A stretch of 44,221 nucleotides of DNA from a virus, in IMG/VR virus record IMGVR_UViG_3300050011_000158, positions 1 to 44,221 of that record, one strand, 5' to 3'. Positions 1-44,221 of this stretch are shown piece after piece (the stretch's first letter is position 1; the number at the start of each line of letters is the position of its first letter). The notes under the pieces are model-generated. The model was not told the DNA's origin. It saw only the letters and a program-made list of their open reading frames with translations, and made no database searches. A program made the position numbers and the translations under genes.

Positions 1-832
1 TGCTCATAGTCTCGAAATGCTTCTTGAAGAAAGCCTCATCTCGGACTCGGCCTCTCCAGAAAGAGTCAGACTCACTACCCCAATGCCAGTCAACGACGAG
101 CTTAATCTGCTGAGCGGTCCACCCATCAAAGGGTGCTATCGCCCACGGGTCAAACCCAACCTTCCGGCGTGCAGTCCCAGCCTTAGGTGAGACAGCTTTA
201 GCTTTGGTTTTGGGCTCACATTTACAGTCAGTCTGGAGGGTGCGACACTTCAAACAGTGAATCTTGCGCTCCTCGTCCAGATAACAGCGGCCATTGCAGC
301 GCATACAAGGTTCCGCATGTGGGGTCTGGGTTGGAGTTTGATCCTCCTGCGGTGCCGAAGCCGAAGCTACTTCTTCTACTTCTGCTTCTAGTTCTTCTTC
401 TCTTTCTTCTTCTACTTCTAAGTCTGTGCTGTTCTGTTCGAGCCCGTTCAACACCTGTTCAACACGTGTTGACGCCTGTTTAGCAGCCGCCGACGCACGT
501 CCAGCACGTGATTTGGCCTCAATCGCCACCAAGGTTTTCCCATATTCTTCGGTAATTCTGTGGTGCTCGTAGCCGTTATCGGTGAGGGTGAACATGCTCA
601 TTACAGCGTCTTTGTTCTCCTTCCACACATCTTCGGGCACGTCCGCCAGCAGCATCAGTGTGGCGTCATCCGTGGGAAGGTAGGGTCGTGTGTTGCAGAA
701 CGGGGCCTCAAGACAGAGGGTCCTATACATGTGCCGTTGGATGTAGTTCTTGAGTCCCCGCTGGAACTTCGGGGAACTCAAGAACAATCCGTGATGGTAG
801 GCAACGTATTTGGGTAGGTAGCGATCCGCCAT
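1..832 (-). CDS. DUF1376/YdaU-like replication protein with zinc-ribbon-like segment (3' end cut by window)
   Basis: I read this leftward frame from an ATG at 832-830; it stays open for 277 codons to the window edge, so the C-terminus is missing. Residues about 50-110 (LPTDDATLMLLADVPEDVW, then HHRITEEYGK) resemble the DUF1376/YdaU family of phage replication-initiation or helicase-loading proteins. A Glu-rich segment (about 138-155) is encoded by a long imperfect TTC/TCT tract on the + strand (369-420). Seven cysteines follow (176, 179, 183, 193, 196, 203, 205), arranged like a zinc ribbon, then a Lys/Ala linker and a Trp-rich end. The gene starts one base after the helicase stop (TAATATG), so the two are probably co-transcribed and translationally coupled, which fits a replication role. 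The family call is by eye; the zinc binding is inferred. Confidence 0.6.
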   Translation of the reverse strand, partial: MADRYLPKYVAYHHGLFLSSPKFQRGLKNYIQRHMYRTLCLEAPFCNTRPYLPTDDATLMLLADVPEDVWKENKDAVMSMFTLTDNGYEHHRITEEYGKTLVAIEAKSRAGRASAAAKQASTRVEQVLNGLEQNSTDLEVEEEREEELEAEVEEVASASAPQEDQTPTQTPHAEPCMRCNGRCYLDEERKIHCLKCRTLQTDCKCEPKTKAKAVSPKAGTARRKVGFDPWAIAPFDGWTAQQIKLVVDWHWGSESDSFWRGRVRDEAFFKKHFETMS

Positions 833-833
833 A

Positions 834-2444
834 TTATGCATCTTCCAGCCCCGGGTCAACAAATTCGGTTCGAGTGGTCGGTGTACCCGCGACGGGTATT
901 TCATCCTCGGTCATGAACTTTTCCGTTGAGGTTGTCCCAGCGACGGAGGAGCCGACTTTCTCAACCACTCGACCAGACCCAGACAAAATTTCCATGAGAG
1001 CCATCGGTGGGCGCTTACCCTTACGTACCTTGAGGGTCTCCATGATGAGTTCGTTCTTGGCTTTGTTTTTCTCATCCGAGTACACGGAAAAAATGTAGTC
1101 CATGTCATGTTGATACTCAGAAAAGTTGGCGATGGCGTTAAGATCGTAGAACGTACTCACGCCTTTATCGCTGTTTTCTTCCTTTTCGGAGGCTTTCTTG
1201 GCCGCTTTGTTCGCTTCGCGGTTGACCTGCATGGGTGTCACAACCACCAGCCCGCGACCGTTGTGGTAGTTGCGAGTGAGGATTTGAGTCTTGTGGATGA
1301 TGTTCTTGATTTCCAGATCGTGGTAACGGGAATCCCCCGCCGTCTGTAGACGGGCGAGGTAGTCGATGACTAGGAACTGATAGTTTGATTCGGAAAACGC
1401 TTCGAGGTAACCGACGATAGCCTCAAATGAACTGAGGTTCACGCTGGCTTGCACATCGAGTCTACCCGGAAGGTTGACGTGGGTTTTCATGTCCCGCAGG
1501 ATGCGAGCCATGTGAGCCCTAACTTCGGGTGAGATCACAATTCCAGACTCATCGTCTCGTGCCAAATCCCAGTCCGACAACGATGGTAGTTCGATGCCGC
1601 TATCCTCGTAATCTTCGTGCGAAGAATGTAGGAACGCCATGAACTCCCAAATCTCCAGCGGGGTGTGTTCGAAACTAATGTAAAGCCCGTTGTATCCTTG
1701 CTTTAGCCAGTTGTACACGACGGTGTTTTCAATCGTCGTTTTGCCGTCGCCGCTCATACCTGCGATGCCTATGAAACTTAGGTTTTGCGGCCCGATGATG
1801 CACGCTTTGTCGATGTGGGGCATCAACGTTTTCATGCGGGTTACAGAAGACTCTTCCACTAGACGGCTGTCGAGCGATTCGGCGATGCTGTCGATATGTT
1901 CGTCAAGCCAGCCAGACTCGATTTCAGTCTCGGTGTACACGTCGTCCATGAGTTGTTTAAGCAAGTAGGCTTTGGCGTCTTTGACCCCGCTGGGGTCTTT
2001 GATTTTCCCCGTTTGCTTTGTCGGTCCTGCGTTGACGACATCCTCACTGTATTTGAGGGCGAACCGTATGTGGTCTTTCTCGGCTTCTTTGATGACACTC
2101 TCAATCAGGACGTTGATGTCGGTGATGGACTTCAGGCGGGTCTCATCGATATCGTTCAGACCCTTGAGTGCTGTGACCAACGTCTCTGACCAGCCCATCC
2201 GAAGTTCGTGCTCGTCAGATGTTTTTACGAAATCGCGGAGGGCATTCTTGTTCGGTGGGAGTTGGTGGAAGCGTTCTGAGTATTGGATGATGATGTCGAG
2301 AATTTTGTAGCACTCGTCATCTTCCAGTTTTGTCCAGTTGCAGATTTTCTTTAGGGGTTTGGTGTTTTTGCGGAGAACGTCGAGGAGAGTTTGGTCTCCC
2401 GAGAGAAGGCGGTACACTAATACGTCGATTTTTACTTCGTTCAC
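834..2444 (-). CDS. DnaB-family replicative helicase
   Basis: This 536-residue protein has the RecA-like core of DnaB helicases, which unwind DNA at the replication fork using ATP. I see Walker A GMSGDGKT (229-236), a probable catalytic Glu in ISFEH (E259), Walker B FLVIDYLARL (357-366), a sensor-like VVTPMQVNRE (401-410), and a basic LKVRKGKR (471-478) where the arginine-finger segment of DnaB lies. The N-terminal 200 residues are helical and not clearly the usual DnaB N-domain. The start is GTG at 2444-2442, supported by AAAGGA eight bases upstream on the minus strand. The gene is transcribed leftward, away from the tail genes, and its leader contains an intrinsic terminator-like hairpin. 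The replication neighbour begins one base after its stop. Confidence 0.9.
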   Translation of the reverse strand: MNEVKIDVLVYRLLSGDQTLLDVLRKNTKPLKKICNWTKLEDDECYKILDIIIQYSERFHQLPPNKNALRDFVKTSDEHELRMGWSETLVTALKGLNDIDETRLKSITDINVLIESVIKEAEKDHIRFALKYSEDVVNAGPTKQTGKIKDPSGVKDAKAYLLKQLMDDVYTETEIESGWLDEHIDSIAESLDSRLVEESSVTRMKTLMPHIDKACIIGPQNLSFIGIAGMSGDGKTTIENTVVYNWLKQGYNGLYISFEHTPLEIWEFMAFLHSSHEDYEDSGIELPSLSDWDLARDDESGIVISPEVRAHMARILRDMKTHVNLPGRLDVQASVNLSSFEAIVGYLEAFSESNYQFLVIDYLARLQTAGDSRYHDLEIKNIIHKTQILTRNYHNGRGLVVVTPMQVNREANKAAKKASEKEENSDKGVSTFYDLNAIANFSEYQHDMDYIFSVYSDEKNKAKNELIMETLKVRKGKRPPMALMEILSGSGRVVEKVGSSVAGTTSTEKFMTEDEIPVAGTPTTRTEFVDPGLEDA

Positions 2445-2504
2445 AAAGCACGTCCTTTTACAACCGATTTAACAGCACTCGGGTTTTTTAGCGAAAACAC
2501 CGTC

Positions 2505-2518
2505 CTTTTTCGAAAAAG
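2505..2518. repeat. 14-bp palindrome overlapping the terminator T run
   Basis: CTTTTTCGAAAAAG is a perfect 14-bp palindrome that includes the T run of the leftward terminator. In RNA it could pair the U run with an A run, or in DNA it could be a dimeric repressor site. Its function is inferred only from position. Confidence 0.5.
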
Positions 2519-2550
2519 TGGGGGTGGAAAGGGACGGTAACCACCCCCAC
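2513..2550 (-). terminator. Leftward intrinsic terminator or attenuator in the helicase leader
   Basis: A perfect 10-bp inverted repeat (GTGGGGGTGG at 2518-2527, CCACCCCCAC at 2541-2550) with a 13-base loop is followed, when read leftward, directly by five T residues (2517-2513). That is the layout of a rho-independent terminator on the minus strand; there is no T run on the + side. It lies about 70 bases upstream of the helicase GTG, with no leftward gene ending nearby, so it may attenuate the helicase transcript. Confidence 0.7.
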
Positions 2551-2553
2551 GAA

Positions 2554-2578
2554 CTCGGTCATCAACGATCCGACCGAG
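2554..2578. repeat. 7-bp inverted repeat in the divergent intergenic region
   Basis: CTCGGTC (2554-2560) and GACCGAG (2572-2578) are perfect inverted repeats separated by 11 bases. They sit between the leftward terminator hairpin and the first rightward gene, where divergent promoters would be expected. They could be an operator or a leader hairpin. Confidence 0.4.
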
Positions 2579-2590
2579 ACGCATGTACTC

Positions 2591-2628
2591 TCTAATACCA
2601 GCTTTCTCAAACTTTTCGGGGTATTAGA
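2591..2628. repeat. 9-bp inverted repeat ahead of the rightward tail operon
   Basis: TCTAATACC (2591-2599) and GGTATTAGA (2620-2628) form a perfect inverted repeat with a 20-base spacer, ending 46 bases before the first rightward start codon. The two half sites lie about three helical turns apart (29 bases centre to centre), suiting a dimeric DNA-binding protein; a leader RNA hairpin is also possible. I see no convincing -35/-10 pair here. Confidence 0.4.
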
Positions 2629-2674
2629 CTATGGCGGCAATTTCATTCATTTGCGCTTTGCGTTTGAAAGGTGT

Positions 2675-3190
2675 ATGGACAACACAGTCGAGGTCGCGGT
2701 TCTTAAGTACAAGTTTCGGTTCAGACCCATCTACTGGCGCGAAGAGTTCGGGATCAAACCAGACCCCAAGCTCGACCGCAGGAGACAAATCCTCGCCTAT
2801 GCCTTAGCGGAGATATCCGTGTCGAAAACCAGATTGAAAATCAACAGTATGGCGGAAGCGACCAAGGTGTTTGTTGCTATCCCTGTTTCGATCATTGACC
2901 GCATTTTTACGGTGTATAAGGGGAGTTTGCCTGCTCCTCATATTTTCAAAACCATGGGGTTGTATAAGGCTCCCGAGCCCATCAAATATTCTCGTCGTGT
3001 TGAACAGGAAATCAGAAGTCAAGAAGATGAGGCATTCAAGCGGGCAGAGGAGTTGCTCGAAAACAAATATGGTAGGGAAGAACTTCGGGAAACTCGTGAG
3101 CTTGAGGCGGCGATCTTAAAGGGGTCGAAGCTTCGCGGGGCCACGAGAGCCACACCCGACTCCAGCGAGGAAATCAATGGCCGACGATAA
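2675..3190 (+). CDS. Small tail-module protein, possible tail assembly chaperone
   Basis: This 171-residue protein has no motif I recognise with certainty. Its N-terminal half is compact and basic (KYKFRFRPIYWREEFGIK at about residues 10-27, then DRRRQILAYALAEIS), a pattern that recalls tail assembly chaperones encoded upstream of tape-measure genes. The C-terminal third is charged and helical, rich in Glu, Lys and Arg. I chose ATG 2675 over an in-frame TTG at 2651 because GAAAGG lies just upstream, although with a short 3-base spacing; the TTG has no ribosome binding site. It overlaps the next gene by 14 bases, so the two are probably translated together. The chaperone role is an inference from position and partial resemblance. 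Confidence 0.55.
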   Translation: MDNTVEVAVLKYKFRFRPIYWREEFGIKPDPKLDRRRQILAYALAEISVSKTRLKINSMAEATKVFVAIPVSIIDRIFTVYKGSLPAPHIFKTMGLYKAPEPIKYSRRVEQEIRSQEDEAFKRAEELLENKYGREELRETRELEAAILKGSKLRGATRATPDSSEEINGRR

Positions 3191-4373
3191 CAAGGCGGTG
3201 CAGGATTGGCACGCCGCCAATCCGGGCAAGCGGGTTAACCGCACTGCCTTCGGCGGTCAATTTGAAGCCACCCCTAAACGCCGACCACCGTCAAACCTTC
3301 GCCGCTCACTGCCCACTGGTAAGGAGATGTTGGAGCGGATTCAGAGCGGGGAATACAAGCCTGCCCCCACGGAATATCTCGCCACCGTGCGAAGGCGGGT
3401 GTCAGAAAATATTGAAGAACTCCTTGAGATGGGAGCCCGTATTCGCCCCTTAATGGGTGGGGACAAACAGGTTGGTTGGGTGAGAGGGGTTCACCCATCT
3501 GAACGTAAGCAGCTTAAACGCTGGATCAAGAACCCAGACGATTTCATCCTCAACATGATTCTATTAGGCACGTCCTTTACCGCCGAGAAAGTTGAAGCAA
3601 TGTCCTCTGTCGAGGTGTATGAGTTGATCGAGATCATCCGTAAGATGACCGATTACGACATGTCCCTTTCGCCGTACATGTCGGCGTTTTCATGCACTCA
3701 GATGTCGGAAACCTTGTGGTTTAGTAAGGGAGTAAAGCTTACCAACTACGAAAATCGGGTAATAACCATGCCCGATGGTGGGCGCATACAAATCTCCACC
3801 CCACCAGATCAGGTGCGAACGTGGGCAAGCCTGTGTACCTATCGTGAGCAGGCCAAGAAGCGGCTGGATGAAAACTGGAATGCTGTACTCATCGTTCGCC
3901 CGCAGGTAGGCAAAGGGGCCGAGCCTGTAGTGGCGGATTTGAAGAGGATTGCTCGATCCTTGGAGACTGATTCTATGGAATCGTGGGCCCGGGTCGTCAA
4001 GAATGACGAGAAGAAGGCGGATGATGGTTGGGCGCATGGTGGCGGCTCATCCATGGAAGAGTTGATACGGGAGATGAACGCCATGATTAAAGGCGATAAA
4101 CACGAGAGGGTTATGGATGCGTGGGGGTTGCAGATGGAGGCTGAAGAGGAAAAACGACTGAAGAAGATCGACGAGGTTCGTAAGGAGCGCAACACCACGG
4201 GGCGTGCAGGTGTGGTTGACGAGCGCATAGAGTATTTCACCGAAGCAGAGATGCGCGAACGTCAAGCCGCTCTCAAAGCTGGTAGACTGCCGCCAGTTAA
4301 AGACCGCAACAAGGAGCGGGAACGTCGGGAAACTGTTGAAACTAATGTTTCTAAGCTTCGAAGATATCGTTGA
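3177..4373 (+). CDS. Tail-module protein of unknown function, 398 residues
   Basis: I do not recognise this protein. It is soluble, charged and mainly helical by eye, with a basic N-terminal segment, a central region (about 110-250) containing KQLKRWIKNPDDFILNMILLG and SVEVYELIEIIRKM, and a highly charged C-terminal 130 residues that look like coiled coil ending in a basic tail. No signal peptide or membrane segment is visible. The ATG at 3177 has a good GAGGAA ribosome binding site and lies inside the end of the previous gene. Its place just before the tape-measure gene suggests a role in tail assembly or as a minor tail protein. Its stop (TGA 4371-4373) is followed closely by a small ORF. 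Confidence 0.75.
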   Translation: MADDNKAVQDWHAANPGKRVNRTAFGGQFEATPKRRPPSNLRRSLPTGKEMLERIQSGEYKPAPTEYLATVRRRVSENIEELLEMGARIRPLMGGDKQVGWVRGVHPSERKQLKRWIKNPDDFILNMILLGTSFTAEKVEAMSSVEVYELIEIIRKMTDYDMSLSPYMSAFSCTQMSETLWFSKGVKLTNYENRVITMPDGGRIQISTPPDQVRTWASLCTYREQAKKRLDENWNAVLIVRPQVGKGAEPVVADLKRIARSLETDSMESWARVVKNDEKKADDGWAHGGGSSMEELIREMNAMIKGDKHERVMDAWGLQMEAEEEKRLKKIDEVRKERNTTGRAGVVDERIEYFTEAEMRERQAALKAGRLPPVKDRNKERERRETVETNVSKLRRYR

Positions 4374-4432
4374 GTAAAATAGCCAGCGATTCTCAAGTTT
4401 CAGCCTGCGGGTTGGATTATCAGGGGGTATTC

Positions 4433-4603
4433 ATGGTAGAAAACGATGGTTGGGGTCACGCACTCGAAAGCACGACAATTGCAGACGACTTGAAGGAGCT
4501 TAAGGGCTATCTTGACGGCAAGGACAAGCACGAGCAGGTAATGCAGAAGCTCGAAGAGCAGGTCCAAGAGAAAAACTCGACTAACCAGTCGAATAACCAG
4601 TAA
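4433..4603 (+). CDS. Small acidic helical protein, 56 residues
   Basis: This is a short hydrophilic ORF, rich in Glu, Lys, Gln and Asp, ending in NSTNQSNNQ. ATG 4433 is preceded by AGGGGG at 4422-4427 with a 5-base spacer, which I take as the start. The frame is open further upstream to a TTG at 4370 that overlaps the previous stop, which would add 21 residues. The protein is probably one helix that could form a coiled coil. It lies between two tail-module genes, and is followed 14 bases later by the next start. Its function is unknown. Confidence 0.5.
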   Translation: MVENDGWGHALESTTIADDLKELKGYLDGKDKHEQVMQKLEEQVQEKNSTNQSNNQ

Positions 4604-4617
4604 CTTAGGAGCGTTTT

Positions 4618-5295
4618 GTGGAAGAGATTAAACAGATACAGGCCGAGCAAGTCACACAAGCACAGGCTGAAATTGTCTCTCATTCGGAAGAAAGCCCCCT
4701 TTCTTTGGACGATATCGTTGCTGATCTTAAGGGGTTCGGGATCGAAGACCTCGAAGAGATTATTACGATCAAGATGAAGAGCGGCAAAAAAGTCGATCTT
4801 CGCGTCTCAAACATCCCAACAACTGACGAAATGAATTCGTTGCTGGCGGTGGAGGGTCAGAAGGGTTACATCTGGGTCAAGGCGGTAAAGATCGAAATCC
4901 TGTCTAGAGCTATTTCTTGGGTCAATGGAAGAAGTCTCCGCGCCTTGACACTTGAGCAACGGCTCGTAATCGACCCGACTGCCGTGGATGATGATGGGAA
5001 GCCGATAAAGACGATGCGGGATATTCAAGTCGTCCTTCGGAACCTTCTCAAGGGCTGGGGCGAAGAGATCGTCGAGGTTCTTTGGAAGATTCTCATGACG
5101 CACTCTCAGAGCATCGAAGACCGATTGAGGTTGAGTTTGCCTGAATCCGCTCTAATGACCGAGGTCGAGTCCCGCCTGATGGAACAGGCACGACAACAGA
5201 TCGATGCGGCGACAGAGCAGATCATTCAAGAGTCGGTGGCGAAGTTATACGACCCAGAGCTTGATGGGCCGCTTCCCACCGAGGAAAAGAAGTAA
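4618..5295 (+). CDS. Putative tail assembly chaperone upstream of the tape measure
   Basis: This 225-residue protein starts at a GTG with TAGGAG seven bases upstream and ends three bases before the tape-measure ATG. It has an N-terminal segment, then a fold with LEEIITIKMKSGKKVDLRVS (about 42-61) and a long helical C-terminal half with LVIDPTAVDDDGKPI (about 119-133). Position directly upstream of the tape measure and an acidic helical make-up are typical of tail assembly chaperones, which keep the tape measure soluble while the tail tube grows around it. I found no convincing slippery site for the frameshifted longer form known in lambda and P2. The role is inferred mainly from position. Confidence 0.6.
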   Translation: MEEIKQIQAEQVTQAQAEIVSHSEESPLSLDDIVADLKGFGIEDLEEIITIKMKSGKKVDLRVSNIPTTDEMNSLLAVEGQKGYIWVKAVKIEILSRAISWVNGRSLRALTLEQRLVIDPTAVDDDGKPIKTMRDIQVVLRNLLKGWGEEIVEVLWKILMTHSQSIEDRLRLSLPESALMTEVESRLMEQARQQIDAATEQIIQESVAKLYDPELDGPLPTEEKK

Positions 5296-5298
5296 TAA

Positions 5299-8200
5299 AT
5301 GGCAGCAGGCGGTGGAATTCCTCCGGGCGGCGGTGCACCTCCTTCGGGTGGTGGCGGGAATCCTCTGCCCACCGATCTTTTATCCGACGCCGCTGGTGCC
5401 GCCCAAATCAAGGCCGAGACTCTCGCCTTACTGGGGCGGGCTATGGAGGTGTTGGGAGTACAAGCAGAGGCTGCCGACAAGAAAATCTTAAAATTCAGAG
5501 ACAATCTACGCGGCAGTATTCTCATTGCCGATAATACCACCGAAGCCCTGAAGACGATGAGCGACCAAACGAAAGACCTTGCTAAGAACTTCATCCAAAA
5601 TAAGGGCCTTGCCAGTGCCAAGGTAGCATATCAGGGTTTGATTGCAAACCTTCGGGAGATGGCCGCTAGAAACAAAGACAACACAAAGATGGTCGCGGGA
5701 ATGAACAGGGAAATCGCTAGATTGACGGCGGCAGAGGGCAAGCTTGCGGGTGTGCAGGAAGAAGTGTTCAAAACCTCGGATCAATGGATGGAAGTCACGA
5801 AAAATATAAACGAAACTGCTAAGGCGGTGGGTCGTTTGACTACGGCTTACGCAGGTGCGAAGAGGATGAAATGGGGCGGCGAAGCTGTGGGCTCCACCCG
5901 ACAAAATCTGATTGACGCGGGCATCATGAAGCAGGGCAGGTTCGAGAAATGGGCCGATATGGGCAAAGCGGCGGTCAAATTAAAACAGTCCGCTCGAATA
6001 AAGCAGGAGGACAAAGCGGCGGATCGAGACGCTCACCGTACTACAGCCCGAGCAACACTGGAAGATTTAGAGAAAAAAGGCCACATCAAGTTGCAGCGGA
6101 ACGCGGACGGGGGGGTGAACTGGGGAGCGATGGCAGCAGATCGTAAGAAGTTCGCAAAAGCTGGAGGAGCGGCGGGGAGTGGCGATGTTGGAGCAACCAT
6201 GGCCGCACTTCAACAGGCTGGTGCGGCTCCGAAAGGGGGTCTCATGGGAAAACTGACTGGCGGTGGACTCATCGAGAGTGCGGTAGGCAAGGGTGCGGAG
6301 TTAGCGGGTCAGTTCGCCCTTCCGCTGGCGATTGCCGAAGCGGTTAAAGACCTGATTGTCTCCCTCATTGATAAAAACGCCGAAATGAATAAGCAAGCGG
6401 AAACGCTCTCAGGCGGTGGTCTGCTTGCGGGTGCTGGTCTGCCGGGAGGAGCGTCCTCTGCGGATACTTTCCTCGCGGCTCGTTCGAACTTAATGCCTTC
6501 TTATGGGGTCAGTGCTTTGGGGCTCAACTACGACCGAAATATCAAGATGGCGCAGGCAGTCATAGAATCAGGTTACGGCATAGAAGAAATAGGACAAGGT
6601 GGGGTATTTGGGGCTAAGAAAGAGGGTGATTTCGCCCCGGGAACTTTTGGCGAGATTCAAAAGATGGCCGCTACAACGGGACGTGTATCTGGCATGGGGG
6701 ATGCGGCGTCCATTCAAATGTCGATGAAACTGCTTACGCAGTACAAGGAGTCGATGGCTGGTACAGAAGACTTCATGATAAATCTGAACAAAGATTTTCG
6801 TATGGCGGGACTTTCCGTAGCTAAGTACGTTTCAATCCTCGAAGATGTTACGGGACAGTTTGATCGTATGAACAAATCTATCGATCAGACCTCGGGTGTT
6901 CTGCGTGCACTTAGTCGCACGGGGCGTCAGACGGCGGAAGACCTCGCGGAAGAAATGAAGAACATTGTCGGAGACCCGAAGCGTGACACGGGTATGCGTA
7001 TCTATCTCGACCAGCAAATGCAAAAATCTGGTCAGGCTCAAGAAAACGCCATGCAGCAAGAGAGCGTTCGTCAGAAAGAAGTTACAAATGCCTACAACGC
7101 ACTGGGAGGGGATAAAGGTGTGGGCCTTCAGTACAATGGGCATCCAATTTCTCACGATGATGTCGATAAATTACTTTCAACCCAAGAGGGTCGCGACCAA
7201 TTGAATACGATGATGACTTCTCTTCAGGCGAAAAATCCGAACATCGATGCTAGGAAATTTATATCCGCACAGGGAGCAGTCACTAAGGCGGGACAAGAAA
7301 CCGACCGAGCAACGTTGATGCAACAATTTGCTCATGGGACTATTAACGCAAACACCTATGACGCTCGTATAGAAGCACTCGGCAAGAGCCCGACCACGCA
7401 GGCGAACGAAAATCTGGCGGCTGCAAAGACGGTTATGAGGATGGCGGGTCTCGATGAGAACGCTTTGTATCAAGGGGGTGCGTTAAAGACAAACCGTAAA
7501 ACTCAGTCGTTACTAGAATTTTTCAAGCTCTCGCCCACTCTCTTGCGAGACACTCAAACCGAGCTACAAAATCAGGGGCAGTCTCGACTTAGCCTCGGGA
7601 TGTCCAATGAAAAATATGGTAAGGGGTTATTCGATTTGTACAAATCCCAGATGGGGCCTGAGGGAACGCTGAAAAAAGTGACTGATGCTGCAACGGGCAA
7701 GGAACGGGATGAAACGTTTAGTGAAGCCCTCAATCGCTGGTCTAAAGACCCTCGATACGGTAAGGTGTTTACAAACCTTTTGCGGGGCGGGAACAAGGAA
7801 TTGGAACGGTTGTACAACACGCAATCCGACCTTACGGATATGGAGGATGATAAGGCTAAGCAGGCTGAAAAGGATCGTATCGAAGACGCCGCTCGTTCGG
7901 CTGGTAGAGTGACGCAGACCACGGCAGATATTTTTGCAAATGCGTTTAGTTATTATTTCACTGAAGTAGTCAATGTCCTCGAAAAAATTAGGCTGTATTT
8001 TGCCCACTCGAAGTGGTTCGGGGGCGTGACGGAAGATATGGAAATTGCGGGTGCTGCGTCGGTGAAAAAAGACATGGCTAAGCTCGACCAAGCCGCTGCC
8101 GATAACGATCTTCGAATTGCCGATATCAACAGACAACTTCAGTCGGGTGACCTCGACCCAACTAAGAAGTCCGATCTCGAAAAGCAATTGAGAGATGAAC

Positions 8201-8616
8201 AGTCTAAGAAAGATGCGTTAGAAACAAGAACAAAGTTCGGCGCTGGTTCGGGATTGTCTGGGTCCGACGCTGCCAACTTAGCGGACATAGCGGCGGGAGA
8301 GATCGCAGGCGGTCAACAACCTCTCGCAGATGCACTAAAAGCAATGAATGCCCAAATGGATAAGGCGGGGGACTACACCCTGACACCAGATCAATATGCC
8401 CAGCAGAAGAAGATGCTCGAAGCAACGGGGACAATGGGTCTAGTATCTGAGAATAAAAATGCACAGGGCGCTCCGACCAGCTACACCGTTCACATCACGC
8501 AGTATTCCAGTGATACAAACATGCAGACTGGAACACTGAACGATACTCGGAAATCGGTAGAAGCGAACATGCCGAAAGCTGACCAAGGCGGTAGTGAACG
8601 GGTTTCTCAACACTAA
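5299..8616 (+). CDS. Tail tape-measure protein
   Basis: This 1105-residue protein is the likely tape measure, setting tail length and leaving the tail with the DNA. The start is rich in Gly and Pro (residues 2-25), followed by long helical stretches (30-200), a Gly/Ala-rich part with a hydrophobic segment at about 338-358 (LPLAIAEAVKDLIVSLI), then more helical sequence rich in Gln, Lys and Met to about residue 1000. At the usual 0.15 nm per residue it would suit a tail of about 165 nm. Its place after chaperone-like genes and before the baseplate hub genes matches the normal gene order. I see no peptidase or lysozyme motif in it. Confidence 0.8.
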   Translation: MAAGGGIPPGGGAPPSGGGGNPLPTDLLSDAAGAAQIKAETLALLGRAMEVLGVQAEAADKKILKFRDNLRGSILIADNTTEALKTMSDQTKDLAKNFIQNKGLASAKVAYQGLIANLREMAARNKDNTKMVAGMNREIARLTAAEGKLAGVQEEVFKTSDQWMEVTKNINETAKAVGRLTTAYAGAKRMKWGGEAVGSTRQNLIDAGIMKQGRFEKWADMGKAAVKLKQSARIKQEDKAADRDAHRTTARATLEDLEKKGHIKLQRNADGGVNWGAMAADRKKFAKAGGAAGSGDVGATMAALQQAGAAPKGGLMGKLTGGGLIESAVGKGAELAGQFALPLAIAEAVKDLIVSLIDKNAEMNKQAETLSGGGLLAGAGLPGGASSADTFLAARSNLMPSYGVSALGLNYDRNIKMAQAVIESGYGIEEIGQGGVFGAKKEGDFAPGTFGEIQKMAATTGRVSGMGDAASIQMSMKLLTQYKESMAGTEDFMINLNKDFRMAGLSVAKYVSILEDVTGQFDRMNKSIDQTSGVLRALSRTGRQTAEDLAEEMKNIVGDPKRDTGMRIYLDQQMQKSGQAQENAMQQESVRQKEVTNAYNALGGDKGVGLQYNGHPISHDDVDKLLSTQEGRDQLNTMMTSLQAKNPNIDARKFISAQGAVTKAGQETDRATLMQQFAHGTINANTYDARIEALGKSPTTQANENLAAAKTVMRMAGLDENALYQGGALKTNRKTQSLLEFFKLSPTLLRDTQTELQNQGQSRLSLGMSNEKYGKGLFDLYKSQMGPEGTLKKVTDAATGKERDETFSEALNRWSKDPRYGKVFTNLLRGGNKELERLYNTQSDLTDMEDDKAKQAEKDRIEDAARSAGRVTQTTADIFANAFSYYFTEVVNVLEKIRLYFAHSKWFGGVTEDMEIAGAASVKKDMAKLDQAAADNDLRIADINRQLQSGDLDPTKKSDLEKQLRDEQSKKDALETRTKFGAGSGLSGSDAANLADIAAGEIAGGQQPLADALKAMNAQMDKAGDYTLTPDQYAQQKKMLEATGTMGLVSENKNAQGAPTSYTVHITQYSSDTNMQTGTLNDTRKSVEANMPKADQGGSERVSQH

Positions 8617-8618
8617 TC

Positions 8619-10133
8619 ATGTCAATCTTATTTTCCAATCCGATTGTAGCCTCTCTCGCCAATGCTATCGCATTGGCGAATGGGTACAACGTGACGGGCT
8701 CCGTTGCGAACCTCACCAACAATCCGGGTTTGCTGCTAAATGGAAACGTGGGCTTTGGTGTAGATAGTCACGGGTACACCATTTATGGGACTCCCGAGAT
8801 GGGGAGAATTGCTCTGCAAACTCAAGCGGCCCACATTTTGAACGGGGATAACAAAACTTTTAGCTATGGGCCTAGTCAAACACCGCTGAGTGCGATAGGG
8901 GCGATCCTCGTACCGAACAACACGGCGTGGATAGCGAACGTTGCCGCCGCTTTGGGCGTTAATCCCGCAACCAAACTCAGTGCAATCGCCAACGGATCAA
9001 CCCCCGTTACTCTCGCTCTTCAGATTCTTCCCCTCAACAAATTTACGTTTCAAGGAACGCTGGCGGGGCAACCACAGGGGGACCCCGGGTCAACTGGCGG
9101 CACTGGAAATGCAAGTCAAATAGGGTCGCTCGGATTTAACGTAACCCCAGCCGTGCCCGTTGCAGGTGCGACAGTTGATAGTACCACCGCGACACAGGCC
9201 AATGCTATTTCTCAGAATCTTCAAATTGTTGATGCCAGTTTGAGTGCCATTCCATGGTACAGCGACTACAACCTACTTACAGGAAACCAGCGCATCCGCA
9301 ATAGTGCGGGCAATCTAGCGAACGGAACACTCACACTTCCCGTGTCGTTTCAGGTGTACCTGAGTCAGTCGAGCAACTCGTTGTTGATAAATCCTGTCAC
9401 GCAGAGACCAATTACGGTGCAGTTGAATGCATCGATGACGAACTATAACATCCTGAGTAAGCATATTTTCAATCGCCAGCCCACGCGCACAGGAATGCAT
9501 ATCACTTTCTGGGGCATGGCTGCCGACACCATCACCGGGTCGGCCTCTACGGGGGTCTTCCTGAATCAGTTTGGTGTTACTGACTATTTTAGTACCGCTA
9601 AAATCACTGACGACATCGCCACGAAGGTCAGTATGGCGTTTAGCAATGACCCCGACGTGGAGATGGCAGTCGCGGCGAACCCCGAGGCGTACCGTGTGGC
9701 AGCCCAAGACGCCTTTACGGAATTCCTGAAGCTGTTCCAGATGAACGGTAACGTGTGGTATACGTCGGCTACGACAACCGACCCTACTCAGTTGAATCAA
9801 TCTCAAACTGCTCCCGCCGTGTGGCAAGCAAACGCAGGTGCTACCAATTTTCAGCAGAACGCCAAAAACAATGATGTACGCTCCAAGGGGTACGTTGTGA
9901 TGGCATTCAGAAACAATTTGTACCAAGGGTACTTCAAGTCTCTTTCTTGGACGATGGATGCCGACAAACCGTTTCAGTGGAATTTCAATTTCACGTTCCA
10001 AGTTGAACGTACATTAACGGCGTACTATTACCCGATTGCACCCGCTCCTCAATTGACTAATGTACCGATCAACACCCGTCAAGTGCCGTCGTTAGGCCCA
10101 CCCAACGTAATACCGTCGCCAACAGGTTTATAA
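8619..10133 (+). CDS. Baseplate/tail-tube junction protein, paralogue of the next gene
   Basis: This 504-residue protein begins two bases after the tape-measure stop. A Ser/Asn/Ala-rich N-terminal half leads to a C-terminal domain (about 255-480) with LINPVTQRPITVQLNASM, GMHITFWGMAADTI and QGYFKSLSWTMDADKPFQW, closing with FNFTFQVERT. The next gene repeats this plan (LINPSQVQ, WGEDAISITLNG, YGMFEQLEISQNAEAPF, FNLTFVAWKER), so the two look like paralogues. Proteins of this kind after the tape measure cap the tail tube or join it to the baseplate (compare T4 gp48/gp54), which is an inference from order and fold-like pattern. Confidence 0.65.
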   Translation: MSILFSNPIVASLANAIALANGYNVTGSVANLTNNPGLLLNGNVGFGVDSHGYTIYGTPEMGRIALQTQAAHILNGDNKTFSYGPSQTPLSAIGAILVPNNTAWIANVAAALGVNPATKLSAIANGSTPVTLALQILPLNKFTFQGTLAGQPQGDPGSTGGTGNASQIGSLGFNVTPAVPVAGATVDSTTATQANAISQNLQIVDASLSAIPWYSDYNLLTGNQRIRNSAGNLANGTLTLPVSFQVYLSQSSNSLLINPVTQRPITVQLNASMTNYNILSKHIFNRQPTRTGMHITFWGMAADTITGSASTGVFLNQFGVTDYFSTAKITDDIATKVSMAFSNDPDVEMAVAANPEAYRVAAQDAFTEFLKLFQMNGNVWYTSATTTDPTQLNQSQTAPAVWQANAGATNFQQNAKNNDVRSKGYVVMAFRNNLYQGYFKSLSWTMDADKPFQWNFNFTFQVERTLTAYYYPIAPAPQLTNVPINTRQVPSLGPPNVIPSPTGL

Positions 10134-10134
10134 C

Positions 10135-11253
10135 ATGGCAAACTCAAACGACATCAGCGACGTACAGAATCAGATTACGGGCGATACTTCCGCAGGTTCG
10201 GTGAAAACACTCCCCATTCGCGGGGAGAAACGTATTCTTCCTATTCCCATTAACCCCGATGCGATGAGCGATCAGTTCGGGCAACAATACACCGCCTCGG
10301 GTATGGAATCTCCAGAAACTTTGGGGTACGACACCACCACAGGTCGAACCAAGCTCGTTCAATATGACGATTTCTATGTTCACGCCACACTGAAACCCTA
10401 CGTGGATTACGTGACGGTTCGGCTTCTGAATCGCGGGCAGTCGGCGACTGGGGCTCCAGACCCATCCACAAATGCGACCTATCGATTTCTTATCAACCCT
10501 AGTCAAGTTCAGATTAGCAGGTCCACGCTTGATGCACAGGCGTTTGCTCGCGCTGGTTGGCAGTTCGGTGTCTGGGGGGAGGACGCAATTTCGATTACTC
10601 TCAATGGGAAGACTGCGGGGCAATATTGGGCATTCGGACTCACAGATCGGTATCAGCAGTACAGCCAATCTTACCGCAACTTGGAACAACTTCAGGTGGT
10701 CTTTGAGAACAACGGGTACTGGTTCGAAGGGGAACAAACTGCCGAGGGACCACTCGCTGCTGACTTCGCTCGTCGCCGTATAAAAATGCACCAAGACGTG
10801 GAACTCACGGTCGGAAATTTCATTTGGTATGGCATGTTCGAGCAACTGGAGATTTCTCAAAACGCCGAGGCCCCATTTCTTGTGGACTTTAATCTCACAT
10901 TCGTTGCGTGGAAAGAGCGTTTCCGTCCAACCTCACCATACCAGAATCAGATTTTGAGTAGTATCCAGCGAGGGAACTCGTACTCCGCGTATGCTTCAAG
11001 CATCGATCCTCAGGTGATTTCACTGGGCTTGCCCGTTACATCGCGCATTCCTCCCCCACTACCCGCTGTAGTGGGCTTAGCCCCGCCAGCAACCCCAAAC
11101 GTGAATCCAAATACGCCATCGGTGACGACGGCTAATAGTTCACCCAGCTTGCCTACGGCATCCCCAAACGCAGGCGATTATACCCCTACGAGTGTGCCCG
11201 CTACGGGCGGTGCCCCCGGTGCCCCCAGTGTTTCACTTCTGGGAGGTAAATAA
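10135..11253 (+). CDS. Baseplate/tail-tube initiator-like protein, paralogue of the previous gene
   Basis: This is a 372-residue protein starting one base after the previous stop. The core (about residues 85-265) has YRFLINPSQVQISRST, GEDAISITLNGKTAG and FIWYGMFEQLEISQN followed by FNLTFVAWKERF, a layout common in phage proteins that bind between the tail tube and baseplate hub. The last 90 residues are a disordered Pro/Thr/Ser/Asn-rich tail. The stop overlaps the ATG of the hub gene by one base, with GGAGG just before it, so the genes are translationally coupled. Residue-level function is not known. Confidence 0.65.
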   Translation: MANSNDISDVQNQITGDTSAGSVKTLPIRGEKRILPIPINPDAMSDQFGQQYTASGMESPETLGYDTTTGRTKLVQYDDFYVHATLKPYVDYVTVRLLNRGQSATGAPDPSTNATYRFLINPSQVQISRSTLDAQAFARAGWQFGVWGEDAISITLNGKTAGQYWAFGLTDRYQQYSQSYRNLEQLQVVFENNGYWFEGEQTAEGPLAADFARRRIKMHQDVELTVGNFIWYGMFEQLEISQNAEAPFLVDFNLTFVAWKERFRPTSPYQNQILSSIQRGNSYSAYASSIDPQVISLGLPVTSRIPPPLPAVVGLAPPATPNVNPNTPSVTTANSSPSLPTASPNAGDYTPTSVPATGGAPGAPSVSLLGGK

Positions 11254-14186
11254 TGCCCCTTACAGACCCAATACAGACGACGACATCGCCACTTCCTGAC
11301 CATATTACCCCGTCCAGCAATTCACCTGCGGGAACGTCGGGGACGATCACGCCCGCTCCTACGGGATCGATGATTCGCAACATTTCACAGACGGTTCAAG
11401 AGCGAGAAATTATCAAGACGGCACCCGATCTGGTTGTCTATTTTGAGGGATTCCCGTATTTAGTGAACTACTTCATTGCTGATCCCGACACGAATAACCC
11501 GTACACCGTTGTATCATTCAACGATTACATTACATCGTTCAACGCTGGGTATGACACGGATAACCTAGTTCCGTCCGCGTCCATTCAAATTACCATACCA
11601 AACCACGCCAAGCACCTCTTTCAAATGCCGGGAGGGAACAACCTCATTCAAACGATGATGCAGGTGCAGGTTTTTGCTAAAGGGTATTATTTCGGGAACG
11701 ATGGCTCTACGCTTCTTCGTAGGGTCTTTAAGGGAATTGTCAGCCACATTTCCATGACTGATGACGGCAAAATGCTTGCGATTCAAGTGCAATGTAGCGG
11801 CACACTTCACATGTTAGAGTTGATGCAAGTAGAGTTGGCCCCGGGGGTGATCTCAAACGCTCCAATGGGAACCGTGCCCACAAAAACAAACTTGGCGTAT
11901 TGCAATCCCTACCTGATGATTATCGATATGTTCATTCGAAGAATCACAACGGAAGGCTTCTACGTCCACACCGTCAATGAGGATACTCCCGGATTTGGTC
12001 CGCTGATAAAAGACCCAACGGATGCATTCCACCAAGCCGTAGCGGCGGGATATGCCCCTAAATGGCAGGCTATCCTCGATGGTTTGCAGAGGGACGTTCA
12101 TTTTTACGGGGTCATCTACAAAGATGTCTCGGAGAGTAGCCCGCTATCCCTGACTAACGCTTCGACCGTTAGCGGCACACAAGACCAAAATAAGAGGGCA
12201 GCCAGTGATGACAGATATCCCACAGATAATGAAGCCGCTCAACTCTCGCACTTTTCATTGGCACCCCCTATAGGGGGGAGCGGAAGCAGTGCACAATACC
12301 CCGCCATCCGACAGTACCTCCCCGACATGGAGATTGCATCGATTCAACTTTTGAACAGCAAGATCATTAACCGCCTCGATGAAGTTCGTCAGGTCCTTCA
12401 CACCCTCCTGTACGAGGGGTATCAGGATGTCGATGGTAAGATCATTTTCAAACCACCACTGTACAACTTGGATGTGACGAATATAGGAACTGCGACGGGC
12501 ACTTCTCCGTCAGCAAGTAGTGGCAGCGCGGGTACGACCCCCCCGCTGTCGGGCACACCTGCCAACCCCAGTGCAGGCATCAATACGGGAAATCCCATAA
12601 CGGAAATTAACGCCTCAAATAACCCATTCATCATCCACTTGTCGGAAATTGTCAGCGAACAGGAAACCGAGGATCAGGCGGCTATTCGTACAACTCGTAT
12701 GACAGTGAGGGGTAATTACGAACCGGGGTTTCAGTTTGGCGGGAATGAGGATTTTCTTGAAACCGTAGAATACATCGACATCCCGAAGTTGCAGAAGTTC
12801 GGCCTTCGTGAGGAACCTACGAGGTCTGTCGGGTGGTTTCGCGATGGCGATAAGTACGGTTTGTTTGCGTATGCGGCGGCGGAATCAGTTCGCTCCAACC
12901 GAGGATACCGAACATATTCGTTCACGATTCCAATGCGCCCAGAACTCAAACTTGGGTTCCCTTGCTTTATTCCGCATCGCGACATGTACGGCTATATCAA
13001 GTCAATCCAGCTTCAGTATAGTCAGGGCGGGGCGGCAACCATGTCGGTGACCCTTGATACTCTTCGACGTAGACCACTAATTCCGACTCAAAGCACAAAC
13101 TCCAAGGGAGCCCCGATAACCGTCTTTGCAAGCCAGCCCAACTTAGTATTTCAGTGGGCGAGTGCCCCTCTTCCGCCAACTTCAGGGCAAGCACCCGGTA
13201 CAACGTTAAACTCTACGTATCCTCAGGGAAGCCAACTCACATTCGGCGCATCTTCACCAAACCCATTTAATGCGTTGAGCACGAACTCGTCGAACGCCTG
13301 TCTCGTGCAGGCGACACCGAATTCCCCCGCGAATATCGTAGGTACGCCAGCCTCTCTTCCAATGACACCAGATCAAACACCAACTGCTCAAGAACAGGTT
13401 CTACTTAAACTTCAGCAGACCAAGATAGGTAGCTCGTGGGGAACAGAATCGGATAGTGCGGCGGCCTGTTTCCGTATTCAGAATGATGTTTATGCGCCCT
13501 ACAAAATGCCCGCTCCCGGGAGCAAGCCCGGCACAGAGGGTAGCTACTCGACCAACCCCAGCGGTGGGGGTGTGTTTGTAACCCAGCGAATCGTGGACTC
13601 TGGGTATTACCACGATATTCGCCGCACCCTGCCTTTTACGGACAGTAAGGGTTACGAGGTTGTTGCCCCGTTCCCATGGGGACGGTACATTACGCTGCGT
13701 CAAGCGTTCAAGGAGTTCACTCAGGATGGGTACATCATCCCGCCAGCATCGCAACCTGCGTCGGACGCCTATGTCCCGAACGATAAGGTGCAGGCTCTTC
13801 TTGCCTCGGGGTTGGACACTCCCACAGGTAGGGGCGATACAGTTACTCAATTGCTGACAGCAATGAATCAAACGGCAGTGACGCCTGACGCTACCATCAT
13901 TGTTCTTTCGTATTCAGGACAAACCAATCCATCCGATTCAGTGTTGGTGACAACCGCCCAGCCCGATGTCAATTCAACCATTCAGAAACTTCAGAATACG
14001 GTCACCACCCAACAACAGGCAATTGCCGTATTAGTAAGTGGGTCTATTGCGCCGACACAGGCCACGCAAGAGGCACTGGCGGACAGTCAAACGCCTGATC
14101 CAACTGAAAATATAGGGCTTACATCTAGTCCCTCGTCACGACCAAAGAATTTGTACCCAGCCACGAACCAGCAGGGGATTAAGTAA
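11253..14186 (+). CDS. Baseplate hub protein (T4 gp27 / P2 gpD-like)
   Basis: This 977-residue protein has a hub-type core at about 55-205: VVSFNDYITSFNAGYDTDN, then ASIQITIPNHAK, MMQVQVFAKGYYF and RRVFKGIVSHISM followed by LAIQVQCSGTLHMLEL. That order (a plane-breaking definition, an F-G-I interface strand, then an I-x-C-x-G strand) is typical of gp27/gpD/gp44 hubs. A second hub-like part at about 475-620 contains the EIVSEQETEDQAAIRTTRM stretch and PMRPELKLGFPCFIPHRDM. Long Thr/Pro/Ser-rich linkers fill 1-50, 420-460 and 650-760, so it is far longer than T4 gp27. It is encoded directly before the spike, as in many myoviruses, and would seat that spike. Confidence 0.75.
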   Translation: MPLTDPIQTTTSPLPDHITPSSNSPAGTSGTITPAPTGSMIRNISQTVQEREIIKTAPDLVVYFEGFPYLVNYFIADPDTNNPYTVVSFNDYITSFNAGYDTDNLVPSASIQITIPNHAKHLFQMPGGNNLIQTMMQVQVFAKGYYFGNDGSTLLRRVFKGIVSHISMTDDGKMLAIQVQCSGTLHMLELMQVELAPGVISNAPMGTVPTKTNLAYCNPYLMIIDMFIRRITTEGFYVHTVNEDTPGFGPLIKDPTDAFHQAVAAGYAPKWQAILDGLQRDVHFYGVIYKDVSESSPLSLTNASTVSGTQDQNKRAASDDRYPTDNEAAQLSHFSLAPPIGGSGSSAQYPAIRQYLPDMEIASIQLLNSKIINRLDEVRQVLHTLLYEGYQDVDGKIIFKPPLYNLDVTNIGTATGTSPSASSGSAGTTPPLSGTPANPSAGINTGNPITEINASNNPFIIHLSEIVSEQETEDQAAIRTTRMTVRGNYEPGFQFGGNEDFLETVEYIDIPKLQKFGLREEPTRSVGWFRDGDKYGLFAYAAAESVRSNRGYRTYSFTIPMRPELKLGFPCFIPHRDMYGYIKSIQLQYSQGGAATMSVTLDTLRRRPLIPTQSTNSKGAPITVFASQPNLVFQWASAPLPPTSGQAPGTTLNSTYPQGSQLTFGASSPNPFNALSTNSSNACLVQATPNSPANIVGTPASLPMTPDQTPTAQEQVLLKLQQTKIGSSWGTESDSAAACFRIQNDVYAPYKMPAPGSKPGTEGSYSTNPSGGGVFVTQRIVDSGYYHDIRRTLPFTDSKGYEVVAPFPWGRYITLRQAFKEFTQDGYIIPPASQPASDAYVPNDKVQALLASGLDTPTGRGDTVTQLLTAMNQTAVTPDATIIVLSYSGQTNPSDSVLVTTAQPDVNSTIQKLQNTVTTQQQAIAVLVSGSIAPTQATQEALADSQTPDPTENIGLTSSPSSRPKNLYPATNQQGIK

Positions 14187-16612
14187 TGAGGTACGTTCAG
14201 GACAATTCGAATCTCTATGCCCCCGGTCCACTAAACCGTGGCCGTGCACAGATGGCGTATGAGCTTTTCATTGGTCGAGTGCTTTCGGTTGACCAAGAAC
14301 GTATGGTTCTGACCATCGAAGACATCCGTGACCAGACGACGTACAAAGAAGTCAGCCTCTTTCCTAGCGAACACTCTTCCGTCGAAGCTACCGTTATTCA
14401 CATGCCCGAGCAATTCTCAACGTGCGTGGCGTGTCACACGGTGTACTCACAGGGATTTAGCGAAGTTTGCATTGTAAGTTGGATCACCAGTCACGCTACA
14501 AAGGCTCTGGACGCCATCGCCACTCGCCCCGTTTCGGGCTCCGTGATTCAGGGAAAGTCCGACCGTATGCGCGGCACCTATCGAAAGGCATACCCGGGAC
14601 AGAAGACCTCATCCTATACAGGTGGCTACACGGAAAAAATCGATACGGGTTGGGATCGTGCTGGGTACGACTTTAGTCGAGACCGCCTCGATCCAGAACG
14701 TCGGCAGTGGACTCAAATCACAGGGCGACACGTTGGGTATTCTGATGCGGGTCTCTCTTTCCGTGGCACGGTGAATCGTCCCAATGCGATCAACATAACC
14801 CCCGCCGTATTGCCTGACGGAAGCTACCAGTATGTGTGCTACCTCGCACCGGGGTCACAACCGACCGACCGCTACACGTCGGGTAAGCCGGATGTAATCC
14901 CGTTCGTTGAGAACACGGAACTGACGCAAGAGTTTGCTCTCGACTACCCGTTACCAGCCGAGCTTCTTCAGACCGATCTATTTGACCAGCTTCTCGGAAC
15001 CACGCAGTCCCCATGGGCTCGTACATCTGTTGGAGCATTGCCCGTAACAGGAGCTACGCCTCCCACCACAGCCACGGCTGATGCCGTTATTCCAAATGTT
15101 CTGGCCGACAATCAAACGTATCTCATTCAGCAGGGCATCGACCATCCGTATGACACTACGGCGACACCTGTAGGTCCCACGTTGAACGAAGGCCCCACAC
15201 CGCAACGTCGAGCATTCATTGTGGAAAAGGTTGCAGGCACGCTCGTCGGCTACAACCGCTTCGACAAAGGAACCTACGGTCACGTGCTTAAGCCTGTCCT
15301 GTTCCCATACACACCACAGGGTCGCTTCGGTGCGGATGTGGATTCAAGCTATCTAGCGGTTAAGGATTCACCCAATCATACCGAAGCTCGGCTCGCATCA
15401 TCGGCTCTTGCGATCCGATTCCCACACGAGTACAACACGACTCGCCTTGACGTGACCAAAGAAGGGTTCACGAGCATGGAAATCGGCTCTACACTTCCGA
15501 AGGAAAACAATCAGTTTGGCGGCGGGTATGAACATCCTCATGGCGCGGGGCGCTCGATGGAAGCTCACTTCGTCGGTAGTGTTAAGGCAGTTATCGGCAA
15601 GAATCGTGATGAGGAGGAAGCCATTGATCTTCAGGCGTTGGGGCAAGTTGTTGTACGCCTCGGAGCGGACAATCAGGTATTGCCTAACGCTCGTCGCAGC
15701 GTACAGACACAGATTCGTAGCAAAGCTGACGCTCCAGCCGACCGTCTGTTGCAGTATTGGGATTCAAACCATCTTGGATTGAAGGTTGCGGGGGATTCAG
15801 GTGTTAACGCTCAGGGCTACAACAAGACGGGAGCCGAAAGCATCTCACTTCAGGCAGCATTCGACGGTGCGGCGGTCATTCGTTTGGGCGCTCGTAACCC
15901 AGCAGCCCTGCGGCGACACCTTATCAACGGCTATGTGGATGGTCAGGGGATCACTGCATACGGCGTGGGTGATTCAAGCCGAATTGACTCTCACACCGTA
16001 GGGCGTCCGAATTATGGCGGTGGGGACAGCAAGTATTCCTTCCACGATATGACCACCGCTGGCGCTCCGACCCTGAACCTGTCGCCTTACAACACGGCGG
16101 CATACAACGCGCTCGGTACACCGCTTCCGATTAACCCAAATGTGACGCCTGCGACCTCGGCCATGGATCAACACGGACTGTCGTTTGATTTCCACTCAAC
16201 GCGGGACATGCTAGTTCGCGTCGGGAAGAACCCGGGATCGGGTCAATCTATACTGATCGATTCGGCTGGCGGTTTGGTTGCAACCATCGGTAAGGATAAC
16301 CAAGGACGCTCGATTACCGCATCGTTTGACGGGGGAGTGCAGATCACTATCGCTGCAAACAACAGTGGCAAAGCCCTTCAGATTGAGCTTCTGGGGGACG
16401 TTGACATTGTGCATAAAGGTAATTTGCAATACCTGTGCACTGGCGATTTCGTCACACAGTGTACAACGTGGAATCACATCAGCATGACCGATACGATCTT
16501 TACGCAACAGAAATCCGTTTCATCGTCTTTGACACGCCATACAATAGAGGCTCCAGACATCGTGCACAACCAAGGAAGTCAAGTACCAGCACCGAGCGGA
16601 GAGAATAGCTAA
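14186..16612 (+). CDS. Baseplate spike (T4 gp5 / P2 gpV-like), without a lysozyme domain
   Basis: This 808-residue protein has an N-terminal OB-fold-like segment (about 24-100: YELFIGRVLSVDQERMVLT, ending SEVCIVSWI) as in gp5 and gpV, which joins the hub. The C-terminal part (about 670-780) alternates short strands with Gly/Asn turns (VRVGKNPGSGQSILIDSAG, ITASFDGGVQITIAANN, ALQIELLGDVDIVHKG), the sign of a triple-stranded beta-helix needle. The middle part is unknown and contains no lysozyme motif. The gene overlaps the hub stop by one base. It would pierce the outer membrane on sheath contraction; the lysozyme activity is probably supplied by the GH24 gene at 36.6 kb. Confidence 0.75.
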   Translation: MRYVQDNSNLYAPGPLNRGRAQMAYELFIGRVLSVDQERMVLTIEDIRDQTTYKEVSLFPSEHSSVEATVIHMPEQFSTCVACHTVYSQGFSEVCIVSWITSHATKALDAIATRPVSGSVIQGKSDRMRGTYRKAYPGQKTSSYTGGYTEKIDTGWDRAGYDFSRDRLDPERRQWTQITGRHVGYSDAGLSFRGTVNRPNAINITPAVLPDGSYQYVCYLAPGSQPTDRYTSGKPDVIPFVENTELTQEFALDYPLPAELLQTDLFDQLLGTTQSPWARTSVGALPVTGATPPTTATADAVIPNVLADNQTYLIQQGIDHPYDTTATPVGPTLNEGPTPQRRAFIVEKVAGTLVGYNRFDKGTYGHVLKPVLFPYTPQGRFGADVDSSYLAVKDSPNHTEARLASSALAIRFPHEYNTTRLDVTKEGFTSMEIGSTLPKENNQFGGGYEHPHGAGRSMEAHFVGSVKAVIGKNRDEEEAIDLQALGQVVVRLGADNQVLPNARRSVQTQIRSKADAPADRLLQYWDSNHLGLKVAGDSGVNAQGYNKTGAESISLQAAFDGAAVIRLGARNPAALRRHLINGYVDGQGITAYGVGDSSRIDSHTVGRPNYGGGDSKYSFHDMTTAGAPTLNLSPYNTAAYNALGTPLPINPNVTPATSAMDQHGLSFDFHSTRDMLVRVGKNPGSGQSILIDSAGGLVATIGKDNQGRSITASFDGGVQITIAANNSGKALQIELLGDVDIVHKGNLQYLCTGDFVTQCTTWNHISMTDTIFTQQKSVSSSLTRHTIEAPDIVHNQGSQVPAPSGENS

Positions 16613-19600
16613 TGGGCGGTTTCAATCAATCTATCGTGAACGCTGAAATCTGGCCGATCAAGGCGCAGGGGGCGATCATCCGCCACACTCCTGCGGGTGA
16701 TCCCACCGTCGAGCAATATTACCATAAAGCTCTCGAAGACGGTCGATGGCTTGAAGCCAGTATCGGAGATGCGAACAACCAGCTTCTCGAACTGAAGATG
16801 CGAATTACCAAGGATATCAACACTTGGTTGAGCATAAACACCCTTGCCGTGGATGGTCAGCTTGGGCATCATGCTCGCAGAATAAAGTACATTGCGGATT
16901 CGATCAAACTGCTGCAAACCGTCAGCCAGTACCAGAAAGAGTTGTCGAACGTAATCACGGCGTTGCAGCAGAATATCGCCTTACTCTTGACGATGAAGAA
17001 CAGCCTGATTTCGATGGCTCAATCGAATCTGAATGCTCTTGCAAACCTGTTGAACAACATCTGTAACTGGAATCTTCCGAAGATACCATCTATCCCAAAC
17101 CTGATCGCTGATGGGCACTTCAACTGGAACGGGTTTACTTTCGCTCCGTTGCAGGCGTTCGCGAAGTCAGCGGGCAATCTACCAACTTTCAATTTTAATT
17201 TCTCATTTAGCCAGTGCAACTTGTTGAGCTTGGGCTACAACCCCACGACTCAGCCTTCAACACTCACTCAAATAAGTGGTAACGTTATCAACCCTTCGGG
17301 GTTATTCATCCCCCCACTTGGTGGCACTATAGCGACCGGAAGCGAAACCCCAGCGCAGATGCAAGCGACCACATCGTATCCAGTCTACGGACCTACGTTC
17401 AACCCAAACTCGTCTATGTTAGGGGCGGTGCCCGATCCCCACACGATCATCTCGGATTACCAGATGCCGTCTGCGACGTATCAAGGCAACATCGTAAGCA
17501 TCGTACCAGCCCTTCGCGGTGACACCATAGAGCCGACCGATCCCGATTACGCCAACCCAAATCTGGTTGTGAGGCAGGCGAATCTCCGTAAGGATTTGGT
17601 GCACTACATCACGTTAGAACAGGTGGTTGCATCAAACTACGATCCATACATCACATCCGCTTGGCTGTTCTATCTGCAAATTTGCCGTAATGGTCGGGGC
17701 GGCAACTGGCTCGCGGATTTCCAAGCGGCCTATAACCAGTACATTGTGCCGTCCTTGGTTTCGTTGGCGAACAACCCCGTCCCATGGAATGATGTTCTGG
17801 GCGGGCTGGGCGACGAGTACATGGGTGTTTGGGACATCGGTACGAACTATGCGGCTGGGGATGTGGTTGTCTTCAATAGCACATTCTACATCGCCCTCGT
17901 CGTGAATACAGGGTCGGAACCTGATACCAGTCCCTTCGGCATCTGGCAGACCCCCATCCCTACGGGCATTGTGTACCAGAACACGCCAACTGATATACCT
18001 CTGGTTGATACACTCAAAGCGGCTGGCGCAGGCACGCAAGCTCAGTTGAATACTCTATGGCGGCTGTCCTACGTTGAGGCATCCTTGTTAGGGTATACTC
18101 GGACAACGCTCTGGGATGGCGGCGGGGATTCGAACTACCTTTCGAGCTTCACTGGGACTGATCTTGATTATCGTCCCACCACCATAGGTACGAATATGAC
18201 GAGCGAGATTCTGGGCTCGGGTACGGCAGCATACCCCGTATCAGTCATCATCCCGACCTCAATCAAGGCAATTTTCGATGAGGTTGTGGCTCAGGCGACC
18301 CTCAGTATCGCGAACGACACGACGTACCAGTCGCCTTACCCGCGATTCAAATATGTCTATGACCAGTTCGCCACGGCAACTCTCGTAGACAGGTTTACGC
18401 AATTCTGGCGGACTTTCAACTACAATTTATTGGTGCTGCTGGCTCAGGACCAGTATCTCGTATCGTTTGTCGCATCGTATGAGGGCGCGTTGGACTCCGC
18501 AATCGATCCACTTGGCTCACCCACGGAGTACAACACTATATCGACGGATGCCGCGAGTCGCAACCGTAGCTGGACACCCGGGACACCGCTGTTGAACATC
18601 CCCACCGCCCCAGTTGTTGCATACGCAAACAGCACCCCACCATCAGGCCCATCCAGCGGTTGGTCCTCGCCAACTCAGTTTAACGCCAACACCTTCTTGA
18701 TGCGTCCCGACGTTCAGGCACTCCCAGTTCCAACGCAATTAGCTATGCTGCGGACGAATATCAGCTATGCGGGATTGAGTCTCTTCCTGCAACAAGCGGT
18801 CGCGGAAGTTACCAATCAAATTACCAATGCTCAGAGCATCATAGCCTCAGCACAGCAACTAGGGTTTTATGTTACCGCCGTCAGCGATACCACAGTGGTA
18901 GCTCAGGGCTTTGCAGGCGTTGCTGTACCGTTCGACACTATCGTTTTCGACTACACGGGGAATGTCACCAGTTCCAATACATTTACCATCCAAAATGCGG
19001 GGGACTACGCGGGGTACGGACAGGTCGTTTGGGACGCAACTGAAGTTGGCAACTACACGGTCACCGTGACTCAAAATGGGACTCCAATTTACACGATTTC
19101 GTCTGATTCTTCAGCTTCCCCTGCCGATCCCCTAACGATGCCATTCTCATTCACGGGGAGTTTTTTGGTGGGGGATGTTGTGCAGGTGATTGCTTCTCAA
19201 AACACGTTGTCTCCGCAGACTGTGTTGCCGACAAGTTATTTTAGTATGATTCTCACAGGCGCAACCGCTGCCCCGACTGCCGCCTTGGTGGATGAAATCA
19301 CATCTACTCAAAACTTTACGGCTGCTACTGGTCTATCCGCCTTGACGGTTGTTCAGATTCGTCAACCAGACGGGGAGGCTAGACCCATAGACCCGTTCAT
19401 CCCTCTCGTCACAAACATTGCGATTAACGGTGCAGGTACGCAAGTCACCGTCACCGTGGCGGCGACCTACAATTTCTACGTGGGACAGTTTAACCCTGTC
19501 GTGTTTTCTGGCCTACATTTGGCAGCTTTCTTGAATGGTCAGGTGGGGACGATTTCGTCTATATCATCAGCCAACACGTTTGTTGTTCAACTCGTGACCC

Positions 19601-19989
19601 CCACAGCCCCCGTGAACTACAACTACACCACTTCTCCACCATCGACCGAGGTAGGCTCCGTGCTGTACGCCATCGACGACACGGGCGTGGTGCTCGCGCC
19701 ACTACCAGACGGCATCACCACCACTTCTGCGACAGCGGGTGGTCAGGTTTCCGTAGCGGCCCAGTACGGTGGATTGTTCTCGGTCGCGTCGGCTAACCTC
19801 ATAGTTGGCGGTCTTCTTTATGCAGGGCTCGGCGGCATCATTACTCAAAACTTCACTGACCTCCTCAATGGTGGCGGTAGCCCTCCTGCGGGTCCCGTGG
19901 GCTGGATCGTCTGCGTCGGCAGGGCGATCTCGACGACCGAGTTCATCTACGAACCTCACCTTCCGACGCGATTTGCTTCGTTCTTCTAA
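16612..19989 (+). CDS. Large baseplate protein with chitin-binding-type (CBM5/12-like) motif
   Basis: This is a 1125-residue protein. Residues 1-150 are helical and Gln/Leu/Asn-rich (coiled-coil-like). Residues about 402-447 read WDIGTNYAAGDVVVFNSTFY then a W near the end, which is the W...Y..GD.V.....Y pattern of small CBM5/12 carbohydrate-binding modules, common in phage tail proteins. The C-terminal half is beta-rich, and residues about 933-1010 hold a small module (GLHLAAFLNGQVGTISSISS) that is repeated in two other baseplate proteins here. It follows the spike gene with a one-base overlap. It is probably a peripheral hub or baseplate component; the exact role is unknown. Confidence 0.6.
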   Translation: MGGFNQSIVNAEIWPIKAQGAIIRHTPAGDPTVEQYYHKALEDGRWLEASIGDANNQLLELKMRITKDINTWLSINTLAVDGQLGHHARRIKYIADSIKLLQTVSQYQKELSNVITALQQNIALLLTMKNSLISMAQSNLNALANLLNNICNWNLPKIPSIPNLIADGHFNWNGFTFAPLQAFAKSAGNLPTFNFNFSFSQCNLLSLGYNPTTQPSTLTQISGNVINPSGLFIPPLGGTIATGSETPAQMQATTSYPVYGPTFNPNSSMLGAVPDPHTIISDYQMPSATYQGNIVSIVPALRGDTIEPTDPDYANPNLVVRQANLRKDLVHYITLEQVVASNYDPYITSAWLFYLQICRNGRGGNWLADFQAAYNQYIVPSLVSLANNPVPWNDVLGGLGDEYMGVWDIGTNYAAGDVVVFNSTFYIALVVNTGSEPDTSPFGIWQTPIPTGIVYQNTPTDIPLVDTLKAAGAGTQAQLNTLWRLSYVEASLLGYTRTTLWDGGGDSNYLSSFTGTDLDYRPTTIGTNMTSEILGSGTAAYPVSVIIPTSIKAIFDEVVAQATLSIANDTTYQSPYPRFKYVYDQFATATLVDRFTQFWRTFNYNLLVLLAQDQYLVSFVASYEGALDSAIDPLGSPTEYNTISTDAASRNRSWTPGTPLLNIPTAPVVAYANSTPPSGPSSGWSSPTQFNANTFLMRPDVQALPVPTQLAMLRTNISYAGLSLFLQQAVAEVTNQITNAQSIIASAQQLGFYVTAVSDTTVVAQGFAGVAVPFDTIVFDYTGNVTSSNTFTIQNAGDYAGYGQVVWDATEVGNYTVTVTQNGTPIYTISSDSSASPADPLTMPFSFTGSFLVGDVVQVIASQNTLSPQTVLPTSYFSMILTGATAAPTAALVDEITSTQNFTAATGLSALTVVQIRQPDGEARPIDPFIPLVTNIAINGAGTQVTVTVAATYNFYVGQFNPVVFSGLHLAAFLNGQVGTISSISSANTFVVQLVTPTAPVNYNYTTSPPSTEVGSVLYAIDDTGVVLAPLPDGITTTSATAGGQVSVAAQYGGLFSVASANLIVGGLLYAGLGGIITQNFTDLLNGGGSPPAGPVGWIVCVGRAISTTEFIYEPHLPTRFASFF

Positions 19990-19997
19990 CTTAAATC

Positions 19998-20054
19998 CTT
20001 TGTTTTCAATGCCCCTTTGTTTTCAATACGTTAGGTAAGTCTTTTGTTTTCAAC
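19998..20054 (+). repeat. Three CTTTGTTTTCAA direct repeats upstream of the lysis promoter
   Basis: CTTTGTTTTCAAT occurs at 19998-20010 and 20015-20027, and CTTTTGTTTTCAAC at 20041-20054. They fill the gap between the stop of the big baseplate gene and the promoter of the lysis module, so they look like a binding array for a regulator or for the transcription machinery. The core CTTTGTTTTC recurs as a hairpin at 23.3 kb. Confidence 0.6.
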
Positions 20055-20085
20055 GCCAAATTCCTAGAGAAACCTGATTTTGGGT

Positions 20086-20094
20086 TGGTATAAT
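20086..20094 (+). promoter_or_regulatory. Extended -10 promoter for the lysis module
   Basis: TGGTATAAT is a perfect extended -10 element (TGnTATAAT) of the bacterial housekeeping sigma factor. No good -35 box lies 17 bases upstream, which extended -10 promoters can do without. Transcription would start near 20101, about 45 bases before the first lysis gene, and the three CTTTGTTTTCAA repeats lie just upstream. Confidence 0.65.
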
Positions 20095-20146
20095 AGTGGG
20101 AGCGATGGTAAAATGAAACATTGTCCGAAAGAGAAGGGGGACGAAC

Positions 20147-20698
20147 ATGAAAAACATACGAGCATTTCTGGTACTCGCTGTTCTAACGCTTATCCCGATT
20201 TTCGCTCGGGCTCAGGTCGTGGATTCCAAAAAGGTGATCGCCATGTCGCAGGCGGTTGCTCAGGCCGAGGGCTTTGGCGTACCGCACACAGTTCCTACTC
20301 GTTATCACAATCCGGGAAACATCCGTAGCACCCGTAACGGTCACCACTATGCGGGGCAGATTGGACTCAACCGCTGCGGCTACGTGATCTTCAAGAAAGA
20401 TTCCTACGGCTGGCAGGCTCTTCGTGAGCAGCTTACCCTGATGGCGTTGGGACAGTCTGCCTACTACAAGACCAATATGACCATCACGCAGGTCGCCAAG
20501 CGGTACGCGACGAGCTGGCGGGTATGGGCGAAAAATGTCTCCGGGCAACTCGGCGTGCTGCCGACCACCACCCTGCGGGCGTACTTCACGCCTGAGGAAC
20601 CTGTGGCTCCGAGCATTGGGAGCATTGAAATCACTCAGGTTGATCTGAGGGGCATCTTGAATGGCACGATTTCGCTTCCTATTCTCGCGGAAAATTAG
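20147..20698 (+). CDS. Sec-exported lysozyme-like enzyme (SP-endolysin candidate)
   Basis: The 183-residue protein starts with a classical Sec signal peptide (MKN, a hydrophobic core, then FARA before Q23), predicting cleavage after A22. Residues about 31-147 resemble the phage lysozyme-like/structural P5-type muralytic domain: Ser-Gln-Ala helix with EGFG (E41 as possible catalytic acid), YHNPGNIR (53-60), a Gly-Trp-Gln-Ala-Leu helix near 88, then a C-terminal helix with KRYATSW. It would cut peptidoglycan after export into the periplasm. The ATG at 20147 has a GGGGG-type ribosome binding site. It is first in the lysis operon. The signal peptide is strong; the exact glycosidase class is unsure. 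Confidence 0.75.
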   Translation: MKNIRAFLVLAVLTLIPIFARAQVVDSKKVIAMSQAVAQAEGFGVPHTVPTRYHNPGNIRSTRNGHHYAGQIGLNRCGYVIFKKDSYGWQALREQLTLMALGQSAYYKTNMTITQVAKRYATSWRVWAKNVSGQLGVLPTTTLRAYFTPEEPVAPSIGSIEITQVDLRGILNGTISLPILAEN

Positions 20699-20720
20699 TA
20701 TCATTAGGGGAAGAGGCCCT

Positions 20721-21008
20721 ATGAAAGCAATCCGCATTGAGTTACCGCCTGAGTTGCACGAGTACCTGTTGAATGTTCTCACGAAATATTCCCGTGGGCA
20801 AGGGTTTGACGGTCCCGAAGAGGGGATGATCCTCTTCCACACGTGGGACTTCCTTGCCAAGCGAGCGCAGGTTGTCGAACTCGAAGGTCCGAGAGTCACT
20901 CCAACTGCTTCCGCACCACGTGTGCCCAATGATGGGGTTTCCACGTTGCAACGCGGCGACGTTGAGGCTGCTATCCCGACGACCGAGGACGATCAGGGGG
21001 ATCGATAA
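20721..21008 (+). CDS. Small lysis-module protein of unknown function, 95 residues
   Basis: I chose ATG 20721 because GAAGAGG lies four bases upstream; the open frame begins 60 bases earlier, inside the end of the previous gene. The protein is soluble: MKAIRIELPPELHEYLLNVL at the start, a HTWDFLAKRAQ helix near 47-57, and an acidic, Pro/Thr-rich tail. I see no membrane segment, lipobox or enzyme motif. It sits in the same operon as the exported enzyme and the membrane proteins, and its stop is directly followed by the next ATG. A lysis-regulator role is possible but not supported by sequence. Confidence 0.65.
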   Translation: MKAIRIELPPELHEYLLNVLTKYSRGQGFDGPEEGMILFHTWDFLAKRAQVVELEGPRVTPTASAPRVPNDGVSTLQRGDVEAAIPTTEDDQGDR

Positions 21009-21281
21009 ATGCTGTTTGACCTTCGCCTCTTCGTATTGCACCATCGGCATCTCGCAATCATAGTGGACGCCGCGCTCCATGGTCTTATCAGCGGACTATC
21101 CATCTCCGTGTTGGTCTTGACTTTCAAACTCATCAAGGCGGTCAAGAACCACCCCAACACGAGTCGAGGCGCTCTGATTCTCGCTTACTGCATGATTCCG
21201 ATTGATCTGTTCCTCATGTTCATAGTGATCCGTAGTTTTTACGCTTGTGCATCACAATATTCTCAATGGTGGAGTCGATAA
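21009..21281 (+). CDS. Two-helix membrane protein, holin candidate
   Basis: This 90-residue protein has two hydrophobic segments, about residues 16-42 (LAIIVDAALHGLISGLSI) and 54-80 (ALILAYCMIPIDLFLMFIVI), joined by a short basic loop (KAVKNHPNTSRG), with few charges at either end. Size, membrane topology and position between two cell-wall enzymes fit a class II holin, the pore that triggers lysis. The ATG follows the previous stop with no gap and has AGGGGG eight bases upstream. The charged C-terminal end typical of holins is short here. The next gene also has two helices and could be the holin instead, with this one as antiholin. Confidence 0.6.
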   Translation: MLFDLRLFVLHHRHLAIIVDAALHGLISGLSISVLVLTFKLIKAVKNHPNTSRGALILAYCMIPIDLFLMFIVIRSFYACASQYSQWWSR

Positions 21282-21749
21282 GTGACGGCGGACCTGCAAA
21301 ATCCGTACCGCCAGTTGCCTTCGGAGACAGGCGGACAAGCTTACCACATGGAGTGCGAATTCTGTCATGAGTGGGGCAGCATGTATTCTTCGGCCCCGTT
21401 TATCCATGCTGCCGACTGTCCTGCGGGAAAGCTGGAACAAGAAGAATTTGCCGCAATGAGAAAACGGGAACAAGAGAAGAAAGGAACAACCATGGAACCG
21501 ACAGTGGAATTGACAAAAGGTCAAAAAGTGAAGCGGATGTTCTTGCGAGGACTGGTGCGATTAGGCTACCTCGTGTTGCTCGGTCTCCTTGCGGGCGTAT
21601 GTTTAGGGATGATGGGCGTTCCTGAGGGGCCACACCCAGTTCTTCTGCTGGGCGTCATGCTCATCTATTGGGGAACCATCGGCAAAATCCTGACCAAGTT
21701 CGGGATTGCGAAGCAGCCGAAAGTGCCGCCCGTCACCGCAGTAAAATAG
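21282..21749 (+). CDS. Two-helix membrane protein with Cys/His N-terminal domain; second holin/antiholin candidate
   Basis: A GTG at 21282, directly after the previous TAA and with GGAG seven bases upstream, opens this 155-residue frame. The soluble N-terminus holds C25-x2-C28, H42 and C46, a plausible zinc site, then a charged helix. Two hydrophobic segments follow (about 91-112 and 118-137), separated by PEGPHP, and a Lys/Pro-rich tail. An internal ATG (M71) at 21492 has a strong ribosome binding site, which would yield an 85-residue protein with only the membrane part. Lysis genes often use such dual starts for holin and antiholin. The lysis role is an inference from context. Confidence 0.6.
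   Translation: MTADLQNPYRQLPSETGGQAYHMECEFCHEWGSMYSSAPFIHAADCPAGKLEQEEFAAMRKREQEKKGTTMEPTVELTKGQKVKRMFLRGLVRLGYLVLLGLLAGVCLGMMGVPEGPHPVLLLGVMLIYWGTIGKILTKFGIAKQPKVPPVTAVK
21481..21494 (+). promoter_or_regulatory. Strong internal ribosome binding site and ATG within the membrane protein gene
   Basis: AAGGA at 21481-21485, a 6-base spacer and ATG at 21492-21494 lie in frame with the GTG-initiated gene (residue 71), and are better than the upstream start signal. A protein starting here would have 85 residues: a short basic segment and both membrane helices. Confidence 0.55.
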
Positions 21750-21755
21750 CTTTCA

Positions 21756-21772
21756 CCCTCTAAAATAGAGGG
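21756..21772 (+). promoter_or_regulatory. Hairpin covering the ribosome binding site of the second cell-wall enzyme
   Basis: CCCTCTA (21756-21762) and TAGAGGG (21766-21772) form a 7-bp stem with an AAA loop, ending 11 bases before the ATG at 21784. The GAGGG arm is the best ribosome binding site available, so the hairpin may hold back translation. There is no following T run, so it is not a normal terminator. Confidence 0.45.
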
Positions 21773-21783
21773 AATTGAAGGCT

Positions 21784-22566
21784 ATGGATGACAAAAGCTT
21801 ACTAGAACTGTGCTTGAAGGTTTCGGGTAGTTTTGAATCGGGCGGTGGCCCGAGCTACACATCTCTGACGGGCAACTTTGACGGCATGGGGCTCTCCGCT
21901 GGTATCCTGCAATGGAACGCGGGACAGGGCACCCTCCAGACCCTCATCAAGAACATCGCCGCCGCGACGGGCTGGGACAAAGCCAACTCGTTCTTCTCCT
22001 CCAGCCTTCAAACATTTGCCTCTCTCAAGCCAGCCGACGCCATTCAATGGTGCAAAGACCATTACCTCACGACAGGCACCAACAACGTTGACATCGGGGC
22101 AAAGGCTCGTTGGGTGAGTTTTTTGAGCCAACCCGAATCCGTCACTGCACAGGTCTTTATGGCGAGTAATGGCGTTCTCGGTCACGCCAAGCGTGAGGTA
22201 TCGGCGTACTGTCCTGATTACATCGCCCGCAACCGCCCGTATGTGTTCTTCTTTGATCTCGTCACACAGGAAGGCGGCATGACAGTCGGTCAGCACACGG
22301 TTCCACCTGTCCCAGTGGGGACGCTCCCCGATGTCTCAGACGCTCTCGCTCTCGCGGCGGTAAAGAATCCAAAGTGCCACGATATCTGGCAGACGAATCT
22401 CGCTGGCGATGATCTCGCGGCCCTCCTTCTGCACTATGCTTACGCACGTGCCAGCCTTGCGAACCCTCTGTATATTTGGGATGCTTGCGACCGTCGCGGC
22501 TCTATCGCCTGCCGTGGTGGGGTGGTGCACGCGGCTACCGTGGACTTCACTCAGATTCTCGATTAG
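21784..22566 (+). CDS. Lysozyme-like cell-wall hydrolase, probable endolysin
   Basis: This 260-residue protein has SGSFESGGG near the start (E18 a likely catalytic acid) and NFDGMGLSAGILQWN at 31-45, followed by a Gly-Gln-Gly turn. The F-E-(S/G) then N-F-D-G-x-G-x-(S)-x-G-I-L-Q-W-N block recurs in muralytic phage proteins of the lysozyme-like superfamily. The rest is helical, with several Cys. It lacks a signal peptide, so it would need a pore. I chose ATG 21784 over TTG 21775 because the TTG is too close to the GAGGG site. It is the last gene of the lysis operon; the 3' end overlaps one copy of a 17-bp direct repeat. Activity is inferred; the exact class is not certain. Confidence 0.65.
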   Translation: MDDKSLLELCLKVSGSFESGGGPSYTSLTGNFDGMGLSAGILQWNAGQGTLQTLIKNIAAATGWDKANSFFSSSLQTFASLKPADAIQWCKDHYLTTGTNNVDIGAKARWVSFLSQPESVTAQVFMASNGVLGHAKREVSAYCPDYIARNRPYVFFFDLVTQEGGMTVGQHTVPPVPVGTLPDVSDALALAAVKNPKCHDIWQTNLAGDDLAALLLHYAYARASLANPLYIWDACDRRGSIACRGGVVHAATVDFTQILD

Positions 22567-22640
22567 AGCGCCACTAAGCGCACGGTTAACACCAATAGAA
22601 TCATACTCGACTTCGTTCTAATCCTCGATTAGAGCGCCAC
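22558..22640. repeat. 17-bp direct repeat flanking the convergent gene ends
   Basis: CTCGATTAGAGCGCCAC occurs at 22558-22574 and 22624-22640 (19 of 20 bases match if extended leftward). The first copy carries the stop codon of the rightward hydrolase (GAT TAG) and the second carries the stop of the leftward gene (CTC TAA on the minus strand). The 49 bases between copies contain no gene. This looks like a duplicated end or a recombination joint. Confidence 0.7.
22617..22633. terminator. Hairpin between convergent genes, possible weak terminator
   Basis: TCTAATC (22617-22623) and GATTAGA (22627-22633) form a perfect 7-bp stem with a CTC loop, overlapping the stop of the leftward gene. It lies where two genes converge, but lacks a T run on either side, so any terminator activity is doubtful. 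Confidence 0.3.
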
Positions 22641-23249
22641 GTCCACATAAGCCGAATCTTGCGAAAAATCGATACTGACAACCATGTGGGACTGCGCGGA
22701 ATCTCCCGGGATTGGTATTGGGTCGGGCGTGCCTTCCAAAGCAGGCGACTGGTTCCCAGAGTCGGGCGTGTAGGTGATCGAGATGATTCCATCGGCATAC
22801 GACAATCCCGATGGCGTGAATCCCTGCACCGCTAACAGCGGCGGGCTCAAGTACGACACGTAGTTGTCGGTCATCATATAGCCGTCCGCGAGGGCGAATT
22901 GCATCCACATCTTCAGTTCATTCGAGTGCGGTACGGGTGTACTTTCATCTAAAATCGTCATAGCCACGGGGGAAAGCAGTATTATCCCATAGGTGGGGAA
23001 CGTTGCCCGAAAGTCACGCGAAGGCTCAGGTCCGCTTGCGGTGGGGTTGGTGGCTTCCAAGTACCATGAGGCGTATGTCGGACTCGGGGGTGATCCAGCC
23101 AACTGCTGTACCCCGCTGAGGTAATAAGTCCCATCGGCGGCGAAGCCGCTATGAAAATTCGCAACAGGATTGTAAAAACTATCGTTGTTGTATGCCTGAA
23201 TTAGACAGGTGGCGACGATGTTCTGATCGAGGTAGTCGTAATTCGCCAT
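22629..23249 (-). CDS. Reverse-strand protein of unknown function, 206 residues
   Basis: This is the only clear gene on the minus strand to the right of the replication genes. ATG at 23249 has a good TAGGAG ribosome binding site five bases upstream, and the frame has no defects, so I take it as real. The protein is soluble, without signal peptide or membrane segment: MANYDYLDQNIVATCLIQAY at the start, several Tyr/Ser/Pro-rich stretches with strand-like alternation, and a C-terminal SHMVVSIDFSQDSAYVDVAL. Its composition resembles phage structural proteins, but I recognise no family. It converges on the lysis operon and diverges from the HNH gene; a 17-bp repeat surrounds its 3' end, which suggests it was acquired. 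Confidence 0.6.
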   Translation of the reverse strand: MANYDYLDQNIVATCLIQAYNNDSFYNPVANFHSGFAADGTYYLSGVQQLAGSPPSPTYASWYLEATNPTASGPEPSRDFRATFPTYGIILLSPVAMTILDESTPVPHSNELKMWMQFALADGYMMTDNYVSYLSPPLLAVQGFTPSGLSYADGIISITYTPDSGNQSPALEGTPDPIPIPGDSAQSHMVVSIDFSQDSAYVDVAL

Positions 23250-23290
23250 GAGGGCTCCTACAGAAGGGAAGCAAAGGCTAAAAACTGGCT

Positions 23291-23323
23291 AAACTTTGTT
23301 TTCTTCTTCGGAAAACAAAGTTT
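23291..23323. promoter_or_regulatory. 13-bp perfect hairpin between divergent genes
   Basis: AAACTTTGTTTTC (23291-23303) and GAAAACAAAGTTT (23311-23323) pair perfectly around a TTCTTCG loop. One arm contains the CTTTGTTTTC word that is repeated three times ahead of the lysis promoter. The hairpin lies between the leftward gene at 23249 and the HNH gene and could be a bidirectional terminator, a regulator site or a translation-controlling hairpin for the HNH gene. Confidence 0.6.
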
Positions 23324-23346
23324 TGAGACTTCCGAATTCTTTGGTT

Positions 23347-23883
23347 ATGGGGAAGCTTCCAAGATATGGTCGGCTAATTGTTTGGGAAATAATTGGGAAA
23401 GATTGCGTAGTGCAGTGCGACTGCGGCAGTCCGCGTAAAATCATTGCTTATGATTCGCTGGTAAGAGGAAAGACCAAAAGCTGCGGCTGTCTTCGTAGGG
23501 AGATGCGAAGGAAGTACACCTCACCATTCTATGTCCTACGGAATATGGTGCGGGCTCGTTATCGATCAGCGGCCCGAGGTCGGGGGCTGGAATGGACACT
23601 GACGGACGATCAATTCAACACTTTAGTGGGAAGCATTTGTCACTACTGCGGCGGAAACCCGTCAGCTATCCAGACCGCAAAGTGGACGAACGTGATTTTT
23701 GCTCATAACGGATTGGATCGAAAGGATAACGCTCTCGGATACACAGCCGAAAATACCGTGGCTTGCTGCAAGTCGTGCAGTCACGCAAAGGCGGCGATGT
23801 CCTATTCCGAGTTTACCACGTACCTTGTCAGGGCGGGAAGTTATCAGATGAGGCAGGAATTCACATTGGGGGCTGGACAGTAG
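23347..23883 (+). CDS. HNH homing endonuclease, free-standing
   Basis: The 178-residue protein (from ATG 23347) has the two parts of phage HNH homing endonucleases. The N-terminal part contains CDCG and KTKSCGCLRRE (about 24-60 region), the Cys-rich DNA-recognition segment; the C-terminal nuclease part has CHYCGG, then LDRKDNALGYTAENTV (HNH D-R-x-D-N...Y...N) and a CCKSCSHAKAAMSYSEF end. Such enzymes cut DNA at a target site lacking them and so spread. The frame is open from TTG 23296, whose codons lie inside a 13-bp hairpin; no good ribosome binding site supports either start. It ends one base before the next tail gene, typical of insertion next to a conserved gene. Confidence 0.85.
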   Translation: MGKLPRYGRLIVWEIIGKDCVVQCDCGSPRKIIAYDSLVRGKTKSCGCLRREMRRKYTSPFYVLRNMVRARYRSAARGRGLEWTLTDDQFNTLVGSICHYCGGNPSAIQTAKWTNVIFAHNGLDRKDNALGYTAENTVACCKSCSHAKAAMSYSEFTTYLVRAGSYQMRQEFTLGAGQ

Positions 23884-23884
23884 C

Positions 23885-26800
23885 ATGGCATCCACATACG
23901 ATTGGCAAAAAACGTACCCTACGGTTTGCAGCCGCACGTTAGACCCGACTGGAAAAAGCCTCGTGACCGTCGTGGGTATGCACGACCGTCAGATCACCGA
24001 CGCCGACATCAACCTCCTCCAAGACCTTCAGGATTACAAACGCCAACGTCTCCTCAACGATCAGGTTACGTCGGGATGCCTGACCTACACCCCCTTCCAA
24101 TACGCGGCCTTGGTCTCGAACACATTCTATGTTCCGTCTTTCGACCTTCTTTTCAACGGCGAAGTGATTACGATTCAAGGCAACAACTCATCCGCCCTGA
24201 CACTCAATGCGGTGTCCCCGTCCGCCCAGCCTCCAGTTTGGTCTCCGGGCACGGCGGAAGAGGACGCAAGACTCTACATCGCGTTCGTCGAGGTCTGGTA
24301 TCAATCGTTGAACCCACAGACGGGGCAGGGGTATTACACCGACCCGACCACGGGGCTGCGGTACTTCTATCCGTATGGTGGGGTTAACCCCGTATCGACT
24401 AACGCTACGTTAGCAGCCTTCCTCGACGATTCAGTTGATCCGTTCCAAGGGCTATTCACTACGGAGCGTGCTCAGATTCAGTGGCGTATCAGTGTTCAGC
24501 GCGTGGGGCTTAATTATGACTTCACGCAGTTTCAGTTTGGTCTCGATCCCTCAACAGCGACCAATCTTTACGCTCCGATGGCGGTACACCCGCAGGCAGG
24601 GCAGTCGTCTCCAGTCACCACGATTGATGGAAATCCCGCCACATATATGAACATGGGTTCGATCAACGGTGACACAGGGGTGTGGCGTGCGGGCAACGGC
24701 AACGTGTACAACTCGCTCGGCACCATGGATGGTTACAGCTACGCTTTCCCGCTCGCGACCATCTTTATGAAAAACTCAGGCAACTTCGACATCCGCACTA
24801 ACCCATGGGGTTGTGGAAATTCAAATCCTCCCGCGTATTGGCTCGCAAATCCAACTGGGACAAACGGACTACTCTCGTCAGGCATCTCGGGACGTTTTGA
24901 TTCTCGCCTCGCCGATCAAATTTTTCAAGACAACGTGGTGGATACTCGCTCAACGATTAACCTCACTGGTTGGGACATGGACGCTCTCTGCCGCTATGGG
25001 TTTGGTGATCTTGTACAAGGCGAAACTCAACTTGCGGTCTCTCGCGGAGACGCAACAGTTTCCACAACCAACGCGGAGAACGTCGGTTCACGGTTGAACT
25101 ACTATGTTTCCGTGGCACCAGCGAGCATCCTCAACACCAATACGATTAGTGCGTGGGATGGGTTCTCAAACGGCTTCAGCAGCGACCTTCGCACTTTCGC
25201 TTCTACCATAGCGGTTTCGATCAACAACAAATCTCTCGGCAGCAACGGTCAACCGTGGGTCAGCGGATCACCTCAAGGAGATGCGTTCACAATTACCCTA
25301 CCCGCCAGTTCACAGGCGACCATTCAATCTGTTGCTGTAACCGCATTGGTGACTAACCCCTCGACTGGAACCGTTTCCGCCGCCGCCTTGTTGAAGGGGC
25401 AGGTAACAATCAATGGTTTGGGCTCCAAGTCAGTGACCGTACAGTTGACCGATGCGCTGGGCGGTACCGCGTTTGACCCGGGCACAAACAACATCTATGC
25501 GACCATCGGGGTTCAATACCCCGCAGGATCGAACATCGACCTTCGCCATGTTCCGTATGTAATTGATGGGGGTCAGTTGTTTGACGCCTCCACGGGAGTT
25601 ACTATGCCAGTGTACGGTGTTTCAGAGTACGAAGTACAATCCGTACAGCTTGCGTTGCAGGCACAGACGGTTCTGGCAATCAACCCCGAATACTCCGACA
25701 CGGTTCTCGGCACCCGAATTTGGATTCTAGTTCCGGGCTCTTCAGGAATATCGCAGACGTTGGGCAGTCAAGCTTACACTCAATTCATTATCCCCCGCAC
25801 CGACCTCAATGAGTCCGTGAATGGTTTGTACGGTGTCAATGCGTGGGATTTCAATACGGGCATATTTTATCCTATCTCAGGCCGCGTGATGAGCGGAAAC
25901 AACTATATTTTGACAATCCAGAAGGCGGTTCCCACGTCATCTACGGTGGTCGTTTCCTTCATCGCACAGAACACCGCTCAACTAGCTTACAACGCCCCCG
26001 TCAAGGGCGTCACTGAAATAGAGGAAACAGTTCTATTCGGTAACTACAGCGGGCCTTTCTTTAATCTTGACCAGCGTGTGCAGGTGGTCTCGATTGGGTA
26101 TAATACGTTCCCAGCAAACACCACCACAATTGTTTTGGCGGCTCAACAGCCCACCATCAGCACCTTATCCACGGGGTGCAGCATCAAAGGTATTGCAGGT
26201 GACGATACTGGGAATCGATTCATTTGGGTTTCGGACGGCGCATCGCCTACACCAAACTTTACTGCTGTAACTATACCCGCGACCAACATCACCATCAACA
26301 ATGGCGTCATCACCCTGATTGTTCCGGGTAACTACGCAACGTCTCAGTTTTTCTTTGTAGGATCAATCCTCCCAGCGTTCGACCCACTTTCAGTCTTGAT
26401 AGTAGAGATGCATTACATTCCGTATCAGGGTGAGGGAGTGTTGAACCGCGACTACGAGTTCTTGCACGCTGAAGATAACGCGCTCATCACGACCAATGGT
26501 ACGGGTTCTGCCCCCATTGTCGGGTTGCAGGACATCTACCCGTATAACCGTGAACTACCGATTGTAGTTACTATGCCTGCACAGCCCGGTTGGAGTGATG
26601 CCACACTCACCAACGTTGCACTCGAAACGTTCTTTGATTCAAACTTCGTGGCAATGCGGGTGAATAACGTCGAGCACACGTTCTTGGCTCCGATGCACAC
26701 CAACGATTTTATTCCGCCAATCAACAAGGATATTCGTAAGTCTGTACGCTTCGTGACTGCGGCGACAGGCGGAAGGGGGTTTGGAGTAGCGGTTCCCCAC

Positions 26801-27793
26801 TTGGGCTTTGCCATTGCTTCGCCGACCGCTCGTACTGTATTGGGTGTGAATCTACAAGCTACCACCGCCCCCATTACGCTGTATGTCAACAACGTCACTG
26901 GCAGTGACAGCAACAGTGGGTTGTCGTTAAGCACAGCAAAGTTGACGATTTTGTCCGCAATGAATGAACTACCGCCTGTCCTCAGCTTCCCATGTGTCAT
27001 CGAGCTTGCGGATACAGGAGTGGCATACAATCTCACCAATATTCAAGGTATCGGCGGACTGGAAGAAATTACGCTAGGGAACGGTGTAAGTGAAAGTCTC
27101 TTTGCGTTCGCCTTAGCTAACCTGTCTCGTGTAGTACAGGGCGAGGGGCGTTTGGTTATCTCGATTCAATCGGGAGCAAGCGGTCAGGCTGTCATTGATG
27201 CCACGGGATTTGCGGGTACGGGTACGGGTCCAACGTATGCGTTCTACATCGATACGAGCCGCGTGATCCTCAACGGCATCCTGTTCAAGGGGTTCCAAGG
27301 CACTGCCATTAAGGGTAGAAACGCCGACATTCAATTCGTGAATTGCAGTTGGCTAGATAACCTTCAAGCGGGCTCTTTCGAGGAAGCGTGCGGCGTGGTT
27401 ATTGATGGGGGCACCATCACATTACCGAGTTCTGGTGTAGGGCACATCGGGACTGGTGGCACAAGCATTAGTGCTACAAGCGTGAATATGCTCCTTGAGA
27501 CGAGTCCCGCCGCCTTGAACACTGCTCCGTTCTTTGTTGTTGAGCGCGGATCGAACCTTACGCTCATGACGCACGGAATTAGCTCATTGCAGGAAAATTT
27601 ACCGCAAGCGTCCCCATTTATAGTTGTGGCTCAGGCCGAATTAAATAGCAGCATCGTGGTCACGGCAGATTTTCAAACTTGGGGAAGCTGTGTACTTGAA
27701 GCAAACTCAGTTTTGGCTCAGACCGTTCAGACAAATTCATTCCTTGGTGGTGTCATAGAAGACGCTTCCTCGGAGATAGTAACGCAATTATAA
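23885..27793 (+). CDS. Tail fibre/baseplate protein with C-terminal beta-helix
   Basis: This 1302-residue protein starts MASTYDWQ, and the N-terminal 130 residues include DADINLLQDLQDYKRQRLL, a helix seen in proteins that attach fibres to baseplates. The middle is beta-rich and has no clear match. Near residue 999 LYVNNVTGSDSNSGLSLSTA begins, the usual opening of right-handed parallel beta-helix (pectate-lyase-like) domains; Asn/Gly/Val turns continue to about residue 1185. Such domains bind or cut surface sugars and form receptor-binding tips. No catalytic residues can be assigned by eye. It follows the HNH stop by one base and is followed nine bases later by the giant adhesin gene. Confidence 0.65.
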   Translation: MASTYDWQKTYPTVCSRTLDPTGKSLVTVVGMHDRQITDADINLLQDLQDYKRQRLLNDQVTSGCLTYTPFQYAALVSNTFYVPSFDLLFNGEVITIQGNNSSALTLNAVSPSAQPPVWSPGTAEEDARLYIAFVEVWYQSLNPQTGQGYYTDPTTGLRYFYPYGGVNPVSTNATLAAFLDDSVDPFQGLFTTERAQIQWRISVQRVGLNYDFTQFQFGLDPSTATNLYAPMAVHPQAGQSSPVTTIDGNPATYMNMGSINGDTGVWRAGNGNVYNSLGTMDGYSYAFPLATIFMKNSGNFDIRTNPWGCGNSNPPAYWLANPTGTNGLLSSGISGRFDSRLADQIFQDNVVDTRSTINLTGWDMDALCRYGFGDLVQGETQLAVSRGDATVSTTNAENVGSRLNYYVSVAPASILNTNTISAWDGFSNGFSSDLRTFASTIAVSINNKSLGSNGQPWVSGSPQGDAFTITLPASSQATIQSVAVTALVTNPSTGTVSAAALLKGQVTINGLGSKSVTVQLTDALGGTAFDPGTNNIYATIGVQYPAGSNIDLRHVPYVIDGGQLFDASTGVTMPVYGVSEYEVQSVQLALQAQTVLAINPEYSDTVLGTRIWILVPGSSGISQTLGSQAYTQFIIPRTDLNESVNGLYGVNAWDFNTGIFYPISGRVMSGNNYILTIQKAVPTSSTVVVSFIAQNTAQLAYNAPVKGVTEIEETVLFGNYSGPFFNLDQRVQVVSIGYNTFPANTTTIVLAAQQPTISTLSTGCSIKGIAGDDTGNRFIWVSDGASPTPNFTAVTIPATNITINNGVITLIVPGNYATSQFFFVGSILPAFDPLSVLIVEMHYIPYQGEGVLNRDYEFLHAEDNALITTNGTGSAPIVGLQDIYPYNRELPIVVTMPAQPGWSDATLTNVALETFFDSNFVAMRVNNVEHTFLAPMHTNDFIPPINKDIRKSVRFVTAATGGRGFGVAVPHLGFAIASPTARTVLGVNLQATTAPITLYVNNVTGSDSNSGLSLSTAKLTILSAMNELPPVLSFPCVIELADTGVAYNLTNIQGIGGLEEITLGNGVSESLFAFALANLSRVVQGEGRLVISIQSGASGQAVIDATGFAGTGTGPTYAFYIDTSRVILNGILFKGFQGTAIKGRNADIQFVNCSWLDNLQAGSFEEACGVVIDGGTITLPSSGVGHIGTGGTSISATSVNMLLETSPAALNTAPFFVVERGSNLTLMTHGISSLQENLPQASPFIVVAQAELNSSIVVTADFQTWGSCVLEANSVLAQTVQTNSFLGGVIEDASSEIVTQL

Positions 27794-27802
27794 GGATTGA
27801 AA

Positions 27803-30800
27803 ATGCCTCCTCCTCTAAATCTCGGCTATGTGGGTCCCGTATCGGCGCTGATTGACAGCAACAACGTTCTGACCGTCAATTGGGTGCCGAATCTGTTGCC
27901 GCCGACAGCTTACACGAGTTGGGAAATCATCCTCAATGGAACCCCCACCGCTTCCGTATCTGCTCCCGTCCCGTACACAGGTACGCCGTTATTTTACACA
28001 ACGACCTTGGCCGCAGGTTCGTGGACGATGGACATGCGGACCACTGCTGCGGGAAGCCCGCCCGTGTCGTTCGATTGGGAGTATTTTAATTCCACCTTCA
28101 ACGTGTGGGAATCCGTCGCTGTGCTACTTCCTCCGTATCTCGCCTTCCCTGACGCCATTCCTTCGGCAGATGTCATATTTAGCAACACCACGCTTCAACT
28201 GGGACAACCTCTAACACTCACGCTTCAGCCCGCGTATACGAATGCCGATCAGTGGCAAGTTCTTTGGCCTGATGGCTCAAATACGGGATGGTTGCCGCTC
28301 TCCGCATCCCTCTTGACCAAGCAGTTTTCGATATCGGGACCGCTGGACGTTGTAATCCAGACCCGCAAGCTTTACAACACCTCGTCCTACAGCCCACAGG
28401 TCATCCTGATGCGCCAGCTTACGGTAGCGATATTCGTGGTCGATCAACAGTTCACGGGTACAACTACAACTTCCACCTCCTTGACAGGCACGTTGGGTAT
28501 CGGCGGTCAGCAGGGGTTTGAGATCACGGGCGCAACTGGCGTGGGATCAACCGCCAATCCGTGGGAAGTGGTTGCTCGTGCGATTGTGCGCGATACGGAT
28601 ACCAATGAACTCAAGTTGCTTGTCGCAACGACTCGTTTCTCCAATGCTTCATCCTTGCTTGGCACGATGGGTATTGACGTGTTTCCCATCGAGGGACGCC
28701 CGAAGGTTAAGGAACTGATTGTACCTGTCTACGAGAATAGCTTTAACTCTCTCACATCTGCTATTCCAGTGAGCATCACGACGACACAATTGCCGACAAC
28801 TATTTACGTCGGTAAGCCAATGGCAGAATTTCAGATGCAGGCGTCGGGCGGAAATCAGCCGTATGCTTGGTACACGGACGGGTTACCCGAGGGCTTGAAG
28901 CTGAGTGTCAACGGCGTGTTGAGTGGAACTCCGTTGGGTTTGGGCAATTTCTCCATTAACTTTGCGGTGCAGGATTCTAGCGTGCCGTTTTTTATCGCTG
29001 AAACGGCATTCCCTATCAAGGTGAGCACTGACTTGCTGGTGCAGATTGCACCTAGTCAATCATACACCATCTTTACGTTGCCCACCGTATCCCATTCTAC
29101 GCCTTTAAGTCCACTTGGAACCTCGTTAGGTGTGGCACAGGTTGACACCCCTTATTCGGTGCAGATGGTGGTCGGGAATGTTAACACATCCAACCCCACC
29201 TCGGGCGGATTGCCGCCGTACTCATGGCTTCTCGCCGCAGGAAACTTACCTATTGGACTCAGTATCAACCCCAACACAGGCTTGATTTCAGGCACACCGT
29301 GCACTTACAACTCGACTACAGATTACAGCAAAACGTTTTCCGCAGTCGTTCAAGTCACGGATGCTATCGGTGCAATCGCCACACAGACTTACACGATGAC
29401 ATTACAGCCCGCACCGCTGCAATTCGCTCCCAATGTCGATCAATCGACGGTCTACGCGGGGCAGCAATTCAAGCTGGTGCTCCCAATTTTCGGTGGAATA
29501 CCTCCCTACACGCTTACGGGTAACGGGGTTCTTCCAGTAACGGTAGGTAGCAGCAGCTTCTATAGTCTCCCCGCCCTCTTAGTGGATGGACAACTCGAAG
29601 TTGACGTGAATTTTGATACGGCTGGGACCTATACGTTTCTAGCCGAAGGGATTCAAGATAGTGCAACGCCGACTCACACGACGATTGCCCCAGCCCAATT
29701 CACCCTCACTGTTGAGACTGCTCTCAGTGATCCATTCCTTGTTCCCGCGCTCGTGAATCACGTCTGGGGAAACCCAGACGTAACCGAATACGATATCCCT
29801 ATAACGGGCACTTTTTCGGGCTTCTCCCTTGCCGATACTACCCTCACACCGATCACGCTGTCAAACGGAATTAAGGTCATAGTTAATTCCGCATCAGCCG
29901 AAGGACCGTTGAACGGATCGCCTACTGTAGGTCCTGTAGCTGTGTCCACTCCCATCAACTATGGTTTCTCTCCCTACTACACTATCCCCGGAATAGTGGT
30001 AACCCCAGTTGGGGTGAATTCCGAGCATTGGTACGCAAGATTCGTAGGGTATCTCATGCCGAGTGCTACAGGTACGTATACCATCGGCGTCAATAGCGAC
30101 GACGGGGCAAATGTGTTTGTTGGCGGTCAAACGATAGTCAGGAACTTGAATGTACAACAGCCCGCGAACAACTCGATTGCATATTCACAAAGCGGCACCG
30201 TCAGCCTCACGGCGGGTATTTACTACCCCCTAGTGGTAGAATGGCAGAACGGGGTGGGGCCGTATGATTTACAACTTCTGTGGACACCACCATCAAGCCC
30301 CGCATCTCCGTTCGACATCGAGTTAGGCTCGGCTGCTAACTACGCTCTGTTGGCGGCATCTGGTATCACCAACACGGGCACAACGATAGTGACTGGCGGC
30401 GTGATCGGCTCCAGTCCAACCCCGTCCATCACATTCGACGGCGGTACAGCTACAGTTGATAACGCCGATGCAGCAGCCGCGCAAAGCGCGGTTACAACGG
30501 CGGTTGCTTATTTCAACGGTTTAACCTACACGTCTCTCAGCGGTTCGTCTGTTAACCTCAGCACGAGCACTGGGGGCGGTGGAGGCGCGGGTGTGTACCA
30601 TGCTGGACATTACTCTGCGGGCTCGACAATGGATGCCCCGACCAGTATCACATTAGACGCACAGGGTAATCCAAACGCTTTGTTTGTGTTCAAAGCTAGT
30701 TCTTCAATTACATTTGAGTCTGGCGCATCCGTTCTTTTAGTCAATGGTGCACAGCCACAAAATGTGGTTTTCCTCGCTGGAACCACCATCATTCAAACTG

Positions 30801-33800
30801 GCAACGTCGGGGCAACGATCAACGGTACTCTTATCGCTGGAACACAAGTGACGTTCGGCGGTGGTACTTTCAACGGTCGTGCAATTGCTCAGACCGCCAA
30901 CATCACCATCGCAGCGGCAGTAGCAATCACCGTGCACGCTCACGGTAGTAGCCTCCAGCTTATTCCAAGCGTGAATTTAAGCACCAGTAGCACCGTCATT
31001 ACGGGCACCCTGACCGCCACATGGTGGAATGGTACAGCCACGACGTGGCTACCGCAGTCTTACGAGGTGGAATTTATCGGAACGTCGTCAGGGGTGTTTG
31101 GTAACGCCCAGTACGCCGTGCCTCTTAATTTTCAAAGAAACATCGCGGGCTTACCCACCACAATCTCGACGTTTTCTCAGACCTATACAACGTTGTCATC
31201 CAACACCCTGACGGGAACGGTATGCGGCTCGGCAATTACTTGGGCTACTGGCGACATCGGTGCTATGACGATAAACACTCGTCCGTACATTGCGGGTGAA
31301 GTGGTCGGCTTGAATCCTCGTCAGTCATACTACAATTCCCCCGATGTTCCTGAGCTTCCGCAAAGTCCGTCATCTGGTGATGGTCCGTGGACAGCCGTTG
31401 TGGGCTGCGGCTGTTCTTCAAATTGCCTGCCTTTGGGACTTTCACTTGATTCACATAGCGGGTTGATTTACGGAACGCTGTTGGGTGTGTTCACGGGTAC
31501 AAGCGTTATTGAGTATGTCGGAACCACTGGCATAGTTCACGGTATAGCGACTATCAATTGGCTCACTGTATCAAGTGCATTCCCAGTGATTAGCACTGGC
31601 TTGGACAGTATTCAAATGGGCACGGCACTGACGAATAGTTACATCACCGTTCCGTCGAATATCACTCCCATATCTGCCTCCATCTACTACATCAGGGGCA
31701 TCTTAGGTGGGACACTTCCCGCAGGCTTAACGCTAAGTCCAACGCCTTCAGGTCAGAAATTTTACATCACGGGGACGGCCACGGAGGGCGGGTACTTTGA
31801 CGTTTGGTTCCAAGTAATCGCGAGCACGGGCACGGCATACCTATACCATCGTCTCTCCATTGATTTTATCAACCCACTAATAATTACCACTCAGTCGCTA
31901 CCAACGGCGGATGCGGGTGCTTACTACGCTCTTTTGCAGGGCTTCGGTGGAGCACCGCCTTATACGTGGTCTTCTCCGAATTTCCCATTAGGTGTCGGCA
32001 TTGGAGCCTTCGCTGGTTTGTCGCTCAATTCAAGCACGGGTGTCATTAACGGTACACTGACTTCTCCTCCCGTAACGAGTCCAACTACACTCGGCGACAT
32101 CCAAGTCACACTTACGGATTCCACAGGTACCTCCGTTACGGATGGCTTAGGCTATCAGCCAACCCTCGACTTCATCTACAACAACGGTCTCCGCATAGTC
32201 ACCGCGACCCCATGGGGTGTAGCTACAGTCACCAACGATACGAATGGGTATTCGTTCCAGATGCAAGGAGCGGGCGGTACACCACCGTACTACTGGACGA
32301 TAAGTCCCCCAGCTACACTTCCGGGCGGTATTGTCTTCAATTCAGGTCAAGAGTTCGACACAGGGCAGCCCATCGACGGCGGTTGGTTCTCAGGCACATG
32401 GACGGGTGCGGCATACACGCCGAATCCAACTTCGATCACAGTCGTATTGACTGATAGCGTTTCAGGTACGAACTCTAAATTGTTTAATATTCGCACGGGT
32501 ACTTGGACGATAGGCATCGCCGGCACGGGCGTCGGCCCAATCCCACGGGGTGAATCGTATCAGGGATCGCTCGCGGCTACGGGGACATACACGCTACCCA
32601 TTCAGTGGGAAATTGCGCCAACCTCCGGCTACCCGAACCTTCTCCCGTCAGGACTATTTATACAAGCTGATGGCACAGGCGCAACCGCTACAATTGCGGG
32701 CACGTATTCCGGTTCCATATTGACGAATTCCCCAGTCAGAGTCATTGCAGTTGATGCTCTCGGCAACACGGCGGAAAATGTCTTGTTCCTCTCTACCGAC
32801 ACAAACTTGATCGTCGTCGGGTGGGATACTGTGCCGACATCGGGCGCTATTCAGCCGTTCCCGCTGCCCAATGCGGTTATCACGGGCAGTTACGGCCCAA
32901 TTCAACTCGTCGCTAAAAACGGTGTGCCTCTGGCAGGTGGTGTTGATGGTGGGGTGTACGGTAGGTACAATTGGAGCAGCGTCCCATCATTCCCGTTTGA
33001 TGGGATTTCGCTCGCAGGAAGCGGAGCAACGGCAGGTCAACTTTCGGGCACAGCTACGACACTGTTTAGCCAGAGCTTCACATTCACGGTATCAGACAGT
33101 CTCACGCCAGCCAATACCGCCACGTATACTACGACGTTCTCGTCGCAGGTGTCTGGTTTGACCATCACCACGGTAACGTTGCCACAGGCAGTCGCAGGCA
33201 CTCCGTACTCGTTCTCGCTTGCAGCCTCGCTGGGCTCGCCGCCGTATACGTTCTCTATTGTGGGAGGGGCTTTACCGTCTGGGCTCACGATGAATTCCGC
33301 AGGCTTGATTACGGGTACTACGTTGACATTAGGGACTACCCCCATCACGTTCCGTGTGACAGATAGCACGTCCGCGTACTCTAACAAACTTCTGTCCCTT
33401 ACGACCATCTCTGGGTTGGTACTGAAGACTGGGATCGATTATGAAGATTCAACCTCGTATGGCTATCTTGGATACGTTGATAAGGGTAACGTGGTCGGAA
33501 TTTCACCGCGTACAAATCTATCATTCTATGTGGTTGCGACGGGCGTAATTACTACAAACCCAGCCTCACTCGGAATAATTGTCAGTGGTGGGTTTAGCGT
33601 CGGAACTGTGACTATTTCGGGCGGTGTAGCTCTAATCCCACTGAATGGTCCGTTCTCGTCAGGAACCATCGGAAATAGCAACCCGCTGTCCATTTCGGTA
33701 ACGGATTCTGGTGTCACGGCTACTGGAACTTTTAATTGGGTGGTTTACGACGATGGAGCGTTGCGACTGGCAGCAAACAATGCATTCCCAGTCAAGTTGA

Positions 33801-33814
33801 CGACACCGAACTAA
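27803..33814 (+). CDS. Giant virion adhesin with putative-Ig repeats, PA14 and DUF3494 ice-binding-like domains
   Basis: The 2003-residue protein starts at ATG 27803 (AAGGA six bases upstream); the TTG six bases earlier is less likely. Domains in order: N-terminal beta-rich head; putative-Ig (He_PIG-type) repeats at about 332-408, 438-537 and 549-638, each with a G(G/S)xPPY motif and, in the first two, LPxGL(S/K)...G..SGTP; a PA14 domain at about 714-832 (WYARFVGYLMPSATGTYTI, NSDDGANVFVGG, PLVVEWQNGVGPYDLQLLW); a DUF3494 ice-binding-like domain at 837-1048 (LGSAANYALLAASGITNTG, ITLDAQGNPNALFVFKASS, SVLLVNGAQPQNVVFLAGT); then at least five more Ig-like units (about 1366-1870). A Cys cluster (CGCSSNC) lies between. 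It likely projects from the baseplate and binds surface polymers. Confidence 0.75.
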   Translation: MPPPLNLGYVGPVSALIDSNNVLTVNWVPNLLPPTAYTSWEIILNGTPTASVSAPVPYTGTPLFYTTTLAAGSWTMDMRTTAAGSPPVSFDWEYFNSTFNVWESVAVLLPPYLAFPDAIPSADVIFSNTTLQLGQPLTLTLQPAYTNADQWQVLWPDGSNTGWLPLSASLLTKQFSISGPLDVVIQTRKLYNTSSYSPQVILMRQLTVAIFVVDQQFTGTTTTSTSLTGTLGIGGQQGFEITGATGVGSTANPWEVVARAIVRDTDTNELKLLVATTRFSNASSLLGTMGIDVFPIEGRPKVKELIVPVYENSFNSLTSAIPVSITTTQLPTTIYVGKPMAEFQMQASGGNQPYAWYTDGLPEGLKLSVNGVLSGTPLGLGNFSINFAVQDSSVPFFIAETAFPIKVSTDLLVQIAPSQSYTIFTLPTVSHSTPLSPLGTSLGVAQVDTPYSVQMVVGNVNTSNPTSGGLPPYSWLLAAGNLPIGLSINPNTGLISGTPCTYNSTTDYSKTFSAVVQVTDAIGAIATQTYTMTLQPAPLQFAPNVDQSTVYAGQQFKLVLPIFGGIPPYTLTGNGVLPVTVGSSSFYSLPALLVDGQLEVDVNFDTAGTYTFLAEGIQDSATPTHTTIAPAQFTLTVETALSDPFLVPALVNHVWGNPDVTEYDIPITGTFSGFSLADTTLTPITLSNGIKVIVNSASAEGPLNGSPTVGPVAVSTPINYGFSPYYTIPGIVVTPVGVNSEHWYARFVGYLMPSATGTYTIGVNSDDGANVFVGGQTIVRNLNVQQPANNSIAYSQSGTVSLTAGIYYPLVVEWQNGVGPYDLQLLWTPPSSPASPFDIELGSAANYALLAASGITNTGTTIVTGGVIGSSPTPSITFDGGTATVDNADAAAAQSAVTTAVAYFNGLTYTSLSGSSVNLSTSTGGGGGAGVYHAGHYSAGSTMDAPTSITLDAQGNPNALFVFKASSSITFESGASVLLVNGAQPQNVVFLAGTTIIQTGNVGATINGTLIAGTQVTFGGGTFNGRAIAQTANITIAAAVAITVHAHGSSLQLIPSVNLSTSSTVITGTLTATWWNGTATTWLPQSYEVEFIGTSSGVFGNAQYAVPLNFQRNIAGLPTTISTFSQTYTTLSSNTLTGTVCGSAITWATGDIGAMTINTRPYIAGEVVGLNPRQSYYNSPDVPELPQSPSSGDGPWTAVVGCGCSSNCLPLGLSLDSHSGLIYGTLLGVFTGTSVIEYVGTTGIVHGIATINWLTVSSAFPVISTGLDSIQMGTALTNSYITVPSNITPISASIYYIRGILGGTLPAGLTLSPTPSGQKFYITGTATEGGYFDVWFQVIASTGTAYLYHRLSIDFINPLIITTQSLPTADAGAYYALLQGFGGAPPYTWSSPNFPLGVGIGAFAGLSLNSSTGVINGTLTSPPVTSPTTLGDIQVTLTDSTGTSVTDGLGYQPTLDFIYNNGLRIVTATPWGVATVTNDTNGYSFQMQGAGGTPPYYWTISPPATLPGGIVFNSGQEFDTGQPIDGGWFSGTWTGAAYTPNPTSITVVLTDSVSGTNSKLFNIRTGTWTIGIAGTGVGPIPRGESYQGSLAATGTYTLPIQWEIAPTSGYPNLLPSGLFIQADGTGATATIAGTYSGSILTNSPVRVIAVDALGNTAENVLFLSTDTNLIVVGWDTVPTSGAIQPFPLPNAVITGSYGPIQLVAKNGVPLAGGVDGGVYGRYNWSSVPSFPFDGISLAGSGATAGQLSGTATTLFSQSFTFTVSDSLTPANTATYTTTFSSQVSGLTITTVTLPQAVAGTPYSFSLAASLGSPPYTFSIVGGALPSGLTMNSAGLITGTTLTLGTTPITFRVTDSTSAYSNKLLSLTTISGLVLKTGIDYEDSTSYGYLGYVDKGNVVGISPRTNLSFYVVATGVITTNPASLGIIVSGGFSVGTVTISGGVALIPLNGPFSSGTIGNSNPLSISVTDSGVTATGTFNWVVYDDGALRLAANNAFPVKLTTPN

Positions 33815-33823
33815 GGAAAAACG

Positions 33824-36625
33824 ATGGCTACCGTATCAGAGACAATTGTCGTAACCGTGTCGGGTGTAAACCCGCAAACGAAGAATTATTCCATCCTCGT
33901 GAATACCGCCAGCGGTGCCATGGTGAGTCCTCCGCTCGCCATTTCCTATACTGGCACGAACGCGGGTATTGACAATATCGTAGCGACCATGCCTTCACAC
34001 TCGCTCACGTCAAACACAGCAGAAATTGCATGGCAAGCAGTGAACGGCACTATTGCTATATCGCCCGTTACGGCTACCGTGTACGCGAACTCATCTCAAA
34101 CTCCGGGCTTCATCGGATTCGGCGGGGTAAATCAGGGCACCTTCACAACGAACTCGTTGGTCTTCAACGAAGTTGTGGCGGGTCAACCACTCAGTGGGTT
34201 CTGTGCGCGGAACAACGTCTCCTTGTGTGGCGGCGGATACAAAGCTATCCCAATGTTGGCATTGCAGCAAGCCAACACGGGCGAAATTTGGGCAAGCAAC
34301 ATTAACGTTCCGGGCTCGGGCAGTGGCTCAACTGGTAACCCGTTTATTATGGACCTTACGGGATACTTCATAGTTGAGGTTCCCGGCACCTACACCATCG
34401 TCATAACCTTTGCCAACAAAAGTACATCCGCCCTATGGATTGGCAGTGGGGCATCCCTCGGGACTACTGGAAATACTAACGGAGGTGCGAATCCGTTCCC
34501 AGCGTCAGGACCCAATACGGCTTTTTGGAATGCCCAAGCCGCTCTCGGACTCCCCACAGGCAGTCATCTTGCGTGCGCTAGCAACGTGTACCCCGGCATA
34601 CTCGGAGGCAGCGTCAGCGCGTATGTCACTTTTACAGTCGCAGGTAAGTATCCGTTTGAGGCTGTCTACAATCAGTACCAACCCATTCAGTTCAGCGGGG
34701 ATACCAACGGCTACTTCCAAGTCAACTTTGTGTCAGGGCAAAGCACCATTTATACCAACACCAATGGGAACGGACCGGGGTGGCCAACATTCCTGCCTGT
34801 GTCTATTCAAGCTACCCCAGCACAGGGCGCGGTGGGAGCACGACAACTACAGTTGTCGGTCCAGTCGGGTGTCGCTAATCCAAGTTCCCCCACAACTGAA
34901 TTAGAGACTCAAAGCACAACCCAAGCTTTATACTTGACGATCACAGGTGTGCCATACACCACCATTCCGTACATTCCCGTTTTAGAGGGCGTGACAGGCG
35001 GTGTTTTTCTTTACGACAGCGCATCACCTCGGTTTGATTTTGGCGGCGAGCTTTATCCACCAGTCGGCGGCGTGCCCGTTACCGCTGCGGCAGTAGTCGC
35101 GGTGAACGCCACAAGCTTGTCAGGCGACAATACGGCTTGGACTGGTTTGCTCAGTCTTCCGTATAGCGGTAATCCACCTTCTGGTTTTTACACGCTGACG
35201 TACAATGGTGGTTCGGTGGTATCGGGTGTTGATGTTACTAATCTGACGATCACAGCGGATGACATCGCGTGGTTTGACAGCGCAAACGGAAGCATCGACT
35301 TATTCACGGCGTCGAGCGGTGGGGATTTACAATACCCAATTCAGATAGCATACATGGTCATGCCTGACCGAACTGGGATTACAGTTACCCCTTCTACGCT
35401 GCTCGCCAATGGTACGGCTCAAACCATTACAGTCAACTTGCCAAAGCCGATGAGCCCCGAACAGCAAGGGCTATATGGCACGGGCAATACGGTTAATACC
35501 CCCACGGCATCGTGCTCGGGCGGTGTTACCGTCACTACTCCCCCCGCCGCGATCTTGAACGGTAGCGGATGGCTCACGGGTTGGACTATGAATGTCACCG
35601 TGCCCTCAAGTTCGTCCAGCGGTTCTTTCCAATTGACTTTCGGCGTTACAGGCACGCTCACGTATTTGAACGGCAATCAGTTTACGACTGGTACCGTCAC
35701 CTACATTTCGGGCGCATCACCACTCGCTACTATCGCCACGACTGGCAACTCCTACACCGTGCCTACTAACTACTCCTTTGTCGTCGGCGGCGGCAGATCG
35801 GGCACGGCACCGAACTACACGATCACAGGAACTATCACGCTGACAGCGGTCATATTCAGCACGGACAACGGCGCGTTCACAACGAATAGCTTCTTCCGTA
35901 TCCAAGGCGCAACAAAAACAACGATAAGTACGGGCATCGTGTCGGCTGGGCCTACCCCCGTCGCTGGTGGGTATCACACCACTATCACCCTCACGACCAC
36001 CAGTGCCTACATTTGGGGAACGCCCGTCAGCCTCGGATACACGGCAACGGATTCTTTGAGCGGTTATATTGTCAATTACACCGACTCAAACACGTACAAC
36101 AACGGCAATGCCGCACCGGGCGGTGGGGGTGGCGGTGGATGCCCTGCGGTCGAGATGTGGTTGAGCGATTCCATGCAGGTTAGCGACTGTTTGGTGGGCG
36201 CTCTCCTCAGCACGCTGCCTGACGAGACCCTTGAGTACGTGAACAGCTTGCCATCGGTTGCGGTCTCGGAAGCAGTTCAGTGGATGGACTACAGCACCGA
36301 AGTTTGCTACCACTTTGTTGCGGAGAACGGTGCTGAAGTCATCGTGTCGGCTAGTACGCCCGTGCCCTCACGTGAATCGCTTGAATCGCTCGCAGACGGT
36401 ATGGAACCGTGTGAGATTGCCGCCTACGCCGATGAGATTCGTACTGGGGCACACGTCATTACCGATGTCGGAAACGGTCCAGAGTGGTCTCAGCTTACCA
36501 CGGCGGAATGTGTGGGTATGCGGTCTGTCGCACGTTTGTATTGCGGCGGGCGTAACTTTGCAGCGGGTGTAGAACGCGGCAAGTATATCTACACTCACAA
36601 TATAATCCCGATTATCGTGAAATAA
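33824..36625 (+). CDS. PA14-like tail protein ending in a degenerate Hint (intein-type) domain
   Basis: The 933-residue protein is beta-rich at the N-terminus. Residues about 105-305 contain a PA14-like sugar-binding part (YFIVEVPGTYTIVITFANKS, then AYVTFTVAGKYPFEAVYN). A Gly-rich linker (about 766-772) leads to C773, the first residue of a Hint-like domain: CPAVEMWLSD, VSDCLVGALLS, a VIVSASTPVPSRE segment in the place of intein block B, and at the end KYIYTHN, with H925-N926 followed by seven residues. The Cys start and His-Asn end match Hint autoprocessing signatures; the TxxH motif is missing its His. It could be cleaved or be a leftover module. It is encoded nine bases after the adhesin gene. 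Confidence 0.65.
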   Translation: MATVSETIVVTVSGVNPQTKNYSILVNTASGAMVSPPLAISYTGTNAGIDNIVATMPSHSLTSNTAEIAWQAVNGTIAISPVTATVYANSSQTPGFIGFGGVNQGTFTTNSLVFNEVVAGQPLSGFCARNNVSLCGGGYKAIPMLALQQANTGEIWASNINVPGSGSGSTGNPFIMDLTGYFIVEVPGTYTIVITFANKSTSALWIGSGASLGTTGNTNGGANPFPASGPNTAFWNAQAALGLPTGSHLACASNVYPGILGGSVSAYVTFTVAGKYPFEAVYNQYQPIQFSGDTNGYFQVNFVSGQSTIYTNTNGNGPGWPTFLPVSIQATPAQGAVGARQLQLSVQSGVANPSSPTTELETQSTTQALYLTITGVPYTTIPYIPVLEGVTGGVFLYDSASPRFDFGGELYPPVGGVPVTAAAVVAVNATSLSGDNTAWTGLLSLPYSGNPPSGFYTLTYNGGSVVSGVDVTNLTITADDIAWFDSANGSIDLFTASSGGDLQYPIQIAYMVMPDRTGITVTPSTLLANGTAQTITVNLPKPMSPEQQGLYGTGNTVNTPTASCSGGVTVTTPPAAILNGSGWLTGWTMNVTVPSSSSSGSFQLTFGVTGTLTYLNGNQFTTGTVTYISGASPLATIATTGNSYTVPTNYSFVVGGGRSGTAPNYTITGTITLTAVIFSTDNGAFTTNSFFRIQGATKTTISTGIVSAGPTPVAGGYHTTITLTTTSAYIWGTPVSLGYTATDSLSGYIVNYTDSNTYNNGNAAPGGGGGGGCPAVEMWLSDSMQVSDCLVGALLSTLPDETLEYVNSLPSVAVSEAVQWMDYSTEVCYHFVAENGAEVIVSASTPVPSRESLESLADGMEPCEIAAYADEIRTGAHVITDVGNGPEWSQLTTAECVGMRSVARLYCGGRNFAAGVERGKYIYTHNIIPIIVK

Positions 36626-36633
36626 GAGGAGAC

Positions 36634-37941
36634 ATGGCGACCACAAATCCGTACACGTATGCCTACAAAGGGCCTCCGTTCAACTGGCTCGGGCACGTCT
36701 CCGAGACTCAGTGGAATGCCTTTCAAGCTTGGTATACAGCGTTGAAAATCAGTGCGCCTCCAACGCCTACACCAGCTTCGCCCGGAAGTACGAGCACAAA
36801 TCCCGCACCTTCACCCAGTGCGGGGACTACTACTCCCGTAACCCCTCAGTCGAATTCATCGACCATCGATGCTACGGCTCTAGCGGCGACCACAATTAAG
36901 GGTTTCGAGAAATTTAGCCCAACGGCATACCCCGACCCTGCGGGGCAGACAAAGACGTATTCTATCGGGTGGGGTCACCAGATTATTTCGGGTGACGGAC
37001 TTTCTACATCATCGGTAATTACGATGGATCAAGCGAACACCTTGCTGCTGTCTGACATGCAAACCGCGATCAACGCCGTCAGCAGTTCCGTAACCGACTA
37101 TTCATCCTTGGAGCCAACCCAGCAGGCGGCTTTGATTTCGCTGGCGTACAACATCGGTGGCACTGCCTTTAAGAATTCAACGTTGGTTTCCGACCTTAAC
37201 GGCGGCAACACAGCGGCGGCGGCGGCTCAGTTTAATAGCTTCGTGTACGTTGGCACGACTGTAAACGCCGGGCTGGTTTCGAGACGAACACAGGAGCAGG
37301 CTCTCTTCAGTACAGGCGTCGTCCTTAGCAATACGGGCACCTCGGCTGTCAACGCCTCCAACGCCTCCAACGCCTCCAACAGCGGCGGGGCGATGACCCC
37401 GCAGCTTCATTATCAGATTCGTGCCCAGCAAATGCGAAAAACCGCAGGTGCCTTGGAACAGTATTACCAGACGGTTAACGATGACCAACTTGCTCCATCA
37501 TTTGCAAAAGCCGCGTGGCAACCACCTACGACAGGGTATTTTCAGTACGCTCATCGCGATGACCACCTGCCAGCGGTTACGGTGGGGCAGATCAAGACCT
37601 ACTTGAAGGAGCGTCTCCAACGTCAGGATGAGGCGGTTTTTCACATGAACCACGCCCGCAATATCATTGAAAAGATTGAAGATAGAGCACAATACCAAGC
37701 GGACGCTAAGACGCAGGTACCGAAATTGATCTCTCAAATCAACGACTATTTTGCTCTTCCACGATACGCCCCTGTTCTAGTGAAGGATCAAACAGACGTG
37801 TACCCAGCGAATTCAACCACGCCTCGGTATCGGGTTCACGAACTGGACAATCCAACAACTTGGGAACTGGAGCAACACGGTCGTGCACTTCCGGGCGGTT
37901 CTGTGGACCTGAAAGAAACACCACAGCCCGCTACTGGTTAA
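36634..37941 (+). CDS. Tail-associated GH24 lysozyme with linker and C-terminal helical domain
   Basis: The 435-residue protein contains a phage-type GH24 lysozyme domain at about 83-232. E92 in KGFEKF is the likely general acid, D101 in AYPDPAG and T108 in KTYSIGWGH complete the triad, and LISLAYNIG and RRTQEQALF mark the C-terminal half. Before it is a Thr/Pro/Ser-rich linker (41-78), after it a nearly pure Ala-Ser-Asn tandem stretch from a 9-bp DNA repeat, then a helical domain (about 250-370) with an NDDQLAPSFAKAAW segment. It lies among baseplate genes, so it most likely acts during entry, making a hole in peptidoglycan, rather than in host lysis. AAGAGGAGA precedes the ATG. Confidence 0.85.
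   Translation: MATTNPYTYAYKGPPFNWLGHVSETQWNAFQAWYTALKISAPPTPTPASPGSTSTNPAPSPSAGTTTPVTPQSNSSTIDATALAATTIKGFEKFSPTAYPDPAGQTKTYSIGWGHQIISGDGLSTSSVITMDQANTLLLSDMQTAINAVSSSVTDYSSLEPTQQAALISLAYNIGGTAFKNSTLVSDLNGGNTAAAAAQFNSFVYVGTTVNAGLVSRRTQEQALFSTGVVLSNTGTSAVNASNASNASNSGGAMTPQLHYQIRAQQMRKTAGALEQYYQTVNDDQLAPSFAKAAWQPPTTGYFQYAHRDDHLPAVTVGQIKTYLKERLQRQDEAVFHMNHARNIIEKIEDRAQYQADAKTQVPKLISQINDYFALPRYAPVLVKDQTDVYPANSTTPRYRVHELDNPTTWELEQHGRALPGGSVDLKETPQPATG
37351..37380 (+). repeat. Three-copy 9-bp tandem repeat inside the lysozyme gene
   Basis: AACGCCTCC is repeated three times (37351-37377) followed by a partial AAC, encoding Asn-Ala-Ser units in the linker after the GH24 domain. Such short repeats vary in number by slippage and make flexible linkers. 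Confidence 0.75.
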
Positions 37942-37944
37942 ACT

Positions 37945-38736
37945 ATGTCATTTGATTACAACGTTTTGGTGATTGATCCGACGACGCAACAGCCTATCGG
38001 TGCTTGCGACCATCAGCAAAGCTTCGAACGGTATGTTGTGGATTTCAATGATTTTCGCACCTTGCACTATGCTGGAAACACCGCGTTGAACATGCGGGCT
38101 CCCATCAACGGTACGACTATGGTGCGTATGTGGATTTCGGGAGAAGAGGTCCAACAAGATGACCCCACGTATGGGTGGATAGTTGTGCGTGATCCAGACC
38201 GACTGGATGCTGTTGTCGCAACCGATCAATTTTACAAAATCCTGTTTGTTAAGCCAGTCCGTCTTGTGGTGTCGTTAATCGAGGTGTCGTATTTGAGCAC
38301 GCAGGGGTATTGCTTGAAGTGCAGCGCGATGGGCTCCTTGAATGATTTCAAGAACGCAGCTTCGGGGAGTTTTGTACATGTAACCCAGCAGACGAAATTG
38401 GCTCAAAAGGGGTTAAAGTGGATTCTGACCTCCCAATGCGCTTTTTATCCGACATTTGTTTGCCCCCTTAAGAGTTATGTGGGCAAGAAATTGGGTATTC
38501 AACTAACAGACACCGACATTCAGAATGCTGTGCAGATCGCTCTGAACACAATGCAGAACGTCCAGCAAGCACAGAATACGGCTCAGGTGCTTGACCCATT
38601 AGAAATGATTAAAGACATCCAGTACGTAACGGCACAGATCGCCCCTGACGATCCGACAACCATACAGGTTGGAGCCATGATTACGACCTTCAGCGGTACG
38701 TCAGTCCCACTGTCGTTTCAGATGGTGGTGAACTAA
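37945..38736 (+). CDS. Baseplate wedge protein, probably T4 gp25 / P2 gpW-like
   Basis: This 263-residue protein starts at ATG 37945 with a weak ribosome binding site, three bases after the lysozyme stop. The N-terminal part is beta-rich. Residues about 145-263 (AQKGLKWILTSQCAFYP, LKSYVGKKLGIQL, then LDPLEMIKDIQYVTAQ and SVPLSFQMVVN) recall the gp25/gpW wedge fold, where an ILxT..G....P.(Y/F)G..L segment is followed by a final two-strand end. Its stop overlaps the ATG of the gpJ-like gene, the same order as in P2 and many myoviruses. The N-terminal extension is not part of the usual family. The assignment is by pattern and position. Confidence 0.55.
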   Translation: MSFDYNVLVIDPTTQQPIGACDHQQSFERYVVDFNDFRTLHYAGNTALNMRAPINGTTMVRMWISGEEVQQDDPTYGWIVVRDPDRLDAVVATDQFYKILFVKPVRLVVSLIEVSYLSTQGYCLKCSAMGSLNDFKNAASGSFVHVTQQTKLAQKGLKWILTSQCAFYPTFVCPLKSYVGKKLGIQLTDTDIQNAVQIALNTMQNVQQAQNTAQVLDPLEMIKDIQYVTAQIAPDDPTTIQVGAMITTFSGTSVPLSFQMVVN

Positions 38737-41700
38737 TGCCTACGCCGATAACCAGTTTGTCCCCACTTCAGTTGGTGACGCCGTTACTGCCGAATAACGT
38801 CCAGACGATATCCGTGGATTCGTCAGTGCTTCCAGTTGTAGTTGTCGCTGACGCGAATACATCCCGCATCGAGGTGTCGATCTACAATACGACCTACGTA
38901 GCGGCAAAGTTCACCTCCGCAACAGTCAATGGGGTGACCAAGCACACGTTTTCTATTGGCGTTCCCTTGATTCCTGCGGTTCTGGAAACCACAGTCCAAA
39001 TTCTTGGGCGAAACTACAACCCTTTTGGGGTTTGGGCACCGCTCATCACATTCTCGACAGGCTACACTCTCGTCGATCCTAATGGGAACGTGCAAGTCGC
39101 TACTGTCGGCGGCGTTTCTGGCAACTATGGACTGACTGGCAGCCCGCCCACCATTCCCGTGCAACCTCCGTGGAGTGCACAGGCGGGTGGAATCACTTTC
39201 GACGGCAGTGGTAACACGGTAATTATGTGGACGAACCTTGGCGTTCTTGCCGTTTCTCCGACTATCAAATTCGCGCTGATTTTTTTTCAGAGTAATCTCG
39301 CAGTTCAGATCGGCCCGCCGTCAGGCATTCAGGCGTTTAAGGATCAGACGGATTGCACTCTTCAGTGGGTGACCCCCTCGTTTGCAAGTCCCAATATCTC
39401 CCTTGTCGGTGTGCGAGTCATGCTCTCAACCGATCCCGCTGGCATCAATCCGCCATACGTCCAATTCGGTGATTTGATTAACGGCATCACGAGTTCAGTC
39501 AACACTGTGATTGACTCGGAAACAACTAAATCCACGGTCGGCAATACAACCGTCAGTACCACCACTCAGACCACGATGCCGACGAACTACAGCACCTTGG
39601 ATGTACCATCATCGTTTTTCGGTGCCGCGACCGAATTCTTTGCGATGTTCTCCACTGTCATTCAGGAGACTAACCCCAACTCCACGGCTGTCTATGAGTC
39701 TCAGCAAAACGGCCCCCTGACTTGTGGGTTCGTGAATCTCAAAGTGGTCAGCCCAACGGACTTTCCAGTGCTTCAGCGTCAACAGGATATTGCTGGGCGT
39801 ATCATTGCTCAAATTTTACGGCAACAGCCTAACCTTGACCTGTCGCCGCGTTCAGAAATTCGCGACGTGCTCGTCGATCCTATTGCCGCAGAATTATCGA
39901 GCATGAGTGTTCGCGAGTGGTTCGCCCGCAACGCTACATCCATCTCGGCCATCAGTCAGATTGACAACGTGAGCGGTAGCGGGGTGTCCGACCCATTCAA
40001 TAGCAGCCCGTACAAGCAACAGATTGCCCGTGCCTATGGGCTTAATCCGACCAATACTCAAAACCTGATTGACACTCAGTTCAACATTCTCGGCGAGGGG
40101 GCGGGTTTGACCCGTGGCGGGGCAACTTCAGCTACCACAATTCTGACGTTCTTCACATACACGCAACCCACGCAGAGCATTACAATCCCCGAGAACGCGA
40201 CGGTTGCGACTATCGCCGACGCCAACACTCCCGCTCTGAACTTTATTACTCGTGGCTCAGCGGTGCTCGATGTTTCCAACCTGAACTCGTACTACAATGC
40301 GGTGCAGGGTTGGTGGGCAGTCACCGTACCTGCGGAATGCACCATTGCAGGCTCCGTGGGGAACGTTGGTGCGGGTACGATCCGTTCGGTTGTGAATGGT
40401 CTCCCTTCCGGCATCAACGTTACTAACCTTGTGGCGGCTCAATACGGTTCCGATCAGCAGTCAAACTTTCAGTTTGCGGCCCTGATTCAAGCACGTCTCG
40501 TTACGGGCGTGGATTCAGGTACGCGCCATGGCTATCTCGTAACTGCCTTGCAGACTCCGGGCATCATAGCGGCTGTGATCGTGGCGGCGGGTGACTTAGA
40601 TATGCTCCGTGACTGGGACCCGATCCGCCAGAAGCACGTTTTTGGCTGCGTGGATATCTACACTCGCGGCACGACGCTTACCCAGCAAAATGAGAGCGTC
40701 ACATTCACATACGGAACTGTGGGGATTTACGGCAATCTACCGACATACCTACCCCTCACCTTGTCCGACTCGCAGTTGATCCGCTTTAACATCCCGACAT
40801 TTAATACGTTGACCTCTCCGATCTATACGGCTGTGGAACTCGTCGTGACTCGTGGGTCAAGCAATTTCTATCTCGGCATTGAACGCGCCCAAATCGACAA
40901 TGTGGGTGGTAATATTTTCATTAACCCGTTCGACCCGTGTTACCAGTACGTAGGATCGGGAGCTACTACGGCTAAGATTCCGTTGCTTATCGGCGGTATC
41001 CCCGCAAATAACCGAACCGCCGTTGCCGCCCTCGCGAGTGCGGGAAGTTCTTATACCTTCGGACTATTCGCACGTCTACAAACTTCATTGCTCCACACCC
41101 CTACTCTTCAGCCCGTCATTGACGTAGCCTCAGTTACAGGTAAAACAGGCGAAACTGGGTCCGTAAGCACCCCCCTGATTGAACTCATTCACACTTCGGA
41201 TTTCCTGCTGTACGGCGGTTCCAACAAGGCGGGAGACGAGGTTAACGTATCGACAACGACGAGTGCCCCAGTCACTAAAACGATTACGGCGAGCATGGCG
41301 ACTCCAGCCATTATTGATATCGCGATGGACGTGCCTCTCAGTGCGACGGGTGCACCACAAAATATTCTGTCGGTGCTGAGCACAGACCTTTCGACTTCAT
41401 ACGTTTGGGGGGTCGATTACATCATCGTCGCCCTCGATACCTACCACACCTACGGATTGAACTTGCTGACTTCTACGGTGCCAATCACCAACATCGAAAT
41501 TGATTCGAATGGGAACCTGACGGTAACTACTCCCAACAATTTTGGCGTTGGGGCGAGTATAACCTTAAGCCAACTCGGAGTCGCCCAATTCCTAAGCGGG
41601 CAGACCGTCATTGTCGCCACGGCTTCCCCAACGCAGTTTACAGCGACTTATCCACATGCACCTTATGCATCGGCTACAGACTCGGTATTTGCTACTGGGT

Positions 41701-43007
41701 CTGCCATCCAGAATTTTGAGCAGGTGGTGGTCACGTATAACAAATTCGCGGTGTACGAGCGTCCGTCACTCATACAGGGTGAGCAGCAAATTCTCATAGG
41801 GGTGATTCCATCGCCGCTGAACAACGCCTTCAGTTTTGTGGACAATATCTGGTTGCCTGAGAGCTACGCACCGGGTGTACCTGTTTATCCACCAGACCAA
41901 TACCACACTCTCACGCTTGACGGCTGGGACGGTTTGTACAACACCACGGACGGTGGGTTGGATGTGACTGGTTCCACTGGCCTAGTGGGGGTTCAGGTTC
42001 CTTATCTCAATCGCTACATCAAGGTTGTATACAATGGCGCAGTTATGCGCGAAAACATCGACTTTACCCTCAATCAAAACTCAACCACGCAAGCGTGGCA
42101 ATTAACCCGCATCGGAACTGGCGGTATCCCAGACGGACAGACCGTCACGATTTCGTATTTCGCCACGGAGACATTCACGGTCAGCACCGAATATCCAGCT
42201 TTTGTGCAGGTCCTTGCAAATGAGATTGCAATCACCAAGTCTGCGGCTGCGGATGTACTCATCAAGGCAATGGTCGCAAGTCCAGTGGACATTACGATGA
42301 CCGTTACGCTTCAAGCAAATACGTCACCAGAAGTGGTCGATTCTCAAATTCGCACGGCGATCAGCATAGTGCTCGACAACGCACAGGGTACGCTTTACCA
42401 GTCGGAACTGGTCGGTCAAGTTCAGGCGATCACGGGTGTCACCAGCGTTAACTTGCCGTTGCTTCGTTGTGCAAAATCAGACGGTTCGTATGACATCGGA
42501 GTCGTAATTCCTACGAATACCGTATGGATTCCTTTAGCTCAGGACCCAGCGTTTACTAGCCTTGGAACGGTGGGTGTGCCAGCAAATAGCTTTATCACAG
42601 CAGCAAAGGTTCTGTCTGACAGCACTATCCCATCGGGCGGACAGTCTAACGCAGTCGTCGATCTGCTATACCAAGGACAGATATTCCGCCGAGCGTCGTC
42701 AGTTGCGGATTTCTTGGCTAATAGCCCAGCGGCAGCGCATCTCGCAAGTACCGCTGTACCGGGGTCGTTCTACATCTTCGGTGAAAACGATAATGTCAAC
42801 GGCACACCGACTTCAACTTACGACGGAAAGATCGCAATCGTGGTGCCGCAGGATGTCACTAACCCGGGCTTGTACAGCTACTTCGTAACCTATCAAGTTT
42901 ACGACGAAACGGGTGCAACCGACATCACCGTGTCGTCCACCGAATACCTGACAACTGGCAACATCGTCATTAACTACGTAACGCCTACATCTACGACGGG
43001 AGCATAA
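38736..43007 (+). CDS. Baseplate J-like wedge protein (P2 gpJ family), very long
   Basis: The 1423-residue protein contains a gpJ/Mu gp47 core: an N-terminal wedge helix region (about 355-430, with SVREWFARNATSISAIS), a barrel at about 440-690 (including GVDSGTRHGYLVTALQTPGI, where P2 gpJ has E..R......A. L.. ..V) and a C-terminal domain at about 1155-1260 (AAADVLIKAMVASPVDITM, then SELVGQVQAITGVTSVNLP). P2 gpJ has about 300 residues; here an N-terminal extension of about 350 and inserts of about 450 residues (about 690-1150) were added. One insert (916-989) repeats a beta module found in two other baseplate genes. It would bridge wedges and trigger contraction. Confidence 0.75.
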   Translation: MPTPITSLSPLQLVTPLLPNNVQTISVDSSVLPVVVVADANTSRIEVSIYNTTYVAAKFTSATVNGVTKHTFSIGVPLIPAVLETTVQILGRNYNPFGVWAPLITFSTGYTLVDPNGNVQVATVGGVSGNYGLTGSPPTIPVQPPWSAQAGGITFDGSGNTVIMWTNLGVLAVSPTIKFALIFFQSNLAVQIGPPSGIQAFKDQTDCTLQWVTPSFASPNISLVGVRVMLSTDPAGINPPYVQFGDLINGITSSVNTVIDSETTKSTVGNTTVSTTTQTTMPTNYSTLDVPSSFFGAATEFFAMFSTVIQETNPNSTAVYESQQNGPLTCGFVNLKVVSPTDFPVLQRQQDIAGRIIAQILRQQPNLDLSPRSEIRDVLVDPIAAELSSMSVREWFARNATSISAISQIDNVSGSGVSDPFNSSPYKQQIARAYGLNPTNTQNLIDTQFNILGEGAGLTRGGATSATTILTFFTYTQPTQSITIPENATVATIADANTPALNFITRGSAVLDVSNLNSYYNAVQGWWAVTVPAECTIAGSVGNVGAGTIRSVVNGLPSGINVTNLVAAQYGSDQQSNFQFAALIQARLVTGVDSGTRHGYLVTALQTPGIIAAVIVAAGDLDMLRDWDPIRQKHVFGCVDIYTRGTTLTQQNESVTFTYGTVGIYGNLPTYLPLTLSDSQLIRFNIPTFNTLTSPIYTAVELVVTRGSSNFYLGIERAQIDNVGGNIFINPFDPCYQYVGSGATTAKIPLLIGGIPANNRTAVAALASAGSSYTFGLFARLQTSLLHTPTLQPVIDVASVTGKTGETGSVSTPLIELIHTSDFLLYGGSNKAGDEVNVSTTTSAPVTKTITASMATPAIIDIAMDVPLSATGAPQNILSVLSTDLSTSYVWGVDYIIVALDTYHTYGLNLLTSTVPITNIEIDSNGNLTVTTPNNFGVGASITLSQLGVAQFLSGQTVIVATASPTQFTATYPHAPYASATDSVFATGSAIQNFEQVVVTYNKFAVYERPSLIQGEQQILIGVIPSPLNNAFSFVDNIWLPESYAPGVPVYPPDQYHTLTLDGWDGLYNTTDGGLDVTGSTGLVGVQVPYLNRYIKVVYNGAVMRENIDFTLNQNSTTQAWQLTRIGTGGIPDGQTVTISYFATETFTVSTEYPAFVQVLANEIAITKSAAADVLIKAMVASPVDITMTVTLQANTSPEVVDSQIRTAISIVLDNAQGTLYQSELVGQVQAITGVTSVNLPLLRCAKSDGSYDIGVVIPTNTVWIPLAQDPAFTSLGTVGVPANSFITAAKVLSDSTIPSGGQSNAVVDLLYQGQIFRRASSVADFLANSPAAAHLASTAVPGSFYIFGENDNVNGTPTSTYDGKIAIVVPQDVTNPGLYSYFVTYQVYDETGATDITVSSTEYLTTGNIVINYVTPTSTTGA

Positions 43008-44221
43008 TGGCGACAATAACCAACATTGTCGAGACAGCGGGGAGCGTTGTCACGCTCACCGTCAACAGCGGATACACATTCGCTACGGGCAACATCGTCC
43101 AAATGTGGGGATTGACCACGGGTTGGTGGTTGAACGGACGGATTGTCACCCTTCTAGCAGGTACGACCAACACATCGCTAGTGTTCGCCGACCCGACCAC
43201 GAACGGTCCTCAGCCTTTAGTCGCAGAGACGGGTCAAGTAGCGATATTTGTACCCCAAAACGTACCGCCTGACGAACTGTATCTCCAGCCAAGGGAAAAT
43301 TTGCTCCCGTATGAAGACGCACGTTTCAATTCCTTGGTCCAGTCCGTTGCAAACTTCTACATGACCCGCAACGATCAGAGCACGTGGGGCAATGTCCTTC
43401 GCGCTGTCGCTATGGAATTGTCGAGGCTTGAATACTACTACGCTTACGATCTCATCAACAAGGTTCCGTCCTATCTGACACCGCCTGACATTCGTCGTCG
43501 TTGGGCTGACCCGTGCTACGTGAGTTCCTACTGGCCGAGCCCCACACAGTTTGATCTCGATTTCAAAACGATGCTCGTGGACCTGATTGCCGCCTACCGT
43601 CTGGGCTCCACCGTAGTCAGCATTCAAGACGTGATCTTTGCCTATACGGGCATCAACATCGTGGTGGAGGAACTCTATAAATTCATCGGGGATGGTTTCT
43701 ACGACCAATCCGACCGTAATGCGATCAAGGTCAGCGTCAACGTTGGCGGTACGAACCCGCTACAGTCTATCACCAGTTTGGTTCAGTTACAGGCTATCGT
43801 TCAGAGTCTTTACGGAGCTATCGACCTTGCGAAAGCCGCACACGTGGGGCTTGAATTCACCACGGTCTTTGGCGAAGGCGAGGATTTGGATTGTTTGATA
43901 AGCCCAAGGTACGTGACCCAGCAGATGTATGATGTGATCTCCCCCACAATGCAGGGGTACTACCATCTAGATTCTTACGTGACAGTCAACCCAGTTCTGT
44001 TCTGGAAGAAGAATACGTCGTTTGTTAATCCTAATCAAACTAGTGGGTTGGGTCTTGTCATTACGGATTCAAATGGCAACCTTCAGATGGTCACCGCGAT
44101 TACGACTGGTCAGACGGGCTCGTCGCTACCGATCTGGAATCTTACCGCTGGGGGCATCACTGTCGATGGCGGCGTGACGTGGACGAACATTTCTCCCGCA
44201 GTGACGGATATTCAGATCGTG
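43007..44221 (+). CDS. Baseplate gpI-like protein (3' end cut by window)
   Basis: The frame opens at ATG 43007, overlapping the gpJ-like stop by one base, and is open for 405 codons to the window edge. Residues 1-80 are a beta module (GLTTGWWLNGRIVTLLAGTT) shared with two other baseplate genes. Residues about 90-240 are helical and Tyr/Leu-rich (MTRNDQSTWGNVLRAVAMEL, SRLEYYYAYDL, then LIAAYRLGSTVVSIQDVIFA followed by YTGINIVVEELY). That last segment looks like the kGT..ai...i...TG pattern of gpI-type baseplate proteins, which come after gpJ in P2. Near the edge PIWNLTAGGITVDGGVTWT is a P.W......TvDGg..WT motif typical of phage fibre modules. Confidence 0.65.
   Translation, partial: MATITNIVETAGSVVTLTVNSGYTFATGNIVQMWGLTTGWWLNGRIVTLLAGTTNTSLVFADPTTNGPQPLVAETGQVAIFVPQNVPPDELYLQPRENLLPYEDARFNSLVQSVANFYMTRNDQSTWGNVLRAVAMELSRLEYYYAYDLINKVPSYLTPPDIRRRWADPCYVSSYWPSPTQFDLDFKTMLVDLIAAYRLGSTVVSIQDVIFAYTGINIVVEELYKFIGDGFYDQSDRNAIKVSVNVGGTNPLQSITSLVQLQAIVQSLYGAIDLAKAAHVGLEFTTVFGEGEDLDCLISPRYVTQQMYDVISPTMQGYYHLDSYVTVNPVLFWKKNTSFVNPNQTSGLGLVITDSNGNLQMVTAITTGQTGSSLPIWNLTAGGITVDGGVTWTNISPAVTDIQIV

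Follow-up and report, generated by a model that had tools for sequence, protein, structure and literature searches.

Proteins of the DUF3494 family are generally seen as a cellular cold-adaptation domain exchanged among microbes, and several ice-binding proteins (IBPs) of the family have solved structures (EFCIBP 6eio, AnpIBP 7bwx, ColAFP 3wp9, SfIBP_1 6bg8, TisAFP 3vn3). The family is common in ice-free habitats too, and no diagnostic IBS motif exists (PMC12337378, PMC7966756). Bacterial adhesins of the SfIBP/MpIBP type are large proteins in which Ig-like repeats tether a putative ice-binding domain (PMC5014055, PMC9957290); MpIBP, a giant Ig-repeat protein, has proven ice-adhesin activity, though its ice-binding region folds differently, as a Ca-dependent repetitive solenoid (PMC5014055). 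Among viruses, PF11999 has been reported in contigs of three Central Arctic marine vOTUs, and Synechococcus phage S-SKS1 has been named as carrying PF11999 homologs (PMC11515562). In our hands a search of S-SKS1 (HQ633071) for PF11999 gave nothing at E<=10, and tblastn of INPHARED with three different DUF3494 domains as queries gave no match. The best cultured relative of the phage described here, Tunturi_5, is a jumbo myovirus of 309 kb with a visible contractile tail that infects a tundra acidobacterium and originates from tundra at 69 degrees N (PMC11924767).

We show here that a giant adhesin gene of a tailed phage carries a DUF3494 domain. The window, i.e. the whole stretch of 44,221 nucleotides that was analysed (IMG/VR record IMGVR_UViG_3300050011_000158), contains the following features:

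23885..27793, +, neighbour of 1302 aa, orthologous to Tunturi_5 gp247 ('tail fiber protein', 46%)
27797..33814, +, giant adhesin ORF of 2005 aa with He_PIG Ig-like repeats, PA14 and DUF3494
27797..28996, +, conserved N-terminal part of the adhesin, residues 1-400 (58-95% identity among orthologs)
29126..29401, +, best of four He_PIG domains (putative Ig-like), residues 444-535 (family E 7.2e-20)
29837..31036, +, variable cassette, residues ~681-1080 (PA14, DUF3494 and linker), delimited by ortholog identity in 40-residue blocks
30011..30295, +, PA14 domain (also GLEYA), residues 739-833 (PF07691 E 3.1e-17, PF10528 E 2.5e-10)
30305..30943, +, DUF3494 / Ice_binding domain, residues 837-1049 (profile, phmmer, AlphaFold2 and structural superposition)
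30353..30907, +, putative b-face columns (alignment to the TisAFP7 IBS numbering of PMC7966756, b-face columns of PMC12337378)
33434..33811, +, conserved C-terminal part of the adhesin, residues 1880-2005 (mostly 78-90% identity among orthologs)
33824..36625, +, neighbour of 933 aa with partial similarity to Tunturi_5 gp244 ('minor tail protein', 38% over 268 aa)
36634..37941, +, tail protein of lysozyme (endolysin) type, 435 aa (phrog_7 E 5.7e-37)
37945..38736, +, 263-aa baseplate protein, ortholog of Tunturi_5 gp242 (47%)
38736..43007, +, 1423-aa baseplate wedge / Baseplate_J protein (PF04865 E 1.1e-7; Tunturi_5 gp241 baseplate wedge, 46%)
43007..44221, +, baseplate protein extending past the window end (Tunturi_5 gp240, 51%)

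This cluster is collinear with the tail fibre and baseplate genes of Tunturi_5 (34-51% identity) and with other phage contigs, from which we conclude that the contig is of phage origin, ruling out bacterial contamination or a misassigned contig. The adhesin ORF is thus a Caudoviricetes gene within a baseplate/tail cluster. A 223-kb relative (G008) encodes a portal as well as a major head protein (71% to that of Tunturi_5). No contig matched the contractile sheath family PF04984, a result that we read neither way, since Tunturi_5 shows a contractile tail. A Hint domain suspected at the end of the 933-aa ORF had no Pfam match at E<=1. Judging solely by relatedness to Tunturi_5, the host is probably a member of the Acidobacteriota.

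The first-pass annotation had proposed, from five motifs, that a giant phage adhesin contains a DUF3494 domain, and both the domain and its setting were borne out. All five motifs lie in frame at 30305-30946, and the domain had been placed rightly apart from a slight shift of its boundaries to the structural limits given above. Pfam PF11999 (Ice_binding) matches residues 852-1041 (30350-30919) with 90.2 bits (E 1.8e-25; curated cut-off 28.7 bits) and is covered nearly whole (positions 2-205 of 208). In a six-frame search of the genomic DNA, the same profile scored 96.9 bits at 30350-30919 and matched none of 14 control genomes. Searched with phmmer, PDB chains yielded 11 distinct matching sequences (best E 2.7e-13), nearly all named as ice-binding, antifreeze or DUF3494 proteins. 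The AlphaFold2 model of the domain, built from an 86-sequence alignment (mean pLDDT 93.5, pTM 0.89), shows the fold that defines the family, in which a single long alpha helix (63-78) braces a discontinuous beta-solenoid with a triangular cross-section. By VIA-align, the model matches 25 PDB DUF3494 entries at Z 25-29, the next match being at Z 13; on 7bwx, 196 residues superpose with an rmsd of 1.5 Å (Z 29.1). Its identity as DUF3494 is therefore far beyond chance. Strand order, helix and b-face columns are like those of the five solved IBPs named above, although the window domain is only 22-32% identical to them, its ice activity is putative, and it forms part of a virion-type protein that has no evident signal peptide.

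Relatives of the domain occur on at least 40 IMG/VR contigs, with up to six copies per phage genome in different scaffolds, including the baseplate adhesin and other large proteins. Most of them group in a clade made up of phage sequences alone. Among cellular sequences, covered by 297 Acidobacteriota genomes and by a GTDB scan, the best match is about 42% identical, and the clade stayed intact after addition of 12 acidobacterial sequences (SH-aLRT 97 for 29 rows, and 75 for 30 rows once the long-branched G011 copy was included). Recent capture from hosts is thus rejected as far as sampled: membership of this clade indicates that the domain is not a recent acquisition from a cold-adapted host. 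Rather than a cellular domain in transit, the window DUF3494 appears from its phylogeny to be an endogenous, long-standing phage module.

The adhesin has conserved ends and a variable middle. Orthologs are found on five IMG/VR contigs. The N-terminal part (beginning MKMPPPLNLGYVG..., with no signal peptide by eye) is mostly 80-95% identical between orthologs from residue 121 onward and is homologous to Tunturi_5 gp246 (43%); it presumably serves as the virion anchor. An AlphaFold2 model of residues 1-323 from five sequences was unusable (pLDDT 40). Tunturi_5 has the same locus order (gp246/gp245, PP885688), window residues 14-575 and 1101-2000 aligning to gp246 and gp245, respectively. However, it has two genes in place of one, lacks the PA14-DUF3494 cassette and any counterpart of residues 721-1100, and its whole 309 kb gave no PF11999 match. 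Within the cassette, identity to orthologs drops to 18-60% in most 40-residue blocks, in contrast to up to 95% in the flanks. The PA14 domain retains an intact SDDG, the motif of Ca/sugar-binding PA14 lectins, and its PDB relatives are the sugar-binding flocculin Flo5 and the RsgI3 PA14. Two orthologs have two ~45-aa 'NNG' modules instead of PA14 and keep DUF3494. The copy in a non-orthologous protein (L002) is closer to the window DUF3494 than are the orthologs' own copies. On these alignments the cassette is apparently an exchangeable, swappable module, although rapid drift instead of exchange could explain part of the low identity. No direct repeats of >=20 b were found in 27797-36625, which leads us to reject a repeat-based (DGR-like) source of the variation.

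On balance, we favour the view that DUF3494 serves as an interchangeable unit for adhesion in a giant baseplate fibre with Ig-like domains of a jumbo contractile-tailed phage, its ligand being most likely a surface polymer of the host or habitat. The adhesin would be exposed on the virion, with the conserved fibre ends anchoring it in the baseplate and the middle bearing a swappable cassette in which the lectin-like PA14 adjoins DUF3494. Such a cassette could let the particle adhere to a surface prior to irreversible host attachment, and the DUF3494 face would most likely touch a polymer or solid belonging to the envelope of the host, to a biofilm or to the soil matrix, with ice as a live minority option. 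Counting against this reading, the cassette lies mid-protein, whereas in classical tail fibres such a part would sit at a free C-terminus. If polymer binding holds true, it would provide a second ligand class for a well-studied beta-solenoid, help to account for DUF3494 in ice-free habitats and caution against labelling each viral PF11999 gene a cryoprotection gene.

The strongest alternative to a polymer-binding module, possible though we doubt it, is that the domain truly binds ice, the b-face holding virions on ice or brine-channel surfaces of seasonally frozen soil, which may keep them near ice-associated hosts or protect them from recrystallisation damage. The close fold match to solved structures that are themselves ice-binding or antifreeze proteins argues for this, as do the tundra origin of Tunturi_5 and the MpIBP precedent of an Ig-repeat ice adhesin with another fold. 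The b-face adds to it. In the window, the small column (A853, G942, S968, G995, A1014, A1031) is A/G/S at six of six positions and the S/T column (S855, T944, S970, T997, T1016, T1033) is likewise complete, with a single charged residue (K966) among the 18 b-face positions. The first-pass annotation had called for a check of the flat ice-binding face, and the residues agree with it; since the columns were mapped by alignment and not coordinates, this speaks to the residues rather than to flatness. As aligned, the columns are equal to or better than those of proven IBPs (small and S/T columns, respectively: 6 and 4 in 6eio, 5 and 3 in 7bwx; 4 and 1 in one domain of 5uyt, 3 and 1 in the other). 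Charge in the phage clade is 2.0% on the b-face vs 4.3% elsewhere, compared with 7.4% on both in bacteria. Small-column entropy in the clade is 0.64 vs 1.04, a value equally low in 8.6% of random sets, and that of the S/T column is not low. However, the S/T column drops to 2/6 in the orthologous G011 adhesin and 0/6 in a G015 paralog, the tundra phage Tunturi_5 does without any DUF3494, and the family's frequency in ice-free habitats and want of a diagnostic motif tell against ice as well. It is less probable still that this jumbo soil phage lineage has its own ice-gripping clade with several domains per particle, making it the first known ice-binding virion. Were ice binding true, these virions would be physically adapted to frozen soil, of which we found no earlier description in the literature. 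SfIBP- and MpIBP-type adhesins resemble the window protein in layout, but they are cell-anchored with secretion signals, whereas the window adhesin is a baseplate-cluster phage gene with no evident signal of that kind or cell-surface anchor, and the MpIBP solenoid is unlike DUF3494.

The first-pass annotation had also offered a re-used rigid spacer alongside ligand binding, and here the weight shifts. Beta-solenoids are common as fibre shafts, DUF3494 lies mid-protein amid Ig-like repeats, and orthologs retain it despite surface divergence, as expected if the solenoid were a sturdy, ligand-free segment of a long fibre. That reading is weakened because the cassette that holds the domain, next to a lectin-like PA14, is hypervariable and apparently exchangeable; a structural stabiliser would not be expected where an otherwise conserved protein varies most. 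Moreover, DUF3494 also serves as the N-terminal module of small proteins such as L004, L005 and L016, in which it begins at residue 4-12, and we know of no end-to-end stacking of globular capped DUF3494 domains. We thus regard a mere spacer as improbable.

A host-directed cryoprotection (auxiliary metabolic) gene, the published reading of the three Central Arctic vOTUs (PMC11515562), which share PF11999 with the window, is very improbable for a domain within a 2005-aa baseplate-cluster protein, a putative virion adhesin with no evident signal peptide. A virus-encoded DUF3494 fold also occurs in Hyperionvirus proteins (BFVD, E 9e-10), although this is a eukaryotic giant virus whose domains are only 20-29% identical to that of the window.

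The first-pass annotation had placed an ice-binding-like DUF3494 domain in a giant adhesin, and every motif that it quoted was found in the following reading frame:

27797-33814, + strand: adhesin of 2005 codons, containing the flagged region

PF11999 (Ice_binding) scored 90.2 bits over residues 852-1041, against a cut-off of 28.7, and the same search of 14 control genomes gave no match. The anticipated solenoid was also borne out, as AlphaFold2, supplied with an alignment of 86 relatives, predicted a helix-braced solenoid with a pLDDT of 93.5 and a pTM of 0.89. Among solved structures, 25 DUF3494 entries scored Z 25-29, led by 7bwx (Z 29.1, rmsd 1.5 over 196 residues) and 6eio (Z 28.5), and the next-ranked entry reached Z 13. 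The assignment to the DUF3494 family is secure.

The adhesin belongs to the baseplate cluster of a phage, and the window itself comes from an IMG/VR record. Its neighbours are a Baseplate_J protein (Pfam) and a lysozyme-type protein (phrog_7), and the left end of the window encodes a DnaB-like helicase. The nearest cultured relative is Tunturiibacter phage Tunturi_5, a 309-kb myovirus whose host is an acidobacterium from Finnish tundra (PMC11924767), and the baseplate cluster is collinear with it in gene order:

1302-aa ORF: Tunturi_5 gp247, 'tail fiber', 46%
263-aa ORF: Tunturi_5 gp242, 47%
1423-aa ORF: Tunturi_5 gp241, baseplate wedge, 46%
last ORF of the window: Tunturi_5 gp240, 51%

A 223-kb contig syntenic with the window, G008, encodes a major head protein that shares 71% identity with its Tunturi_5 counterpart; a portal match is present as well, together with ribonucleotide reductase and UvsX. 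Given this collinearity and these phage genes, the window most probably represents part of a jumbo tailed phage genome. From the kinship with Tunturi_5 we infer that its host belongs to the Acidobacteriota. G008 (L135-L145) also encodes no fewer than five proteins of the homing-endonuclease family (phrog_314 among others), a nucleotide-sugar epimerase, UDP-glucose dehydrogenase and glycosyltransferases. In the window, the C-terminal ~170 residues of a 933-aa ORF (36086-36625; start CPAVEMW, end ...YTHNIIPIIVK) resemble by eye a Hint/intein-like autoprocessing domain, for which a Pfam search of that stretch gave no match at E<=1.

While the window lineage encodes the adhesin in one gene, Tunturi_5 splits it into gp246, which aligns with residues 14-575, and gp245, which aligns with residues 1101-2000. 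Residues 721-1100 have no counterpart in Tunturi_5, and PF11999 found no match across its genome. Both Tunturi_5 genes are labelled 'regulator of chromosome condensation', which is probably misleading.

Pfam identified four He_PIG (Ig-like) stretches in the window adhesin and a PA14/GLEYA domain immediately N-terminal of DUF3494. This PA14 domain has an intact SDDG motif and the sugar-binding flocculin Flo5 as a relative. Orthologs occur on five IMG/VR contigs. In the three compared, identity is mostly 80-95% over residues 121-400 and 78-90% over the final 125 residues, but only 18-60% in most 40-residue blocks of residues 681-1080, where insertions reach as many as 67 residues. PA14 is missing from both orthologs that were searched with Pfam; these carry at the same position two ~45-residue 'NNG' modules, themselves without a Pfam match, while retaining DUF3494. 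None of the orthologs holds the closest relative of the window DUF3494, which instead lies in L002 (62%), a protein not orthologous to the adhesin. Constant ends and a changing middle with a lectin-type domain are the pattern expected of a ligand-binding cassette, and cassette exchange is its simplest reading; fast divergence would be the alternative source of the low identity. The 'NNG' consensus is like 'YTGxIxGGxxNAYxGxxFxVSGFxNxxNNGTFxCxASTATxLTLNNPNG'. In the adhesins of loci L009 and L156 the module occupies residues ~700-850, the site held by PA14 in the window, and it adjoins DUF3494 in many phage proteins (also L006, L017, L021, L022, L042, L043, L045).

Related domains occur at 44 IMG/VR loci (34-61% identity), in agreement with a second scan, and the best bacterial matches lie at 28-46%, most of them under 40% across the whole domain. 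Of the 86 domains placed in a tree, 31 from viruses form one clade on a long stem (SH-aLRT 99), which stayed intact after the 12 best Acidobacteriota sequences were added (29 rows, SH-aLRT 97). Two viral copies, L042 and L043, fall outside it among bacterial sequences (Acidobacteriota/Kaistia); these contigs probably acquired the domain separately, and DUF3494 therefore probably entered viruses more than once. Within one acidobacterial family, 21 of 120 genomes encode PF11999 proteins of their own. Six copies are present on G008 and five on another contig, G011, and the scaffolds that contain them range from 479 to 2101 aa; in several small phage proteins DUF3494 begins at residue 4-12, leaving no space for a signal peptide. 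Two domains stand in tandem in a ~840-aa phage protein (L145:691-3201 of G008; L152 of G011).

The domain family itself is already known. An earlier study described PF11999 in Central Arctic vOTUs and interpreted it as host cryoprotection (PMC11515562), and Hyperionvirus likewise has annotated DUF3494 proteins. Among the papers searched, none named DUF3494 and phage together, a PHROG search with the adhesin gave no match, and INPHARED searches with three different DUF3494 queries matched no record. A DUF3494 module in a baseplate-cluster adhesin, within a clade of phages' own, appears to be undescribed.

The computations themselves show the domain with its fold, its phage origin, its place in a baseplate cluster, a variable cassette, a clade confined to phages and the presence of multiple copies. 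Beyond these, the adhesin would sit on the virion, anchored by its conserved ends, with the cassette projecting outward and touching a surface reversibly. The ligand is most likely a polymer found in the host envelope, in biofilm or in the soil matrix, which fits the presence of PA14. Ice, also suggested in the first-pass annotation, is less likely but a serious minority option. We located the putative ice-binding b-face by alignment to published ice-binding site positions of TisAFP7 (PMC7966756) and published DUF3494 b-face columns (PMC12337378). By this mapping, one column of the window domain is A/G/S throughout (6/6) and the next is S/T throughout (6/6); the same columns in proven ice-binding proteins score 6 and 4 (6eio), 5 and 3 (7bwx), and 4 and 1 or 3 and 1 (5uyt). 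The small-residue column is 6/6 in 27 of the 31 phage-clade domains, and charge in the clade is 2.0% on the b-face versus 4.3% elsewhere in the same domains. This predicted makeup is compatible with ice binding but is no proof of it, since the family has no diagnostic ice-binding motif, is common in ice-free habitats (PMC12337378), and in the G011 ortholog the S/T column falls to 2/6. That DUF3494 is a mere spacer ranks below ice and is improbable.
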